64,000 nt of DNA from Manihot esculenta (taxonomy: Eukaryota; Streptophyta; Magnoliopsida; Malpighiales; Euphorbiaceae): assembly GCF_001659605.2 (NCBI RefSeq), contig NC_035169.2, positions 19,220,263-19,284,262 of the forward strand. The letters are read 5' to 3'. Below are positions 1-64,000 of the stretch, one piece after another (within the stretch, counting starts at the first letter, position 1; each line of letters begins with the position of its first letter). A program made the position numbers and the translations under genes. Under the pieces are notes generated by a model. That model did no database searches. It saw only the letters and a list, made by a program, of their open reading frames with translations, and was not told the DNA's origin.

Positions 1-1379
1 GTCCCAAAACGACATACTCCCTTGTGTGGCTTACCACACCTCGCACAAACTGCATTATCCGCACCAGAGCTTGAGCCACTTCCAAATCCCAGACTAGACT
101 TAACCTTGTTCCAGAACTTGTTCTTCTTACCCTTGGGCTTACCCCATCTCTTGCTGCCTGAAGCTGCTGCACTCAGGGTAGAGGGATCTAACCTTCCCCC
201 ACCCGGAGTTTTAGAACCAGAAGATTGTGCCACTGTCTGCTTAACTGTCCCCTGAACGATGGCACTGGCCTCCATTTTTCTGTCCATATCTACTATGGCA
301 TGGAAGCTCTCCCTGTCCACGGACTAAATCAAGGAGGAATACCTGGAATGGAGTTTCATGACATACCTCCTTGACCTCTTCGAATCTGTATCCAGACTCT
401 GTCCAGCAAAAGGCAACAGCTCCAAAAATCTGTCGGTGTACTCCTCTACACTCATTTCATCCGTCTGCCTCAACTGTTCAAACTCTATCATCTTCAGCTC
501 CCTTGAACTATTGGGAAAAGCCCATCCTGCAAACTCGTTTGCAAACTCTTCCCAAGACATGCTGTCCACCCTCGGGTTCACATAATTCTTGAACCACTCC
601 CGTGCCTTCTTGCACTTGAGCGTGAACCCGGCCATCTGAATGGCTCTACTGTCATCAACCCCAATCTCATCTGTGATTACTTTAACCCTTTCAAGATACA
701 CAAATGGGTCATCCCCTTTTTCATACTGAGGAGCACCCAATTTCATGTAGTCAGTCATCTTAACCTTGTTCCCACTGGCTGAGCTAGGTCTAGATTGCTG
801 AACAACTGGGGCTGCTGGTTCTGTAGGTGGTGGAGGTGGTGCAACATTTTCTGAGGTAGGGTTTTCTGGATTTGGATAGTAAGGTGGAGGTGGATACATT
901 GGGTACTGAGAGTATGGTGGGTAGTAAGGTGGGTATGGCATCTGTGTGGGATAAGGGGTAAAGCTAGGGTAATTCGATGTACCTCCCATCGAATACCCGG
1001 GGTGTTGTGAGAAGTGTGGGTAGTGGGGTGGCTGAACAAATCCCGAGGCCTGAGTGCCTCCTTGGGACTCTCCCATACCTTCCCCTTATATGCTAACTCC
1101 CAGACTGCCATCCCTCCTCTGCTCTACATCCATATCATCCCCCATGCCCTCAGACATTCCTCCCTGAACTGTTCCTCTGACTGATCTGCTTCTGCCCAGA
1201 TCCAAAGACCTTCTAGGGTCTCTTGCTGCTCTTTCTCGGTTAGACCTACTAGACATTGCCCTAGGCAATGCTGGAGGACGGGCGCTCATGCCCTCATCCT
1301 CAGGTGGTACTCTAGTCAATCTTGCTGATCGACGAGTTCCTCTCATCCTGTTTTCTGAAAAACAGTACATAACAAGCAA
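1..1379 (-). pseudogene. Gag (N-terminal part of Gag-Pol), interrupted, element D
   Basis: Gag forms the retrotransposon particle and binds genomic RNA. Reading on the minus strand from 1379, the protein starts with the family signature [11 protein letters not shown]. It then has a basic Ser/Arg stretch, a Pro/Tyr-rich segment (many PYPP-type repeats, about 990-850) and the Gag core with [13 protein letters not shown] (about 640-580). The first Cys of a zinc-knuckle region, CARCGKPHKGVC, lies near the left edge. Two in-frame stops break it: TAA near 1090 between the leader peptide and MGESQGG, and TAG at 324-326 where element H has CAG (Gln). No frameshift was seen. The rest of pol is beyond the window. 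Confidence 0.88.
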
Positions 1380-1563
1380 ACATTAGCATCATATGGTTCA
1401 CGTGGGCACACATGAACCCTCATCACACATCACATATCATAGCATATCATCAAACAAGACAGGACTCCACATCCTATCCTAGTGGACATGATCTTTCCTA
1501 CTGTGCTTGACCTTCTATAACCTCTATGAGCCCGACACTCTAGGTCCGACCATATGAACCTAG

Positions 1564-1576
1564 GGCTCTGATACCA
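1564..1576 (-). other. Primer binding site, element D
   Basis: GGCTCTGATACCA on the plus strand, i.e. TGGTATCAGAGCC on the element strand. It is complementary to the 3' end of plant initiator tRNA-Met and lies 3 bases inside the LTR. Confidence 0.93.
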
Positions 1577-2305
1577 CTCTGTAACGACCCGAAAATCGGA
1601 CCGCTACCGGCGCTAGGATCCAGATTGGCTTAAGGCCGCCGGGACCCGTAGCAAGCCTGACATGAAACCTGTAAACCTGAATAATCCCATACATGATCAA
1701 CAATATGCATAAAAATTAAAATTTTTCTTTCCATACACATCAACCAAACTCAACCTGTGCATATACATTATCATAACATTGATCCCTCTGTGGGATCTCA
1801 TCAGTGCCCCCAATGGGTGACATAACCTGTGCTGAGTTGGTTTGCATAAACAACATAAAATATCCAAGATCATGTATTAAAAGGGATACCAACATTCTAT
1901 GGTCAAGCACACCTCTAATATCCATAAACATCATTACTTACCATTGCCCCAGGGCCTCCTCTGGGCTCCTGGTCTTCGAGTCCCATAACCGTGCCAGGCC
2001 GTAGAATGGGGTCCTGGTCTTTCCTTACTCTGTGCCAGGCCGTAGAATGGGGTCCTGGTCTTCCTATCATGGACTAATTGGGTCATCCAACATTCACCCA
2101 CATCAACAACAATCGATGCAATGCGGCATATTCGTGAAAACTAATGCAATCATCCTATTGCATAATCATGATGCATGAAACATGATAAAACATTTAATTT
2201 CTTAATTTAAAAGATTAAGTTTAGTTCCACTCACCTCTGGCTGACTCTGACAACACCGAAGCAGCTGGACTCACTGCTGGGGTCCTCGGTTCCTCGGGTC
2301 CGAAC

Positions 2306-2968
2306 CTACACAGGTGGACTCAAATGAGGGACCAAACATACCTGAGCATAACTATAAACTACTCCCCAAAAACCCCCCTAAAACATCATGAAACAACCAT
2401 AGAAAAACATGCAAAGGAGGCCTGGACAGGGCACTTTCGGCGGCAGGTTCGGCGGCCGAAAGTCCCTCCAGAGCCGAAAGTCAGGCAGGTTCGGCGGCAC
2501 CTTCGGCGGCCGAAACTCCCAGACAGAGACGAAACTCATGCATGTTCGGCGGCACTTTTGGCGGCCGAAACTGCCAGACAGAGACGAAAGTCTCCTTTCG
2601 GGGGCAAGCTTCGGCAGCCGAAAGGCTGCTTCCCCAGCCATGTTCGGCGGCCGAAAGTCCTTCGGCTGCCGAACCTGGTTTCTGCCAAAGGGCAGAAACT
2701 TGGCTCCCTTTGCACATTTCGCCTCCAAACTTATAAAACATGCATCAAACCTATTCTACCACACACAAACACAAGCATACATGTTCCTAGGGGCCTCAAA
2801 CCAACATAAACCCCATCTACAACACATCAAGTAACTCACATTGTTCATGAACATACATTTATACCCATAAACTCCAAAAACATAACCATAACCTAAACAT
2901 GCATTCTAACCCATAGATCTAGTTAAAACTTACTTAAAACATGCAATGAGCTTAAGATCGGCTCTTAC
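2306..2968 (-). other. LTR intron (retained), element D
   Basis: On the element strand the donor is TCAAGAG/GTAAGAG and the acceptor is CCTGTGTAG/GTTCGG. Homologous donor and acceptor flank the extra segment in F, and element H has the two flanks joined with nothing between them. The intron holds the second palindrome cluster. It is inferred to be spliced; no RNA data are available here. Confidence 0.75.
2430..2690. repeat. Palindrome cluster inside D's LTR intron
   Basis: Perfect TTCGGCGGCCGAA copies are at 2448-2460, 2502-2514 and 2643-2655, with several one-base variants between them. They are joined by linkers such as AGAGACGAAAGTC, the complement of the GACTTTCGTCTCT linker of other elements. 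The spurious ORFs here (RRPK, SAAE, FGGR wording) are translations of this repeat. Confidence 0.9.
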
Positions 2969-3525
2969 CTCTTGAAGATCGAGAGAGAGACGACCAAAAA
3001 CTCGAAGGTGGGGGAGAGTGGATTCTTGGACCTCCAAGCTCCAAAACTTTGCTTAAAAGCTCAAATCTTCAAAACAAAGTTAAAACAAATGAAAATCTTG
3101 AAAAATCTAGAGGAAAAACATCAAAAATGGGTGGGGGACGGTGGAGAGCTCACCTTGGCCGAAAATGGGGAAAAAGCTCGCCCGTTTTCGGCTAAGGGAC
3201 CCTTTTATAGTGGCTGGCCAGACCACGTTCGGGGGCCGAATGTGCCAACACATGCATGCCATGTTCGGCGGCCGAACTTGGACTTCCCTCACTTATGCTT
3301 TCGGGGGCCTAAAGCACACCCGCAACGCATGCATGTTCGGCGGCCAAACCTGAGTTTTCCTCCAATGCTATTTTCATGCAAAAACTCATTTTCTTTCATG
3401 CTTAAAACATAAAACACATTAATACATTTTATAAAAACATGGTTTTACCCTACTAGAGGCTTCCGACATCCGAGATTCCACCGGACGGTAGGAATTCCGA
3501 TACCGGAGTCTAGCCGGGTATTACA

Positions 3526-3927
3526 GAGAATGTGGCCTCACCTCTGTCTATGACCTGGAGGCAACACTTGTCCATTTCACCGACTGGAGGCAACACTTGT
3601 CCATTTCACCGACTGGAGGCGCTGATATAGAGGGTTGACCGCTTCAGCTTCGGCAGCCGAATCGCATGCAAAACCATGCAATCGTTCGGCGGCCGAACAT
3701 GAACTTCGGGGGCCGAATCTCAAGCACTTTCGGCGGCCGAACTTTACCTTCGGCGGCCGAACCTGGCAATTCTCCCCATAGTCTTTTCTCTTCACAACTT
3801 ATCCTATCTCATTCAAAACCTTTAAAATACTTAAAAACATTTTCTCTTCCCCTTCTAGAAAACTCCGACATCCTTGAACTCCACCAGACGGTAAGAATTC
3901 TGATGCCTAATCTAGCCGGGTATTACA
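3526..3927 (-). repeat. Fragment of B's 3' LTR, with polypurine tract next to it
   Basis: Matches B's 5' LTR at about 27392-27766, including the shared stretch GTGGCCTCACCTCTGTC. It contains a 34-base direct duplication (the CAACACTTGTCCATTTCACC segment appears twice near 3562-3612) that is absent in the other copy. It ends GGGTATTACA at 3927. A pyrimidine tract at 3928-3941 (polypurine on the element strand) and an inverted repeat AACATTCG...CGAATGTT (about 3945-3964) follow, as in the other gypsy elements. Confidence 0.85.
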
Positions 3928-4139
3928 TTCTTCCCCCCTTTAAAAACATTCGTCCTCGAATGTTAAAACAACAAACAAACAAATAAGCAATCAAATCCTC
4001 AACCTACTCCTGAACTCCACAGCTTCCGCTGCGCATTCTGATCCTTATCTTTTTTCTCTTTATTGTTCCTCATCTGATCTCTCGTTCTAACTTTTCCTTT
4101 AAAATTCTCAATAAGTCGTATCCAAATCTCTGATCATAT

Positions 4140-5954
4140 GAAAACCACAATCAGCTCTTACTAGAACAGCTAGTAGATCATCAATCCTAACTAGGAATAC
4201 CTGGTAACTGTTTCCAGTCACAACAAAAACTCAAGGATCCATCCTTCGTTTCCCACAACAAGACTGGAAATATTCCAGAGTGAGGTACTAGGTCGGATAA
4301 AACCCTTATCTACCAAACCTTTTTACTACTCAAACTAGTCTCTCACCTCTGCAGGTGCCATCCTGTAAGGGAAGGAAGAAATGGTTCCGCGTCTAGATAC
4401 CATTTTCATTCCAAACTCTAACTCCCTAACAGATGGTAAACCTGACAGTTCGCCTGGGAAACACATCTAATAACAGGCACTGAGGCTGATTCCCTGACCT
4501 GACTGGTAAACGTGCTCCCAAGAGCTAGAACCCTCTGACAACCTTTCCTGAGTAACTGTGAGCCTGTGGGGCTGACACTAGCTTCTAGGCATCACCTATA
4601 CTTTGTCCTTTCGAAGGACTGCCTCTGATCCATCTTGCCCTCTAAACTCTCCTACCTTGTCTCTGCGGACACAGGTAGTACGATGAGTCGCTAGCCAATC
4701 CGCCCTAGAATGACATCAAACAGTCAACTCTAGAACCATAAGGTCAGCTGGATCGCATCTACTCACCATAAACTCTAAACTGATCGGACAGACTGACTCT
4801 GCCTCAGATGGATCATACTCGAGTCCACTCACCCAAGAAAAACACTCGAAGCCCATAAGTCATCAACTCATCAACTCCCTCTATTAATGGCTCACAAACA
4901 ACAAGGAAAGCGAAACACTAGGGTCCAAAACAAACAGCATACACATCCGAACACTCTCAAGTGCACACACCCAATGTTACCGTATTCGATGTGTTAGCCT
5001 CCTACTGAGTCAGGGTGAAGATCCAAGCTAAAGCTAATGGAACTTCCCTCAGGAATCTTCTAAGAAAAGGCTGACCCTTTTTCTCTACCTCAACTACCAC
5101 CCAATCCCAGACTGACTCGAGCTCACTCTTACATTTTCTTTTTCCTCTTATTCTGCTCTATCTTACTTATTTTTACTCTTTTGTTTCTTGAGGCTATACT
5201 ACGAGAGGAGAAATCACTCTCACTCTACCTGGACTTATAAAACTCAAGGCCACAACATCTCATAGCAACTCACTCTCTAGCTTTTCTCTGTATCTCTATG
5301 TCTTACGTTCTTTACTATTCTCACACTAACTAACATCCTACTAGTGTCCACAAACACATACACATCAGAACATTCAAAAGTGAGCATACCTGGCATCCCT
5401 GTATCTGATGTGTCAGCCTCTTTCCCTTGTCTATTGGCCTGAGCCATTCTACCTGCAAAAGTCCGCTGGGACTGAACCATCCAAGGCATCGTACTACACT
5501 CACGAATTACATGACCCTCCTGACCACACCCTAAACATGCTGTTGGTCCCACAAGACAAACTCCCTTATGCAGTCTTCCACACCTCAAACATTTTGCTCT
5601 ATCTATACCAGAACTCGAACCAGCACCACCACCCAGACTAGGTTCTACCCTATTCCAGAACTCTCTCTTCTTTGACCCTTTAAGGCCTCTGACTTTTTTC
5701 TTTTTAGCTCTCCCCCACTCTTTGCCTCTTGTGGCGGCTGTACTCCAGGTGGAGGGATCATTTTCTCCTAAACCTGAAATCTGAGAATCCTTAGTCTGAG
5801 CTTCATCTAAACACTCGTCATCCATATTCACCTGTAGACCTACATCCCTTCTTTGCACATCTCTTTCTATCTCTCTCCTATTTCCCGATACTCTTCCTAG
5901 TTCCATTCCTTCTCTATTTTCATCACAAGACCTTTCAGACGGATCTGATTCCAC
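4140..5954 (-). pseudogene. Gag-protease-RT remnants, element B
   Basis: The best-preserved part (5954-5277) reads as a Gag C-terminus. It has a Lys-rich stretch, CLRCGRLHKGVC, the zinc knuckle CLGCGQEGHVIREC, then ECSDVYVFVDTS at the start of the aspartic protease, where related elements have the DPGAS active site. From about 5030 to 4860 a second, decayed copy of the same protease N-terminal segment occurs. Then come protease/linker remnants and, at about 4330-4170, RT remnants (template for LVDKGFIRP and LFDQL). No long frame survives past 5277. This is a dead element with internal duplication and large deletion. Confidence 0.78.
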
Positions 5955-6274
5955 AAATTAACTCGCACCACTCATCTTAGCTCTTCTGAAAAGCAACACA
6001 CAAGAGAAAAACATTAGCAAACATAGAGTTCATATGAAAAACACATGAACGTACAATATATACATGCATCCATAGCATAATATTAATGCACATGCATATC
6101 TTCATGGCATTTCACGTCAGCATGCAAAACAAACTCAACACCCTAGCCTAGTGGACATGCTTTTACTTATTGTGCTTTGCCTTCCTATGACCTTCTAACC
6201 CAACCTCTTTCCGATGTGGGATCTCGCTAATCCTTGAACAAAAATGTTCACACACCGTACTTAGGAGGCCCTAT

Positions 6275-6286
6275 GCTCTGATACCA
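6275..6286 (-). other. Primer binding site, element B
   Basis: GCTCTGATACCA on the plus strand, matching initiator tRNA-Met, directly before B's 5' LTR. Confidence 0.8.
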
Positions 6287-6288
6287 TC

Positions 6289-7198
6289 TATAACAGCCCA
6301 GAAATCGGTACCTCTCTGTAACGGCCCAAACTGCTCGGTGTTAGGATCCAGATCGGTTTAAGGCCGCCAGAACCCGTAGCAAGCCTAACCTGAACTCCAA
6401 ATAGCTAACAAAATCCCATACATGATCCGACCTAAACAGGCAACTGGAAAACTTTTCTTTAAAAACGACCAGACTTAACCTTAAAACACTCAGATGTATT
6501 AATCTGAAATAGCCCCCAGGGCTTACACCAGTAACTCTGTCCGTAGAGTCACGGGAATCAAACCCGGTCTTCCCTTACGGTCTGATCTTGGGTCAAGGGA
6601 ATCAAACCCTGTCTTCCCTCACAGTTATATTTTCACTGGAGTTTTCAAAACACAACATCTATTAAGCCTGGTTTGACTCATTTCTCATCAAGAAACATAA
6701 AACAGGATACATGCATACACCAGGGATTAAGCAAACACTAGGCAAAGCACATACTAAACCATAAACATACTCATTTACTAGCTATTACATCTTTTACATA
6801 TGTCTCTTTCATTTATATCATGTCCACAGTATGCTAGTATACAAGCAATACGGGAGCCAACACTCTGCTGCTTCTGACTTCCCAGCTAACTCTGAACCTG
6901 CAAAACTGGGGTTAAGGGAAAAAGATGAGCTTCTAAAGCCCAGTGAGTAGAAACACTGAAAACAGTTCATTAATTACACACTTTCATGAAATGCATCACA
7001 ACACAAACATTCCACGTCTCGGATTAGACATGACCTCAAAACTCCCTCTGTCGGCACTCGATTCCCGAAGGAACTCACACAGGATTTTCACTACCATGAC
7101 AGATCGTGGGCTATTGAAGTCGCCTTGGTCCAATCCCCACTAACAGTAAATAATGCAATGCACCATAGTCATGATTCTAATGCAATCACCCTAATACA
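6289..7198 (-). repeat. B 5' LTR, part 1
   Basis: Starts at the decayed end TATAACAGCCC (TG changed to TA) and contains the GGCTTAAGGCCGCC-like motif common to all LTR ends here. Two hairpin repeats are at about 6548-6569 and 6592-6613; their stems read CGGG/CCCG in one copy and AGGG/CCCT in the other. Element A is inserted after 7198; the target bases ATACA are 7194-7198. Confidence 0.8.
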
Positions 7199-7743
7199 TG
7201 TAATACCCGGCATGTTCAGACATCAGAATTCCTATCGTTCGGTGGAATCGAGGATGTCAGAGCATCCCTGAAGGGAGAGTGGAGGTTTTCTAAAATGTTT
7301 TTTAGATGTTTTAAGCTTTTGTTTTAGCAAAGGAATAAGTTTTGAAGAAACAAGGCTAAGGAAAGTTTTGCCACTTTCGGCCCCCTAAAGTGTAAGTTCG
7401 GCCGCCTAAAGTAGCTCATGTTCGGCCCCCTAAACTCAATGTTCGGCCCCCGAACGTGATGAGGTGTTACATGTAGCTTTGGCCACCGAACGTGAAGCGG
7501 TGGTTCACCTTTTTTAAGTGGATATGGCCGACTATGGAGGTGCTTAAGCTCTCCTTTGGGTCAGGAACAAGCACATGTTTCCCCTTGGTGATTTTCTTGA
7601 GTGTCTAATCAAATCTTTCAAAGAAAAATAAGTTTATGGTGAGTTTTAACTAGTTTTGAGAAGTTGTGGAGTTTGAGAACTTGTGAAGCTTGAATCTTCA
7701 TTTCTTCAAGTTTGGGGTCACGCCAGCCTTTGTTCTTCAAAGG

Positions 7744-8254
7744 GTAAGAGTGAATCCTTTGTTTTTATCATGTTTTAAATGAGTTTGATGATGGGAAAGG
7801 GGAGTTGTGCTTGAGTATGCATAAGTTGTCCATATTAGGGTGTATGGATCCTATGCTTTGTGTATGGTTGTTGTGTGTTGTTTGTTGGAGTTTAATTTAT
7901 TTGAAGCTCCTTTATGCTTATTGAAGTGTTTATGCATGTTTTAGAAGGGTTAAATGCATGTGTTGAGGTCTGAGCAGGTGATGGAGGGATTGGCAGGCGT
8001 CCTTGTGCACGAAACTGAGTTCTGGATGAACTCAGGTTCGGCCCCCGAAAGTCCAAGTTAGGCCGCCGAACATGCCTGACTTTCGTCTCTGGAAGGGACA
8101 TTCGGCCGCCGAAGGTGCCCCCGAAAGTGCCCTGTCCAGCCTTCCTTTGCATGTTTTCTATGTTTGGTCTAAGGTGTTTTAAGGGGTTTTAAGGGGAGAT
8201 GTTTAGCGGTATGTCCGAGTATGTTTGGTCCCTCATTTGAGTCTATCTGTGTAG
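7744..8254 (+). other. Candidate LTR intron, element A
   Basis: The donor CAAAGG/GTAAGAG and acceptor CTGTGTAG/GCACAG sit at the places homologous to the intron that H has lost. It is 511 bp here, and the same 511 bp in the 3' LTR (15099-15609). It includes the palindrome cluster with the linker GACTTTCGTCTCTGG. Confidence 0.65.
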
Positions 8255-8520
8255 GCACAGAGCAGAGGAACCAGAGAGAGCAGCAGTGAGTACTGCTCCA
8301 GAGTTTTCAAAGCCTGCAGAGTCAGTCAGTCCAGATAGCCAGAGGTGAGTGGAACTAAACTTAATGCTTTTTGAATTGATCAAAGACATGTTTTAGCATA
8401 TCTCATGCATCATGATTATGCCATAAGTTGATTGCATTAGTATCCACGAATATGTTGCATTGCATTGTTATTTGTTGATGTGGGTAAATGCTGAATGATC
8501 CCATAGTCACAGACAGGAAG

Positions 8521-8707
8521 ACCAGGAGCCTTTGACTACGCCCTGGCAAGTATAGCAAAGACCAGGAGCCTTTGACTACGCCCTGGCAGGTATATAGTAA
8601 AGTCCAGGAGCCTTTGACTACGCCCTGGCAATGGTAAGTACAATGGTGTTATATACACATATACATATATGACAGGAAGTCCAGGAGCCTTTGACTACGC
8701 CCTGGCA
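8521..8707 (+). repeat. Four-copy hairpin repeat in A's LTR
   Basis: Copies at 8521-8548, 8561-8588, about 8603-8630 and 8680-8707. Each is CCAGG-A-GC, a 10-base loop CTTTGACTAC, then GC-CCTGG followed by CA. This forms a 7-bp stem with one bulged A. The copies are separated by variable spacers such as GTATAGCAAAG. The same array recurs at 15876-16062 in the 3' LTR. Confidence 0.9.
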
Positions 8708-9103
8708 CAGAGTTACTGGGACTATGTGGTGACAGGTTTACTCTTGATGTGAAATGTTTGTGTTATGACGCATTCCATGAGAGCATCTGTTAATGAATTG
8801 TTTTACTGTTCTACTCACTGGGCTATAGAGCTCATCCCACTCCCTTAACCCCAGTTTTGCAGGTTCAGTATACCGTGTACAGGGACAGTCCAGCAGGGTT
8901 CAGAGAAAGAATAAAGAGAAATGTAATAGTCTAGAGTGGACATGTACTGTTAAAGAGATGTAATAGTTATATATGTGCTTGACTTAGTAGTTGTAAATCT
9001 ATTGTGTTGTACATGATCGGTATATGTATATGTTTTACTGTATGTGGACTACCAGGCTTAACAGGTATGAATGAACCCATCTAGAGCAAGCTCTAGTCAG
9101 GGG

Positions 9104-9159
9104 TACAGAGTACAGAGTACAGAGTACAGAGTACAGAGTACAGAGTACAGAGTACAGAG
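9104..9159 (+). repeat. TACAGAG minisatellite, 8 units (A 5' LTR)
   Basis: Eight head-to-tail 7-bp units. The 3' LTR of the same element has twelve (16459-16542), so the array has changed length since insertion. Confidence 0.95.
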
Positions 9160-9342
9160 ATAGTGCATGCACAGGTTAAGCCTTGGGCCAGAAAAGAGTT
9201 TTCATTTTCACAAAAAATGTATGATCATGTATGAGATTTACAGGTACACAGAGAGTATAGCAGGCTTGCTACGGGTTCTGGCGGCCTTAAGCCGACCTGA
9301 ATCCTAGCGCCGGTGACGGTCCATTTTGGGGTCGTTACAGAT

Positions 9343-9355
9343 TGGTATCAGAGCC
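9343..9355 (+). other. Primer binding site, element A
   Basis: TGGTATCAGAGCC, initiator tRNA-Met type, 3 bases after the LTR. Confidence 0.96.
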
Positions 9356-9526
9356 CTAGGTTCACATGATCGGACCTATAGCGCTAGTGTTGGGCTCATA
9401 GAGGGTGGTCAAGCACAATAGGAAATCATGTCCACTAGGATAGGGTGTTGCGTCCTATCTGTTTCATGTCATAAGTTATGCATGTGCTGTATTGATATGT
9501 GATGTTTATGTGCTAAGTGTTATGTT

Positions 9527-12500
9527 ATGTATTGTTTTCCAGATAGAATAAAGATGCGAGGAACTCGTCGATCAGCTCGATTGACTGGAGTCCCACCAGA
9601 TAGTGAGAGATCAGCTGCTCGTTCTCCTGCATTGCCGAGGGCAAGGTCTCAGCGATCTAGCAGGGAAGGCATGTCAATAGACCCTAGAAGGTCTGTAGAC
9701 GAGAGCAGAAGAGGTACAGCTAGGGGAGGAAGATCAGAGGAAGAGAGGGAGGCTATGGAGACTGATCTGTCTATGGATGAAGGTATGGGCGATTCCGAGG
9801 GAGGTGTTCAGGCCTCAGGTTATGGCTATCCATCCTTGTTTCAGGAGCCAGAGTATCCGATGGAGGGGATGTCGGAGTACTCTCGATTTGACCCATATCC
9901 TACATACATGCCATATATGCCATATCCTCACTATTACCCATCATATCCACCACCATATCCTATGTATCCATCTTCCCCTATACATCCAAGTGCAGCACAC
10001 CTAGAGCCAAATGAACCAAATGAACCAGTACTACCACCAGAACCAGTAGCCCCTGTTGTTGACAGACATCAACCTAGCTCATCTGGAGGTAAGGTACAAA
10101 TGACGGAGTACTTGAAATTGGATGCTCCTAAGTATAACACGGGAGATGATCCATTTGAATACCGCAGGTCAGTTAGGATGATAACCAGTGAGTTGGGAGC
10201 TGATGATAGTCGAGCCATTGAGATGGCAGGTTTCACGTTAAAATGCAAGAAGGCCAGAGAATGGTTCAAGAATTATGTGGAACCCAGGATGGACAATATG
10301 TCTTGGGGAGAGTTCGCCAATGAATTTGCAGGGTGGGCTTTTCCTGATAGCTCCAGGGAGATGAAAGTAATAGAGTTTGAACAGTTGCGACAGACAGATG
10401 AAATGAGTGTTGATGAATTCACAGATAAGTTCCTGGATTTGCTTCAGTATGTGGGTCAAGCCTATGATACTGACCAGAAGAAGGCAAGGAGATATACTAT
10501 GAGATTGCATCCCAGGTATTCTTCCTTGATTCTTCCAGCAGAAAAGGAGAGTTTTCATACGATAGTAGATGCAGCCAGGAAAATGGAGGCTAGTGCCAAT
10601 ATTCAGAAACAGTCAAAGGCACAGGCTTCGAGTTCTAAGGCCCCTAGTGCAGCAGCCGCAGGTGGCAAGAGATGGGATCGAGCAAAAGGAACAAAGAGTA
10701 AGTTCTGGAGTAAAGTGAAGTCAGGTCTGGGAATAGGTAGTGGCTCAAGCTCTGGCACAGCTACAGTCTGCAGAAGATGCGGAAAACCACATGGCGGAGT
10801 TTGTCGGTTGGGATCTACAGCTTGTTTTAAATGTGGACAGGAAGGGCATATTGCTCGGGATTGTCCTCAGATGACTTTTGCACCATCCCAGCAGATGAGT
10901 TCAGGCAGTGTGGTACAGCCAGGTGTTCGGCCAGCAGCTTCAGTCATGCCTCAGAGTAGCGGTAGAGGTAGAGGGAGAGGGGCAGCCTCTACTTCAGCAG
11001 CAGGTTCCCGAGGTGGAAATCCGGTAGCCCCAGCACGGATTTTCACTGTGACACAGGAGGAGGCTAACACGTCGAACACAGTGGTATCAGGTAATCTCAT
11101 CATTGGGTGTTCAGATGTGTATGCTTTGATGGACCCCGGTGCTTCTCATTCCTTTATTGCTTCGAGAGCCATAGAGAGATTGGGTTTGATCAGTTCTGAG
11201 TTAGAGTATCCTCTCTGGGTCAGTGGACCTAAATGTGACCCATCAGTGGCAGTGTCAGTCTGTCGTTTCAGTCCAGTGTTCATAGAGGGTAGATACCTTC
11301 CAGCTGACCTTGTGGTTCTAGATTTGACGGATTTTGATGTCATTCTAGGGATGGATTGGTTATCTACATATAGTGCGACTTTGGACTGTAGAGAGAAGAT
11401 AGTGAGTCTCAGAGACCAGGATGGGTCAGAGTGTGTCTTCAGAGGAGACAGGAGAGGTACACCCAGAGGTATGATTTCAGCCCTTCAGGCTCGTCGTTTG
11501 CTTAGGAGGGGTTGTCAGGGGTTTCTAGCTCATGTGAGAGAGCTAGACAGTCAGGTGAGGGAACCAGCCGCAGTACCAGTAGTCCGAGAGTTTCTTGATG
11601 TGTTTCCAGACGATTTACCAGGACTACCACCTGATAGGGAGATAGGGTTTGAAATTGAATTGCTGCCAGGTACCAACCCTATCTCTATTCCTCCCTACAG
11701 GATGGCGCCAGCAGAGTTAAAAGAGTTGAAAGAACAGTTGCAGGACTTGGTAGATAAAGGGTTCATCCGCCCTAGTACCTCACCTTGGGGTGCTCCAGTG
11801 CTCTTCGTCAGAAAGAAGGATGGATCCCTCAGACTTTGTATCGACTACAGACAGTTGAACAAGGTCACTACCAAGAATAGGTATCCTCTACCTAGGATTG
11901 ATGATCTGTTTGACCAGCTAGCTGGAGCAGGTTGTTTCTCGAAAATAGACCTGAGATCCGGGTATCATCAGTTGCGAGTCCGAGAGGCAGATGTGCCTAA
12001 GACAGCTTTCAGAACTAGATATGGGCATTATGAGTTCTTAGTGATGCCGTTCGGGTTGACTAACGCCCCTGCAGCATTCATGGATCTCATGAACAGAGTT
12101 TTCAGTGAGTTTCTGGATCACTTTGTCATTGTTTTCATCGATGATATATTAGTGTATTCCAGAGATGCAGAGGAGCATGCCCAGCATCTGAGGATAGTTT
12201 TGCAGACACTGAGAGAGCATGGTTTGTATGCCAAGTTCTCGAAGTGTGAGTTTTGGTTAAGGAGCATTTCCTTCTTGGGACATGTGGTATCAGCAGAGGG
12301 TATTGAGGTAGATCCCAAGAAGATAGAAGCTGTAGCTAACTGGCCCAGACCCACGACAGTGACTGAGATTAAAAGCTTTCTGGGACTGGCAGGTTACTAC
12401 AGGAGGTTCGTTCAGGACTTTTCAAAGATAGCGGCTCCTATGACCAAATTGACTCAAAAGAACCAGAAGTTTGTCTGGTCTGACCAGTGTGAAGAGAGCT

Positions 12501-14476
12501 TTGAGGAGCTCAAGAAGAGATTGACTACAGCACCAGTCTTAGCTCTGCCTGTAAGTCATGAGGATTTCACAGTGTTCTGTGATGCATCCCGAGTGGGATT
12601 GGGCTGTGTATTGATGCAGAGTGATCGGGTAATAGCTTATGCTTCTAGACAGTTGAAGAAACATGAGTTGAATTACCCCACCCATGACCTAGAGATGGCA
12701 GCAGTTATCTTTGCACTTAAGATGTGGCGGCATTACCTCTACGGGGTTAAATGCGAGATCTTTACTGATCACAAGAGTTTACAGTACATCTTGAGTCAGA
12801 GAGAGCTGAATTTGAGGCAAAGACGATGGGTCGAATTGCTCAGTGATTATGATTGTAAGATCCAGTATCATCCGGGTAAGGCGAATGTGGTGGCAGACGC
12901 CCTCAGCCGGAAATCACTAGGCAGTTTATCCCATATATCAGCAGAGCGAAGACCAGTTGTGATGGAGCTTTACAAACTCTTAGAAGAGGAACTACAGCTC
13001 GAGTTGTCTGGTACAGGTGCATTGATAGCACAGATGAGAGTGACACCTGTATTTCTGGAGCAGATAGCTCAGAGACAGCACGAGGACCCTGAATTAATGA
13101 AAATTGCCAGGACTGTTCAGTCAGGCAACAGTGCAGAGTTCAGATTTGACAGTAAAGGGATCCTTCGTTATGGGAGTCGACTTTGTGTACCCGATCGTGG
13201 CAGTGTGAAGGAAGACATTATGAGGGAAGCTCATAATGCGAGATATAGTGTTCACCCAGGAGCCACCAAGATGTACCAGGATCTAAAAAAGGTCTATTGG
13301 TGGCCAGCTATGAAGAAAGAAGTAGCGCAGTTTGTGACAACCTGTGAGGTTTGTCAGAGGGTGAAGCTAGAGCATCAGAAACCAGCAGGAATGCTTAACC
13401 CATTACCGATTCCCGAATGGAAATGGGAAAACATAGCTATGGATTTTGTAGTGGGTTTACCAGCAGCGTCCAACAGAATAGACTCGATATGGGTGATTGT
13501 GGACAGACTCACGAAATCTGCTCATTTTCTTCCAGTTCGGAGTACCTATTCTGTGGATAAGTTGGCTCAGGTCTATCTAGATGAGATAGTGAGATTACAT
13601 GGTGTTCCAGTATCAATAGTCTCAGATAGAGGACCTCAGTTTACCTCTAGATTTTGGCGAAGTCTGCAGAGTGCGATGGGCACAAGATTAGAGTTTAGCA
13701 CTGCTTTCCACCCACAAACTGATGGACAGTCAGAGAGGACCATCCAGACCATAGAGGATATGCTTCGATTGTGTGTGTTAGACTTTGGCGGTTCTTGGAG
13801 GCAGCATCTACCTTTGGTGGAGTTTGCCTACAATAACAGCCATCATGCTAGCATAGGGACGGCTCCGTATGAAGCGTTGTATGGGAGGAAATGCAGATCC
13901 CCTGTTTGTTGGGAAGAGATAGGAGAGAAGGCTCTGGCAGGGCCAGAGTTAGTCGAGATTAGTAGTAGAGTGGTGCCCATGATCAGAGATAGAATCAGAA
14001 CAGCTCAGAGTAGACAGAAAAGGTATGCCGACGTTCGCAGAAAACAGTTAGAATTTCAGGAGGGTAATTGGGTATTGCTGAAAGTGTCTCCGATGAAAGG
14101 TGTGGTTCATTTTGGGAAGAAGGGTAAATTAGCTCCACGGTACATTGGACCTTTTGAGGTTGTGCAGCGGATCGGAAATGTATCATATAAGCTAGATTTA
14201 CCTGCTTCGATGGAGAGGATTCACCCGGTCTTTCATGTTTCTATGCTACGGCAGTTTGTGTCAGATCCGACTCAGATTCTGAGTGAGCCTGAGGTGGAGA
14301 TTCACACAGATCTCACCTATGTAGAACAACCAGTGCGGATTGTGGACACACAGCTCAGACAGCTAAGGAACAAGGAGATTCCGATGGTGAAAGTCCTATG
14401 GAATCACCAGAATGTAGAAGAGTGCACGTGGGAGACGCGGGAGTCTATGCTCCAGCAGTATCCATATCTGTTTTGA
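9527..14476 (+). CDS. gag-pol: Gag-Pol polyprotein with chromodomain (element A), intact
   Basis: A single 1649-aa polyprotein for particle formation, reverse transcription and integration. Domains in order: basic N-terminus; Pro/Tyr-rich segment (about 120-165); Gag core (about 215-330, KCKKAREWF); [12 protein letters not shown] and zinc knuckle [14 protein letters not shown] (from C433). The aspartic protease has DPGAS (D536) and the RT has FIDDILVYS (D872, D873). RNase H starts at FCDAS (D1019). Integrase has the H/H/C/C finger (H1236, C1273, C1276) and D1306, D1367, E1403 (D-X35-E). A C-terminal chromodomain ends [14 protein letters not shown]...YPYLF, placing it in the Tekay/Del chromoviruses. 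The first ATG is 9527, but an acceptor-like TTTTCCAG just precedes the shared start [10 protein letters not shown] at 9554, which is the more likely start. No stop or frameshift. Confidence 0.97.
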
Positions 14477-14517
14477 GGTTTGTTTCCTCCTTTTTGTATG
14501 TTTCTAATTTGTTTTAG

Positions 14518-14554
14518 GAACATCCGAGGACGAATGTTCTTAAGGGGGGAAGAA
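14518..14554 (+). other. Pre-PPT inverted repeat and polypurine tract, element A
   Basis: GAACATCCG-AGGA-CGAATGTTC forms a 9-bp stem with one mismatch, followed by AAGGGGGGAAGAA directly before the 3' LTR. The polypurine tract primes plus-strand synthesis. Confidence 0.88.
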
Positions 14555-16722
14555 TGTAATACCCGGCATGTTCAGACATCAGAATTCCTATCGTTCGGTG
14601 GAATCGAGGATGTCAGAGCATCCCTGAAGGGAGAGTGGAGGTTTTCTAAAATGTTTTTTAGATGTTTTAAGCTTTTGTTTAGCAAAGGAATAAGTTTTGA
14701 AGAAACAAGGCTAAGGAAAGTTTTGCCACTTTCGGCCCCCTAAAGTGTAAGTTCGGCCGCCTAAAGTAGCTCATGTTCGGCCCCCTAAACTCAATGTTCG
14801 GCCCCCGAACGTGATGAGGTGTTACATGTAGCTTTGGCCACCGAACGTGAAGCGGTGGTTCACCTTTTTTAAGTGGATATGGCCGACTATGGAGGTGCTT
14901 AAGCTCTCCTTTGGGTCAGGAACAAGCACATGTTTCCCCTTGGTGATTTTCTTGAGTGTCTAATCAAATCTTTCAAAGAAAAATAAGTTTATGGTGAGTT
15001 TTAACTAGTTTTGAGAAGTTGTGGAGTTTGAGAACTTGTGAAGCTTGAATCTTCATTTCTTCAAGTTTGGGGTCACGCCAGCCTTTGTTCTTCAAAGGGT
15101 AAGAGTGAATCCTTTGTTTTTATCATGTTTTAAATGAGTTTGATGATGGGAAAGGGGAGTTGTGCTTGAGTATGCATAAGTTGTCCATATTAGGGTGTAT
15201 GGATCCTATGCTTTGTGTATGGTTGTTGTGTGTTGTTTGTTGGAGTTTAATTTATTTGAAGCTCCTTTATGCTTATTGAAGTGTTTATGCATGTTTTAGA
15301 AGGGTTAAATGCATGTGTTGAGGTCTGAGCAGGTGATGGAGGGATTGGCAGGCGTCCTTGTGCACGAAACTGAGTTCTGGATGAACTCAGGTTCGGCCCC
15401 CGAAAGTCCAAGTTAGGCCGCCGAACATGCCTGACTTTCGTCTCTGGAAGGGACATTCGGCCGCCGAAGGTGCCCCCGAAAGTGCCCTGTCCAGCCTTCC
15501 TTTGCATGTTTTCTATGTTTGGTCTAAGGTGTTTTAAGGGGTTTTAAGGGGAGATGTTTAGCGGTATGTCCGAGTATGTTTGGTCCCTCATTTGAGTCTA
15601 TCTGTGTAGGCACAGAGCAGAGGAACCAGAGAGAGCAGCAGTGAGTACTGCTCCAGAGTTTTCAAAGCCTGCAGAGTCAGTCAGTCCAGATAGCCAGAGG
15701 TGAGTGGAACTAAACTTAATGCTTTTTGAATTGATCAAAGACATGTTTTAGCATATCTCATGCATCATGATTATGCCATAAGTTGATTGCATTAGTATCC
15801 ACGAATATGTTGCATTGCATTGTTATTTGTTGATGTGGGTAAATGCTGAATGATCCCATAGTCACAGACAGGAAGACCAGGAGCCTTTGACTACGCCCTG
15901 GCAAGTATAGCAAAGACCAGGAGCCTTTGACTACGCCCTGGCAGGTATATAGTAAAGTCCAGGAGCCTTTGACTACGCCCTGGCAATGGTAAGTACAATG
16001 GTGTTATATACACATATACATATATGACAGGAAGTCCAGGAGCCTTTGACTACGCCCTGGCACAGAGTTACTGGGACTATGTGGTGACAGGTTTACTCTT
16101 GATGTGAAATGTTTGTGTTATGACGCATTCCATGAGAGCATCTGTTAATGAATTGTTTTACTGTTCTACTCACTGGGCTATAGAGCTCATCCCACTCCCT
16201 TAACCCCAGTTTTGCAGGTTCAGTATACCGTGTACAGGGACAGTCCAGCAGGGTTCAGAGAAAGAATAAAGAGAAATGTAATAGTCTAGAGTGGACATGT
16301 ACTGTTAAAGAGATGTAATAGTTATATATGTGCTTGACTTAGTAGTTGTAAATCTATTGTGTTGTACATGATCGGTATATGTATATGTTTTACTGTATGT
16401 GGACTACCAGGCTTAACAGGTATGAATGAACCCATCTAGAGCAAGCTCTAGTCAGGGGTACAGAGTACAGAGTACAGAGTACAGAGTACAGAGTACAGAG
16501 TACAGAGTACAGAGTACAGAGTACAGAGTACAGAGTACAAAGATAGTGCATGCACAGGTTAAGCCTTGGGCCAGAAAAGAGTTTTCATTTTCACAAAAAA
16601 TGTATGATCATGTATGAGATTTACAGGTACACAGAGAGTATAGCAGGCTTGCTACGGGTTCTGGCGGCCTTAAGCCGACCTGAATCCTAGCGCCGGTGAC
16701 GGTCCATTTTGGGGTCGTTACA
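14555..16722 (+). repeat. 3' LTR of A (2168 bp)
   Basis: Same as the 5' LTR except for the differences listed under element A. It is 27 bp longer: four extra 7-bp units minus one T. Confidence 0.96.
16459..16542 (+). repeat. TACAGAG minisatellite, 12 units (A 3' LTR)
   Basis: Twelve 7-bp units, the last being TACAAAG. See the eight-unit copy at 9104. Confidence 0.95.
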
Positions 16723-17515
16723 ATACATATCATGGCATCCATGATGCATGAACTATGCTAAAACATTCCATTTTCTCAGTGTAAAAGATTAAGTTTAGTT
16801 CTACTCACCTCTGCTCCTCTAGCAGAAAACGGAACTGACTCTGCAACACCTAATCCTGGTGACCTCCTCGATCTCTCGGGTCCAATCCTACATAAAGGGA
16901 CTCGAATGAGGTGTCAAACTAGCTCAATCATCATTTTATAGAACTCCCCATAAACCCTTTAAAACATCCTAGATCAATCACATAAAGCATGCAAAAGAAG
17001 ACTGGACAGAACACTTTCGGCGGCAGGTTCGGCGGCCGAATGTCCTCTCCAGAGCCGAAACTCAAGCACCTTCGGCGGCCGAATCTCTACTTTCGGTTGC
17101 CGAACCCTTTCGGGGGCAAGGTTCGGGGGCTGAAACACACTCCAGAGACGAAAGTCTCTACCCTTCGATGACACCTTCGGCGACCGAATCCTCCTTCCAG
17201 AGCCGAACCTCAAAACTCTCGGGGGTGAGCTTTGGCAGCCAAAGCCATCTCTTAAGGGGTTCGGCGGCCGAATGCACTTTCGGCTGCCGAACCTGAGTTC
17301 ATCCAGAACTCAGCTTCGTGCACAACCAAGCTCCTCAATCCTTTCCACACTCAAAACATGCATAACACAACTCCTTAACTCACATATACTCCAGTATATG
17401 CACAAAGGGGTACAAAACTAACTTACAACCCCAACAAAACAACATAGCATAACACATAAACATGCTTTCATGCATAAACCATCAAAAACACATCTGAAAA
17501 CCTAAACATGCGTCT
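16723..17515 (-). repeat. B 5' LTR, part 2
   Basis: Continues B's LTR after A. On the element strand it carries the donor-like AGAG/GTGAGT (near 16810), the LTR intron acceptor TTTATGTAG/GATTGG (near 16892) and part of a palindrome cluster (about 17020-17290, perfect TTCGGCGGCCGAA near 17027). C is inserted after 17515 inside this intron. Confidence 0.83.
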
Positions 17516-19749
17516 TGTAACGACCCCAAAATGGACCGTCACCGGCGCTAGGATTCAGGTCAGCTTAAGGCTGCCAGAACCCGTAGCAAGCCTGCTATAC
17601 TCTCTGTGTACCTGTAAACTCATACATGATCATACATTTTCTGTGAAAATAAAAACTCTTTTCTGAACCAAGGCTTAACCTGTGCATGCACTATCTTTGT
17701 ACTCTGTACTCTGTACTCTGTACTCTGTACCCCTGACTAGAGCTTGCTCTAGATGGGTTAACTCGTACCTGTTAAGCCTGGTGTTTCACATACAGTAAAA
17801 ACATATATACATATTCAGATCATGTACATCATTACTAAGTCAAGCACCTTTCTAACTTTATACACAACTCTTACATCTCTTTAATATTACATGTCCACTC
17901 TAAGCTATTACATTACAAATCTCTTTACTCTTTACTCTTTTGGCACTCTACTGATCTCCTCTTTACACTGTACACTGAACCTGCAACACTGGGGTTAAGG
18001 GAGTGGGATGAGCTCTATAGCCCAGTGAGTAGAACAGTAAAACATCTCAGTAAAAGATGATCTCATGGAATGCACCATATCACAGACAATCCACATCAAG
18101 AGTAAACCTGTCACCACATAGTCCCAGTAACTCTGTGCCAGGGCGTAGCATCGAGCACCTGGTCTTCCTGTCATATATGTATATGTGTATATAACACCTC
18201 TGTACTTACCATTGCCAGGGCGTAGTCAAAGGCTCCTGGTCTTTACTATACCTGCCAGGGCGTAGTCAAAGGCTCCTGGACTTCTTGTCTGAGACTATTG
18301 GATCATTCAGCATTCACCCACATCCACAAATAACTATGTAATGCAACATATTCGTGGATACTAATGCAATCAACCTATTGCATAATCATGATGCATGAGA
18401 TATGCTAAAACATTTCATTGTGCAAGTAAAAGAGTTAAGTTTCGTTCCACTCACCTCTGGCTACCTGGACTGACTGACTCTGCAGGCTCTGAAAACTCTG
18501 GAGCAGTACTCACTGCTGCTCTCTCTGGTTCCTCTGGTCTGTACCTATACAGATAGACGCAAATGAGGGACCAAACTAGCTTATGACCAACTCTATTAAA
18601 CTTCCCAAGAATTCCTTTAAACTCACTCTAACATTCATGTAAAGCATGCAAAGGAAAGCTGGACAGAACACTTTTGGCGGCAGGTTCGGCGGCCGAAAGT
18701 CCTGTCCAGAGACGAAACTCAAGCACCTTCGGCGGCCGAATCTCTACTTTCGGCTGCCGAACCCTTTCGGGGGCAAGTTTCGGAGGCCAAAAGGCACTCC
18801 AGAGATGAAAGTCTCTAACCTTCGGTGGCACCTTCGGCGGCCGAACTTCCCTCCAGAGCCGAAAGTCCAAAAGCTCGGGGGCAAGCTTGGGCAGCCGAAG
18901 CCACCTCCTCACACCTCCTCAGGGGTTCGGCGGCCGAATGTACCTTCGGCTGCCGAACCTGAGTTCATCAGCAGGGCAGAAACTTGCCCTGCCTCTCGCC
19001 AAATGCACCAAACTCCTCTCCAACTTCACACCGCACTTCCTCAACGTGCATACACTCATGTATATGCTCAAAGGGTTCAAAAACTACCTAAAAACCCCAA
19101 ACATACAACACAAACAACACAGAAACAAGCTCTATGCACAAAATCATCAAAACCTCTCTTTTTAACCTATTCATGCAACTCTCTCCATAAACCCCATAAA
19201 ACCTTCAGAAAACATAAAAACAAGCTCAGGATCTTCACTTACCTCTTGAAACCAAGAAGATGAACGATCCTAACGTGGAGTTTTGGAGCAACTCTTCTTC
19301 AAACTCTCCAAACTTCACAACTTTGAGTTTTTAGCTTAAAACCTTCAAAAGATCACAAAAACGAATCAAATCTTTGCATGATTTCATGAAAACATGAAGA
19401 ACTACTCACAAAGGACAGAGTTTCACCTCAGCAAGTGAAATAAACAGTGCTCTTACCGATTCAACCGACTGAGGGCCATTTATAGGTGGCTGGCCAGACC
19501 ATCTTCGGCGGCCACACGTGAAACCGAAAGCCATGCATGTTCGGCGGCCGAACCTCAACTTCGGCGGCCGAACCTGGCTTTTCTGCCTTGGTTCATTTCA
19601 CTCAAAAACTCAGTTCTTTATACTTTAACACTATGAAACATACCAAAACATTTGAGAAAAACATAAATCTCACCCTTCTAGAAACGTCTGACATCCGAAA
19701 CTCCATCGGAACGAAGAATTCCGATGCTGGACTCTAGCCGGGTATTACA
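17516..19749 (-). repeat. 3' LTR of C (2234 bp)
   Basis: TGTAACGACCCC...GGGTATTACA. On the element strand: U3 palindromes (19580-19500), TGGCCAGCCACC then TATAAATG (plus-strand 19477-19484), leader, intron with donor GTAAGT at 19242 and acceptor at 18545, intronic palindromes (about 18960-18670), hairpin repeats (plus strand about 18136-18281) and a TACAGAG array (about 17697-17729). One hairpin copy has a different loop and bulge (CCAGG-T-GC...GC-CCTGG) with the stem kept. Confidence 0.93.
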
Positions 19750-19785
19750 TTCTCCCCCCTTAAGAACATTCGTCCCCGAATGTTC
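19750..19785 (-). other. Polypurine tract and pre-PPT inverted repeat, element C
   Basis: The plus strand shows TTCTCCCCCCTTA, then GAACATTCG-TCCC-CGAATGTTC, a perfect 9-bp inverted repeat with a 4-base loop. Confidence 0.9.
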
Positions 19786-19826
19786 CGAAAACAAACAAGT
19801 AACACATAAAAAGGAGGAAACTAACC

Positions 19827-22800
19827 TCAAAACAAATATGGATACTGCTGGACCATAGACTCCCGCGTCTCCCAGGTGCACTCTTCTAGATTATGGTGGT
19901 TCCACAGGACTTTCACCATCGGAATCTCTTTGTTCCTTAGCTGTCTGATCTGTGTGTCCAGAATCCGCACTGGCTGCTCTATATAGGTGAGATCTGTAAG
20001 AATCTCCACCTCAGGTTCACTCAGAACCTAATTCGAATCTGACACAAACTGCCGTAGCATAAAAACATGAAATACCGGGTGAATTCTCTCCATAGAAGCA
20101 GGTAAATCCAGCTGATACGACACATGTCCGATCCTCTGCAAAATCTCAAAGGGTCCAATGTATCGTGGGGCTAACTTACCCTTATTTCCAAACCGAACCA
20201 CTCCTTTCATTGGAGACACTTTTAGCAATACCCAATTACCCTCCTGAAACTCTAACTGCTTTCTGCGAACGTCTGCGTAACTTTTCTGTCTGCTCTGCGC
20301 TGTTCTGATTCTCTGTCTAATCATGGGCACTACTCTACTGGTAATCTCTACTAACTCTGGCCCTGCAAGAGCCTTCTCTCCTACCTCTTCCCAGCAAACA
20401 GGGGATCTGCATTTCTGCCCATACAAAGCTTCATAAGGAGCCATCCCTATGCTAGCATGATGGCTGTTATTGTAGGCAAACTCTACCAAAGGTAGATGCT
20501 GCCTCCAAGAACCGCCAAAGTCTAACACACATAGTCGAAGCATATCCTCTATGGTCTGGATGGTCCTCTCTGACTGTCCATCAGTCTGTGGGTGGAAAGC
20601 AGTACTAAAATCCAGTCTCGTGCCCATCGCACTCTGCAGACTTCGCCAAAATCTAGAGGTAAACTGAGGTCCTCTGTCTGAAACTATAGACACTGGAACA
20701 CCATGTAATCTCACGATCTCATTCAGATAGACCTGTGCCAATTTATCCACAGAATAGTTACTCCGTACTGGAAGAAAATGAGCAGATTTAGTGAGTCTGT
20801 CCACAATCACCCAAATAGAGTCTATCCTGTTGGACGTAGCTGGTAAACCCACTACAAAATCCATAGCTATGTTCTCCCATTTCCATTCTGGAATTGGCAA
20901 TGGGTTAAGCATTCCGGCTGGTTTTTGATGCTCTAGTTTCACCCGCTGGCAAACCTCACAGGCTGTCACAAACTGCGCCACTTCTTTCTTCATGGCTGGC
21001 CACCAATAAATCCTTTTCAGATCCTGGTACATCTTGGTGGCTCCTGGGTGAACACTATACCTCGCATTATGAGCTTCCCTCATAATGTCTTCCTTCACAC
21101 TGCTATCGCGTACACAAAGTCGACTCCCATAACGGAGGATCCCTTTGCTGTCAAATTTAAACTCTGCACCATTGCCTGACTGAACAGTCCTGGCAATTTT
21201 CATCAACTCTGGGTCCTCATGCTATCTCTGAGCTATCTGCTCCAGAAACACAGGTGTCACTCTCATCTGTGCTATCAACGCACCTGTACCAGATAACTCT
21301 AACTGTAACCCCTCGTCTAAGAGCTTGTAAAGGTCCATCACGACTGGTCTCCGCTCTGCTGCTATATGGGATAAACTGCCTAGTGACATCCGGCTTAGGG
21401 TGTCTGCCACAACATTCGCCTTACCCGGATGATACTGGATCGTACAATCATAAGCACTGAGCAATTCTACCCATCTTCGCTGCCTCAAATTCAGTTCTCT
21501 CTGACTCAAGATGTACTGTAAACTCTTGTGATCGGTGAAGATCTCGCATTTAACCCCATAGAGGTAATGCCGCCACATCTTAAGTGCAAAGATATCTGCT
21601 GCCATCTCTAGGTCATGGGTGGGGTAATTCAACTCGTGCTTCTTCAACTGTTTAGAAGCATAAGCTATCACCCTATCACTCTGCATCAAAACACAACCCA
21701 ATCCCACTCGAGATGCATCACAGAACACTGTGAAATCCTCATTACTGACAGGCAGAGCTAACACTGGTGCTGTTGTCAATCTCCTCTTGAGCTCCTCAAA
21801 GCTCTCTTCACACTGGTCTGACCAGACAAACTTCTGGTTCTTCTGAGTCAATTTGGTCATAGGAGCCGCTATCTTTGAGAAGTTCTGAACGAACCTTCTG
21901 TAGTAACCTGCCAGTCCCAGAAAGCTTTTAATCTCAGTCACTGTAGTGGGTCTGGGCCAGTTAGCTACAGCCTCTATCTTCTTGGGATCTACCTCAATAC
22001 CCTCTACTGATACCACATGTCCCAAGAAGGCAATGCTCCTCAACCAAAACTCACACTTCGAGAACTTGGCATATAACCCATGCTCTCTCAGTGTTTGCAG
22101 CACTATTCTCAGATGCTGGGCATGCTCCTCTGCATCTCTGGAATACACTAAAATATCATCGATGAAAACAATGACAAAGTGATCTAGAAACTCACTGAAA
22201 ACTCTGTTCATGAGATCCATAAATGCTGCAGGGGCATTAGTCAACCCGAACGGCATCACTAAGAACTCATAATGCCCATATATGGTCCTGAAAGCTGTCT
22301 TTGGCACATCTGCCTCTTTAACTCTCAACTGATGATATCCGGATCTCAGATCTATTTTAGAGAAACAACCTGCTCCAGCTAGCTGGTCAAATAGATCATC
22401 AATCCTAGGTAGAGGATACCTATTCTTGGTAGTGACCTTGTTCAACTGTCTGTAGTCGATACAAAGTCTGAGGGATCCATCCTTCTTTCTGATAAAAAGC
22501 ACTGGAGCACCCCAAGGTGAGGTACTAGGGCGGATGAAACCCTTATCTACCAAATCCTGCAACTGCGCTTTCAACTCTTTTAACTCTGCTGGCGCCATCC
22601 TGTAGGGAGGAATAGAGATAGGTCTGGTATCAGGCAGCAATTCGATTTCAAACTCTATCTCCCTACCAGGTGGTAGTCCTGGAAGTTCGTCTGGGAAAAC
22701 ATCGAGAAACTCTCGAACTACTGGTACTGTAGCTGGTTCCCTCACCTGACTGTCTAGCTCTCTCACATGAGCTAGAAACCCCTGACAACCCCTCCTAAGC

Positions 22801-24736
22801 AAACGACGAGCCTGAAGGGCTGAAATCAAACCTCTGGGTGTACCTCTCCTGTCTCCTCTGAAGACACACTCTGACCCATCCTGGTCTCTGAGACTCACTA
22901 TCTTCTCTCTACAGTCCAAGGTAGCACTATATGCAGATAGCCAATCCATCCCTAGAATGACATCAAAATCTGTCAAATCTAGAACCACAAGGTCAGCTGG
23001 AAGGCATCTACCCTCTATGAACACTGGACTGAAACGATAGACGGACACTGCCACTGATGGGTCACATTTAGGTCCACTGACCCAGAGAGGATACTTTAAC
23101 TCAAAACTGATCAAACCCAATCTCTCTATGGCTCTCGAAGCAATAAAGGAATGAGAAGCACCGGGGTCCATCAAAGCATACACATCTGAACACCCAATGA
23201 TGAGATTACCTGACACCACTATGTTTGATGTGTTAGCCTCCTCCTGTGTCACAGTGAAAATCCGTGCTGGGGCTACCGGATTTCCACCTCGGGAACCTGC
23301 TGCTGAAGTAGAGGCTGCCCCTCTCCCTCTACCTCTGCCACTACTCTGAGGCATGACTGGAGCTACTGGCTGTACCACACTGCCTAAACTCATATGCTGG
23401 GATGGTGCAAAAGTCACCTGAGGACAATCCCGAGCAATATGCCCTTCCTGTCCACATCTAAAACAAGCTGTAGATCCCAACCGACAAACTCCTCCATGTG
23501 GTTTTCCGCATCTTCTGTATACAGGAATTGTGCCAGAGCTTGAGCCACTACCTATTCCCAGACCTGACTTGACTTTACTCCAGAACTTACTCTTTGTTCC
23601 TTTTGCTCTATCCCATCTCTTGCTGCCTGACGTGCCTGAACTGGGGGCTTTAGAACCCGAAGCCTGTGCCTTTGACTGTTTCTGAATATTGGCACTAGCT
23701 TCCATTTTCCTGGCTGCGTCCACTATCGTGTGGAAACTCTCCTTTTCTGCTGGAAGAATCAAGGAAGAATACCTGGGATGCAGTCTCATAGTATATCTCC
23801 TTGCCTTCTTCTGATCAGTATCATAGGCTTGACCCACATACTGAAGCAAATCCAGGAACTTATCTGTGAATTCCTCAACACTCATCTCATCTGTCTGTCT
23901 CAACTGTTCGAACTCTATTACTTTCATCTCCCTAGAACTGTCAGGAAAAGCCCACCCTGCAAACTCATTGGCGAACTCTCCCCAAGACATACTGTTCATC
24001 CTGGGTTCCACATAAGTGTAAACCCTGCCATCTCAATGGCTCTACTATCATCAGCTCCCAACTCACTGGTTATCAGTCTAACTGATATGAGGTATTCAAA
24101 TGGATCATCTCCCGTGTTATATTTAGGAGCATCCAATTTCAAGTACTCCGTCATTTGTACCTTACCTCCAGATGAGCTAGGTTGATGTCTGTCAACAACA
24201 GGGGCTACTGGTTCTGGTGGTGGTGGTACTGGGTCATTTGACTCTGGGTGTGCTGCACTTGGATGGGTAGGGGAAGGTGGATACATCGGATATGGTGGAT
24301 AGTAAGGATAAGGCATATATGGCATGTAAAGGGGATATGGGACAAAACTAGAGTACTCCGACATACCTCCCATCGGAAACTCTGGATCCTGCGAAAAGGC
24401 TGGATAGCCAAAACCTGAGGCCTAAGCACCTCCCTACGACTCTCCCATACCTTCCTCAAATCTGCCTACACCCATACTATCATCCCTAGACTGATCAATC
24501 TCCATAGCCTCCCTCCTTTCCTCTGATCTTCCTCCCCTAGCTATACCTCTTCTGCTCTCGTCTACAGACCTTCTCGGGTCTATTGACGTACCTTCCCTGC
24601 TAGATCTCTGAGACCTTGCCCTTGGCAATGCAGGAGGACGAGCAGCTGGTCTCTCACTCTCTGGTGGGACTCCAGTCAATCGAGTTGATCGACGAGTTCC
24701 TCTCATCTTTACTCTCTGAAAAACAATACATAACAT
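19827..24736 (-). pseudogene. Gag-Pol with chromodomain, broken (element C)
   Basis: Same layout as A's polyprotein. It starts near MRGTRRSTRLTG and ends [14 protein letters not shown]...YPYLF. Lesions against A are: stop TAG at 24434-24436 (GAG in A); stop TAG at 24422-24424 (CAG in A); a 34-bp deletion near 24015 removing the codons for [11 protein letters not shown] and shifting frame; stop TAG near 21222 (CAG in A, between RNase H and the integrase finger); and stop TAG at 20028-20030 (CAG in A, before the chromodomain). Between lesions the frames are long: 929 aa covers Gag core, zinc knuckle, protease [16 protein letters not shown] and RNase H, and 392 aa covers integrase. It could not make a full protein. 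Confidence 0.95.
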
Positions 24737-24918
24737 AGCACTTTAGCACATAAACATCACATATCAATAATGCACATGCAAAACTCATGGCATATCATAG
24801 TAATAATAGATAGGACTCATCACCCTATCCTAGTGGACATGATTTCCTATTGTGCTTGACCACTTCTAACCTCTATGAGCCCAACACTGTCTCTATAGGT
24901 CCGATCATGTGAACCTAG

Positions 24919-24931
24919 GGCTCTGATACCA
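24919..24931 (-). other. Primer binding site, element C
   Basis: GGCTCTGATACCA on the plus strand, 3 bases from the 5' LTR. Confidence 0.95.
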
Positions 24932-24934
24932 ATC

Positions 24935-27161
24935 TGTAACGACCCCAAAATGGACCGTCACCGGCGCTAGGATTCAGGTCGGCTTAAGGCCGCCAGAACC
25001 CGTAGCAAGCCTGCTATACTCTCTGTGTACCTGTAAACTCATACATGATCATACATTTTCTGTGAAAATAAAAACTCTTTTCTGAACCAAGGCTTAACCT
25101 GTGCATGCACTATCTCTGTACTCTATACTCTGTACTCTGTACCCCTGACTAGAGCTTGCTCTAGATGGGTTAACTCATACCTGTTAAGCCTGGTGTTTCA
25201 CATACAGTAAAAACATATATACATATTCAGATCATGTACATCATTACTAAGTCAAGCACCTTTCTAACTTTATACACTACTCTTACATCTCTTTAATATT
25301 ACATGTCCACTCTAAGCTATTACATTACAAATCTCTTTACTCTTTACTCTTTTGGCACTCTGCTGATCTCCTCTTTACACTATACACTGAACCTGCAACA
25401 CTGGGGTTCAGGGAGTGGGATGAGCTCTATAGCCCAGTGAGTAGAACAGTAAAACATCTCAGTAAAAGATGATCTCATGGAATGCACCATATCACAGACA
25501 ATCCACATCAAGAGTAAACCTGTCACCACATAGTCCCAGTAACTCTGTGCCAGGGCGTAGCATCGAGCACCTGGTCTTCCTGTCATATATGTATATGTGT
25601 ATATAACACCTCTGTACTTACCATTGCCAGGGCGTAGTCAAAGGCTCCTGGTCTTTACTATACCTGCCAGGGCGTAGTCAAAGGCTCCTGGACTTCCTGT
25701 CTGAGACTATTGGATCATTCAGCATTCACCCACATCCACAAATAACTATGTAATGCAACATATTCGTGGATACTAATGCAATCAACCTATTGCATAATCA
25801 TGACGCATGAGATATGCTAAAACATTTCATTGTGCAAGTAAAAGAGTTAAGTTTCGTTCCACTCACCTCTGGCTACCTGGACTGACTGACTCTGCAGGCT
25901 CTGAAAACTCTGGAGCAGTACTCACTGCTGCTCTCTCTGGTTCCTCTGGTCTGTACCTATACAGATAGACTCAAATGAGGGACCAAACAAGCTTATGACC
26001 AACTCTATTAAACTTCCCAAGAATTCCCTTAAACTCACTCTAACATTCATGTAAAGCATGCAAAGGAAAGCTGGACAGAACACTTTCGGCGGCAGGTTCG
26101 GCGGCCGAAAGTCCTCTCCAGAGACGAAACTCAAGCACCTTCGGCGGCCGAATCTCTACTTTCGACTGTCGAACCCTTTCGGGGGCAAGTTTCGGAGGCC
26201 AAAAGGCACTCCAGAGATGAAAGTCTCTAACCTTCGGTGGCACCTTCGGCGGCCAAACTTCCCTCCAGAGCCGAAAGTCCAAAAGCTCGGGGGCAAGCTT
26301 GGGCAGCCGAAGCCACCTCCTCACACCTCCTCAGGGGTTCGGCGGCCGAATGTACCTTCGGCTGCCGAACCTGAGTTCATTAGCAGGGCAGAAACTTGCC
26401 CTGCCTCTCGCCAAATGCACCAAACTCCTCTCCAACTTCACACCACACTTCCTCAACGTGCATACAGTCATGTATATGCTCAAAGGGTTCAAAAACTACC
26501 TAAAAACCCCAAACATACAACACAAACAACACAGAAACAAGCTCTATGCACAAAATCATCAAAACCTCTCTTTTTAACCTATTCATGCAACTCTCTCCAT
26601 AAACCCCATAAAACCTTCAGAAAACATAAAAACAAGCTCAGGATCTTCAGTTACCTCTTGAAACCAAGAAGATGAACGATCCTAACGTGGAGTTTTGGAG
26701 CAACTCTTTTTCAAACTCTCCAAACTTCACAACTTTGAGTTTTTAGCTTAAAACCTTCAAAAGATCACAAAAACGAATCAAATCTTTGCATGATTTCATG
26801 AAAACATGAAGAACTACTCACAAAGGACAGAGTTTCACCTCAACAAGTGAAAGAAACGGTGCTCTTACCGCTTCAACCGACTGAGGGCCATTTATAGGTG
26901 GCTGGCCAGACCACCTTCGGCGGCCACACGTGAAACCGAAAGCCATGCATGTTCGGCGGCCAAACCTCAACTTCGGCGGCCGAACCTGGCTTTTCTGCCT
27001 TGGTTCATTTCACTCAAAAACTTAGTTCTTTATACTTTAACACTATGAAACATACCAAAACATTTGAGAAAAACATAAATCTCACCCTTCTAGAAACGTC
27101 CGACATCCGAAACTCCATCGGAACGTAGAATTTCGATGCCGGACTCTAGCCGGGTATTACA
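24935..27161 (-). repeat. 5' LTR of C (2227 bp)
   Basis: Closely matches the 3' LTR; 7 bp shorter by one TACAGAG-type unit, plus scattered substitutions (for example GTCGGC/GTCAGC after the start). The TATA box is at plus-strand 26889-26896 (CATTTATA). Confidence 0.94.
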
Positions 27162-27766
27162 CCTCTCTACCCAAACCTCCATAAAACCTCTGTAAAACAT
27201 TAAAACACGTTCAAGATCTTCCCTTACCTCTTGTAAACAAGAAGATGAACAATCTGAACAAAGAAAGATGAACCAACTCGTCTTCAAACGCACCAAACCT
27301 CAAAACTTCACTTTTTAACTCAAACCCTTCAAAACCACAACAAAACACCTTAAAACTTTGCAAACTTTGATAAAACCATGAGGATGAGTCATGGAGAACG
27401 TGGCCTCACCTCTGTCTATGACCTGGAGGCAACACTTTTCTATTTCACCGACTAGAGGCGCTGATATAGAGGGCTGACCGCTTCAGCTTCGGCAGCCGAA
27501 TCGTATGCAAAACCATGCAATCGTTCGGCGGCCGAACATGAACTTCGGGGGCCGAATCTAAAGCACTTTCGGCGGCCGAACTTTACCTTCAGCGGTCGAA
27601 CCTGGCAATTGTCCCCATAGTCTTTTCTCTTCACAACTTATCCTATATCATTCAAAACCTTTAAAATACTTAAAAACATTTTCTCTTCCCCTTCTAGAAA
27701 ACTCTGACATCCTTGAACTCCACCGGACGGTAAGAATTCCGATGCCTAATCTAGCCGGGTATTACA
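27162..27766 (-). repeat. B 5' LTR, part 3 (U3 side)
   Basis: On the element strand it holds the U3 start (27766), palindromes near 27590-27490, leader, and the intron donor CAAGAG/GTAAGGG (near 27230). It ends at the C insertion. It is followed at 27767 by TCAAA, the likely TSD of B in element S. Confidence 0.83.
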
Positions 27767-27799
27767 TCAAATATATACATATATGATACCATTATACCA

Positions 27800-27812
27800 T
27801 TCTCCCCCTTTT
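27800..27812 (-). other. Polypurine tract candidate, element S
   Basis: The plus strand has TTCTCCCCCTTTT, i.e. AAAAGGGGGAGAA on the element strand, about 80 bp after the ORF3 stop. Confidence 0.65.
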
Positions 27813-27890
27813 GACATCATCAAAAACAAAAGAAATCACAATACCAAAAGAGGAGAAAAAAATAAGAGCAATTATATAAACAAAGAAAAT

Positions 27891-29189
27891 TCACTGAGGA
27901 GGCTGAGGAGGTGGCACTCCAGATGACTGCTGAAGGAAGTGCAAAATCTGTCTCTGCTGCTCGATCAGGGTCTGCTGCTGGTCTGTAAGTCGTGCTAACT
28001 ACTGCTCCATCTGAGTCTGGCGATCAGATATCTGAGTCTGGTGATCAGACATCTGAGCCTCGCGATCAAACATCTGAGCAACCTGCACCTTCAAACGACC
28101 CATGGCATCATACAGATCAGATGCAGTCCGAGAAGATGTACCCTGCTCGGTGGACCGCCCGGTACTAGCATCGCCTCTGGGAGCTCGATCTGTCTCAAGA
28201 TCAGCAGGAGAAACATCATCTGACTCCTCATCAGAAACATCATGTGCCTATGCTGCTGCATGTGCTGCTCTGCGGGCTGCAAAATCTCTCCTAGAATTAT
28301 AAAATTCATTGCCTCTCCTAGTCAGACCCATGGGGAGGAGGGTAGCCTCAGTGTAAAGGGTATACTCACTAGACAAGGGTAAGGCAGACTCAGTACCTAG
28401 GTCAACCCCTAGAGCTCGAAGAAGAAGAGTAAGATGACGACCAAAGGGGAGACAACCTCGACTCAGCCTAAGGGATTCTACTATAGAGTGAATCATAATA
28501 TGTGGCAGGTTAAGGGCTTGACCCTCTAGCAGACAGGACACTACAAACATGTCAGAGTAGGAGAGTGCAGTCCTATGACCCGCTCTAGGGAGAATCTCAT
28601 AGGTGACTATGTGGTGAACAACTTTAGGGAGAGTGGTGAGGTCACAGGCCTTAAGCCTAGAGGGCTCCTCACGATCTACATCTCCTGAAATAATCCTAGT
28701 CTGGTGAAGGGAAGAGACCTCACCAGTGATCCACTTATGAGTGGTGGAGACAAAAGCCCCAGAGTTGGAGACACCTAGATGCCGAGCAATGATGTCAGGA
28801 GTGAGGAGAACTCTTTGACCATTTACAAAACTGACCAGGTGGGGGGAAGTATGACGGGTAAAGGTGTGTAGGTTTGCATAGAACTCCCTAACAATCCTAG
28901 GATGGCTGTCTGATGGAGTGATAAGAAGGTGCTCCCAACCCTGGACTTTGAAAGGCTGAAGGAATCCCTGAGAGCGAAAGAGCTGAACAATATTAGCATG
29001 AACTGTTCTCCCAGGATGAACAAACCTGAGAGAAAAAGGCTGAAAAGCTGGATCCTCCTCTCTAACTATAGGAAACTCAAAGGGGGGAGAGGCAGGAGGG
29101 TCTGGGGAGGGGGACCTAGGAGCCTCAGACTGTCTACTGGATTGACCTCTAAAATATGGATGAATACGAGCAGTGGATTTTCTACCCAT
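27891..29189 (-). pseudogene. ORF3 of copia element S (plant transposon protein domain-like), two stops
   Basis: The first open segment encodes 313 aa starting MGRKSTARIHPYF, with REFYANL, a hydrophobic core and SCLLEGQALNLPHIM. This resembles the plant protein family labelled 'putative plant transposon protein' in databases (from memory, not searched). It ends at TAG (28248-28250), but the frame continues as acidic and then Gln-rich sequence (heptad-like repeats of QTQISDRQTQM). This is cut by a second TAG (27999-28001, directly after a CAG) and ends at TGA (27891-27893), giving about 432 codons in all. Function is unknown; the position matches the env-like ORF of Sireviruses. No membrane segment or signal peptide was seen. 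Confidence 0.72.
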
Positions 29190-29474
29190 TTTTAAACACA
29201 GCAGCTAAAGAGGCAATGATACAGAAGAGACAAGCCCAAAAACAGAAAGCTAACTATAAGCAACATTGCCACAAAAACTTAGCCTATAAACAACACAAAG
29301 GCCAACCAATAAGCATAATAACTCTCACATAACAACTAATCATCCATTATTGCACCATATGTAATATAAAGAGAGCTAACAATATGAAATATAAAGAGAG
29401 CAATAAAACAAAAAAAATAATAACAGGCAGTTTTTATATAAATTCCCAGCTAATAACAAGATAACCCAGCTAAT

Positions 29475-29745
29475 CATAACAATAAGATAACCCAGCTAAT
29501 CAGTTATTGCACCATGTCCATATTTAAAACCAGAAATAATAATAATAATAATAATAATTCTGATTGCTTCATAATTTGCAAAAGCACAAACAATTATGTA
29601 AAACAAAACCAAACAAATAAAACAACCCAGCTAAACATAACAATAAGATAACCCAGCTAATCAGTTATTGCACCATGCCCATATTTAAAACCAGAAATAA
29701 TAATAATAATAAAAAAAAATTCTGATTGCTTCATAAATTGTAGAA
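29475..29745. repeat. Tandem duplication, about 160-bp period, in the S spacer
   Basis: CATAACAATAAGATAACCC begins a copy at about 29475 and another at about 29635. Both run through GTTATTGCACCATG, an AAT microsatellite (29534-29558 and about 29695-29710) and TTCTGATTGCTTCATAA. The spacer around it is A-rich, with repeated ACCCAGCTAA motifs. Confidence 0.85.
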
Positions 29746-30149
29746 CCAAAAAAAAAACGGTACACCAAAACAAACCAAATAACATAACCCAGCTAACAAC
29801 ATGTATATATTAAGAAAAAATATACCCGGCAGATTTTATATGCCAAAAAAAAATTATCAAAACCACAGTCCTAGGCAGATAGGAGATGAAAAGACAATAA
29901 CAAATCAACAGAAAATAAGGAAAAAAACCCATAAAAATAGAGAGAGAAAACAAAAACTTACCCAAATGAAAAAGCTCCAAACGGGTTTCTTGAGAAGAAA
30001 AGAAACTGATTTTTGGGTTTTCAGACAAGAAAAAAGAGTAAAAATGGAGGTTTTTGAGGGAAAATGGCTCAGAAACAGCAGATTTTTGAGAGGGAGAACG
30101 AAGGGAGCTTCGGGGAGAGAGAGAAAGCTTCGGGGGAGAGAGAGAGTCG

Positions 30150-30340
30150 CGCGAGGAAGACGATGAGCTGTCGCGGGGGCTTTTAAGGAGCGCGCAGTTT
30201 CGGCGGCCGAACTATGCTTCGGCGACCGAAAATGGGCAATTTTAGGAGGCCGAACTTAACCTTTGGCGGCCGAAATGTAACAAGGTTCGGCGGCCGAATA
30301 AAATGTTAAGCGGCCGAAAAAGAGAAACGAAAAAGACAAA
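30150..30340 (-). promoter_or_regulatory. Candidate internal promoter for ORF3 in S
   Basis: On the element strand: palindromes at 30298-30286 and 30211-30199 (perfect TTCGGCCGCCGAA) plus variants, then CTTAAAAG (about 30187-30180). A CT-rich tract (CTCTCTCTCTCC, about 30150-30100) and a good donor TTTGG/GTAAGTTTT (near 29963) follow, before ORF3 at 29189. The layout of palindromes, TATA-like site, pyrimidine patch and leader intron looks like a plant promoter. This is inference only. Confidence 0.4.
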
Positions 30341-30531
30341 AAAATTTCCCGCTTTTCATATTGCCCTTGAAATTGAAGGTTAGGGGGCCGAATGTGCCTC
30401 CGAACCTGGAATTTTAGGCTTCCCTCTCCCTTTCTTTTTTTTTTTTTTTTAAAAAAAAATTAAAACTATATCAAACAATGTGACAGACTTTCAAAAAAGA
30501 TAATCAAAATAAAAAAATAATAAAAATACAC

Positions 30532-33500
30532 TCAACAAGCAACACCATCTAGCATTCCCAATTCCCTTTTAATGAAGTTAAATCTTTCTTCATTTAAGGG
30601 TTTAGTGAAAATATCAGCTAATTGGTTGTTTGTATCCACAAATTCAAGAACAACATCTCCATTTAATACATAATCACTAATGAAATGATGTCTAATGTCA
30701 ATATGCTTAGTTCTAGAATGTTGAATGGGGTTCTTGGTTAGATTGATTACACTTGTATTATCACATTTAATAGGAATGTGATCAAGAGACACTTCAAAGT
30801 CCCTTAATTGTTGCTTAATCCAAAGGATTTGACTATAACAAAGACCCGCCGCCACATATTCGGCTTCGGCGGTTGAAAGTGCAACCGAATTTTGTTTCTT
30901 GCTACACCAAGAAACAAGAGATTGTCCTAGAAGTTGACAAGTACCCGAAGTACTTTTCCTATCAAGAATGCTTCCGGCAAAGTCGGCATCCGAGTAGGAA
31001 CATAAACTAAAAGATGTACTTCTAGGATACCATAACCCCAAATGCAATGAACCATTTAAATATCTAAGAATGCGTTTAACGGCATGCAAATGAGACACTT
31101 TAGGACAAGATTGAAAACGTGCACATAAGCATACGGAAAACATAATATTCGGTCTAGATGCAGTGAGATATAAAAGGCTTCCAATCATACCTCTATAGAG
31201 CTTTTCATCAATTGGCTTACCCTTTTCATCCTTGTCAAGCTTGGTGTTTGTGCTCATTGGAGTTCTACTAGGCTTGCTATTCTCCATTCCAAACCTTTTG
31301 ATTAGCTCCTTTGTGTATTTGGCTTGGTTGATGAAGATGCCATCCTTAGCTTGTTTGATTTGAAGCCCAAGGAAGAATTTGAGTTCTCCCATCATGCTCA
31401 TCTCAAACTCACTTTTCATAACTTTTGAAAACTCTTCACACAAACACACATTAGTAGCACCAAATATGATATCATCAACATATATTTGCACTACAAGGAT
31501 GTCATTTTCATGATTTTTGACAAAGAGTGTTGTATCCACTTTGCCTTTTGAAAAACCATTTTGCAAAAGAAAGTTGCTTAGTCTTTCATACCAAGCTCTT
31601 GGAGCTTGTTTTAAACCATATAAGGCTTTAGACAATTTAAAAACATGATTTGGAAGGTCATGATTTTCAAACCCCGGAGGTTGCTCAACATAAACCTCCT
31701 CCTCAATAAAACCATTTAAAAATGCACTTTTCACATCCATTTGAAAGAGATTAAAATTCATGTATGATGCATATGCAAGCAAGATTCTAATGGCTTCTAA
31801 TCTAGCTACGGGGGCAAATGTTTCATCATAGTCTATGCCCTACTCTTGGTTATAGCCTTTAGCTACCAACCTAGCTTTGTTTCTAATGATATTGCCATCT
31901 TCATCAAGCTTATTTCTAAACACCCATTTGGTGCCTATGGTGGGGTGATGTTTTGGTCTAGAAACTAAGGTCCAAACCTTGTTTCTTTCAAATTGGTTGA
32001 GTTCTTCTTGCATAGCAAGAACCCAACTCTCATCACTAATAGCCTCATCTATAGAATTAGGTTCAATATGAGATATGAAAGCAATATTATTACATACATG
32101 TCTAATAGAGGAACTAGTTGTTACCCCTTGTGATGCATCACCAATTATTTGATCCTTGGGGTGATCTTTCTTGTAGGTCCAATCCTTTGGCAAGTCATAT
32201 TGGACTCCTTGACTTTGTGTAATTTGCATTTGTTGCTCTTGAAGTCCAACTTCATCTTCTATTGCCTCTATTGAATCCTCCTTGGGTTGACTTTGATCTC
32301 CATGAGGTTGAGGATCTTCAATGGTCAACTCATCAAGGTTACCTACAAGATCATCATCACAAGATACCTCTTTTCTAGGAGCAAAGGGATTAGATTCATC
32401 CAAAACAACATGCATTGACTCTTCAACTATCAAGGTTCTTTTATTGAATACTCTATATGATTTACTAGATATAGAGTATCCTAAAAAGATACCTTCATCG
32501 GTTTTGGAGTCAAATTTGCCTAGATTATCCTTGTTGTTTAATATGAAGCATTTACAACCAAAAACTCTAAAATAACTAACTCTAGGTTTCCTTCCATTCC
32601 AAAGCTCATAAGGAGTCTTATTTAAGAGAGGTCTAATTAAAACTCTATTTGAAACATAACAAGCCGTATTTATGGCTTCCGCCCAAAAATAAGTAGGTAA
32701 ATTATACTCTCTTAACATAGTCCTCCCCATATCTAAAAGAGTTCTATTTTTTCTTTCAACAACACCATTTTGTTGGGGAGTCCTAGGAGATGAGAAATTA
32801 TGAGTGATCCCTAACTTATTACAAAAGACTTCAAATTTTTCATTTTCAAATTCTCTACCATGATCACTCCTTATTGAAGAAATTTGAAAACCCTTTTCAT
32901 TTTGAACTTTCTTTGAAAATCTTTTAAAAGCATCAAAACAATCATCCTTATGAGCAAGGAACACAACCCAAGAATACCTAGAGTAGTCATCAACTATAAC
33001 AAAACCATAATGCATGCCACTAAGACTAGCTACTCTAGTTGGACCAAATAAATCCATATGCAAGAGTTGCAAAGGTCTAGAAGAGATTACCTTATTAATA
33101 GCTTTAAAAGAACTCTTAACTTACTTACCCATTTGACATGCATCACATACTTTGTCCTTTTCATATTTGATCTTTGGAAGGCCATCAACTAGCTCATCTT
33201 TGCTCAAATTTTTGAGGAGATCCATGCTAGCATGAGAAAGCCTTCTATGCCAAATCCAAGAGTTATCACTAATAGACACAAAGCACTTCATATCTAGGTT
33301 AGTCATAGCTTGTAAATCAATAAGATAAATATTTTCAACTCTTTCACCAACAAACAATATTTTGTTATCCGACATTCTAGAAACAAAACATGATTTTGGT
33401 TCAAAGATAACTCTACAACCTTTATCATATAATTGACTTACACTTAATAAATTATGTTTTAAACCATAAACTAAGAGAACTTTATTAAGAATAGGAGAGT

Positions 33501-33681
33501 TTTCCTTACCGACTTTACCTATGCCAACAATTTTACCTTTTCCATTGTCTCTAAAAGTTACTTGTCCACTTCCGTCTTTCTTTTCAAGAGAGATGAAGTG
33601 ACTTGAATTTCCGGTCATGTGCCTTGAACATCCACTATCTAGATACCATTTGCTTTCAATTTTTGAGGATTTCAAGCACAC
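30532..33681 (-). pseudogene. Copia Pol (protease-integrase-RT-RNase H), broken, element S
   Basis: Domains in minus-strand order: protease KWYLDSGCSRHMTG (33650s); GAG-pre-integrase finger HRRLSH...CDACQMGK; integrase core with MDLFGP, IRSDHGREF and NGVVERKNR (the D, D, E residues); RT with MDVKSAFLNG and YVDDIIFG; RNase H with LSTAEAEYVAA and KHIDIRHHF, ending LGMLDGVAC. Stops interrupt it after QMGK (TAA near 33121, likely from CAA) and after KGYNQE (TAG near 31840, where related proteins read on into GIDYDE). Entry from gag also needs a frame change near a T-run at about 33690. The family normally has one long pol frame of about 1100-1400 codons. Confidence 0.92.
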
Positions 33682-33694
33682 CTAAAAAAAGAAT

Positions 33695-35608
33695 TCAAAC
33701 ACTTTTAGGTATCCAAATGTACTTGGGTCCTTGGGGGTTAGTCATTCCACTATCCAATTTCCACATGCTACCATATCCAAGATGCAATTTTCTAATAGTA
33801 CACTTATAATTGGTATGACCAAACTTGCCACAATAGTGACAATGACCATTAAACCTTCTTATTCTAGGTCCATAGGTGAGTGAGTGTGTTTGAGTTCTCA
33901 TGTGGCCATTTCTCCTTTATTTATTAAAAGCATGTGAGCAAGAGATATGATTAGAGTGGTGATTTTGTGAACTAGAAGTGTGTGTTCTATAATGATCATT
34001 TCTCTTATATGCAAATTGCCTAGGTGTGTGTCTTATATGAGTATTGTAACTAGTGGATTTGTGTACATGTGCATTCCTTATAGTCATATTACTACTAGAA
34101 ACTTTGGGCATACTTCCATTAGAGCTAGATACCTTAGGTTCATTTGAGTTAGTAGCTTTAACAAAAATGGTTTTAGAAGAGTTTGCTTGAGTTGATTTAT
34201 CATAGCCAAGGCCATACTTGATGCTAGGAGACCTTTGAGAGTCTAATATTTCATCAAGTTTGTCCTTGCCTTTTAAAAATTTTGAAAGAGAATTTTTCAA
34301 TTCAAGGATTTCATTTTTCAAATTTTTATTTTCTAGTGAGAGCTCATCTAAGGATTTTTGTAAAGAATTATTTGAGGGTAAAGGTTCCTTAGGTGAGTTC
34401 TCACTTTCCCTTTTAAAGCTAGCTAACTCACATTTCAAAATTTTATTTTTCTTATGACTCTTTTCAAGCTCATCATTCATTAATTTTAAAGCACCTACAA
34501 GTTCATCATATGAAAACTCAACAACATCATCACATAAAGTAGAGTCATCAAGTATAGTTACCTCATCGGAGCTTTCCTCTAGAGCCATGAAGCACATGTT
34601 GGCAATTTCATCCCCAACGTCCTCCTCTTCGATATCACTTGACTCATCCCATGTTGCTTTGAAGGCCTTCTTCTTGAACTTTTTGATAGGCTTATTCAAC
34701 TTGGGACAATCCACTTTGTAGTGACCCAGCTTATTGCACTCATAGCAAATGACTACTTCCTTTTTGCTTGATTCACCCATTTCCTTTCTAAAATTCTTCC
34801 TTGGGATGAACTTTTTATTTTGGAGAAGCAACTTCCTTATCCTCCTAGTTACCAAGGCCAATTCTTCCTCACTTATCTCTTTTTCTTCCTCACTAGTATC
34901 TTTGGAGGCTACCCTTAGAGCAATGTTCTTTTTCATCTTGCTAGGTTCCTCCACTTGCTCTCTCTTTAGAGTCATCTCATAGTCAATGAGATTCCCCAAG
35001 AGTTCATCCAATTGCACTTTGCTGAAGTCTTTGGCATCCTTTAAAGAAGTTACCTTTGGTAGCCATTCTTTAGGTAGACATCTAAGGATTTTCTTCACCA
35101 ACTCTTCATTTGTGAATGTCTTCCCAAGAGATTTCATCCCTCCAATGATCTCAATGAACCTATCATACATTTGGCTAATAGTTTCATCGGATTTCATTTT
35201 GAACAATTCATATTGGTAAATGAGGGATTCCATCTTGTTTTCTTTGACTTGATTAGTTCCTTCATGAGTGACAACCAAAGCATCCCAAATTTCCTTTGCG
35301 ATAGACTTCATGCACACTTTGTTGTACTCACTTCTACTAAGAGCACAAAATAAGATGTGAATGGCTTTGTCATTTAGGGCTACCCTTCTCTTCTCTAGTT
35401 CACTCCATTCACTCTTAGGTTTTTGCTCTTGATTTCCATCTATCACTCTTGTGGGAAAGAAGGGACCATTCTCTACAATATCCCACAAATAAACTCCTTC
35501 CGATTTGAGGAAATATTACATTCTATTTTTCCAATATAGAAAGTCATTTCCATCAAAGAAAGGTGGTCTCACAACCGATTGACCTTCTTGAGAATTGAGG
35601 GCTGCCAT
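33695..35608 (-). pseudogene. Copia Gag, broken, element S
   Basis: The likely original ATG is 35608 (MAALNSQEGQ), 47 bp from the PBS. A stop at about 35516-35518 interrupts ...YWKNRM, then a 523-codon open frame follows. That frame has the UBN2-type Gag domain (to about residue 175), a Glu/Lys-rich stretch, the zinc knuckle CYECNKLGHYKVDCPK, an acidic segment and a long coiled coil (ELSLENKNLKNEILELKNSL). After another stop (near 33917) the same frame gives a second knuckle, CHYCGKFGHTNYKC. Two knuckles separated by a coiled coil fit Sirevirus Gag. Confidence 0.88.
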
Positions 35609-35655
35609 TTGATCTTTACTCCAAGATAATTATATCTTCAAGATAGGGAGACTTA

Positions 35656-35667
35656 GCTCTGATACCA
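35656..35667 (-). other. Primer binding site, element S
   Basis: GCTCTGATACCA on the plus strand (TGGTATCAGAGC on the element strand), 2 bases from the LTR. Confidence 0.92.
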
Positions 35668-36147
35668 CTTGTTGTCCCTTGAAGCAACCCAAGAGGGGGG
35701 GTGAATTGGGTTTATAAAAAATTTAAGGCAAAAGAACAAATTAGAAGACAATAAGGAAGAAGATAATCAACACAAGAATTTATAGAGGTTCAGCTATCTC
35801 AAGCCTACGTCCTCTCCTCAAGGTCCACCTTGAGAGTTCAACTCCACTATCAAATCTTCTTTGGGTGAAGATTAAAACCCTTACAATCTTAGAGCAAGCC
35901 TTTGCTCTTTACAAATCTCTTTTTCACTCAAGAGCAATTCTTTGCTCAATGCCACACTCACAACAATAGAATCTCTCAACAACCTTTACTCACTCTAAAA
36001 AGCCAACCAATTACAACTCAAAACAAACTTTCAAGAAATCAATGCTTTGGCTCAAGGTTTTGAGAGAGAGAGAATGAAAAATGCTATAATCTCAATAAAT
36101 ATTTGCTTAGATGGCTGTTGTAACCTTTTCATATCAAAAACTCATTG

Positions 36148-36155
36148 TATTTATA
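36148..36155 (-). promoter_or_regulatory. TATA box in the S LTR
   Basis: TATAAATA on the element strand in the context CTATAAATACAATGAG, about 90-200 bp downstream of the palindrome cluster. Confidence 0.6.
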
Positions 36156-36324
36156 GTTCAGTCATAAATATGGCCGTTGGGAGTGCATTAAATGCAAATA
36201 GAGTCGTTTATGTTCAGAAATAATCGTTATATCTTTCTCAGAAAAATTCAGGTTCGGCGGCCTAAGCTAAAGTTCAGCGGCCGAACCAATTGAGGTGAAG
36301 AACATCACTCTTTAAAAAAGGACT

Positions 36325-36730
36325 TTCGGCGGCCTTAAGTCATAGTTCGGCGGCCGAACTTGTGTGACTTTCGTCTCTGTCCCTCTCTTTCGGAAGCCGA
36401 ACTTTTGGCTTCGGAGGCAGACTTAAAAGCACACTTTCGGCGGCCGAAGGTAATGTTCGGCGGCTGAACATAGGTGACTTTTGCCTCTGTCCTTAACTTT
36501 TGGAAGCCAAACATTTAGCTTAGGGAGCAAACCACCTTCGGCGGCCGAAGGCCAATGTTCGGCGGCCGAACATACAGGACTTTCGTCTCTGTTCCTCACT
36601 TTCGGAAGCCGAATGATACACTTTAGGGGGCAGGCTGAAAACACACTTTCGGCGGCCGAAAGTCAATATTCGGCGGTCGAACATGTGGGACTTTCGTCTC
36701 TGTCTCTGACTTTCGGAAGCCGAAAGATGA
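36325..36730. repeat. Palindrome-linker array in the copia LTR (about 110-bp unit, 4 units)
   Basis: Units start at about 36325, 36436, 36537 and 36658. Each has TTCGGCGGCCGAA (perfect at 36346-36358, 36436-36448, 36537-36549 and 36658-36670) and a second copy or variant about 20 bp on. These are followed by the linker GACTTTCGTCTCTGT, TTTCGGAAGCCGAA, and an AGGGGGCA-type spacer. The same palindrome and linker occur in the gypsy LTRs. Confidence 0.9.
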
Positions 36731-37212
36731 CTTTAGGGGCACAAAAAATAAATCTTTAAATCTTTGAAAAATCATAACTTAGGCTGTAAAATTCCTTTTT
36801 TCAATCCGTCTGAATTTTTGTAACCCATATTTTTAGATCTTTAATTTTGATAAAGAATAATTTCAAAATCGCTTCTTTTGGAAAATTTCATTTTAGTCCC
36901 TAAAAGTCAACTACTTAAAATTTGGCCATATATAAAAAAAAACTTTTAGAGATGAAAGAAATCTTGAGCCATCACAATTAATTAATTGAAATTCACAATG
37001 AATAGAATTTAACAAAGTATAAACAAAAATACTTTCTTATCCCTTTCTTGTGGTATGCTTCCAAAATAGCCATTTTTTCCTTTTGAGATTGAAGCAATTT
37101 CGTTCTTGTTAGCAAGGGACCTACAAGCTCAACATAAACACTTTTGAAGATAATTAGTAGCATACCAATTGTTTATTAATCATCAAAACAAGGATTAGAA
37201 CATTTAGGTTCA

Positions 37213-37775
37213 ACGGAAACCATAAAAAATAACCTATTAAACATCAACAAATATGAATTGTGTATAGTGATAATAGGATTGAATCCACAGAGAATTTTCA
37301 CTAAGAATTTTCAAATAATGACTAGGAAAAATAAATAGTAAAAATAAAAAGGGAGAGGGTTTTGATAATGAGTAAAAATAAAAATTAAAGCAATTAAAGA
37401 AAGCGATAATTAAAAGAGAAATAAATCAATATAAACAAGTTCTGGTTGAAGTATAGGATCCATTTTAGTTTGAAAATTGATCATCGATACAAAAGGAATT
37501 TTGTTCATTTCAATATATTAGTTATAGTTATAGAAGACGCTCCACATAACTAATCTCTCTATATATTTTAAATTAATTAAGAAATGTTCGCTAATTAACT
37601 CCTAGCCAACAAATCACCCAAAGAACATCTTTGATATTTTAATTTATCAACTATTTTAACTATTAGAGAGATCTAATTATAACTGACTAGCCGTATGGTG
37701 AGTTTGAGTTAGATTATACAACTTTTTAGTTGTTACACTAATTGTTACTTGTGTTTGAATAACCTAAATAATTAC
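37213..37775. other. AT-rich sequence between S and F, no gene seen
   Basis: 563 bp of low-GC DNA containing GATTGAATCCACAGAGAA and GCTCCACATAACTAATC. No long frame. It joins to 60051 onward when F (with its TSD) is removed. It may be an older unclassified repeat. Confidence 0.6.
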
Positions 37776-38340
37776 TGTAATACCCAGCTAGACTCCGGTA
37801 TCGAAATTCCTACCGTCCGGTGGAATCTCAGATGTCGGAAACCTCTAGAAGGGTAAAATCATGTTTTTATAAAATATTTTATTGTATTTTATGTTTTTAA
37901 GTAAGAAATGAAATTAAGTTTTGAATGAAAGGTGACCAAGGAGGCATTTCCAGGTTCGGCCGCCGAACGTGGGATGGTTTAGGGGGGCAAGTTAAGCTTC
38001 TGCAAGTCTCAAAGGTTCGGCCGCCGAACCTCATGTTTGGCTGCCGAACTTGCATGAGATGTGGGGGCACGTTCGGCTGCCGAAAGGTGGTCTGCCAGCC
38101 CTATATAAGAGCTCCATGGCCGAAACGGGCGAGTTTTCTCCCCATTTTCGGCCACGGTGAGTTCATGCTCTCCTACGGTTCATTTTTTATGTTTTCCCTC
38201 CGATCTTTCATGTTTTAACAAGCTTTATGTTGATTTGAAGAGATTTGAGCAAAAAGAGCAAGTTTGGAAGCTTGAAGACCAAAGAGTGGATTTATCCCTA
38301 CCTCCAAGCTAGGATCGTCTTTCCTCTTGATCTTCAAGAG

Positions 38341-38992
38341 GTAAGCTTAGATCCAATCTTTCTTGCATGTTTTAAACTAGTTTTATGAAGATCTATGGGG
38401 TAGAAATGCATGATAGGTTATTGTTATGTTTATGGGTTTATGTATGTTTATGAACAATGTGGGTTGTTTGATGTGTTGTAGATGGGGTTTAGGATAGTTT
38501 GAAGCCCCTAGGAGCTTGTATGCTTGAGTATGCATGTTGCAGAATAGGAAAATGCATGATTGAATGTGTTGGGAGGCGTTTATGCATGTTGAGCTGAGTT
38601 TCTGGCCTTTTTGGGAGAAACTAGGTTCGGCAGCCGAAGGTTCTTTCGGCCGCCGAACCTGCCTGTGGTAGCATGAATCGGCTGCCGAACCCTGCCCCCG
38701 AAAGATGACTTTCGGCTCTAGAAGGGACTTTCGGCCGCCGAAGGTGCCGCCGAACATGCATGAGTTTCGTCTCTGGAGGGAACCTTTGGCCGCCGAAAGT
38801 GCCGCCGAAGGTGCATGACTTTTGGTCCTGGAGGGCCTTTCGGCCGCCGAACCTGCCGCCGAAAGTGCCCTGTTCAGCCCTCCTTTGCATGTTTTCTATG
38901 GATGTTTTAAGGTGTTTTAGGGGGTTTTTGGGGAATATTTTTAGAGTCATGTTCATGGATGTTAGGTCCCTCATTTGAGTCCACCTGTGTAG
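38341..38992 (+). other. LTR intron (retained), element F
   Basis: Donor CTTCAAGAG/GTAAGC and acceptor CCTGTGTAG/GTTCGG. The two flanks are joined directly in H (51476/51477 and 58522/58523). It is 652 bp and carries the second palindrome cluster. Confidence 0.82.
38620..38880 (+). repeat. Palindrome cluster inside F's LTR intron, partly tandem (about 60-bp unit)
   Basis: TTCGGCCGCCGAA occurs near 38646, 38729, 38838 and as a TTGGCCGCCGAA variant near 38785. Most are followed by a half-site GTGCCGCCGAA, then GCATGA, then a TTTCGTCTCTGGAGGGA-like linker. About three units lie in succession. Confidence 0.9.
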
Positions 38993-40459
38993 GTTCGGAC
39001 CCGAGGAACCGAGGACCCCAGCAGTGAGATAGCTGCTTTCGAGTCTTGTCAGAGCTAGCCAGAGGTGAGTGGAATAACTCTCTATGTTTTCAAAGTAAAT
39101 AATGAACGTTTTAGCATGACTCACGCATCATGAATGGCATGAGATATATTAGGGTGCTTGCATTAGAATTCACGAATATGTCGCATTGCACATTATGTTG
39201 TTGATGTGGATGAATGTTGAATGATCCATTAGCCCTTATATGGTAAGACATGATAGACTATGGAAGTCCGGGTGAGCCTGCACTACGCCCCCGGCATGAA
39301 TGGATATGTATGTTATGCTATGGAAGTCCGGGTGAGCCTGCACTACGCCCCTGGCATGATTAGACTGTATGGAGGGCTAAGTGGTGACAAGTTCTGTAAT
39401 ACCCGGCGAGAGTCCGGCATCAGAATTCTTATCGTCCGATAGAATCTAGGATGTCGGAATCTTTAGAAGGGTAAGATTTATGTTTTTCTTAAGTCATATT
39501 GTATGTTTTAATGTTTTCAAGTTCAAATGAAAAGAGGTTTTGAAAGAAAAGAACCAAGGCAGAAAAGCCAGGTTTGGCCGCCGAAGGTGACATTCGGCCG
39601 CCGAACATGCATGGTTTTCGGTTTCACGATAGGCCGCCGAAGGTGGTCTGGCCAGCCACCTATAAAAGGCCCTCAGTCGGCTGAAAGGATAAACATCACC
39701 GTTTTCTTTCACTTTCTGATGTGAGACCCTGTCCTTTTTTAGTTTTCTTCATGTTTTCATCACATCATGAATGTTTGAGTGAGTTGAAGGGGATTCTTGG
39801 GGAGTTTCATAGAGTTGTTCATAAGCTAGTTTGGTCCCTCATTTGAGTTTATCTGTGCCTACATAGACCAGAGGAACCAGAGAGAGCAGCAGTGAGTACT
39901 GCTCCAGCGTTTACAGAGCCTGCAGAGTCAGTCCAGAGAGCCAGAGGTGAGTGAAACTAAACTGAATTCTTTTAATTGAACGAAATATTTTTAGCATCAT
40001 TCATGCATCATGAGTATACAGTAGGTTGTTTGCATTAGACTCCACGAATATGTTGCATTGCATAGTTATTTGTTGATGTGGGTGAATGCTGAATGATCCA
40101 ATAGTCACTGAGATAAGTCCAGGAGCCTCTGACTACGCCTTGGCAGGTATAGAAGTCCAGGAGCCTCTGACTACGCCCTGGCAGGTATAGGAATGTAATA
40201 CCCGGCGAGAGTCCGGCATCGGAATTCTTGTCGTCCGATAGAATCCAGGATGTCGGAATCTTTAGAAGGGTAAGATTTATGTTTTTCTAAAGTCATAAAG
40301 TATGTTTTCATGTTTTTAAGGTAAATGGAACTAAGTGTTTGCAAGAAAAGAACCAAGGCAGAAAAGCCAGGTTCAGCCGCCGAAGGTGACATTCGGCTGC
40401 CGAACATGCATGGCTTTCGGTTTCACGTGTGGCCGCCGAAGGTGGTCTGGCCAGCCACC

Positions 40460-40467
40460 TATAAAAG
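40460..40467 (+). promoter_or_regulatory. TATA box, G 5' LTR
   Basis: TATAAAAG directly after GGCCAGCCACC. The same motif pair is found in D, C, E1 and H. Confidence 0.75.
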
Positions 40468-40702
40468 GCCCTCAGTCGGTTGAAAGGATAAACATCACCA
40501 TTTTCTTTCACTTTCTGAGGTGAGACCCTGTCCTTTTTGAGTTTTCTTCATGTTTTCATCAAATCATGCAAAGGTTTGATTGAGTTTTTATGGATTTTGA
40601 AGGTTTTGAGCTAAAAACACAAAGTTGTGAAGTCTGGAGAGTTTGAAGGAGAGTTGCTCCAAAACTCCACGTTAGGATCGTTCATCTTCTTGGTTTCAAG
40701 AG

Positions 40703-41400
40703 GTAAGTGAAGATCCTGAACTTGTTTTTATGTTTTCTGACGGTTTTATGTGGTTTTGGGAGAGAGTTGCATGAATAGGGTTAAAAAGAGAGGTTTTGAT
40801 GATTTTGTGAGAAAAGTTGTGTATGTGTTATGCTTTGTTGTTTGTTGGGGGGTTTTAGGTAGGTTTTGACCCCTTTTGAGCATATACTTAGGAGTATGCA
40901 TGTTGAGGAGTTGAGGTGTGTGAGTTGGAGGAGGATTGGTGTGTTTTGGCGTGAGGCAGAGCAAGGTTCTGCCTTGCTGATGAACCCAGCTTCGGCCGCC
41001 GAAGAAAGGTTCGGCCGCCGAACGTGCTGAGGAGGTGGCTTCGGTTGCCCAAGCTTGCCCCCGAGCTTTTGGACTTTCGGCTCTGGAGGGGAGTTTCGGC
41101 CGCCGAAGGTGCCACCGAAGGTTAGAGACTTTTGTCTCTGGAGTGCCTTTCAGCCCCCGAAACTTGCCCCCGAAAGGGTTCGGCTACCGAAAATAGAGAT
41201 TCGGCCGCCGAAGGTGCATGAGTTTCGTCTCTGGAGAGGACTTTCGGCCGCCGAACCTGCCGCCGAAAGTGTTCTGTCCAGCCTTCTTTTGCATGCTTTG
41301 CATGGATGTTGAGTGAGTTTAAGGGGATTCTTGGGGAGTCTAATAGAGTTGTTTTTAAGCTAGTTTGGTCCCTCATTTGAGTTTATTTGTGTCTACACAG
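40703..41400 (+). other. Candidate LTR intron 1, element G
   Basis: Donor TTCAAGAG/GTAAGTGA (near-consensus) and acceptor GTCTACACAG/ACCAG. It is 698 bp and contains the palindrome cluster (about 40990-41275). It is homologous in position to the intron lost in H. Confidence 0.65.
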
Positions 41401-41478
41401 ACCAGAGGAATCAGAGAGCAGCAGTGAGTACTGCTCCAGAGTTTACAGAGCCTGCAGAGTCAGTCCAGATAGCCAGAG

Positions 41479-41988
41479 GTGAGTGGAACTAAACTTAATT
41501 CTTTAAATTGAGCAATGGAATGTTTTTAGCATATTTCATGCATCATGGTTATGCAGTAGGTTGATTGCATTAGAATCCACGAATATGTTGCATTGCATCG
41601 TTATTTGTTGATGTGGGTGAATGCTGAATGATCCAATAGTCACTGAGAGAAGTCCAGGAGCCTTTGACTACGCCCTGGCAGGTATAGAAGTCCAGGAGCC
41701 TTTGACTACGCCCTGGCAAGTATAGTAAAGTCCAGGAGCCTTTGACTACGCCCTGGCAATGGTAAGTACAGGTGTTATATACACATATACATATATGAGA
41801 CAGGAACTCCAGGTGTTATATACACGCCCTGGTGTGAGATACTGGGACTATTTGGTGACAGGTTTCCCCTTGCTGTGGATTGTCTGTGATATGATGCATT
41901 ATATACACTCATGTTTTAATGACTTGTTTTATTGTTCTACTCACTGGGCTATAGAGCTCATCCCACTCCCTTAACCCCAGTCTTGCAG
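41479..41988 (+). other. Candidate LTR intron 2, element G
   Basis: Donor GCCAGAG/GTGAGTGG. The acceptor is a pyrimidine-rich stretch ending TCTTGCAG/GTTCAG, preceded by CTACTCAC, a possible branch site. It is 510 bp and encloses the hairpin array. The same donor and acceptor wording is seen in A, B, C, D, F and H, but no copy in this window lacks the interval, so splicing is less certain than for intron 1. Confidence 0.45.
41653..41832 (+). repeat. Hairpin repeat array, G 5' LTR
   Basis: Copies at 41653-41680, 41691-41718 and 41731-41758 (CCAGG-A-GC...GC-CCTGG), and an altered copy at 41808-41832 whose loop is replaced by GTTATATACAC copied from the neighbouring spacer while the CCAGG/CCTGG stem is kept. 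The 3' LTR array is about 49134-49317. Confidence 0.88.
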
Positions 41989-42447
41989 GTTCAGTATACA
42001 GTGTACAGGGAAGTCCAGCAGAGTACAAGAAGAGAGAAGAGATGTGTAATAGAATATTGTGGACATGTAATAGTCAAGAGATGTAACAGTTGTGTAAAGT
42101 TCGAGTTGTGCTTGACTTAGTTATGTTTGTGTTGTAAATCTATTGTATACATGGTCTGTTTATATAACTGTTTTCCAGAGTATGTGAAAAACCAGGCTTA
42201 ACAGGTATGAGTTAACCCATCTAGAGCAAGCTCTAGTCAGGGGTACAGAGTACAGAGTACAGAGATAGTGCATGCACAAGTTAAGCCTTGGTTCAGAAAT
42301 GAGTTTTTATTTTCACAGAAAATGTATGATCATGTATGAGATTTACAGGTACACAGAGAGTATAGCAGGCTTGCTACGGGTTCTGGCGGCCTTAAGCCGA
42401 CCTAAATCCTAGCGCCGGTGACAGTCCATTTTGGGGTGGTTACAGAT

Positions 42448-42460
42448 TGGTATCAGAGCC
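42448..42460 (+). other. Primer binding site, element G
   Basis: TGGTATCAGAGCC, 3 bases after the 5' LTR. Confidence 0.96.
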
Positions 42461-42649
42461 CTAGGTTCACATGATCGGACCTATAGAGAGAGTGTTGGGC
42501 TCATAGAGGTTAGAGGAAGTGAAGCACAATAGGGAATCATGTCCACTAGGAGAGGATGTTGAGTCTTGTCGTTTGATGTTATGACTCTGTATGTGCATTA
42601 GTGACATATATGTGAGGTAAATATATGCTGATATGCTATATGATGTGCT

Positions 42650-45600
42650 GTGTTTGTTTTGTTTTCAGAGTTAAGAATGCGAGGAACTCGTCGATCAGCT
42701 CGATTGACTGGAGTCCTACCAGATAGTGAGAGAATAGCTGCTCGTCCTCCTGCAGTGCCAAGGGCAAGGTCACAAAGATCTAGCAGGGAAGGTACGTCAA
42801 TAGACCCTAGAAGGTCTGTAGACGAGAGCAGAAGAGGTACCGTGAGAGGAGGACGATCAGAGGAAGTGAGGGAGGTGGAGATTGATCAGTCTATAGATGG
42901 AAGCAAGAGTGTAGGCAGATCTGAAGAAGGTATGGAAGAGTCTCAGGGAGGCGTTCAGGCCTCAAGTTATGGCTATCCATCCTTTCCTCAGGACCCAGGG
43001 TATCCGATGGAAGGTATGTCGGAGTACTCTAGCTTTGTCCCATATCCTACTTACATGCCATATATGCCTTATCCTCATTATTACCCACCATATCCTATGT
43101 ATCCACCTTCCCATACTCATCCAAGTGCAGCACACCCAGAGCTAAATGACCCAGTACCACCACCACCAGAACCAGTAGCCCCTGTTGTTGACAGACATCA
43201 ACCTAGCTCATCTGGAGGTAAAGTGCAAATGACAGAGTACCTAAAATTGGATGCTCCTAAATACAACACGGGAGATGATCCATTTGAATACCTCAGATCA
43301 GTTAGGATGATAACCAGTGAATTGGGAGCTGATGATAGTAGAGCCATTGAGATGACGGGGTTTACACTTAAATGTAAGAAAGCCAGAGAATGGTTCAAGA
43401 ATTATATGGAGCCGAGGATTGACAGCATGTCGTGGGGAGAGTTCGCCAATGAGTTTGCAGGGTAGGCTTTTCCTGATAGCTCCAGGGAGATGAAAGTAAT
43501 TGAATTTGAGCAGTTGAGACAGACAGATGAGATGAGTGTTGACGAGTTTACAGATAAGTTCCTGGATTTGCTTCAGTATGTGGGTCAAGCCTATGATACT
43601 GATCAAAAGAAGGCAAGGAGATATACTATGAGATTACATCCCAGGTATTCTTCCTTGATTCTTCCAGCAGAAAAGGAGAGTTTCCACTCTATAGTGGATG
43701 CAGCCAGGAAAATGGAAGCAAGTGCCAATATTCAGAGACAGTCAAAGGCACAGGCTTCGGGTTCTAAGGCCCCCAGTTCAGCAGCTTCAGGTAGCAAGAG
43801 ATGGGATAGAGCAAAAGGAACAAAGAGTAAGTTTTGGAGTAAAGTCAAGTCTGGTCTGGGAATAGGTAGTGGCTCAAGCTCTGGCGCAAGCAATCCAATA
43901 TGTAGGAGATGTGGGAGACCACACAGGGGAGCTTGTCAGTTGGGATCTTCAGCCTGCTTTAGATGTGGACAGGAAGGGCATTTTGCTCGGGAGTGTCCTC
44001 AGGTGCCTTTTGCACCATCCCAGCAGATGAGTTCAGGCAGTGTAGTACAGCCAGCAGCTCCAGCCGTACCTCAGAGTAGTGGCAGAGGTAGAGGGAGAGG
44101 GTCAGCCTCTACTTCAGCAGCAGGTTCCCGAGGTGGAAATCCGGTAGCCCCAGCACGGATTTTCACTGTGACGCAGGAGGAGGCTAACACGTCGAACACA
44201 GTGGTGTCAGGTAATCTCATCATAGGGTGTTCCGATGTGTATGCTTTGATGGACCCTGGTGCTTCTCATTCCTTTGTTGCTGCGAGAGCCATAGAGAGGT
44301 TGGGTTTGATGATTTCTGAGTTAGAGTATCCTCTCTGGGTCAGTGGACCCAAGTGTGACCCATCAGTGGCAGCGTCAGTCTGTCGTTTCAGTCCAGCGTT
44401 CATCGAGGGTAGATACCTTCCAGCTGACCTTGTGGTTCTAGACTTGACAGATTTTGATGTCATTCTAGGGATGGATTGGTTATCTGCATATGGTGCGACC
44501 TTGGACTGTAGAGAGAAGGTAGTTAGTCTTAGACACCAGGATGGGTCAGAGTGTGTCTTTAGAGGAGACAGGAGGGGTACACCCAGAGGTTTGATTTTAG
44601 CCCTTCAGGCTCGTCGTTTGCTTAGGGGGGGTTGTCAGGGGTTTCTAGCTCATGTGAGGGAGCTAGATAGTTAGGTTAGGGAACCAGCCACAGTACCAGT
44701 AGTCCGAGAGTTTTCAGATGTCTTCCCAGACGAACTTCCAAGACTACCACCTGGTAGGGAGATAGAGTTTGAAATTGAATTGTTGCCTGATACCAGACCT
44801 ATCTCTATTCCTCCCTACAGGATGGCGCCAGCAGAGTTAAAGGAGTTGAAAAAGCAGTTGCAGGATTTGGTAGATAAGGGTTTCATCCGCCCTAGTACCT
44901 CACCTTGGGGTGCTCCAATGCTCTTTGTCAGAAAGAAGGATGGATCCCTCAGACTTTGTATCGACTACAGACAGTTGAACAAGGTCACTACCAAGAATAG
45001 GTATCCTTTACCAAGGATTGATGATCTATTCGACCAGCTAGCTGGAGCAGGTTGTTTCTCTAAAATAGATCTGCGATCCGGGTATCATCAGTTAAGAGTC
45101 AGAGAGGCAGATGTGCCAAAGATAGCTTTCAGGATCAGATATGGGCATTATGAGTTCTTCGTGATGCCGTTCGGGTTGACTAACCCCCCTGCAGCATTCA
45201 TGGATCTCATGAATAGAGTTTTCAGCGAGTATCTGGATCACTTTGTTATTGTTTTTATCGATGACATTTTAGTGTATTCCAGAGATGCAGAGGAGCATGC
45301 CCAGCATCTGAGGATAGTTTTGCAGACACTGAGAGAGCATGGTTTGTATGCCAAGGTCTCTAAGTGTGAGTTTTGGTTGAGGAGCATTTCCTTCTTGGGA
45401 CACGTGGTATCAGCAGAAGGGATTGAGGTAGACCCCAAGAAGATAGAAGCTGTAGCTAACTGGCCCAGACCCACTACAGTGACTGAGATTAAAAGTTTTC
45501 TGGGACTGGCAGGTTACTACAGGAGGTTCATTCAGAATTTCTCGAAGATAGTTGCTCCTATGACCAAACTAACTCAGAAAAACCAGAAGTTTGTCTGGTC

Positions 45601-47596
45601 AGACCAGTGCGAAGAGAGCTTTGAGGAGCTCAAGAGGAGATTGACTTCAGCACCAGTGTTAGCTCTGCCTATTAGTAACGAGGATTTCACAGTGTTCTGT
45701 GATGCATCTCGAATGGGATTGGGTTGTGTTTTGATGCAGAGTGATAGGGTGATTGCTTATGCTTCTAGACAGTTGAAAAAGCACGAGTTGAATTACCCCA
45801 CCTATGACCTAGAGATGGCAGCAGTTATCTTTGCACTCAAGATGTGGAGGCATTACCTCTATGGGGTTAAATGCGAGATCTTCACTGATCATAAGAGTTT
45901 ACAGTACATCTTGAGCCAGAGAGAGCTGAATTTGAGGCAGAGAATATGGGTAGAATTGCTCAGTGATTATGATTGTAAGATCCAGTATCATCCGGGTAAG
46001 GCGAATGTAGTGGTAGACGTCCTAAGCCGGAAGTCATTAGGCAGTTTATCCCATATAGTAGCAGAGCGGAGACCAGTAGTGATGGAGCTTTATAAGCTCA
46101 TAGAGGAAGGGTTACAGTTAGAATTGTCTGGTATGGGTGCGTTGATAGCACAGATGAGAGTAACACCTGTGTTTCTGGAGCAAATAGCTCTGAAACAGCA
46201 TGAGGACCCTGAATTGATGAAAATTGCCAGGACTGTTCAGTCAGGCAACTGTTCAGAGTTCAGATTTGACAGCAAAGGGATCCTTCGCTATGGGAGTCGA
46301 CTTTGTGTACCAGATAGTAGCAGTCTGAAGGAAGACATTATGAGGGAAGCTCATAATACGAGGTATAGTGTTCACTCAGGAGCCACCAAGATGTATCAGG
46401 ATCTGAAGAAGGTATATTGGTGGCCAGCCATGAAGAAAGAAGTGGCGCAGTACGTGACAGCCTGTGAGGTTTGTCACAGTGTGAAATTAGAACATCAGAA
46501 GCCGGCTGGAATGCTTAACCCACTGCCGATTCCAGAATGGAAATGGGAGAACATAGCTATGGATTTTGTAGTGGGCTTACCGGCAGCGTCCAACAGGATA
46601 GACTCCATATGGGTGATTGTGGACAGACTCACGAAATCTGCTCATTTCATTCCAGTTAGGAGTAACTATGTTGTGGATAAGTTGGCACAGGTATATCTGG
46701 ATGAGATAGTGAGATTGCATGGAGTTCCAGTATCTATAGTTTTAGACAGAGGACCTCAGTTCACCTCCAGGTTTTGGCGAAGTCTGCAGAGTGCAATGGG
46801 CACGAGGTTGGATTTTAGCACTGCTTTCCATCCGCAGACTGATGGACAGTCAGAGAGGACCATCCAGACCATAGAGGATATGCTCAGAATGTGTGTGTTA
46901 GACTTTGGCGGTTCTTGGAGGCAGCATCTACCTCTGGTGGAGTTTGCCTACAATAACAGCCATCATGCTAGCATAGGGATGGCTCCTTATGAAGCGTTGT
47001 ATGGGAGGAAGTGCAGATCACCTGTTTGCTGGGAAGAGGTAGGAGAGAAGGCTCTTGCAGGACCAGAGTTAGCAGAGATTACCAGTAGAGTGGTGCCCGT
47101 GATCAGAGAGAGGATTCGAACTGCTCAGAGCAGGCAGAAAAGCTATGCAGACGTGCGCAGAAAGCAGATAGAGTTTAAGGAGGGTAGTATGGTATTGCTG
47201 AAAGTGTCTCCAATGAAAGGAGTGGTTCATTTTGGGAAGAAGGGTAAATTAGCTCCACGGTACATTGGACCCTTTGAGATCTTGCAGAGGATCGGAAATG
47301 TGTCGTATAAGCTGGATTTACCTGCTTCGATGGAGAGAATTCACCCGGTATTTCATGTTTCTATGCTACGGCAGTATGTGTCAGATCCGAATCAGGTTCT
47401 GAGTGAGCCTGATGTGGAGATTCTTGGAGATCTCACCTATGTAGAGCAGCCAGTACGGATTCTAGACACGCAGATCAGGCAGTTAAGGAACAAGGAAATT
47501 CCGATGGTGAAAGTCCTGTGGAACCACCATAATTTAGAAGAGTGCACTTGGGAGACGCGGGAGTTGATGCTCCAGCAGTATCCATATCTGTTTTGA
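42650..47596 (+). pseudogene. Gag-Pol with chromodomain, two in-frame stops (element G)
   Basis: The same frame runs from 42650 to 47596 (1649 codons counting the final stop) with two nonsense codons. One is TAG at 43463-43465, where A has TGG (Trp in FAGWAF). The other is TAG at 44672-44674, where A has CAG (Gln between protease and RT). Domains are as in A: Gag core, CRRCGRPHRGAC and zinc knuckle [14 protein letters not shown], protease [19 protein letters not shown], RNase H FCDAS, integrase H/H/C/C then [15 protein letters not shown] and GQSERT, and chromodomain. The integrase segment reads VLDRGPQF where A has VSDRGPQF. No frameshift. Confidence 0.95.
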
Positions 47597-47637
47597 GGTT
47601 AGTTTCCTCCTTTCTATGTGTTTCTTGTTTATTTTAG

Positions 47638-47674
47638 GACCATTCGAGGACGAATGTTCTTAAGGGGGGGAGAA
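47638..47674 (+). other. Pre-PPT inverted repeat and polypurine tract, element G
   Basis: ACCATTCG-AGGA-CGAATGTTC (imperfect stem), then AAGGGGGGGAGAA, abutting the 3' LTR. Confidence 0.88.
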
Positions 47675-49940
47675 TGTAATACCCGGCGAGAGTTCGGTAT
47701 CGGAATTCTTGTCGTCCGATAGAATCCAGGATGTCGGAATCTTTAGAAGGGTAAGATTTATGTTTTTCTAAAGTCATAAAGTATGTTTTCATGTTTTTAA
47801 GGTAAATGGAACTAAGTGTTTGCAAGAAAAGAACCAAGGCAGAAAAGCCAGGTTCGGCCGCCGAAGGTGACATTCGGCCGCCGAACATGCATGGCTTTCG
47901 GTTTCACGTGTGGCTGCCGAAGGTGGTCTGGCCAGCCACCTATAAAAGGCCCTCAGTCAGTTGAAAGGATAAACATCACCGTTTTCTTTCACTTTCTGAG
48001 GTGAGACCCTGTCCTTTTTGAGTTTTCTTCATGTTTTCATCAAATCATGCAAAGGTTTGATTGAGTTTTTATGGATTTTGAAGGTTTTGAGCTAAAAACA
48101 CAAAGTTGTGAAGTTTGGAGAGTTTGAAGGAGAGTTGCTCCAAAACTCCACATTAGGATCGTTCATCTTCTTGGTTTCAAGAGGTAAGTGAAGATCCTGA
48201 ACTTGTTTTTATGTTTTCTGATGGTTTTATGTGGTTTTGGGAGAGAGGTGCATGAATAGGGTTAAAAAGAGAGGTTTTGATGATTTTGTGACAAAAGTTG
48301 TGTATGTGTTATGCTTTGTTGTTTGTTGGGGTTTTTAGGTAGGTTTTGACCCCTTTTGAGCATATACTTGGAGTATGCATGTTGAGGAGTTGAGGTGTGT
48401 GAGTTGGAGGAGGATTGGTGTGTTTTGGCGTGAGGCAGAGCAAGGTTCTGCCTTGCTGATGAACCCAGCTTCGGCCGCCGAAGAAAGGTTCGGCCGCCGA
48501 ACGTGCTGAGGAGGTGGCTTCGGTTGCCCAAGCTTGCCCCCGAGCTTTTGGACTTTCGGCACTGGAGGGGAGTTTCGGCCGCCGAAGGTGCCGCCGAAGG
48601 TTAGAGACTTTCGTCTCTGGAGTGCCTTTCAGCCCCCGAAACTTGCCCCTGAAAGGGTTCGGCTACCGAAAATAGAGATTCGGCCACTGAAGGTGCATGA
48701 GTTTCGTCTCTGGAGAGGACTTTCGGCCGCCGAACCTGCCGCCGAAAGTGTTCTGTCCAGCCTTCTTTTGCATGCTTTGCATGGATGTTGAGTGAGTTTA
48801 AGGGGATTCTTGAGGAGTCTAATAGAGTTGTTCTTAAGCGAGTTTGGTCCCTCATTTGAGTTTATCTGTGTATACACAGACCAGAGGAACCAGAGAGAGC
48901 AGCAGTGAGTACTGCTCCAGAGTTTACAGAGCCTGCAGAGTCAGTCCAGATAGCCAGAGGTGAGTGGAACTAAATTTAATTCTTTAAATTGAGCAATGGA
49001 ATGTTTTTAGCATATTTCATGCATCATGGTTATGCAGTAGGTTGATTGCATTAGAATCCACGAAAATGTTGCATTGCATCGTTATTTGTTGATATGGGTG
49101 AATGCTGAATGATCCAATAGTCACTGAGATAAGTCCAGAAGCCTTTGACTACGCCCTGGCAGGTATAGAAGTCCAGGAGCCTTTGACTACGCCCTGGCAG
49201 GTATAGTAAAGTCCAGGAGCCTTTGACTACGCCCTGGCAATGGTAAGTACAGGTGTTATATACACATATACATATATGAGACAGGAACTCCAGGTGCCTT
49301 TAACTACGCCCTGGTGTGAGATACTGGGACTATTTGGTGACAGGTTTCCCTTTGCTGTGGATTGTCTGTGATATGATGCATTCCATATGCTCATGTTTTA
49401 ATGACTTGTTTTATTGTTCTACTCACTGGGCTATAGAGCTCATCCCACTCCCTCAACCCCAGTCTTGCAGGTTCAGTATACAGTGTACAGGGAAGTCCAG
49501 CAGAGTACAAGAAGAGAGAAGAGATGTGTAATAGAATATTGTGGACATGTAATAGTCAAGAGATGTAACAGTTGTGTAAAGTTCGAGTTGTGCTTGACTT
49601 AGTTATGTTTGTGTTGTAAATCTGTTGTATACATGGTCTGTTTATATAACTGTTTTCCAGAGTATGTGAAAAACCAGGCTTAACAGGTATGAGTTAACCC
49701 ATCTAGAGCAAGCTCTAGTTAGGGGTAGAGAGTACAGAGTACAGAGTACAGAGTACAAAGATAGTGCATGCACAGGTTAAGCCTTGGTTCAGAAATGAGT
49801 TTTTATTTTCACAGAAAATGTATGATCATGTATGAGATTTACAGGTACACAGAGAGTATAGCAGGCTTGCTACGGGTTCTGGCGGCCTTAAGCCGACCTG
49901 AATCCTAGTGCCGGTGACGGTCCATTTTGGGGTCGTTACA
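47675..49940 (+). repeat. 3' LTR of G (2266 bp)
   Basis: TGTAATACCCGGCG...GGGTCGTTACA with TATAAAAG at 47941-47948. It differs from the 5' LTR by scattered substitutions and the TACAGAG-type array (five units here, two there). The fourth hairpin is complete here (CCAGGTGCC...GCCCTGG). Confidence 0.95.
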
Positions 49941-50676
49941 AGGAATGTCCAGGAGCCTTTGACTACGCCCTGGCAATGGTAAGTACAGGTGTTATATACA
50001 CATATACATATATGAGACAGGAAATCCAGATGCCTTTGACTACGCCCTGGTATGAGATACTGGGATGATTTGGTGACAGGTTTACCCTTGATGTGGATTG
50101 TCTGCGATATGATGCATTCCATAAGATCATGTGTTAATGACTTGTTTTACTGTTCTACTCACTAGGCTATAGAGCTCATCCCACTCCCTTAACTCCAGTC
50201 TTACAGGTTCAGTATACAGTGTACAGGGAAGTCCAGCAGAGTACAAGAAGAGAGAAGAGATGTGTAATAGACTATTGTGGACATGTAATATTAAAGAGAT
50301 GTAACAGTTGTGTAAAGTTAGAGTTGTGCTTGACTTCGTTATGTTTGTGTTGTAAATCTTTTGTATACATGGTCTGTTTATATAACTGTTTTCCAGAGTA
50401 TGTGAGAAACCAGGCTTAACAGGTATGAGTTAACCCATCTAGAGCCAGCTCTAGTCAGGGGTACAGAGTACAGAGTACAGAGTACAGCGTACAGAGATAG
50501 TGCATGCACAGGTTAAGCCTTGGGTCAGAAAAGAATTTTTATTTTCACAGAAAATGTATGATCATGTATGAGATTTACAGGTACACAGAGAGTATAGCAG
50601 GCTTGCTACGGGTTCTGGCGGCCTTAAGCCGATCTGAATCCTAGCGCCGGTGACGGTCCATTTTGGGGTCGTTACA
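49941..50676 (+). repeat. E1 LTR, part 2
   Basis: Begins with the TSD AGGAA and continues the hairpin array interrupted at 40193, then the acceptor-like CTTACAG/GTTCAG, a TACAGAG array and the end GGGTCGTTACA. Confidence 0.9.
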
Positions 50677-50877
50677 AGTTCATCCTTGATGTGAAATGTT
50701 TGTGCTGTGATGCATTCCATGATATCATATATTTTAAATGCTATATTTTATTATTCTGCTCACTGGGCTCTAGTAGCTCACCCCTCTCCCTTAACCCCCA
50801 GGTTTGCAGGTACAGGGTAGACCAGGAGGTCCGCAAGAGTAATGAAGTCATGGTCATGTAATAGCTAGTGTGGACAT
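50677..50877 (+). repeat. F LTR, part 2
   Basis: AGTTC TSD copy, then the F sequence with acceptor-like GGTTTGCAG/GTACAG. H is inserted after 50877 (target GACAT). Confidence 0.9.
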
Positions 50878-51235
50878 TGTAATACCCGGCTAGACTCCGG
50901 TATCGGAATCCCTACCGTCCGGTGGGACCTCGGATGTCGAAAACCTCTAGAAGGGTAAAACTATGATTTTATGAAATGTTTTCAAGTATTTCATGTTTTT
51001 AAGTAAGAAATTAAATGAGTTTTTGCATGAAAAATCTTTGGAGAAAAACCCAGGTTCGGCCGCCGAACTGCGAAGTTCAGCCGCCGAACATGCATGCGTT
51101 TTGGAGGCACGTTAGGCCCCCGAAAGCATGAGTGAGGGAAGTCAAGGTTCGGCCGCCGAACCTCATGTTCGGCCGCCGAACATTTGCATGGATGCGGAGG
51201 CACATTCGGCCCCTGAACGTGGTCTGGCCAGCCAC

Positions 51236-51243
51236 TATAAAAG
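51236..51243 (+). promoter_or_regulatory. TATA box, H 5' LTR
   Basis: TATAAAAG about 65 bp after the last perfect palindrome-type site, right after GGCCAGCCAC. The equivalent in the 3' LTR is 58282-58289. Confidence 0.75.
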
Positions 51244-51470
51244 GGTCCCTTACCCGAAAATGGGCGAGCTTTTTCTCCCCATTTCGGCCAAGGTGAGCAT
51301 TCCGCCATCCTTCCCCAATCTTGAATTTTTCCTTCCTTTTTCCCGGATCTTTACAAGTTTATAACTTTGTTTTTGAAGATCTTGGAGCTTAGAACGAGTT
51401 TTGGAGCTTGGAGACCAAAAGTTGGAACTTCTCCCATCTCCAAGTTTAGATCTCCTCAACCCTCGATCTT

Positions 51471-51482
51471 CAAGAGGTTCGG
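51471..51482 (+). other. Exon-exon junction left by intron loss (H 5' LTR)
   Basis: CAAGAG joined to GTTCGG. In D and F these two hexamers are separated by a 652-663-bp GT...AG segment. The same junction is at 58517-58528 in the 3' LTR. Confidence 0.85.
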
Positions 51483-51754
51483 ACCTGAGGAACCGAGACC
51501 CCCGGTTGTGAGATAGTCGTTCAGAGTTCGTTGTTAAAGCTTCAGTTACCAGGTGAGTGGAACAACCCCTTAAGCTTTAAAGTAAATGAATAAATGAATG
51601 AATCATAAAGCATTGCCCATGCATCATTATGCCATGCAATATTAGGTTGTTTGCATTAGAATTCACGAATATGTTGCATTGCATACTTTGTTGTTGATGT
51701 GGATGAATGTTGAATGATCCATTAGCCCTTGTATGTCATGATAGCCTATGTGAG

Positions 51755-51845
51755 TCCAGGTGTGCCTGCTACGGCTCTACGCCCCTGGCACTATGACAGA
51801 TTATGGAAGTCCGGGTGTGCCTGCTACGGCTCTACGCCTCCGGCA
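51755..51845 (+). repeat. Two hairpin repeats, H 5' LTR
   Basis: Copy 1: CCAGG-TGT-GC...GC-C-CCTGG. Copy 2: CCGGG-TGT-GC with 3' side CTCCGG here and CCCCGG in the 3' LTR. The loops contain CTACGGCTCTAC. The 3' LTR copies are at 58801-58836 and 58856-58891. Confidence 0.9.
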
Positions 51846-52563
51846 TGTATAAGTAAGAAAGATAGGGGCTAAATGGTGACAAGTTCATCCTTGTTGTGAA
51901 ATGTTTGTGTTATGGTGCATACATGAAAGCATAAATAAGAAAAAGCTATATGATAATAATAATAATAAAATGAATAATAATATACCTAAAAATGGAGGAA
52001 TTAAAACAAATGTTTTTTTTAGTTTCTGCTCACTGGGCTCTAGTAGCTCACCCCACTCCCTCTATCCCCAGAGTTGCAGGTACAGGATAGATCAAGAAGT
52101 CGGCTAGAGTGAAGCCAAGTCATGTATGTTGTAATAGATAGTAGTGGACATGAACATGATGTAATGAGTATTTATGACCATGTAATGTAATAAATGATTT
52201 GATGATGTATTGAGGATTATAGTAGTGCTTGACCTAGAGGTGTGTGAATCCCCATTATGAACAGAGTGTTTAATGAGTAATGATGTTAATGACTATGATT
52301 ATCCAAGCTGATATGTATGATGATGATACCCCATTGGAGTATTTGATGAGGACTCCAGTGTGGGGTTTATGTATGATTTTGTGCATGCACAGGTTTTGCT
52401 TGGATAAGAGAAAAGAAAATTTTTACAGATCATGTATATGTTGTTATGTATGGGATTCCACAGGTTTACAGGAGGTATGTAGGCTTGCTACGAGTCCCGG
52501 CGGCCTTAAGCCGATCTGGATCCTAGCGCCGGTAACGGGTCGGATTTCCGGGTCGTTACAGAG

Positions 52564-52576
52564 TGGTATCAGAGCC
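52564..52576 (+). other. Primer binding site, element H
   Basis: TGGTATCAGAGCC, initiator tRNA-Met type. Confidence 0.96.
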
Positions 52577-52761
52577 CTAGGTTCATATGGTCGGACCTAG
52601 AGTGTCGGGCTCATAGATGTTCTAGAAGGTCAAGCACACTAGGAAAATCATGTCCACTAGGATAGGATGTAGAGTCCTGTCTATATGATGATATGATATG
52701 CCATGATGATATGCATGTGCATAAATGCTATGATGTGATGCTATGTATGTGATGAGGGTTC

Positions 52762-55700
52762 ATGTGTTTCCACATGAACCATATGATGCTAATGATTGCT
52801 TGTGCTATGTGCTGTTTTTCAGAAGATAGAATGAGAGGAACTCGTCGATCTGCACGATTGACTGGAGTGCCACCTCAGGACGAGGGCGCTGATGCCCGTC
52901 CTTCAGCATTGCCTAGGGCAATGTCCAGTAGGTCCAACAGAGACAGAGTAGCTAGAGACCCTAGAAGGTCTTTGGATCTGGGTAGAAGCAGATCAGTAAG
53001 GGGAACAGTGCAGGGAGGAATGTCTGAGGATATGGAAGTAGATCAGAGGAGGGATGGCAGTCTCGGTGTGAGCATGCCGGAAGAGGGCATGGGAGAATCA
53101 GAAGGAGGCACTCAAGCCTCGAGTTATGTCCAGCCACATCACTACCCACCCTATTCACACCATCCAGGGTATTCGATGGGAGGTACATCGGATTACCCCA
53201 GTTTTAGCCCTTATCCTCCACATATGCCATACCCACCTTACTACCCACCATACTCTCAGTACCCCATGTACCCACCTCCACCTCCCTATACCAGTACAGC
53301 AAACCCTACCCCAGGGGATGTTGTACCTCCACCACCACCAGTATCTACTGTCCCGGAAACACAAGTACCCAAACCTACCTCATCTGGAGGGAGCAAGGTC
53401 AAGATGACCGATTACATGAAGCTGGGTGCTCCCCAGTTTGAAACCGGTGATGATCCATTCGTGTATTTGGAGCGGGTCAAGGCAATTACAGATGAGATAG
53501 GGGCTGATGACAGTAGAGCCATTCAGATGGCCGGGTTCACGCTCAAGTGCAAGAAGGCACGGGAGTGGTTCAAGAATTATGTGAACCCGAGAGTGGACAG
53601 CATGAATTGGGAAGAGTTTTCAAACGAGTTTGCAGGATGGACTTTCCCTGATAGTTCAAGGGAATTGAAGATGATAGAATTCGAGCAGTTGAGGCAAACT
53701 GATGACATGAGTATAGACGAGTACACAGACAGGTTCCTGGAGTTGTTGCCATATGCTGGGCTGAATTTGGACACAGATCAAAAGAAGTCAAGGAGATATA
53801 TTATGAGGCTGCACTCCAGGTATTCCTCTTTGGTACAGTCAGCAGAGAGAGAGAGTTTCCATGCCATAGTGGATATGGCTAGGAGAATGGAGGCTAGTGC
53901 TATCGTTGAGGGGAAGGTAAAACAGTCAGTGGCACAGTCTTCTGGTTCCAAGACCCCAGGTGGGGAAAGGGTAGACTCTTCTTCTCTGAGTGCAGCAGTT
54001 GCAAGCAGTAAGAAGTGGGACAGAGGCCACAGAAAATCTAAGAAGAATAAGTTCTGGAACAAGATCAAGTCAGGTCTGGGTTTAGGCAGTGGCTCAAGCT
54101 CTGGCGCAGAGATTACAGCATGTATGAGATGTGGGAGACCACACAAGGGAGTATGTCTGGCAGGGACAAACACGTGTTTCAGATGCGGACAGGCGGGTCA
54201 TTTGGCTCGAGACTGTCCTAGAGGAGCCTTTACAGCACCGTCTCAGCAGACAACCTCCGGCAGTGTGGTGCAGCCAGTAGCTCCAGCCGCAACACAGGCC
54301 AGTGGCAGAGGCAAAGAGAGAGGGTCAGCCTCTTCATCAGCAGGATACAGAGGTGAAGGTCCATCAGCTCCGGCACGGATCTTCACTATGACTCAGCAGG
54401 AGGCCAACACATCCAACACCATGGTGGCAGGTAATCTCATCATTGGTTGTTCTGATGTGTATGCCTTAATGGACCCGGGTGCATCTCATTCTTTTATTGC
54501 TCCGAGAGTCGTGGAGAGGGTAGGATTGATGGTCTCTGGGTTAGAGTGTCCCCTATGGGTCAGTGGACCCAAGTGTGACCCGTCAGTGGCAGAGGCAGTC
54601 TGCCAATGTAGTCCAGTTTTCATAGAGGGAAGATGCCTTTCCGCCGACCTCGTGGTTCTAGATTTGACAGATTTTGACGTCATTCTAGGGATGGATTGGT
54701 TATCGACCCATGGTGCTACCTTGGACTGTAGAGACAAGGTAGTCAGATTCAGAGATCAGGATGGGTCAGAGGTCGTCTTCAGAGGAGACAAGAGGGGTAC
54801 ACCTAGAGGTCTGATCTCAGCTCTTCAGGCTCGTAGGTTGCTTAGGAGGGGATGTCAGGGGTTTCTAGCTCATGTGAGGGAGTTAGATAGTCATGTCAGA
54901 GAGCCCGCCTCAGTGCCTGTGGTGAGTGAGTTCTTAGATGTTTTCCCAGACGAGCTGCCAGGGTTACCACCTGCTAGGGAGATAGAGTTCGAGATTGAGT
55001 TAATGCCTGGTACCAGACCGATCTCTATCCCTCCCTACAGGATGGCACCAGCTGAATTGAAGGAACTGAAGGAACAGTTGCAAGAGCTGGTAGATAAGGG
55101 TTTCATCCGACCGAGTACTTCACCTTGGGGTGCTCCGGTTTTGTTTGTGAGGAAGAAGGATGGATCCCTCAGACTTTGTATCGACTATAGACAGTTGAAC
55201 AAGGTCACTACCAAGAACAAGTACCCTTTGCCGAGGATCGATGATCTATTCGACCAGCTAGCAGGAGCAAGTTGTTTCTCCAAAATAGATCTGAGATCAG
55301 GGTACCATCAGTTGAGGATAAGGAATGAAGATGTACCGAAGACAGCTTTCAGGACCAGGTATGGGCACTATGAGTTCCTTGTGATGCCGTTTGGGTTGAC
55401 CAACGCCCCTGCAGCATTCATGGACCTCATGAACAGAGTATTCAGTCAGTATCTGGATCACTTCGTTATTGTCTTCATAGATGATATCCTAGTGTATTCC
55501 AGGAATGCAGAGGAGCATGCCCATCACCTGAGGACAGTTTTGCAGACCTTGAGAGAGCATGGCTTGTATGCCAAGTTCTCCAAGTGTGAGTTTTGGCTTA
55601 GGAGCATTTCATTCTTGGGGCACATTGTGTCAGAACAGGGTATTGAAGTAGACCCCAAGAAGGTAGAGGCTGTAGCTAACTGGCCTAGACCCACCACAGT

Positions 55701-57816
55701 GACCGAGATCAAAAGTTTTCTGGGTTTAGCAGGTTACTACAGGAGGTTCGTTCAGGACTTCTCAAAGATTGCTGCTCCTATGACCAAATTGACAAAGAAG
55801 AATCAGAAGTTCATATGGACCGATCAGTGTGAGGAAAGCTTTGAGGAGCTTAAGAGGAGGTTGACTTCAGCACCGGTGTTAGCTCTGCCAAAAAGTGATG
55901 ATGACTTCTCAGTATATTGTGATGCGTCCCGTGTGGGACTGGGTTGTGTGCTAATGCAGAATGAGAGGGTGATCGCTTATGCTTCTAGGCAGCTGAAGAA
56001 GCATGAGCTGAATTACCCCACACATGACCTAGAGATGGCAGCAGTGATCTTTGCACTCAAGATGTGGAGGCATTACCTTTATGGGGTAAAGTGTGAGATC
56101 TTCACAGATCATAAGAGCCTGCAGTACATCCTGAGTCAGAGAGAACTGAACATGAGGCAGAGGAGATGGGTAGAGCTGTTGAGTGACTATGAATGCAAGA
56201 TTCAGTACCATCCGGGTAAGGCGAATGTTGTGGCAGACGCCCTAAGCCGGAAATCACTCGGCAGTCTATCCCACATTTCAGCAGAGAGGAGGCCGGTGGT
56301 GAAGGAGTTCCATAGACTTATGAGTGAGGGATTACAGTTGGAGTTGTCTGGCACAGGTGCCTTAGTGGCTCAGATGAGAGTGACACCCGTGTTTCTGGAG
56401 CAGGTAGCTCAGAAACAGCATGAGGACCCAGAGTTGGTCAGGATAGCCAGAACGGTTCAGTCAGGCCAGAGTAATGAGTTCAAGTTTGATGATAAGGGGA
56501 TCCTCCGCTACGGGAACAGATTATGTGTGCCAGATGACATTAGTCTGAAGGGAGATATTATGGGGGAAGCCCATAATACCAGGTATAGTGTTCACCCTGG
56601 AGCCACCAAGATGTATCAGGATCTGAAGAGAGTGTATTGGTGGCCAGCTATGAAGAAGGACGTGGCACTGTTCGTGTCAGCCTGCGATGTGTGTCAGAGG
56701 GTGAAACTAGAGCATCAGAAGCCGGCTGGAACGCTTAACCCGCTACCTATTCCAGAGTGGAAATGGGAGAATATAGCTATGGACTTCGTAGTGGGGTTAC
56801 CGGCGACGTCCAACAGATTGGACTCCATATGGGTGATTGTGGACAGACTCACCAAATTTGCTCACTTCATCCCTGTCAGGAGTGGTTACTCTGTGGACAA
56901 GTTGGCACAGGTGTACGTAGATGAAATTGTCAGACTGCATGGGGTCCCGGTATCTATAGTGTCGGATAGAGGGCCCCAGTTCACCTCCAGGTTTTGGCGG
57001 AGTCTGCAGAACGCTATGGGTACCAGATTAGACTTCAGTACTGCCTTCCACCCACAGACAGACGGACAGTCAGAGAGGACCATCCAGACAATAGAGGATA
57101 TGCTCAGAATGTGTGTGCTAGATTTTGGCGGTTCTTGGAGGCAACATCTACCTTTGGTGGAGTTTGCCTACAATAACAGCTATCATGCTAGCATAGGGAT
57201 GGCTCCATACGAAGCTTTGTATGGGAGGAAGTGCAGATCACCTATCTGCTGGGAGGAAGTAGGAGAGAGGACTCTTGCGGGTCCGGAGTTAGTAGAGCTT
57301 ACCAGCAGGGTGGTACCCATAATCAGAGAGAGGATCAAGACTGTTGCTAGTCGGCAGAAGAGTTATGCAGATATTCGCAGAAGACAGCTAGAGTTTCAGG
57401 AGGGGGATTTGGTTTTGCTCAAGGTGTCTCCTATGAAAGGAGTGGTTCGGTTCGGAAAGAAGGGTAAGTTAGCTCCACGGTACATCGGTCCTTTCGAGGT
57501 ACTTCAGAGGGTCGGTAATGTGTCGTACAAGCTAGACTTGCCTGCTTCGATGGAGAGAATCCATCCAGTTTTCCATGTTTCTCTGTTACGGAAGTACGTG
57601 TCAGATCCGAGCAAGGTTCTTAGTGAGCCTGATGTAGAGATCCAAGAGGATCTCACCTATGTAGAGCAGCCAGTGCGGATTCTTGACACCCAGATCAGAA
57701 AGCTGAGGAACAAGGAAATCCCGATGGTAAAGGTCCTTTGGAACCACCACAACTTAGAGGAATGCACCTGGGAGACACGGGAGTCCATGCTCCAGCAATA
57801 CCCCCATCTGTTTTGA
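52762..57816 (+). CDS. gag-pol: Gag-Pol polyprotein with chromodomain (element H), intact
   Basis: A 1684-aa open frame. The shared N-terminus [12 protein letters not shown] starts at 52831, directly after TTTTTCAG/AAGATAGA, which looks like a 3' splice site; the upstream 23 residues are probably not coding. Domains: basic region, Pro/Tyr-rich segment, Gag core ([13 protein letters not shown]), [12 protein letters not shown], zinc knuckle [14 protein letters not shown] (C472), protease DPGAS (D571), [11 protein letters not shown] (D907, D908), and RNase H YCDAS. The integrase zinc finger contains CDVCQ, with core residues D1341, D1402, E1438 (D-X35-E). The C-terminal chromodomain is [14 protein letters not shown]...YPHLF. 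All key residues are present, so the element could be autonomous. Nearest relative here is D. Confidence 0.97.
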
Positions 57817-57886
57817 GGTGAGTGTTAGTGGTTCTATGTGTTGCATGTATGAGATATTGTATGCCATGCTTTGTATGTTAGTTGAG

Positions 57887-57923
57887 GAACATTCGGGGAC
57901 GAATGTTCTTAAGGGGGGGAGAA
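57887..57923 (+). other. Pre-PPT hairpin and polypurine tract, element H
   Basis: GAACATTCG-GGGA-CGAATGTTC is a perfect 9-bp inverted repeat with a 4-base loop, ending 2 bases before AAGGGGGGGAGAA. Confidence 0.9.
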
Positions 57924-59606
57924 TGTAATACCCGGCTAGACTCCGGTATCGGAATCCCTACCGTCCGGTGGGACCTCGGATGTCGGAAACCTCTAGAAGG
58001 GTAAAACTATGATTTTATGAAATGTTTTCAAGTATTTCATGTTTTTAAGTAAGAAATTAAATGAGTTTTTGCATGAAAAATCTTTGGAGAAAAACCCAGG
58101 TTCGGTCGCCGAACTCCGAAGTTCGGCCGCCGAACATGCATGCGTTTTGGAGGCACGTTAGGCCCCCGAAAGCATGAGTGAGGGAAGTCAAGGTTCGGCC
58201 GCCGAACCTCATGTTCGGCCGCCAAACATTTGCATGGATGCGGAGGCACATTCGGCCCCCGAACGTGGTCTGGCCAGCCACTATAAAAGGGTCCCTTAGC
58301 CGAAAATGGGCGAGCTTTTTCTCCCCATTTCGGCCAAGGTGAGCATTCCGCCATCCTTCCCCAATCTTGAATTTTTCCTTCCTTTTTCCCGGATCTTTAC
58401 AAGTTTATAACTTTGTTTTTGAAGATCTTGGAGCTTAGAACGAGTTTTGGAGCTTGGAGACCAAAAGTTGGAACTTCTCCCATCTCTAAGTTTAGATCTC
58501 CTCAACCCTCGATCTTCAAGAGGTTCGGACCCGAGGAACCGAGACCCCCGGTTGTGAGATAGTCGTTCAGAGTTCATTGTTAAAGCTTCAGTTACCAGGT
58601 GAGTGGAACAACCCCTTAAGCTTTAAAGTAAATGAATAAATGAATGAATCATAAAGCATTGCCCATGCATCATTATGCCATGCAATATTAGGTTGTTTGC
58701 ATTAGAATTCACGAATATGTTGCATTGCATACTTTGTTGTTGATGTGGATGAATGTTGAATGATCCATTAGCCCTTGTATGTCATGATAGCCTATGTGAG
58801 TCCAGGTGTGCCTGCTACGGCTCTACGCCCCTGGCACTATGACAGATTATGGAAGTCCGGGTGTGCCTGCTACGGCTCTACGCCCCCGGCATGTATAAGT
58901 AAGAAAGATAGGGGCTAAATGGTGACAAGTTCATCCTTGTTGTGAAATGTTTGTGTTATGGTGCATACATGAAAGCATAAATAAGAAAAAGCTATATGAT
59001 AATAATAATAATAAAATGAATAATAATATACCTAAAAATGGAGAAATTAAAACAAATGTTTTTTTTAGTTTCTGCTCACTGGGCTCTAGTAGCTCACCCC
59101 ACTCCCTCTATCCCCAGAGTTGCAGGTACAGGATAGATCAAGAAGTCGGCTAGAGTGAAGCCAAGTCATGTATGTTGTAATAGATAGTAGTGGACATGAA
59201 CATGATGTAATGAGTATTTATGACCATGTAATGTAATGAATGATTTGATGATGTATTGAGGATTATAGTAGTGCTTGACCTAGAGGTGTGTGAATCCCCA
59301 TTATGAACAGAGTGTTTAATGAGTAATGATGTTAATGACTATGATTATCCAAGCTGATATGTATGATGATGATACCCCATTGGAGTATTTGATGAGGACT
59401 CCAGTGTGGGGTTTATGTATGATTTTGTGCATGCACAGGTTTTGCTTGGATAAGAGAAAAGAAAATTTTTACAGATCATGTATATGTTGTTATGTATGGG
59501 ATTCCACAGGTTTACAGGAGGTATGTAGGCTTGCTACGGGTCCCGGCGGCCTTAAGCCGATCTGGATCCTAGCGCCGGTAACGGGTCGGATTTCCGGGTC
59601 GTTACA
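57924..59606 (+). repeat. 3' LTR of H (1683 bp, intronless)
   Basis: Same length as the 5' LTR. It also has the joined CTTCAAGAG/GTTCGGACC (58522/58523), so both LTRs share the intron loss. Confidence 0.96.
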
Positions 59607-60045
59607 GACATGATAAATGATGTTATGTCATGTTGAGTACAGTCATGTAAAAGTATGATATAGAAATGTTATGTAACGATGTTTATGGATGTTAGAGTTG
59701 TGTTTGACCATAGTATGATGTAAATCCCTTTTTGTACATGATCCTAGATGTGTAATGATGCTTATATGAACCAAACTCAATACATGTTATGTCACCCCAG
59801 TGGGGCAATGATGAGGCTCCAAAGAGGAGTTAATGTTTATGTATAGTGCATGCACAGGTTGAGTTTGGTGAATGATTGAAAGAATGAATGAATGTAGGGA
59901 AAAGTTCAAATTTTTATGTATGTGTTGATCATGTATGGGATTAAACAGGTTTACAGGATGAATGTTTGGCTTGCTACGGGTCCCGGCGGCCTTAAGCCGA
60001 TCTGGATCCTAGCGCCGGTAGCGGTCCGATTTTTGGGTCGTTACA
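59607..60045 (+). repeat. F LTR, part 3
   Basis: GACAT TSD copy, then the end of F's LTR with TGCATGCACAGGTT, GGCTTGCTACGGGTCCCGG and the end GTCGTTACA, followed by TSD ATTAC. Confidence 0.92.
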
Positions 60046-60050
60046 ATTAC

Positions 60051-62948
60051 AGACTTCAAACATTCAAACTAATAATATATTACTTTGAAATTAAGAACAA
60101 CGAGTCCTAAATAACAAAGCAATAATAATATGAAGAACAAAATTTACATAAATATTGAAGAATAAAAGATGAATAATTGAGTTTAGATCTCCCAATTCAT
60201 GTATAAACTGAAATTTCACTCTAATTTCAACTAGAAATAAAGAGTTTAGCCACTCATGGCTTTTGAAAGTAAATACAAAAGAGAAAAGAGAAGATGAAGG
60301 ATCGGTGCTGGTGAGGAGAGATCCCATTTGCTGCTGTCCTCAATAATTTGGCTTTATATAGGTACTTAACCATAGCAAAGTTTTTTTGAATAGGAATTCT
60401 TTTTTGATTTGAATTAGGAATCATTCCTTTAATGTATTTCTTTAAGAATAAAACTCCTTAATTTGAGGAAGACTTGATGTCGCATTGATGGAGGAGAATT
60501 CGCGCGGACCCCGCAACTTTTAATGAGAAGACCAGGTCTCTTTATTTTCAAATTTGGATTTTTCCCACTCATTGTTTGATTCTGTGCAATCTATTGATTT
60601 CTCCAGTTGGTTTGGGCAAATCCACTGTCTGAAAATGTTTTACTTAGCCTGTAGGTCTTGGCAGTTTCTGGCTTCTGTGCAGTACAATCATACGAAAAGT
60701 TTGCCCAAATCGATTGGTCAAGACAGTTTTAGTGCTTTTAAGTCACTTTTCATCAAATCTTGTTCTCTTTTTGCTTTTCTACAAAACATGGCAAAAAATA
60801 CAAATTTAGCTAGAAATACTTAATTAAATGCTAAGAATAGTATAAAAAATGTGTTGAAATTACGTTCGATTACATAGAAACATGGGATTCTAATTGAATC
60901 CCATACTGCATGTTTTCTAATTTGTTTATTAAAAACACAATGTGTTTATCATCACAATGGCTAATTTTATATCCATGATCACTGTAGACAATATCATTTC
61001 ATTAGCTTAGCACTTTTATATCATCCAAGTACTTTCTCATAGCATCTGAATTTTATTTATTACTGATATTCTAATTTCACATTCTATTAATCCCTAGTAC
61101 TTTTAGATGCTCAAGCATATTGATTATAGAATTGAAAGCATATAATAAATTATTGTTTGCGATGCCATTTGTGCACTTGCTGGTATAGTAAGTCTTCACC
61201 CAATTTCATAGCAGTTAGTGAAGCAAGTAATTTACAATTAGTTTACCAAGTTTTACTAACCTTTTGAGTTTACTTTTAAATTCTTCTTCATAATTTCTCC
61301 ATGCATACACAAAGACATATTTTTTCTTCTTTTTTCTCTTTAACTTATCCCCCTCTATCTTTTACTCCATTACGTATGTGTTTAAAATAATGTATATATT
61401 TTGCTTTAGGTGACACTTCTTATATGGTTGGAATGAGTTCCTAAGCCATGTACAATATATAAGCAATCAAGGTTGAATATAGTGAAGCACATCAATATAG
61501 AATACTTGAATGTGATGTAGCATAACTTTTGCACATCAAATGCACTAATCAATCTTATGATATTTCAAGTCTAGTTACAAAGCTAATCCTTATAAAAAAT
61601 CATCTCCACTTTTCCATGTCTTTAGTTAGGCAAATAACTTAGGTATTAGGAAATATATAATTACCTTCATCCTTCCTAATTGTACATAATACTTATTTAC
61701 ATTTCTCTTAAGAAATCAACCATGTATCCCTATAAAGTGGGCCTACAACCATATTTCAAGCATTTAGATAAACAAATATCCTATTTATATTTCTTGCTTT
61801 AAGTCTTCCTTATTGAACTCTACTTTGCAAATCAAACTCAGGTTAGATCTTTCTATCTCAATTGCATAAAGTTTATTCTACGTATACTAGCTAGCATCTA
61901 CCATCTGTCTCCCTTAATAGTCATTTTCTTTGCTTTTTCAACACAAAAAACTCATATGAATCCTTAACTCCTCTTTAGAAAATTATTTTATTTAACGTTA
62001 GGTCTTTGCTAGATTCTTTTCTTAAAATAATTAAAAATGTATTTGCCTAACCATTGAATTTTTAAAGATTTTGTAATACCTATATGTAGAGTTTAATTCC
62101 ATAATTGCCAATAGGTCATCATTGCAATATTTTTTAGCATAAATAAGAAAATAATAATTTGCTTGATACCTTAATCTTATTCTATTAAGTTCATTTCTTA
62201 TGAACTTAATATTAATCTACTTGCTATAGAATATTTGACAACTTTCATACCTAAATTCAAAAGCATCGAAAGATTTCACGTCCAAATTAAAAGCATGTTA
62301 TCAGACTTTTATCATACCTATCCCATTTACTTCTCTTTTTGAAAACTTCTTTTATCTCCTTACCATTTAACTTATCAGTCGATTCAAAAGAATCATGATC
62401 ATAAAATAAATACTTTTTCACATTGCTTTTACTATCATCACTTGCATTTGCCTTTAGATCATCCTCAACTTCATCAATAATTTCCTCATCTATTGATAGT
62501 TTATTATTATTATGGTTTCCTCTTTATACTCCACTACCTTGACATCCTACATCTTCATTTCCATACTACTCATCGATATAGTTTCTTAATTAACTCTAGC
62601 TCCATAACCCAGTAGATATTATAAAATATTGGCACATTCTTTTAACCCCAAACTACCACCTACTATGTTATGATGCACAAAATCATCAAATATAAAATAA
62701 AAAAAGGCATCAATATTGATTGTTCTATGTTTGTAGTTCTTTTTCATCAGTAAATGCATCATCAAGCTTGCCGAAATTAGACCAATAAAAATAACCTTGT
62801 CATTAGATGTGTTCTTTTTATTTATACTATTTCCATGATCTAAACTATTTATATATTACTTTGATTAGAAAATCCATCATTGATATCAGGAATATCCCCT
62901 TCATACTCTCCAAACATATAAATTTTCTCAACCTTATAATGTAGCTAT
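60051..62948. other. AT-rich sequence, no recognisable gene
   Basis: About 2.9 kb of low-GC DNA. Short frames (for example 89 codons at 60554-60823) match nothing I know. On the minus strand, about 62816-62622, some 65 codons are free of stops but end at a stop with poor coding on both sides, perhaps an old decayed transposon or gene fragment. I could not classify the region. Confidence 0.55.
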
Positions 62949-64000
62949 TGTTAGTGTATATGCCCTAGGCCATTATCTTGGGCCTTTTTGTATGTCGTTT
63001 TGGTTATTAATAAAAGAAGTTTTTATCATTATTATTTGTTTGCATGTTACATAATAATGATTATCATCCCTGATTACTTATTATTATGTTGATAATAATA
63101 AAATATAGCTAGTATGATTATTGATTGATAATCATGAGATGATTATGTATATGTTGATATAATTCAATAATCATAGATACTTGTTAGAGAACAAAGTATT
63201 GGATGGACCCGCATTGAGATTACTACATGGGTTATTGTCATAAGTGAATTTCAAAGTAGTTATGTCTTAATCCTTTGACTTGAGATTGTCATAGTTTTCA
63301 ATATAAGGACTATTATGTTTTGACATAACCAAACATTGTCTTTAATCGGACAATCATAAAGGTTATGATTGAGCGTAATAGAAATTATGTAGAGGATAAT
63401 GAACAACCAAGATAGAATTTGTCCCTCTCTCTGAGAGAGATATCTTCTAGGCCCCTCGAAAAGTGAGATTGAGAAATGCATGGTCGTGCTCAAATGAATT
63501 GATAGTATGATCAATATCATTTGAATTTATCAGTCTACTTAGAGATCGAGAAATCATAAGTTTGAACATTATAAGTTTGACATTGACCATGACTTATATT
63601 CAAACTAGATATCGTGTGACAAATGGATTAATATATGTTCTATTTATTAGGCTTTATCGGACTATTGATCCTCATATTAGTTGGGTAGTCATAATGTCTT
63701 GCTAGAGGCCACTATGACTTATGGGGCTTGTGGGACTGGACCTATTGCCAATTAATGTGAGCCTATTGAGTCACACACAAAAGAACGTTGTTGATGTGCT
63801 ATGACATATTAATGGGCTAAAAGCTCATTAATATAATTAATAATAATAAAGTGTTATTATTATTAATAATATTAATTATTAATTATTTATTATTATGAGA
63901 TAATAATATTTAAAAGATCTGCAGATCTATCTGTAACTGTTACAGATAAAAGACTCTATCACATAAGATATTTGAGTATCTGCGAGATTGTGATAGTGGG
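62949..64000 (+). repeat. Possible LTR (or other repeat) entering from the right edge
   Basis: From TGTTAGTGTATATGCCC the sequence changes character: GGGCCTTTTTGTATG, AATAAAAG and ACATGGGTTATTGTCAT follow in the style of plant LTRs, with a perfect 14-bp inverted repeat at 63837-63850/63855-63868. There is no second end in the window, so this is tentative. Confidence 0.35.

Follow-up and report, generated by a model that had tools for sequence, protein, structure and literature searches.

A short palindrome-and-linker block shared by unrelated LTR retrotransposon families of cassava

How do LTRs of two retrotransposon superfamilies come to carry the same palindrome beside the same linker? The question is raised by a 64,000-nucleotide stretch of the cassava (Manihot esculenta) genome, referred to here as the window, in which an initial annotation had noticed the palindrome TTCGGCNGCCGAA together with the linker ACTTTCGTCTCTG in the LTR of a copia element (S) and in the LTRs of several gypsy elements, and had suggested sequence exchange or capture. 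Our analysis confirmed and strengthened that observation. The reading we favour, with a probability of roughly 0.6, is that a cis-regulatory block of about 80 bp has moved between unrelated cassava LTR families and has been multiplied in each of them.

The window contains 64 exact palindromes, against none in 100 dinucleotide shuffles, and 25 linker sites with up to two mismatches (shuffles: mean 1.65, maximum 5). All 64 exact palindromes are located within LTRs, LTR fragments or a cluster upstream of the third open reading frame (ORF3) of the copia element, which together make up 24.8 kb, and none was found in the other 39 kb of the window. With up to two mismatches allowed there are 134 sites, only one of which (at 30865) is outside these regions. 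Across the 640,357,471-bp cassava assembly, in which the window occupies C9:19220263-19284262, TTCGGCNGCCGAA has 333,204 exact sites, the reversed-pattern control giving 4, and the combination GCCGAA-N8-linker has 8,849 sites (4,514 + 4,335), for which the control gave 0. Twenty random 2-kb places in the genome, of 100 drawn, held 28 exact palindromes, all of them in five places and none in the other 15; four of these five are gypsy LTRs like those of the window and one (L077) is a probable LTR. The possibility that the motif is equally dense in random intergenic DNA fails on the genome-wide count and on the sampled places.

Element S belongs to the Ty1/copia superfamily, with gag_2, copia integrase and RVT_2 domains and INT placed before RT (PF14223, PF00665, PF25597, PF07727). 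Its gag ORF (33917-35515, minus strand) matches a Manihot esculenta protein at 91% identity. The 5' LTR (35670..37215, minus strand) has the form TGTTGAACC...AGGGACAACA, with a different first base in the window copy, and the PBS is at 35656-35667. The LTR ends were set by 30 fetched copies, the best 30 of 40 scored from 668 candidates, which include the window's own copy and in several cases are the two LTRs of one element; the LTR start was seen in 23 of these 30. Matching 5-bp TSDs flank all five of the LTR pairs that have both ends visible, and the PPT was found in other copies. Three copies read as solo LTRs, with a TSD at L029 and L031 and none at L023. The 3' LTR of the window copy was not found in the window.

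The array in this LTR (36253..36740, minus strand, longer than the 36325..36730 originally marked) comprises 13 palindromes with at most two mismatches, arranged in four units of about 110 bp, with the linkers on the plus strand and therefore antisense to the element. As originally reported, palindrome and linker occur together here, three units having an exact linker and one a linker with two mismatches. An array is present in all 30 best-matching copia copies, with between 7 and 17 boxes per copy; the linker in these copies is always antisense and never sense. A TATA box, CTATAAATA (36148..36156, minus strand), follows the array at a distance of about 95 bp in the copia sense; the exact string recurs in 24 of the 30 copies, and in those 24 its distance from the array is identical. 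We also considered that the copia cluster might be a later gypsy-LTR insertion with its own TSD, and rejected this, as the array is in 30 of 30 fetched copies and no gypsy LTR sequence surrounds it.

Both LTRs are present in the gypsy elements A (7199-9339 and 14555-16722, LTR identity 100.0%, TSD ATACA), B (17516-19749 and 24935-27161, minus strand, 98.5%, flanks not identical), C (40194-42444 and 47675-49940, 97.8%, TSD AGGAA) and D (50878-52560 and 57924-59606, 99.2%, TSD GACAT). Elements E, F and G are single or interrupted LTRs, G with the TSD AGTTC, and H (16723-17515), I and J are LTR fragments. The order of Pfam domains places RT before INT in A, in the scanned part of C and, across two ORFs, in B; matches to the chromodomain profile PF00385 in A (E 2.2e-4) and C (3.1e-4) are both below the curated cut-off, and none is listed for B. 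The region 37776-60050 is a nest of insertions, with C within LTR G, G and D within LTR F, and matching TSDs for C, G and D. The LTRs of A to G have mutual identities of 60.7-93.3%, so that they are related and cannot be counted as independent cases.

Gypsy LTRs hold two clusters of boxes: cluster 1, free of linkers, stands before a TATA-type box, and cluster 2, which bears the linkers, is located downstream. In C, cluster 1 (40372..40440, plus strand) consists of palindromes only and stands 18 bp before CTATAAAAG at 40459, and in D (51055..51217, plus strand) it stands 17 bp before CTATAAAAG at 51235. A TATA-type box was found behind cluster 1 in nine gypsy LTR copies (of B, C, D, E, F and G), and in each of them 16-18 bp separate it from the end of the last palindrome, a distance that may be inherited, since these LTRs are related. 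No TATA-type box was found behind cluster 1 in A. Fragment H differs from the other LTRs in that its CTATAAA stands about 87 bp beyond the last cluster-2 box, in the intron-equivalent part, and other TATA-like strings are present elsewhere in gypsy LTRs. The proposal that a cluster sits just upstream of the TATA box holds for the palindromes of gypsy cluster 1, the copia LTR and the copia ORF3, and does not hold for the linkers. Those of gypsy are intronic, further downstream in the LTR leader, and those of copia are upstream of the TATA box, so that no fixed relation links them to the promoter. Linkers are present in A, B, C, E, F and H; D, with its LTRs and TSD intact, has neither cluster 2 nor linker.

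The segment that we call the leader intron behaves, to judge from its sequence, as a spliceosomal intron. Its donor is conserved as CAAGAG/GTAA in most LTRs (CAAAGG/GTAAG in A), with an acceptor TGTGTAG/G or similar. The donor-to-acceptor interval could be delimited in A5, A3, B5, C5, C3, E and F (5 and 3 denoting the 5' and 3' LTR); the pattern used missed B3, whose acceptor is visible, and fragment H is without such a donor. By conservation, the intron of A (7744..8254, plus strand) contains three palindromes and one exact linker (8037-8113), that of the B 5' LTR (25957..26654, minus strand) contains 8 of 11 palindromes and three linkers, and that of the C 5' LTR (40703..41400, plus strand) contains 8 of 11 palindromes and all three linkers (cluster 2, 40991-41255). 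In E (2306..2968, minus strand) 6 of 10 palindromes and three linkers are intronic, and the interrupted LTR of F (38341..38992, plus strand; GTAAGC...TGTGTAG) has 6 of 10 palindromes and both linkers within the intron. GT-AG ends together with exact absence of the segment from D are seen for F, E and L051/L052, the introns of A, B and C being recognised by donor and acceptor conservation only.

The corresponding position in D is an intronless junction (51470..51484, plus strand): CAAGAG, ending at 51476, runs straight into GTTCGG, and the intron that F, E and L051 have at this place is missing. The spliced junction is GATCTTCAAGAGGTTCGGAC, as against GATCTTCAAGAGGTAAG. L051 and L052, which keep the intron, share about 94.5% identity with D upstream of the junction and 86.6% downstream of it. 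Since D is without exactly the segment that F, E and L051/L052 have, it would most simply descend from a spliced RNA, as a transposed copy flanked by the TSD GACAT. It would stand as a clean natural example of leader-intron loss from an LTR. Element G is now also without cluster 2. Its missing segment (39785/39766) was considered as a similar splice-like loss, an explanation we rejected because the gap begins upstream of the donor and its far end falls within the intron.

The unit shared between the superfamilies is larger than the module originally described. A frame of palindrome, 8 bp, linker, 9 bp and palindrome occurs at 11 of the 25 window linkers, namely in all four copia units and in seven gypsy copies (both LTRs of A, B and C, and H). 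One such frame, at 36346..36401 on the plus strand, has a palindrome at 36346-36358, 8 bp, the linker at 36367-36379, 9 bp, and a palindrome variant at 36389-36401. The half-site CCGAA 8 bp before the linker is kept at a further seven linkers and absent at seven of the 25, and a palindrome with at most three mismatches follows every linker (25/25), at a distance of 9 bp in 17 cases and 8 bp in eight. A further palindrome 21 bp off is common to gypsy A, B and C, copia and L077, and sets of three palindromes spaced at 21 and 43 bp are seen in all of these, in copia in reversed order. The composite strings are TTCGGCCGCCGAA-N8-linker and TTCGGCGGCCGAA-N8-linker; among 30 composite loci on C1, L046, L047, L050 and L056 have three exact palindromes in the frame. 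When palindromes and half-sites were masked, and copia units u3 and u4 were compared with five gypsy clusters and L077, none of 200 shuffles reached the observed value in any of the 12 tests; units u1 and u2 were scored without shuffles, u2 being the lowest against most targets. The rest of the copia LTR, beyond the array, did not match the gypsy LTRs, in keeping with the earlier remark that the superfamilies share no other LTR sequence. Among six LTRs the palindrome columns are 87.3% identical and other columns 67.8%, in an alignment whose columns were chosen for matching and are thus biased upward.

A third family extends this comparison. L077 has the same frame and no match to the LTRs of the window. 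Together with L092 it defines a 1,788-bp repeat, presumably of the Tat/Athila kind, which ends in ...CA and is flanked by GCTAA; GCTAA-TG occurs at three possible starts, of which the nearest was taken. It is probably a solo LTR. Its right flank contains a copia-type integrase stretch (E 1.2e-15), with no such match in the left flank, and its linker would be antisense if TATTTAAAGG marks the promoter. The fixed frame, the match that survives masking of the palindromes and the identical frame in this unrelated repeat together show that the block in copia, in chromovirus-type gypsy and in L077 is homologous, and is not explained by convergence of the palindrome alone. The copia-gypsy homology depends neither on the status of L077 as an LTR nor on the number of half-sites. 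Exchange of the block between LTR families, as had been proposed, is well supported by the same evidence. Two other loci, L048 and L049, are 6.9 kb apart, have mostly G-centred boxes around the linker and do not match the LTRs of the window; L049 matches gypsy internal sequence, and the two are a further gypsy family.

The orientation of the block differs between families. Gypsy elements carry the linker in sense orientation, whereas in copia it runs antisense and is upstream of the TATA box. On the sense strand of the elements the central base of the 64 exact window sites is C in 53, A in 6, T in 5 and G in none, and that of 168 sites in the fetched copia copies is C in 156, T in 6, G in 5 and A in 1. 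On the linker strand, for boxes within 400 bp of the linker at the 30 C1 loci, the counts are C 111, A 18, T 5 and G 4. Relative to the linker, boxes are therefore mostly C-centred in gypsy and G-centred in copia, which means that simply inverting the gypsy block would not yield the copia block. This strand bias also implies that the box is not strand-symmetric, and the earlier idea of a dimeric host factor, bound as a symmetric dimer, is weakened by it. The GCCGCC core that had been likened to the GCC-box is present in C- and G-centred boxes, hence in the 53 C-centred sites of the window, and absent from A- and T-centred boxes.

In the favoured explanation the block has the structure palindrome-21-palindrome-8-linker-9-palindrome, built of TTCGGC(C)GCCGAA boxes, and these boxes would be the targets of a single trans-acting DNA-binding protein, in the simplest case a host transcription factor that reads the GCC-box-like core. 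Once bound, this protein would boost transcription from the nearby TATA box, and the intronic arrays of gypsy would serve as an enhancer downstream of the promoter, removed from the RNA by splicing. A promoter function of the arrays is plausible from their position. CpG observed/expected ratios outside the palindromes are 0.27-0.67 in the LTRs and 0.95 in the region upstream of ORF3, and the involvement of a trans-acting factor is suggested by this persistence of CpG-rich boxes in CpG-poor LTRs, by the position of the arrays and by the greater conservation of palindrome columns between families. Comparison of the C5 and C3 LTRs reveals CpG-type changes within palindromes, so that single copies do decay. 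This decay tells against the favoured explanation, as do the differing places of the linker-bearing cluster, the relatedness of the gypsy LTRs, the deviating CTATAAA of H, the change of central base relative to the linker between gypsy and copia, and the 7 of 25 linkers that have no CCGAA half-site 8 bp before them. The GCC-box is bound by AP2/ERF factors, and in view of the GCCGCC core, factors of the ERF type come first as candidates. The likeness is one of sequence, residing in the core of the C-centred box; in cassava this core is embedded in a 13-bp near-palindrome, and the A- and T-centred boxes do without it. The block was likely exchanged by template switching or by recombination between nested elements, either of which is possible given that nested insertions of these families adjoin in the window.

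The copia element also has a third ORF behind pol (28248..29204, minus strand), which matches PF20167 (Transposase_32). This domain stands behind copia domains in all four Citrus proteins chosen for having PF20167, two of them below the curated cut-off, and a search for relatives of ORF3 gave one cassava protein, matching over 28% of the query. A second array, free of linkers (30199..30392, minus strand), is located between pol and this ORF and ends 10 bp before CCTTAAAAG; an array occupies the equivalent place upstream of ORF3 in all three other copia copies checked. Interpretation of this cluster, near 30 kb in the window, as the copia 3' LTR was rejected on account of that placement and of its recurrence in those three copies. 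Within 28248-30392, ORF3 is preceded by the box array, then by CTTAAAAG, which is TATA-like, and by a leader rich in CpG and a donor GGGTAAG, and a 161-bp tandem duplication (29463-29796) lies between the ORF3 promoter region and ORF3. An extra ORF between pol and the 3' LTR, with a promoter-like region, is likewise described for gene23 of maize Grande in the relevant passages of PMC7264820; gene23 is antisense, whereas the copia ORF3 is sense and its upstream region carries LTR boxes.

VANDAL elements are DNA transposons. The target arrays of their VANC proteins, as characterised in the pertinent sections of PMC5735166, are dense tandem runs of short motifs in the same orientation that expand and contract and are found in upstream regions and introns, and by analogy they would be the closest mechanistic parallel to the cassava arrays. 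The boxes might accordingly be VANC-type targets, several LTR families hitch-hiking on one such protein, perhaps the product of the copia ORF3. We consider this unlikely. The shared layout, the predominance of C as the sense-strand central base (53 of 64 sites in the window, 156 of 168 in copia copies) and the possession by ORF3 of an array of its own all speak for it. Against it, the gypsy ORFs that were scanned (A whole, B in two parts, part of C) have only the usual gag-pol domains, and the VANC motif is described in those sections of PMC5735166 as rare in other TE families, whereas the cassava block is common to several families of LTR retrotransposons. A broader version, in which several unrelated cassava LTR families depend on one trans-factor, an activator or anti-silencing protein possibly encoded by a TE (the copia ORF3 being a candidate), and trade its arrays among them, seems to us slightly more doubtful still. 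If it were true, the genome would contain a third of a million near-identical target sites.

As unlikely as the VANC-type reading, in our view, is the notion that the block is a non-functional minisatellite, spread by exchange and replication slippage and conferring nothing on its carriers. The variation in box number among copia copies (7-17) would fit, as would the intact LTRs and TSD of D without cluster 2 and the present lack of cluster 2 in G. Slippage without function does not readily account for CpG-rich boxes that persist in otherwise CpG-poor LTRs (0.27-0.67), or for arrays placed before TATA-type boxes in gypsy, copia and ORF3 alike. A role at the RNA level, as a splicing or packaging signal in the leader, is very improbable. 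It would fit the intronic place of most gypsy boxes (8 of 11 in each of B5, C5 and C3, 6 of 10 in both E and F, though only 3 of 8 in A); against it, the copia and cluster-1 arrays are upstream of the TATA box, and D transposed without an intronic array. We give equally little credence to convergence, with the boxes built separately in each family and the linker matching by chance, for while a palindrome alone can arise repeatedly, the 8/9 and 21/43 spacings are identical in unrelated repeats and no shuffle equalled the masked matches.

The preferred explanation, a cis-regulatory block that has moved between families, has a partial precedent in the U3 tandem-repeat enhancers of plant LTR retrotransposons such as tobacco Tnt1 (named in PMC3601003), likewise tandem short boxes within an LTR upstream of the TATA box. 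The cassava block differs from enhancers of this type in spanning copia, chromovirus-type gypsy and a further repeat, in occurring in both orientations and in being present also in an LTR intron. Should the arrays be functional, it would follow that LTR retrotransposons pass control sequences from one superfamily to another without the accompanying coding parts, and that a single regulator could govern a large part of the transposons in a crop genome. A search of the open-licence PMC literature for the exact motif strings found no paper containing either palindrome, and the titles and abstract openings of topic literature in the same collection describe no such shared block. Viral contigs, scanned once for the composite, gave 0 matches, and part of the copia array, translated and compared with 1,037 candidates for annotated relatives, gave no match.

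Other tandem repeats are present in the gypsy LTRs. A GTACAGA heptamer repeat (9103-9159 and 16458-16539) has 8.1 copies in one LTR of A and 11.7 in the other, the two being otherwise near-identical, and is a fast minisatellite of this LTR. Repeats of 38-42 bp (CCAGGAGCC...CTACGCCCTGGCA) are found further downstream in gypsy LTRs, at 8518-8631, 15873-15986, 40115-40190, 41648-41759 and 49131-49239.
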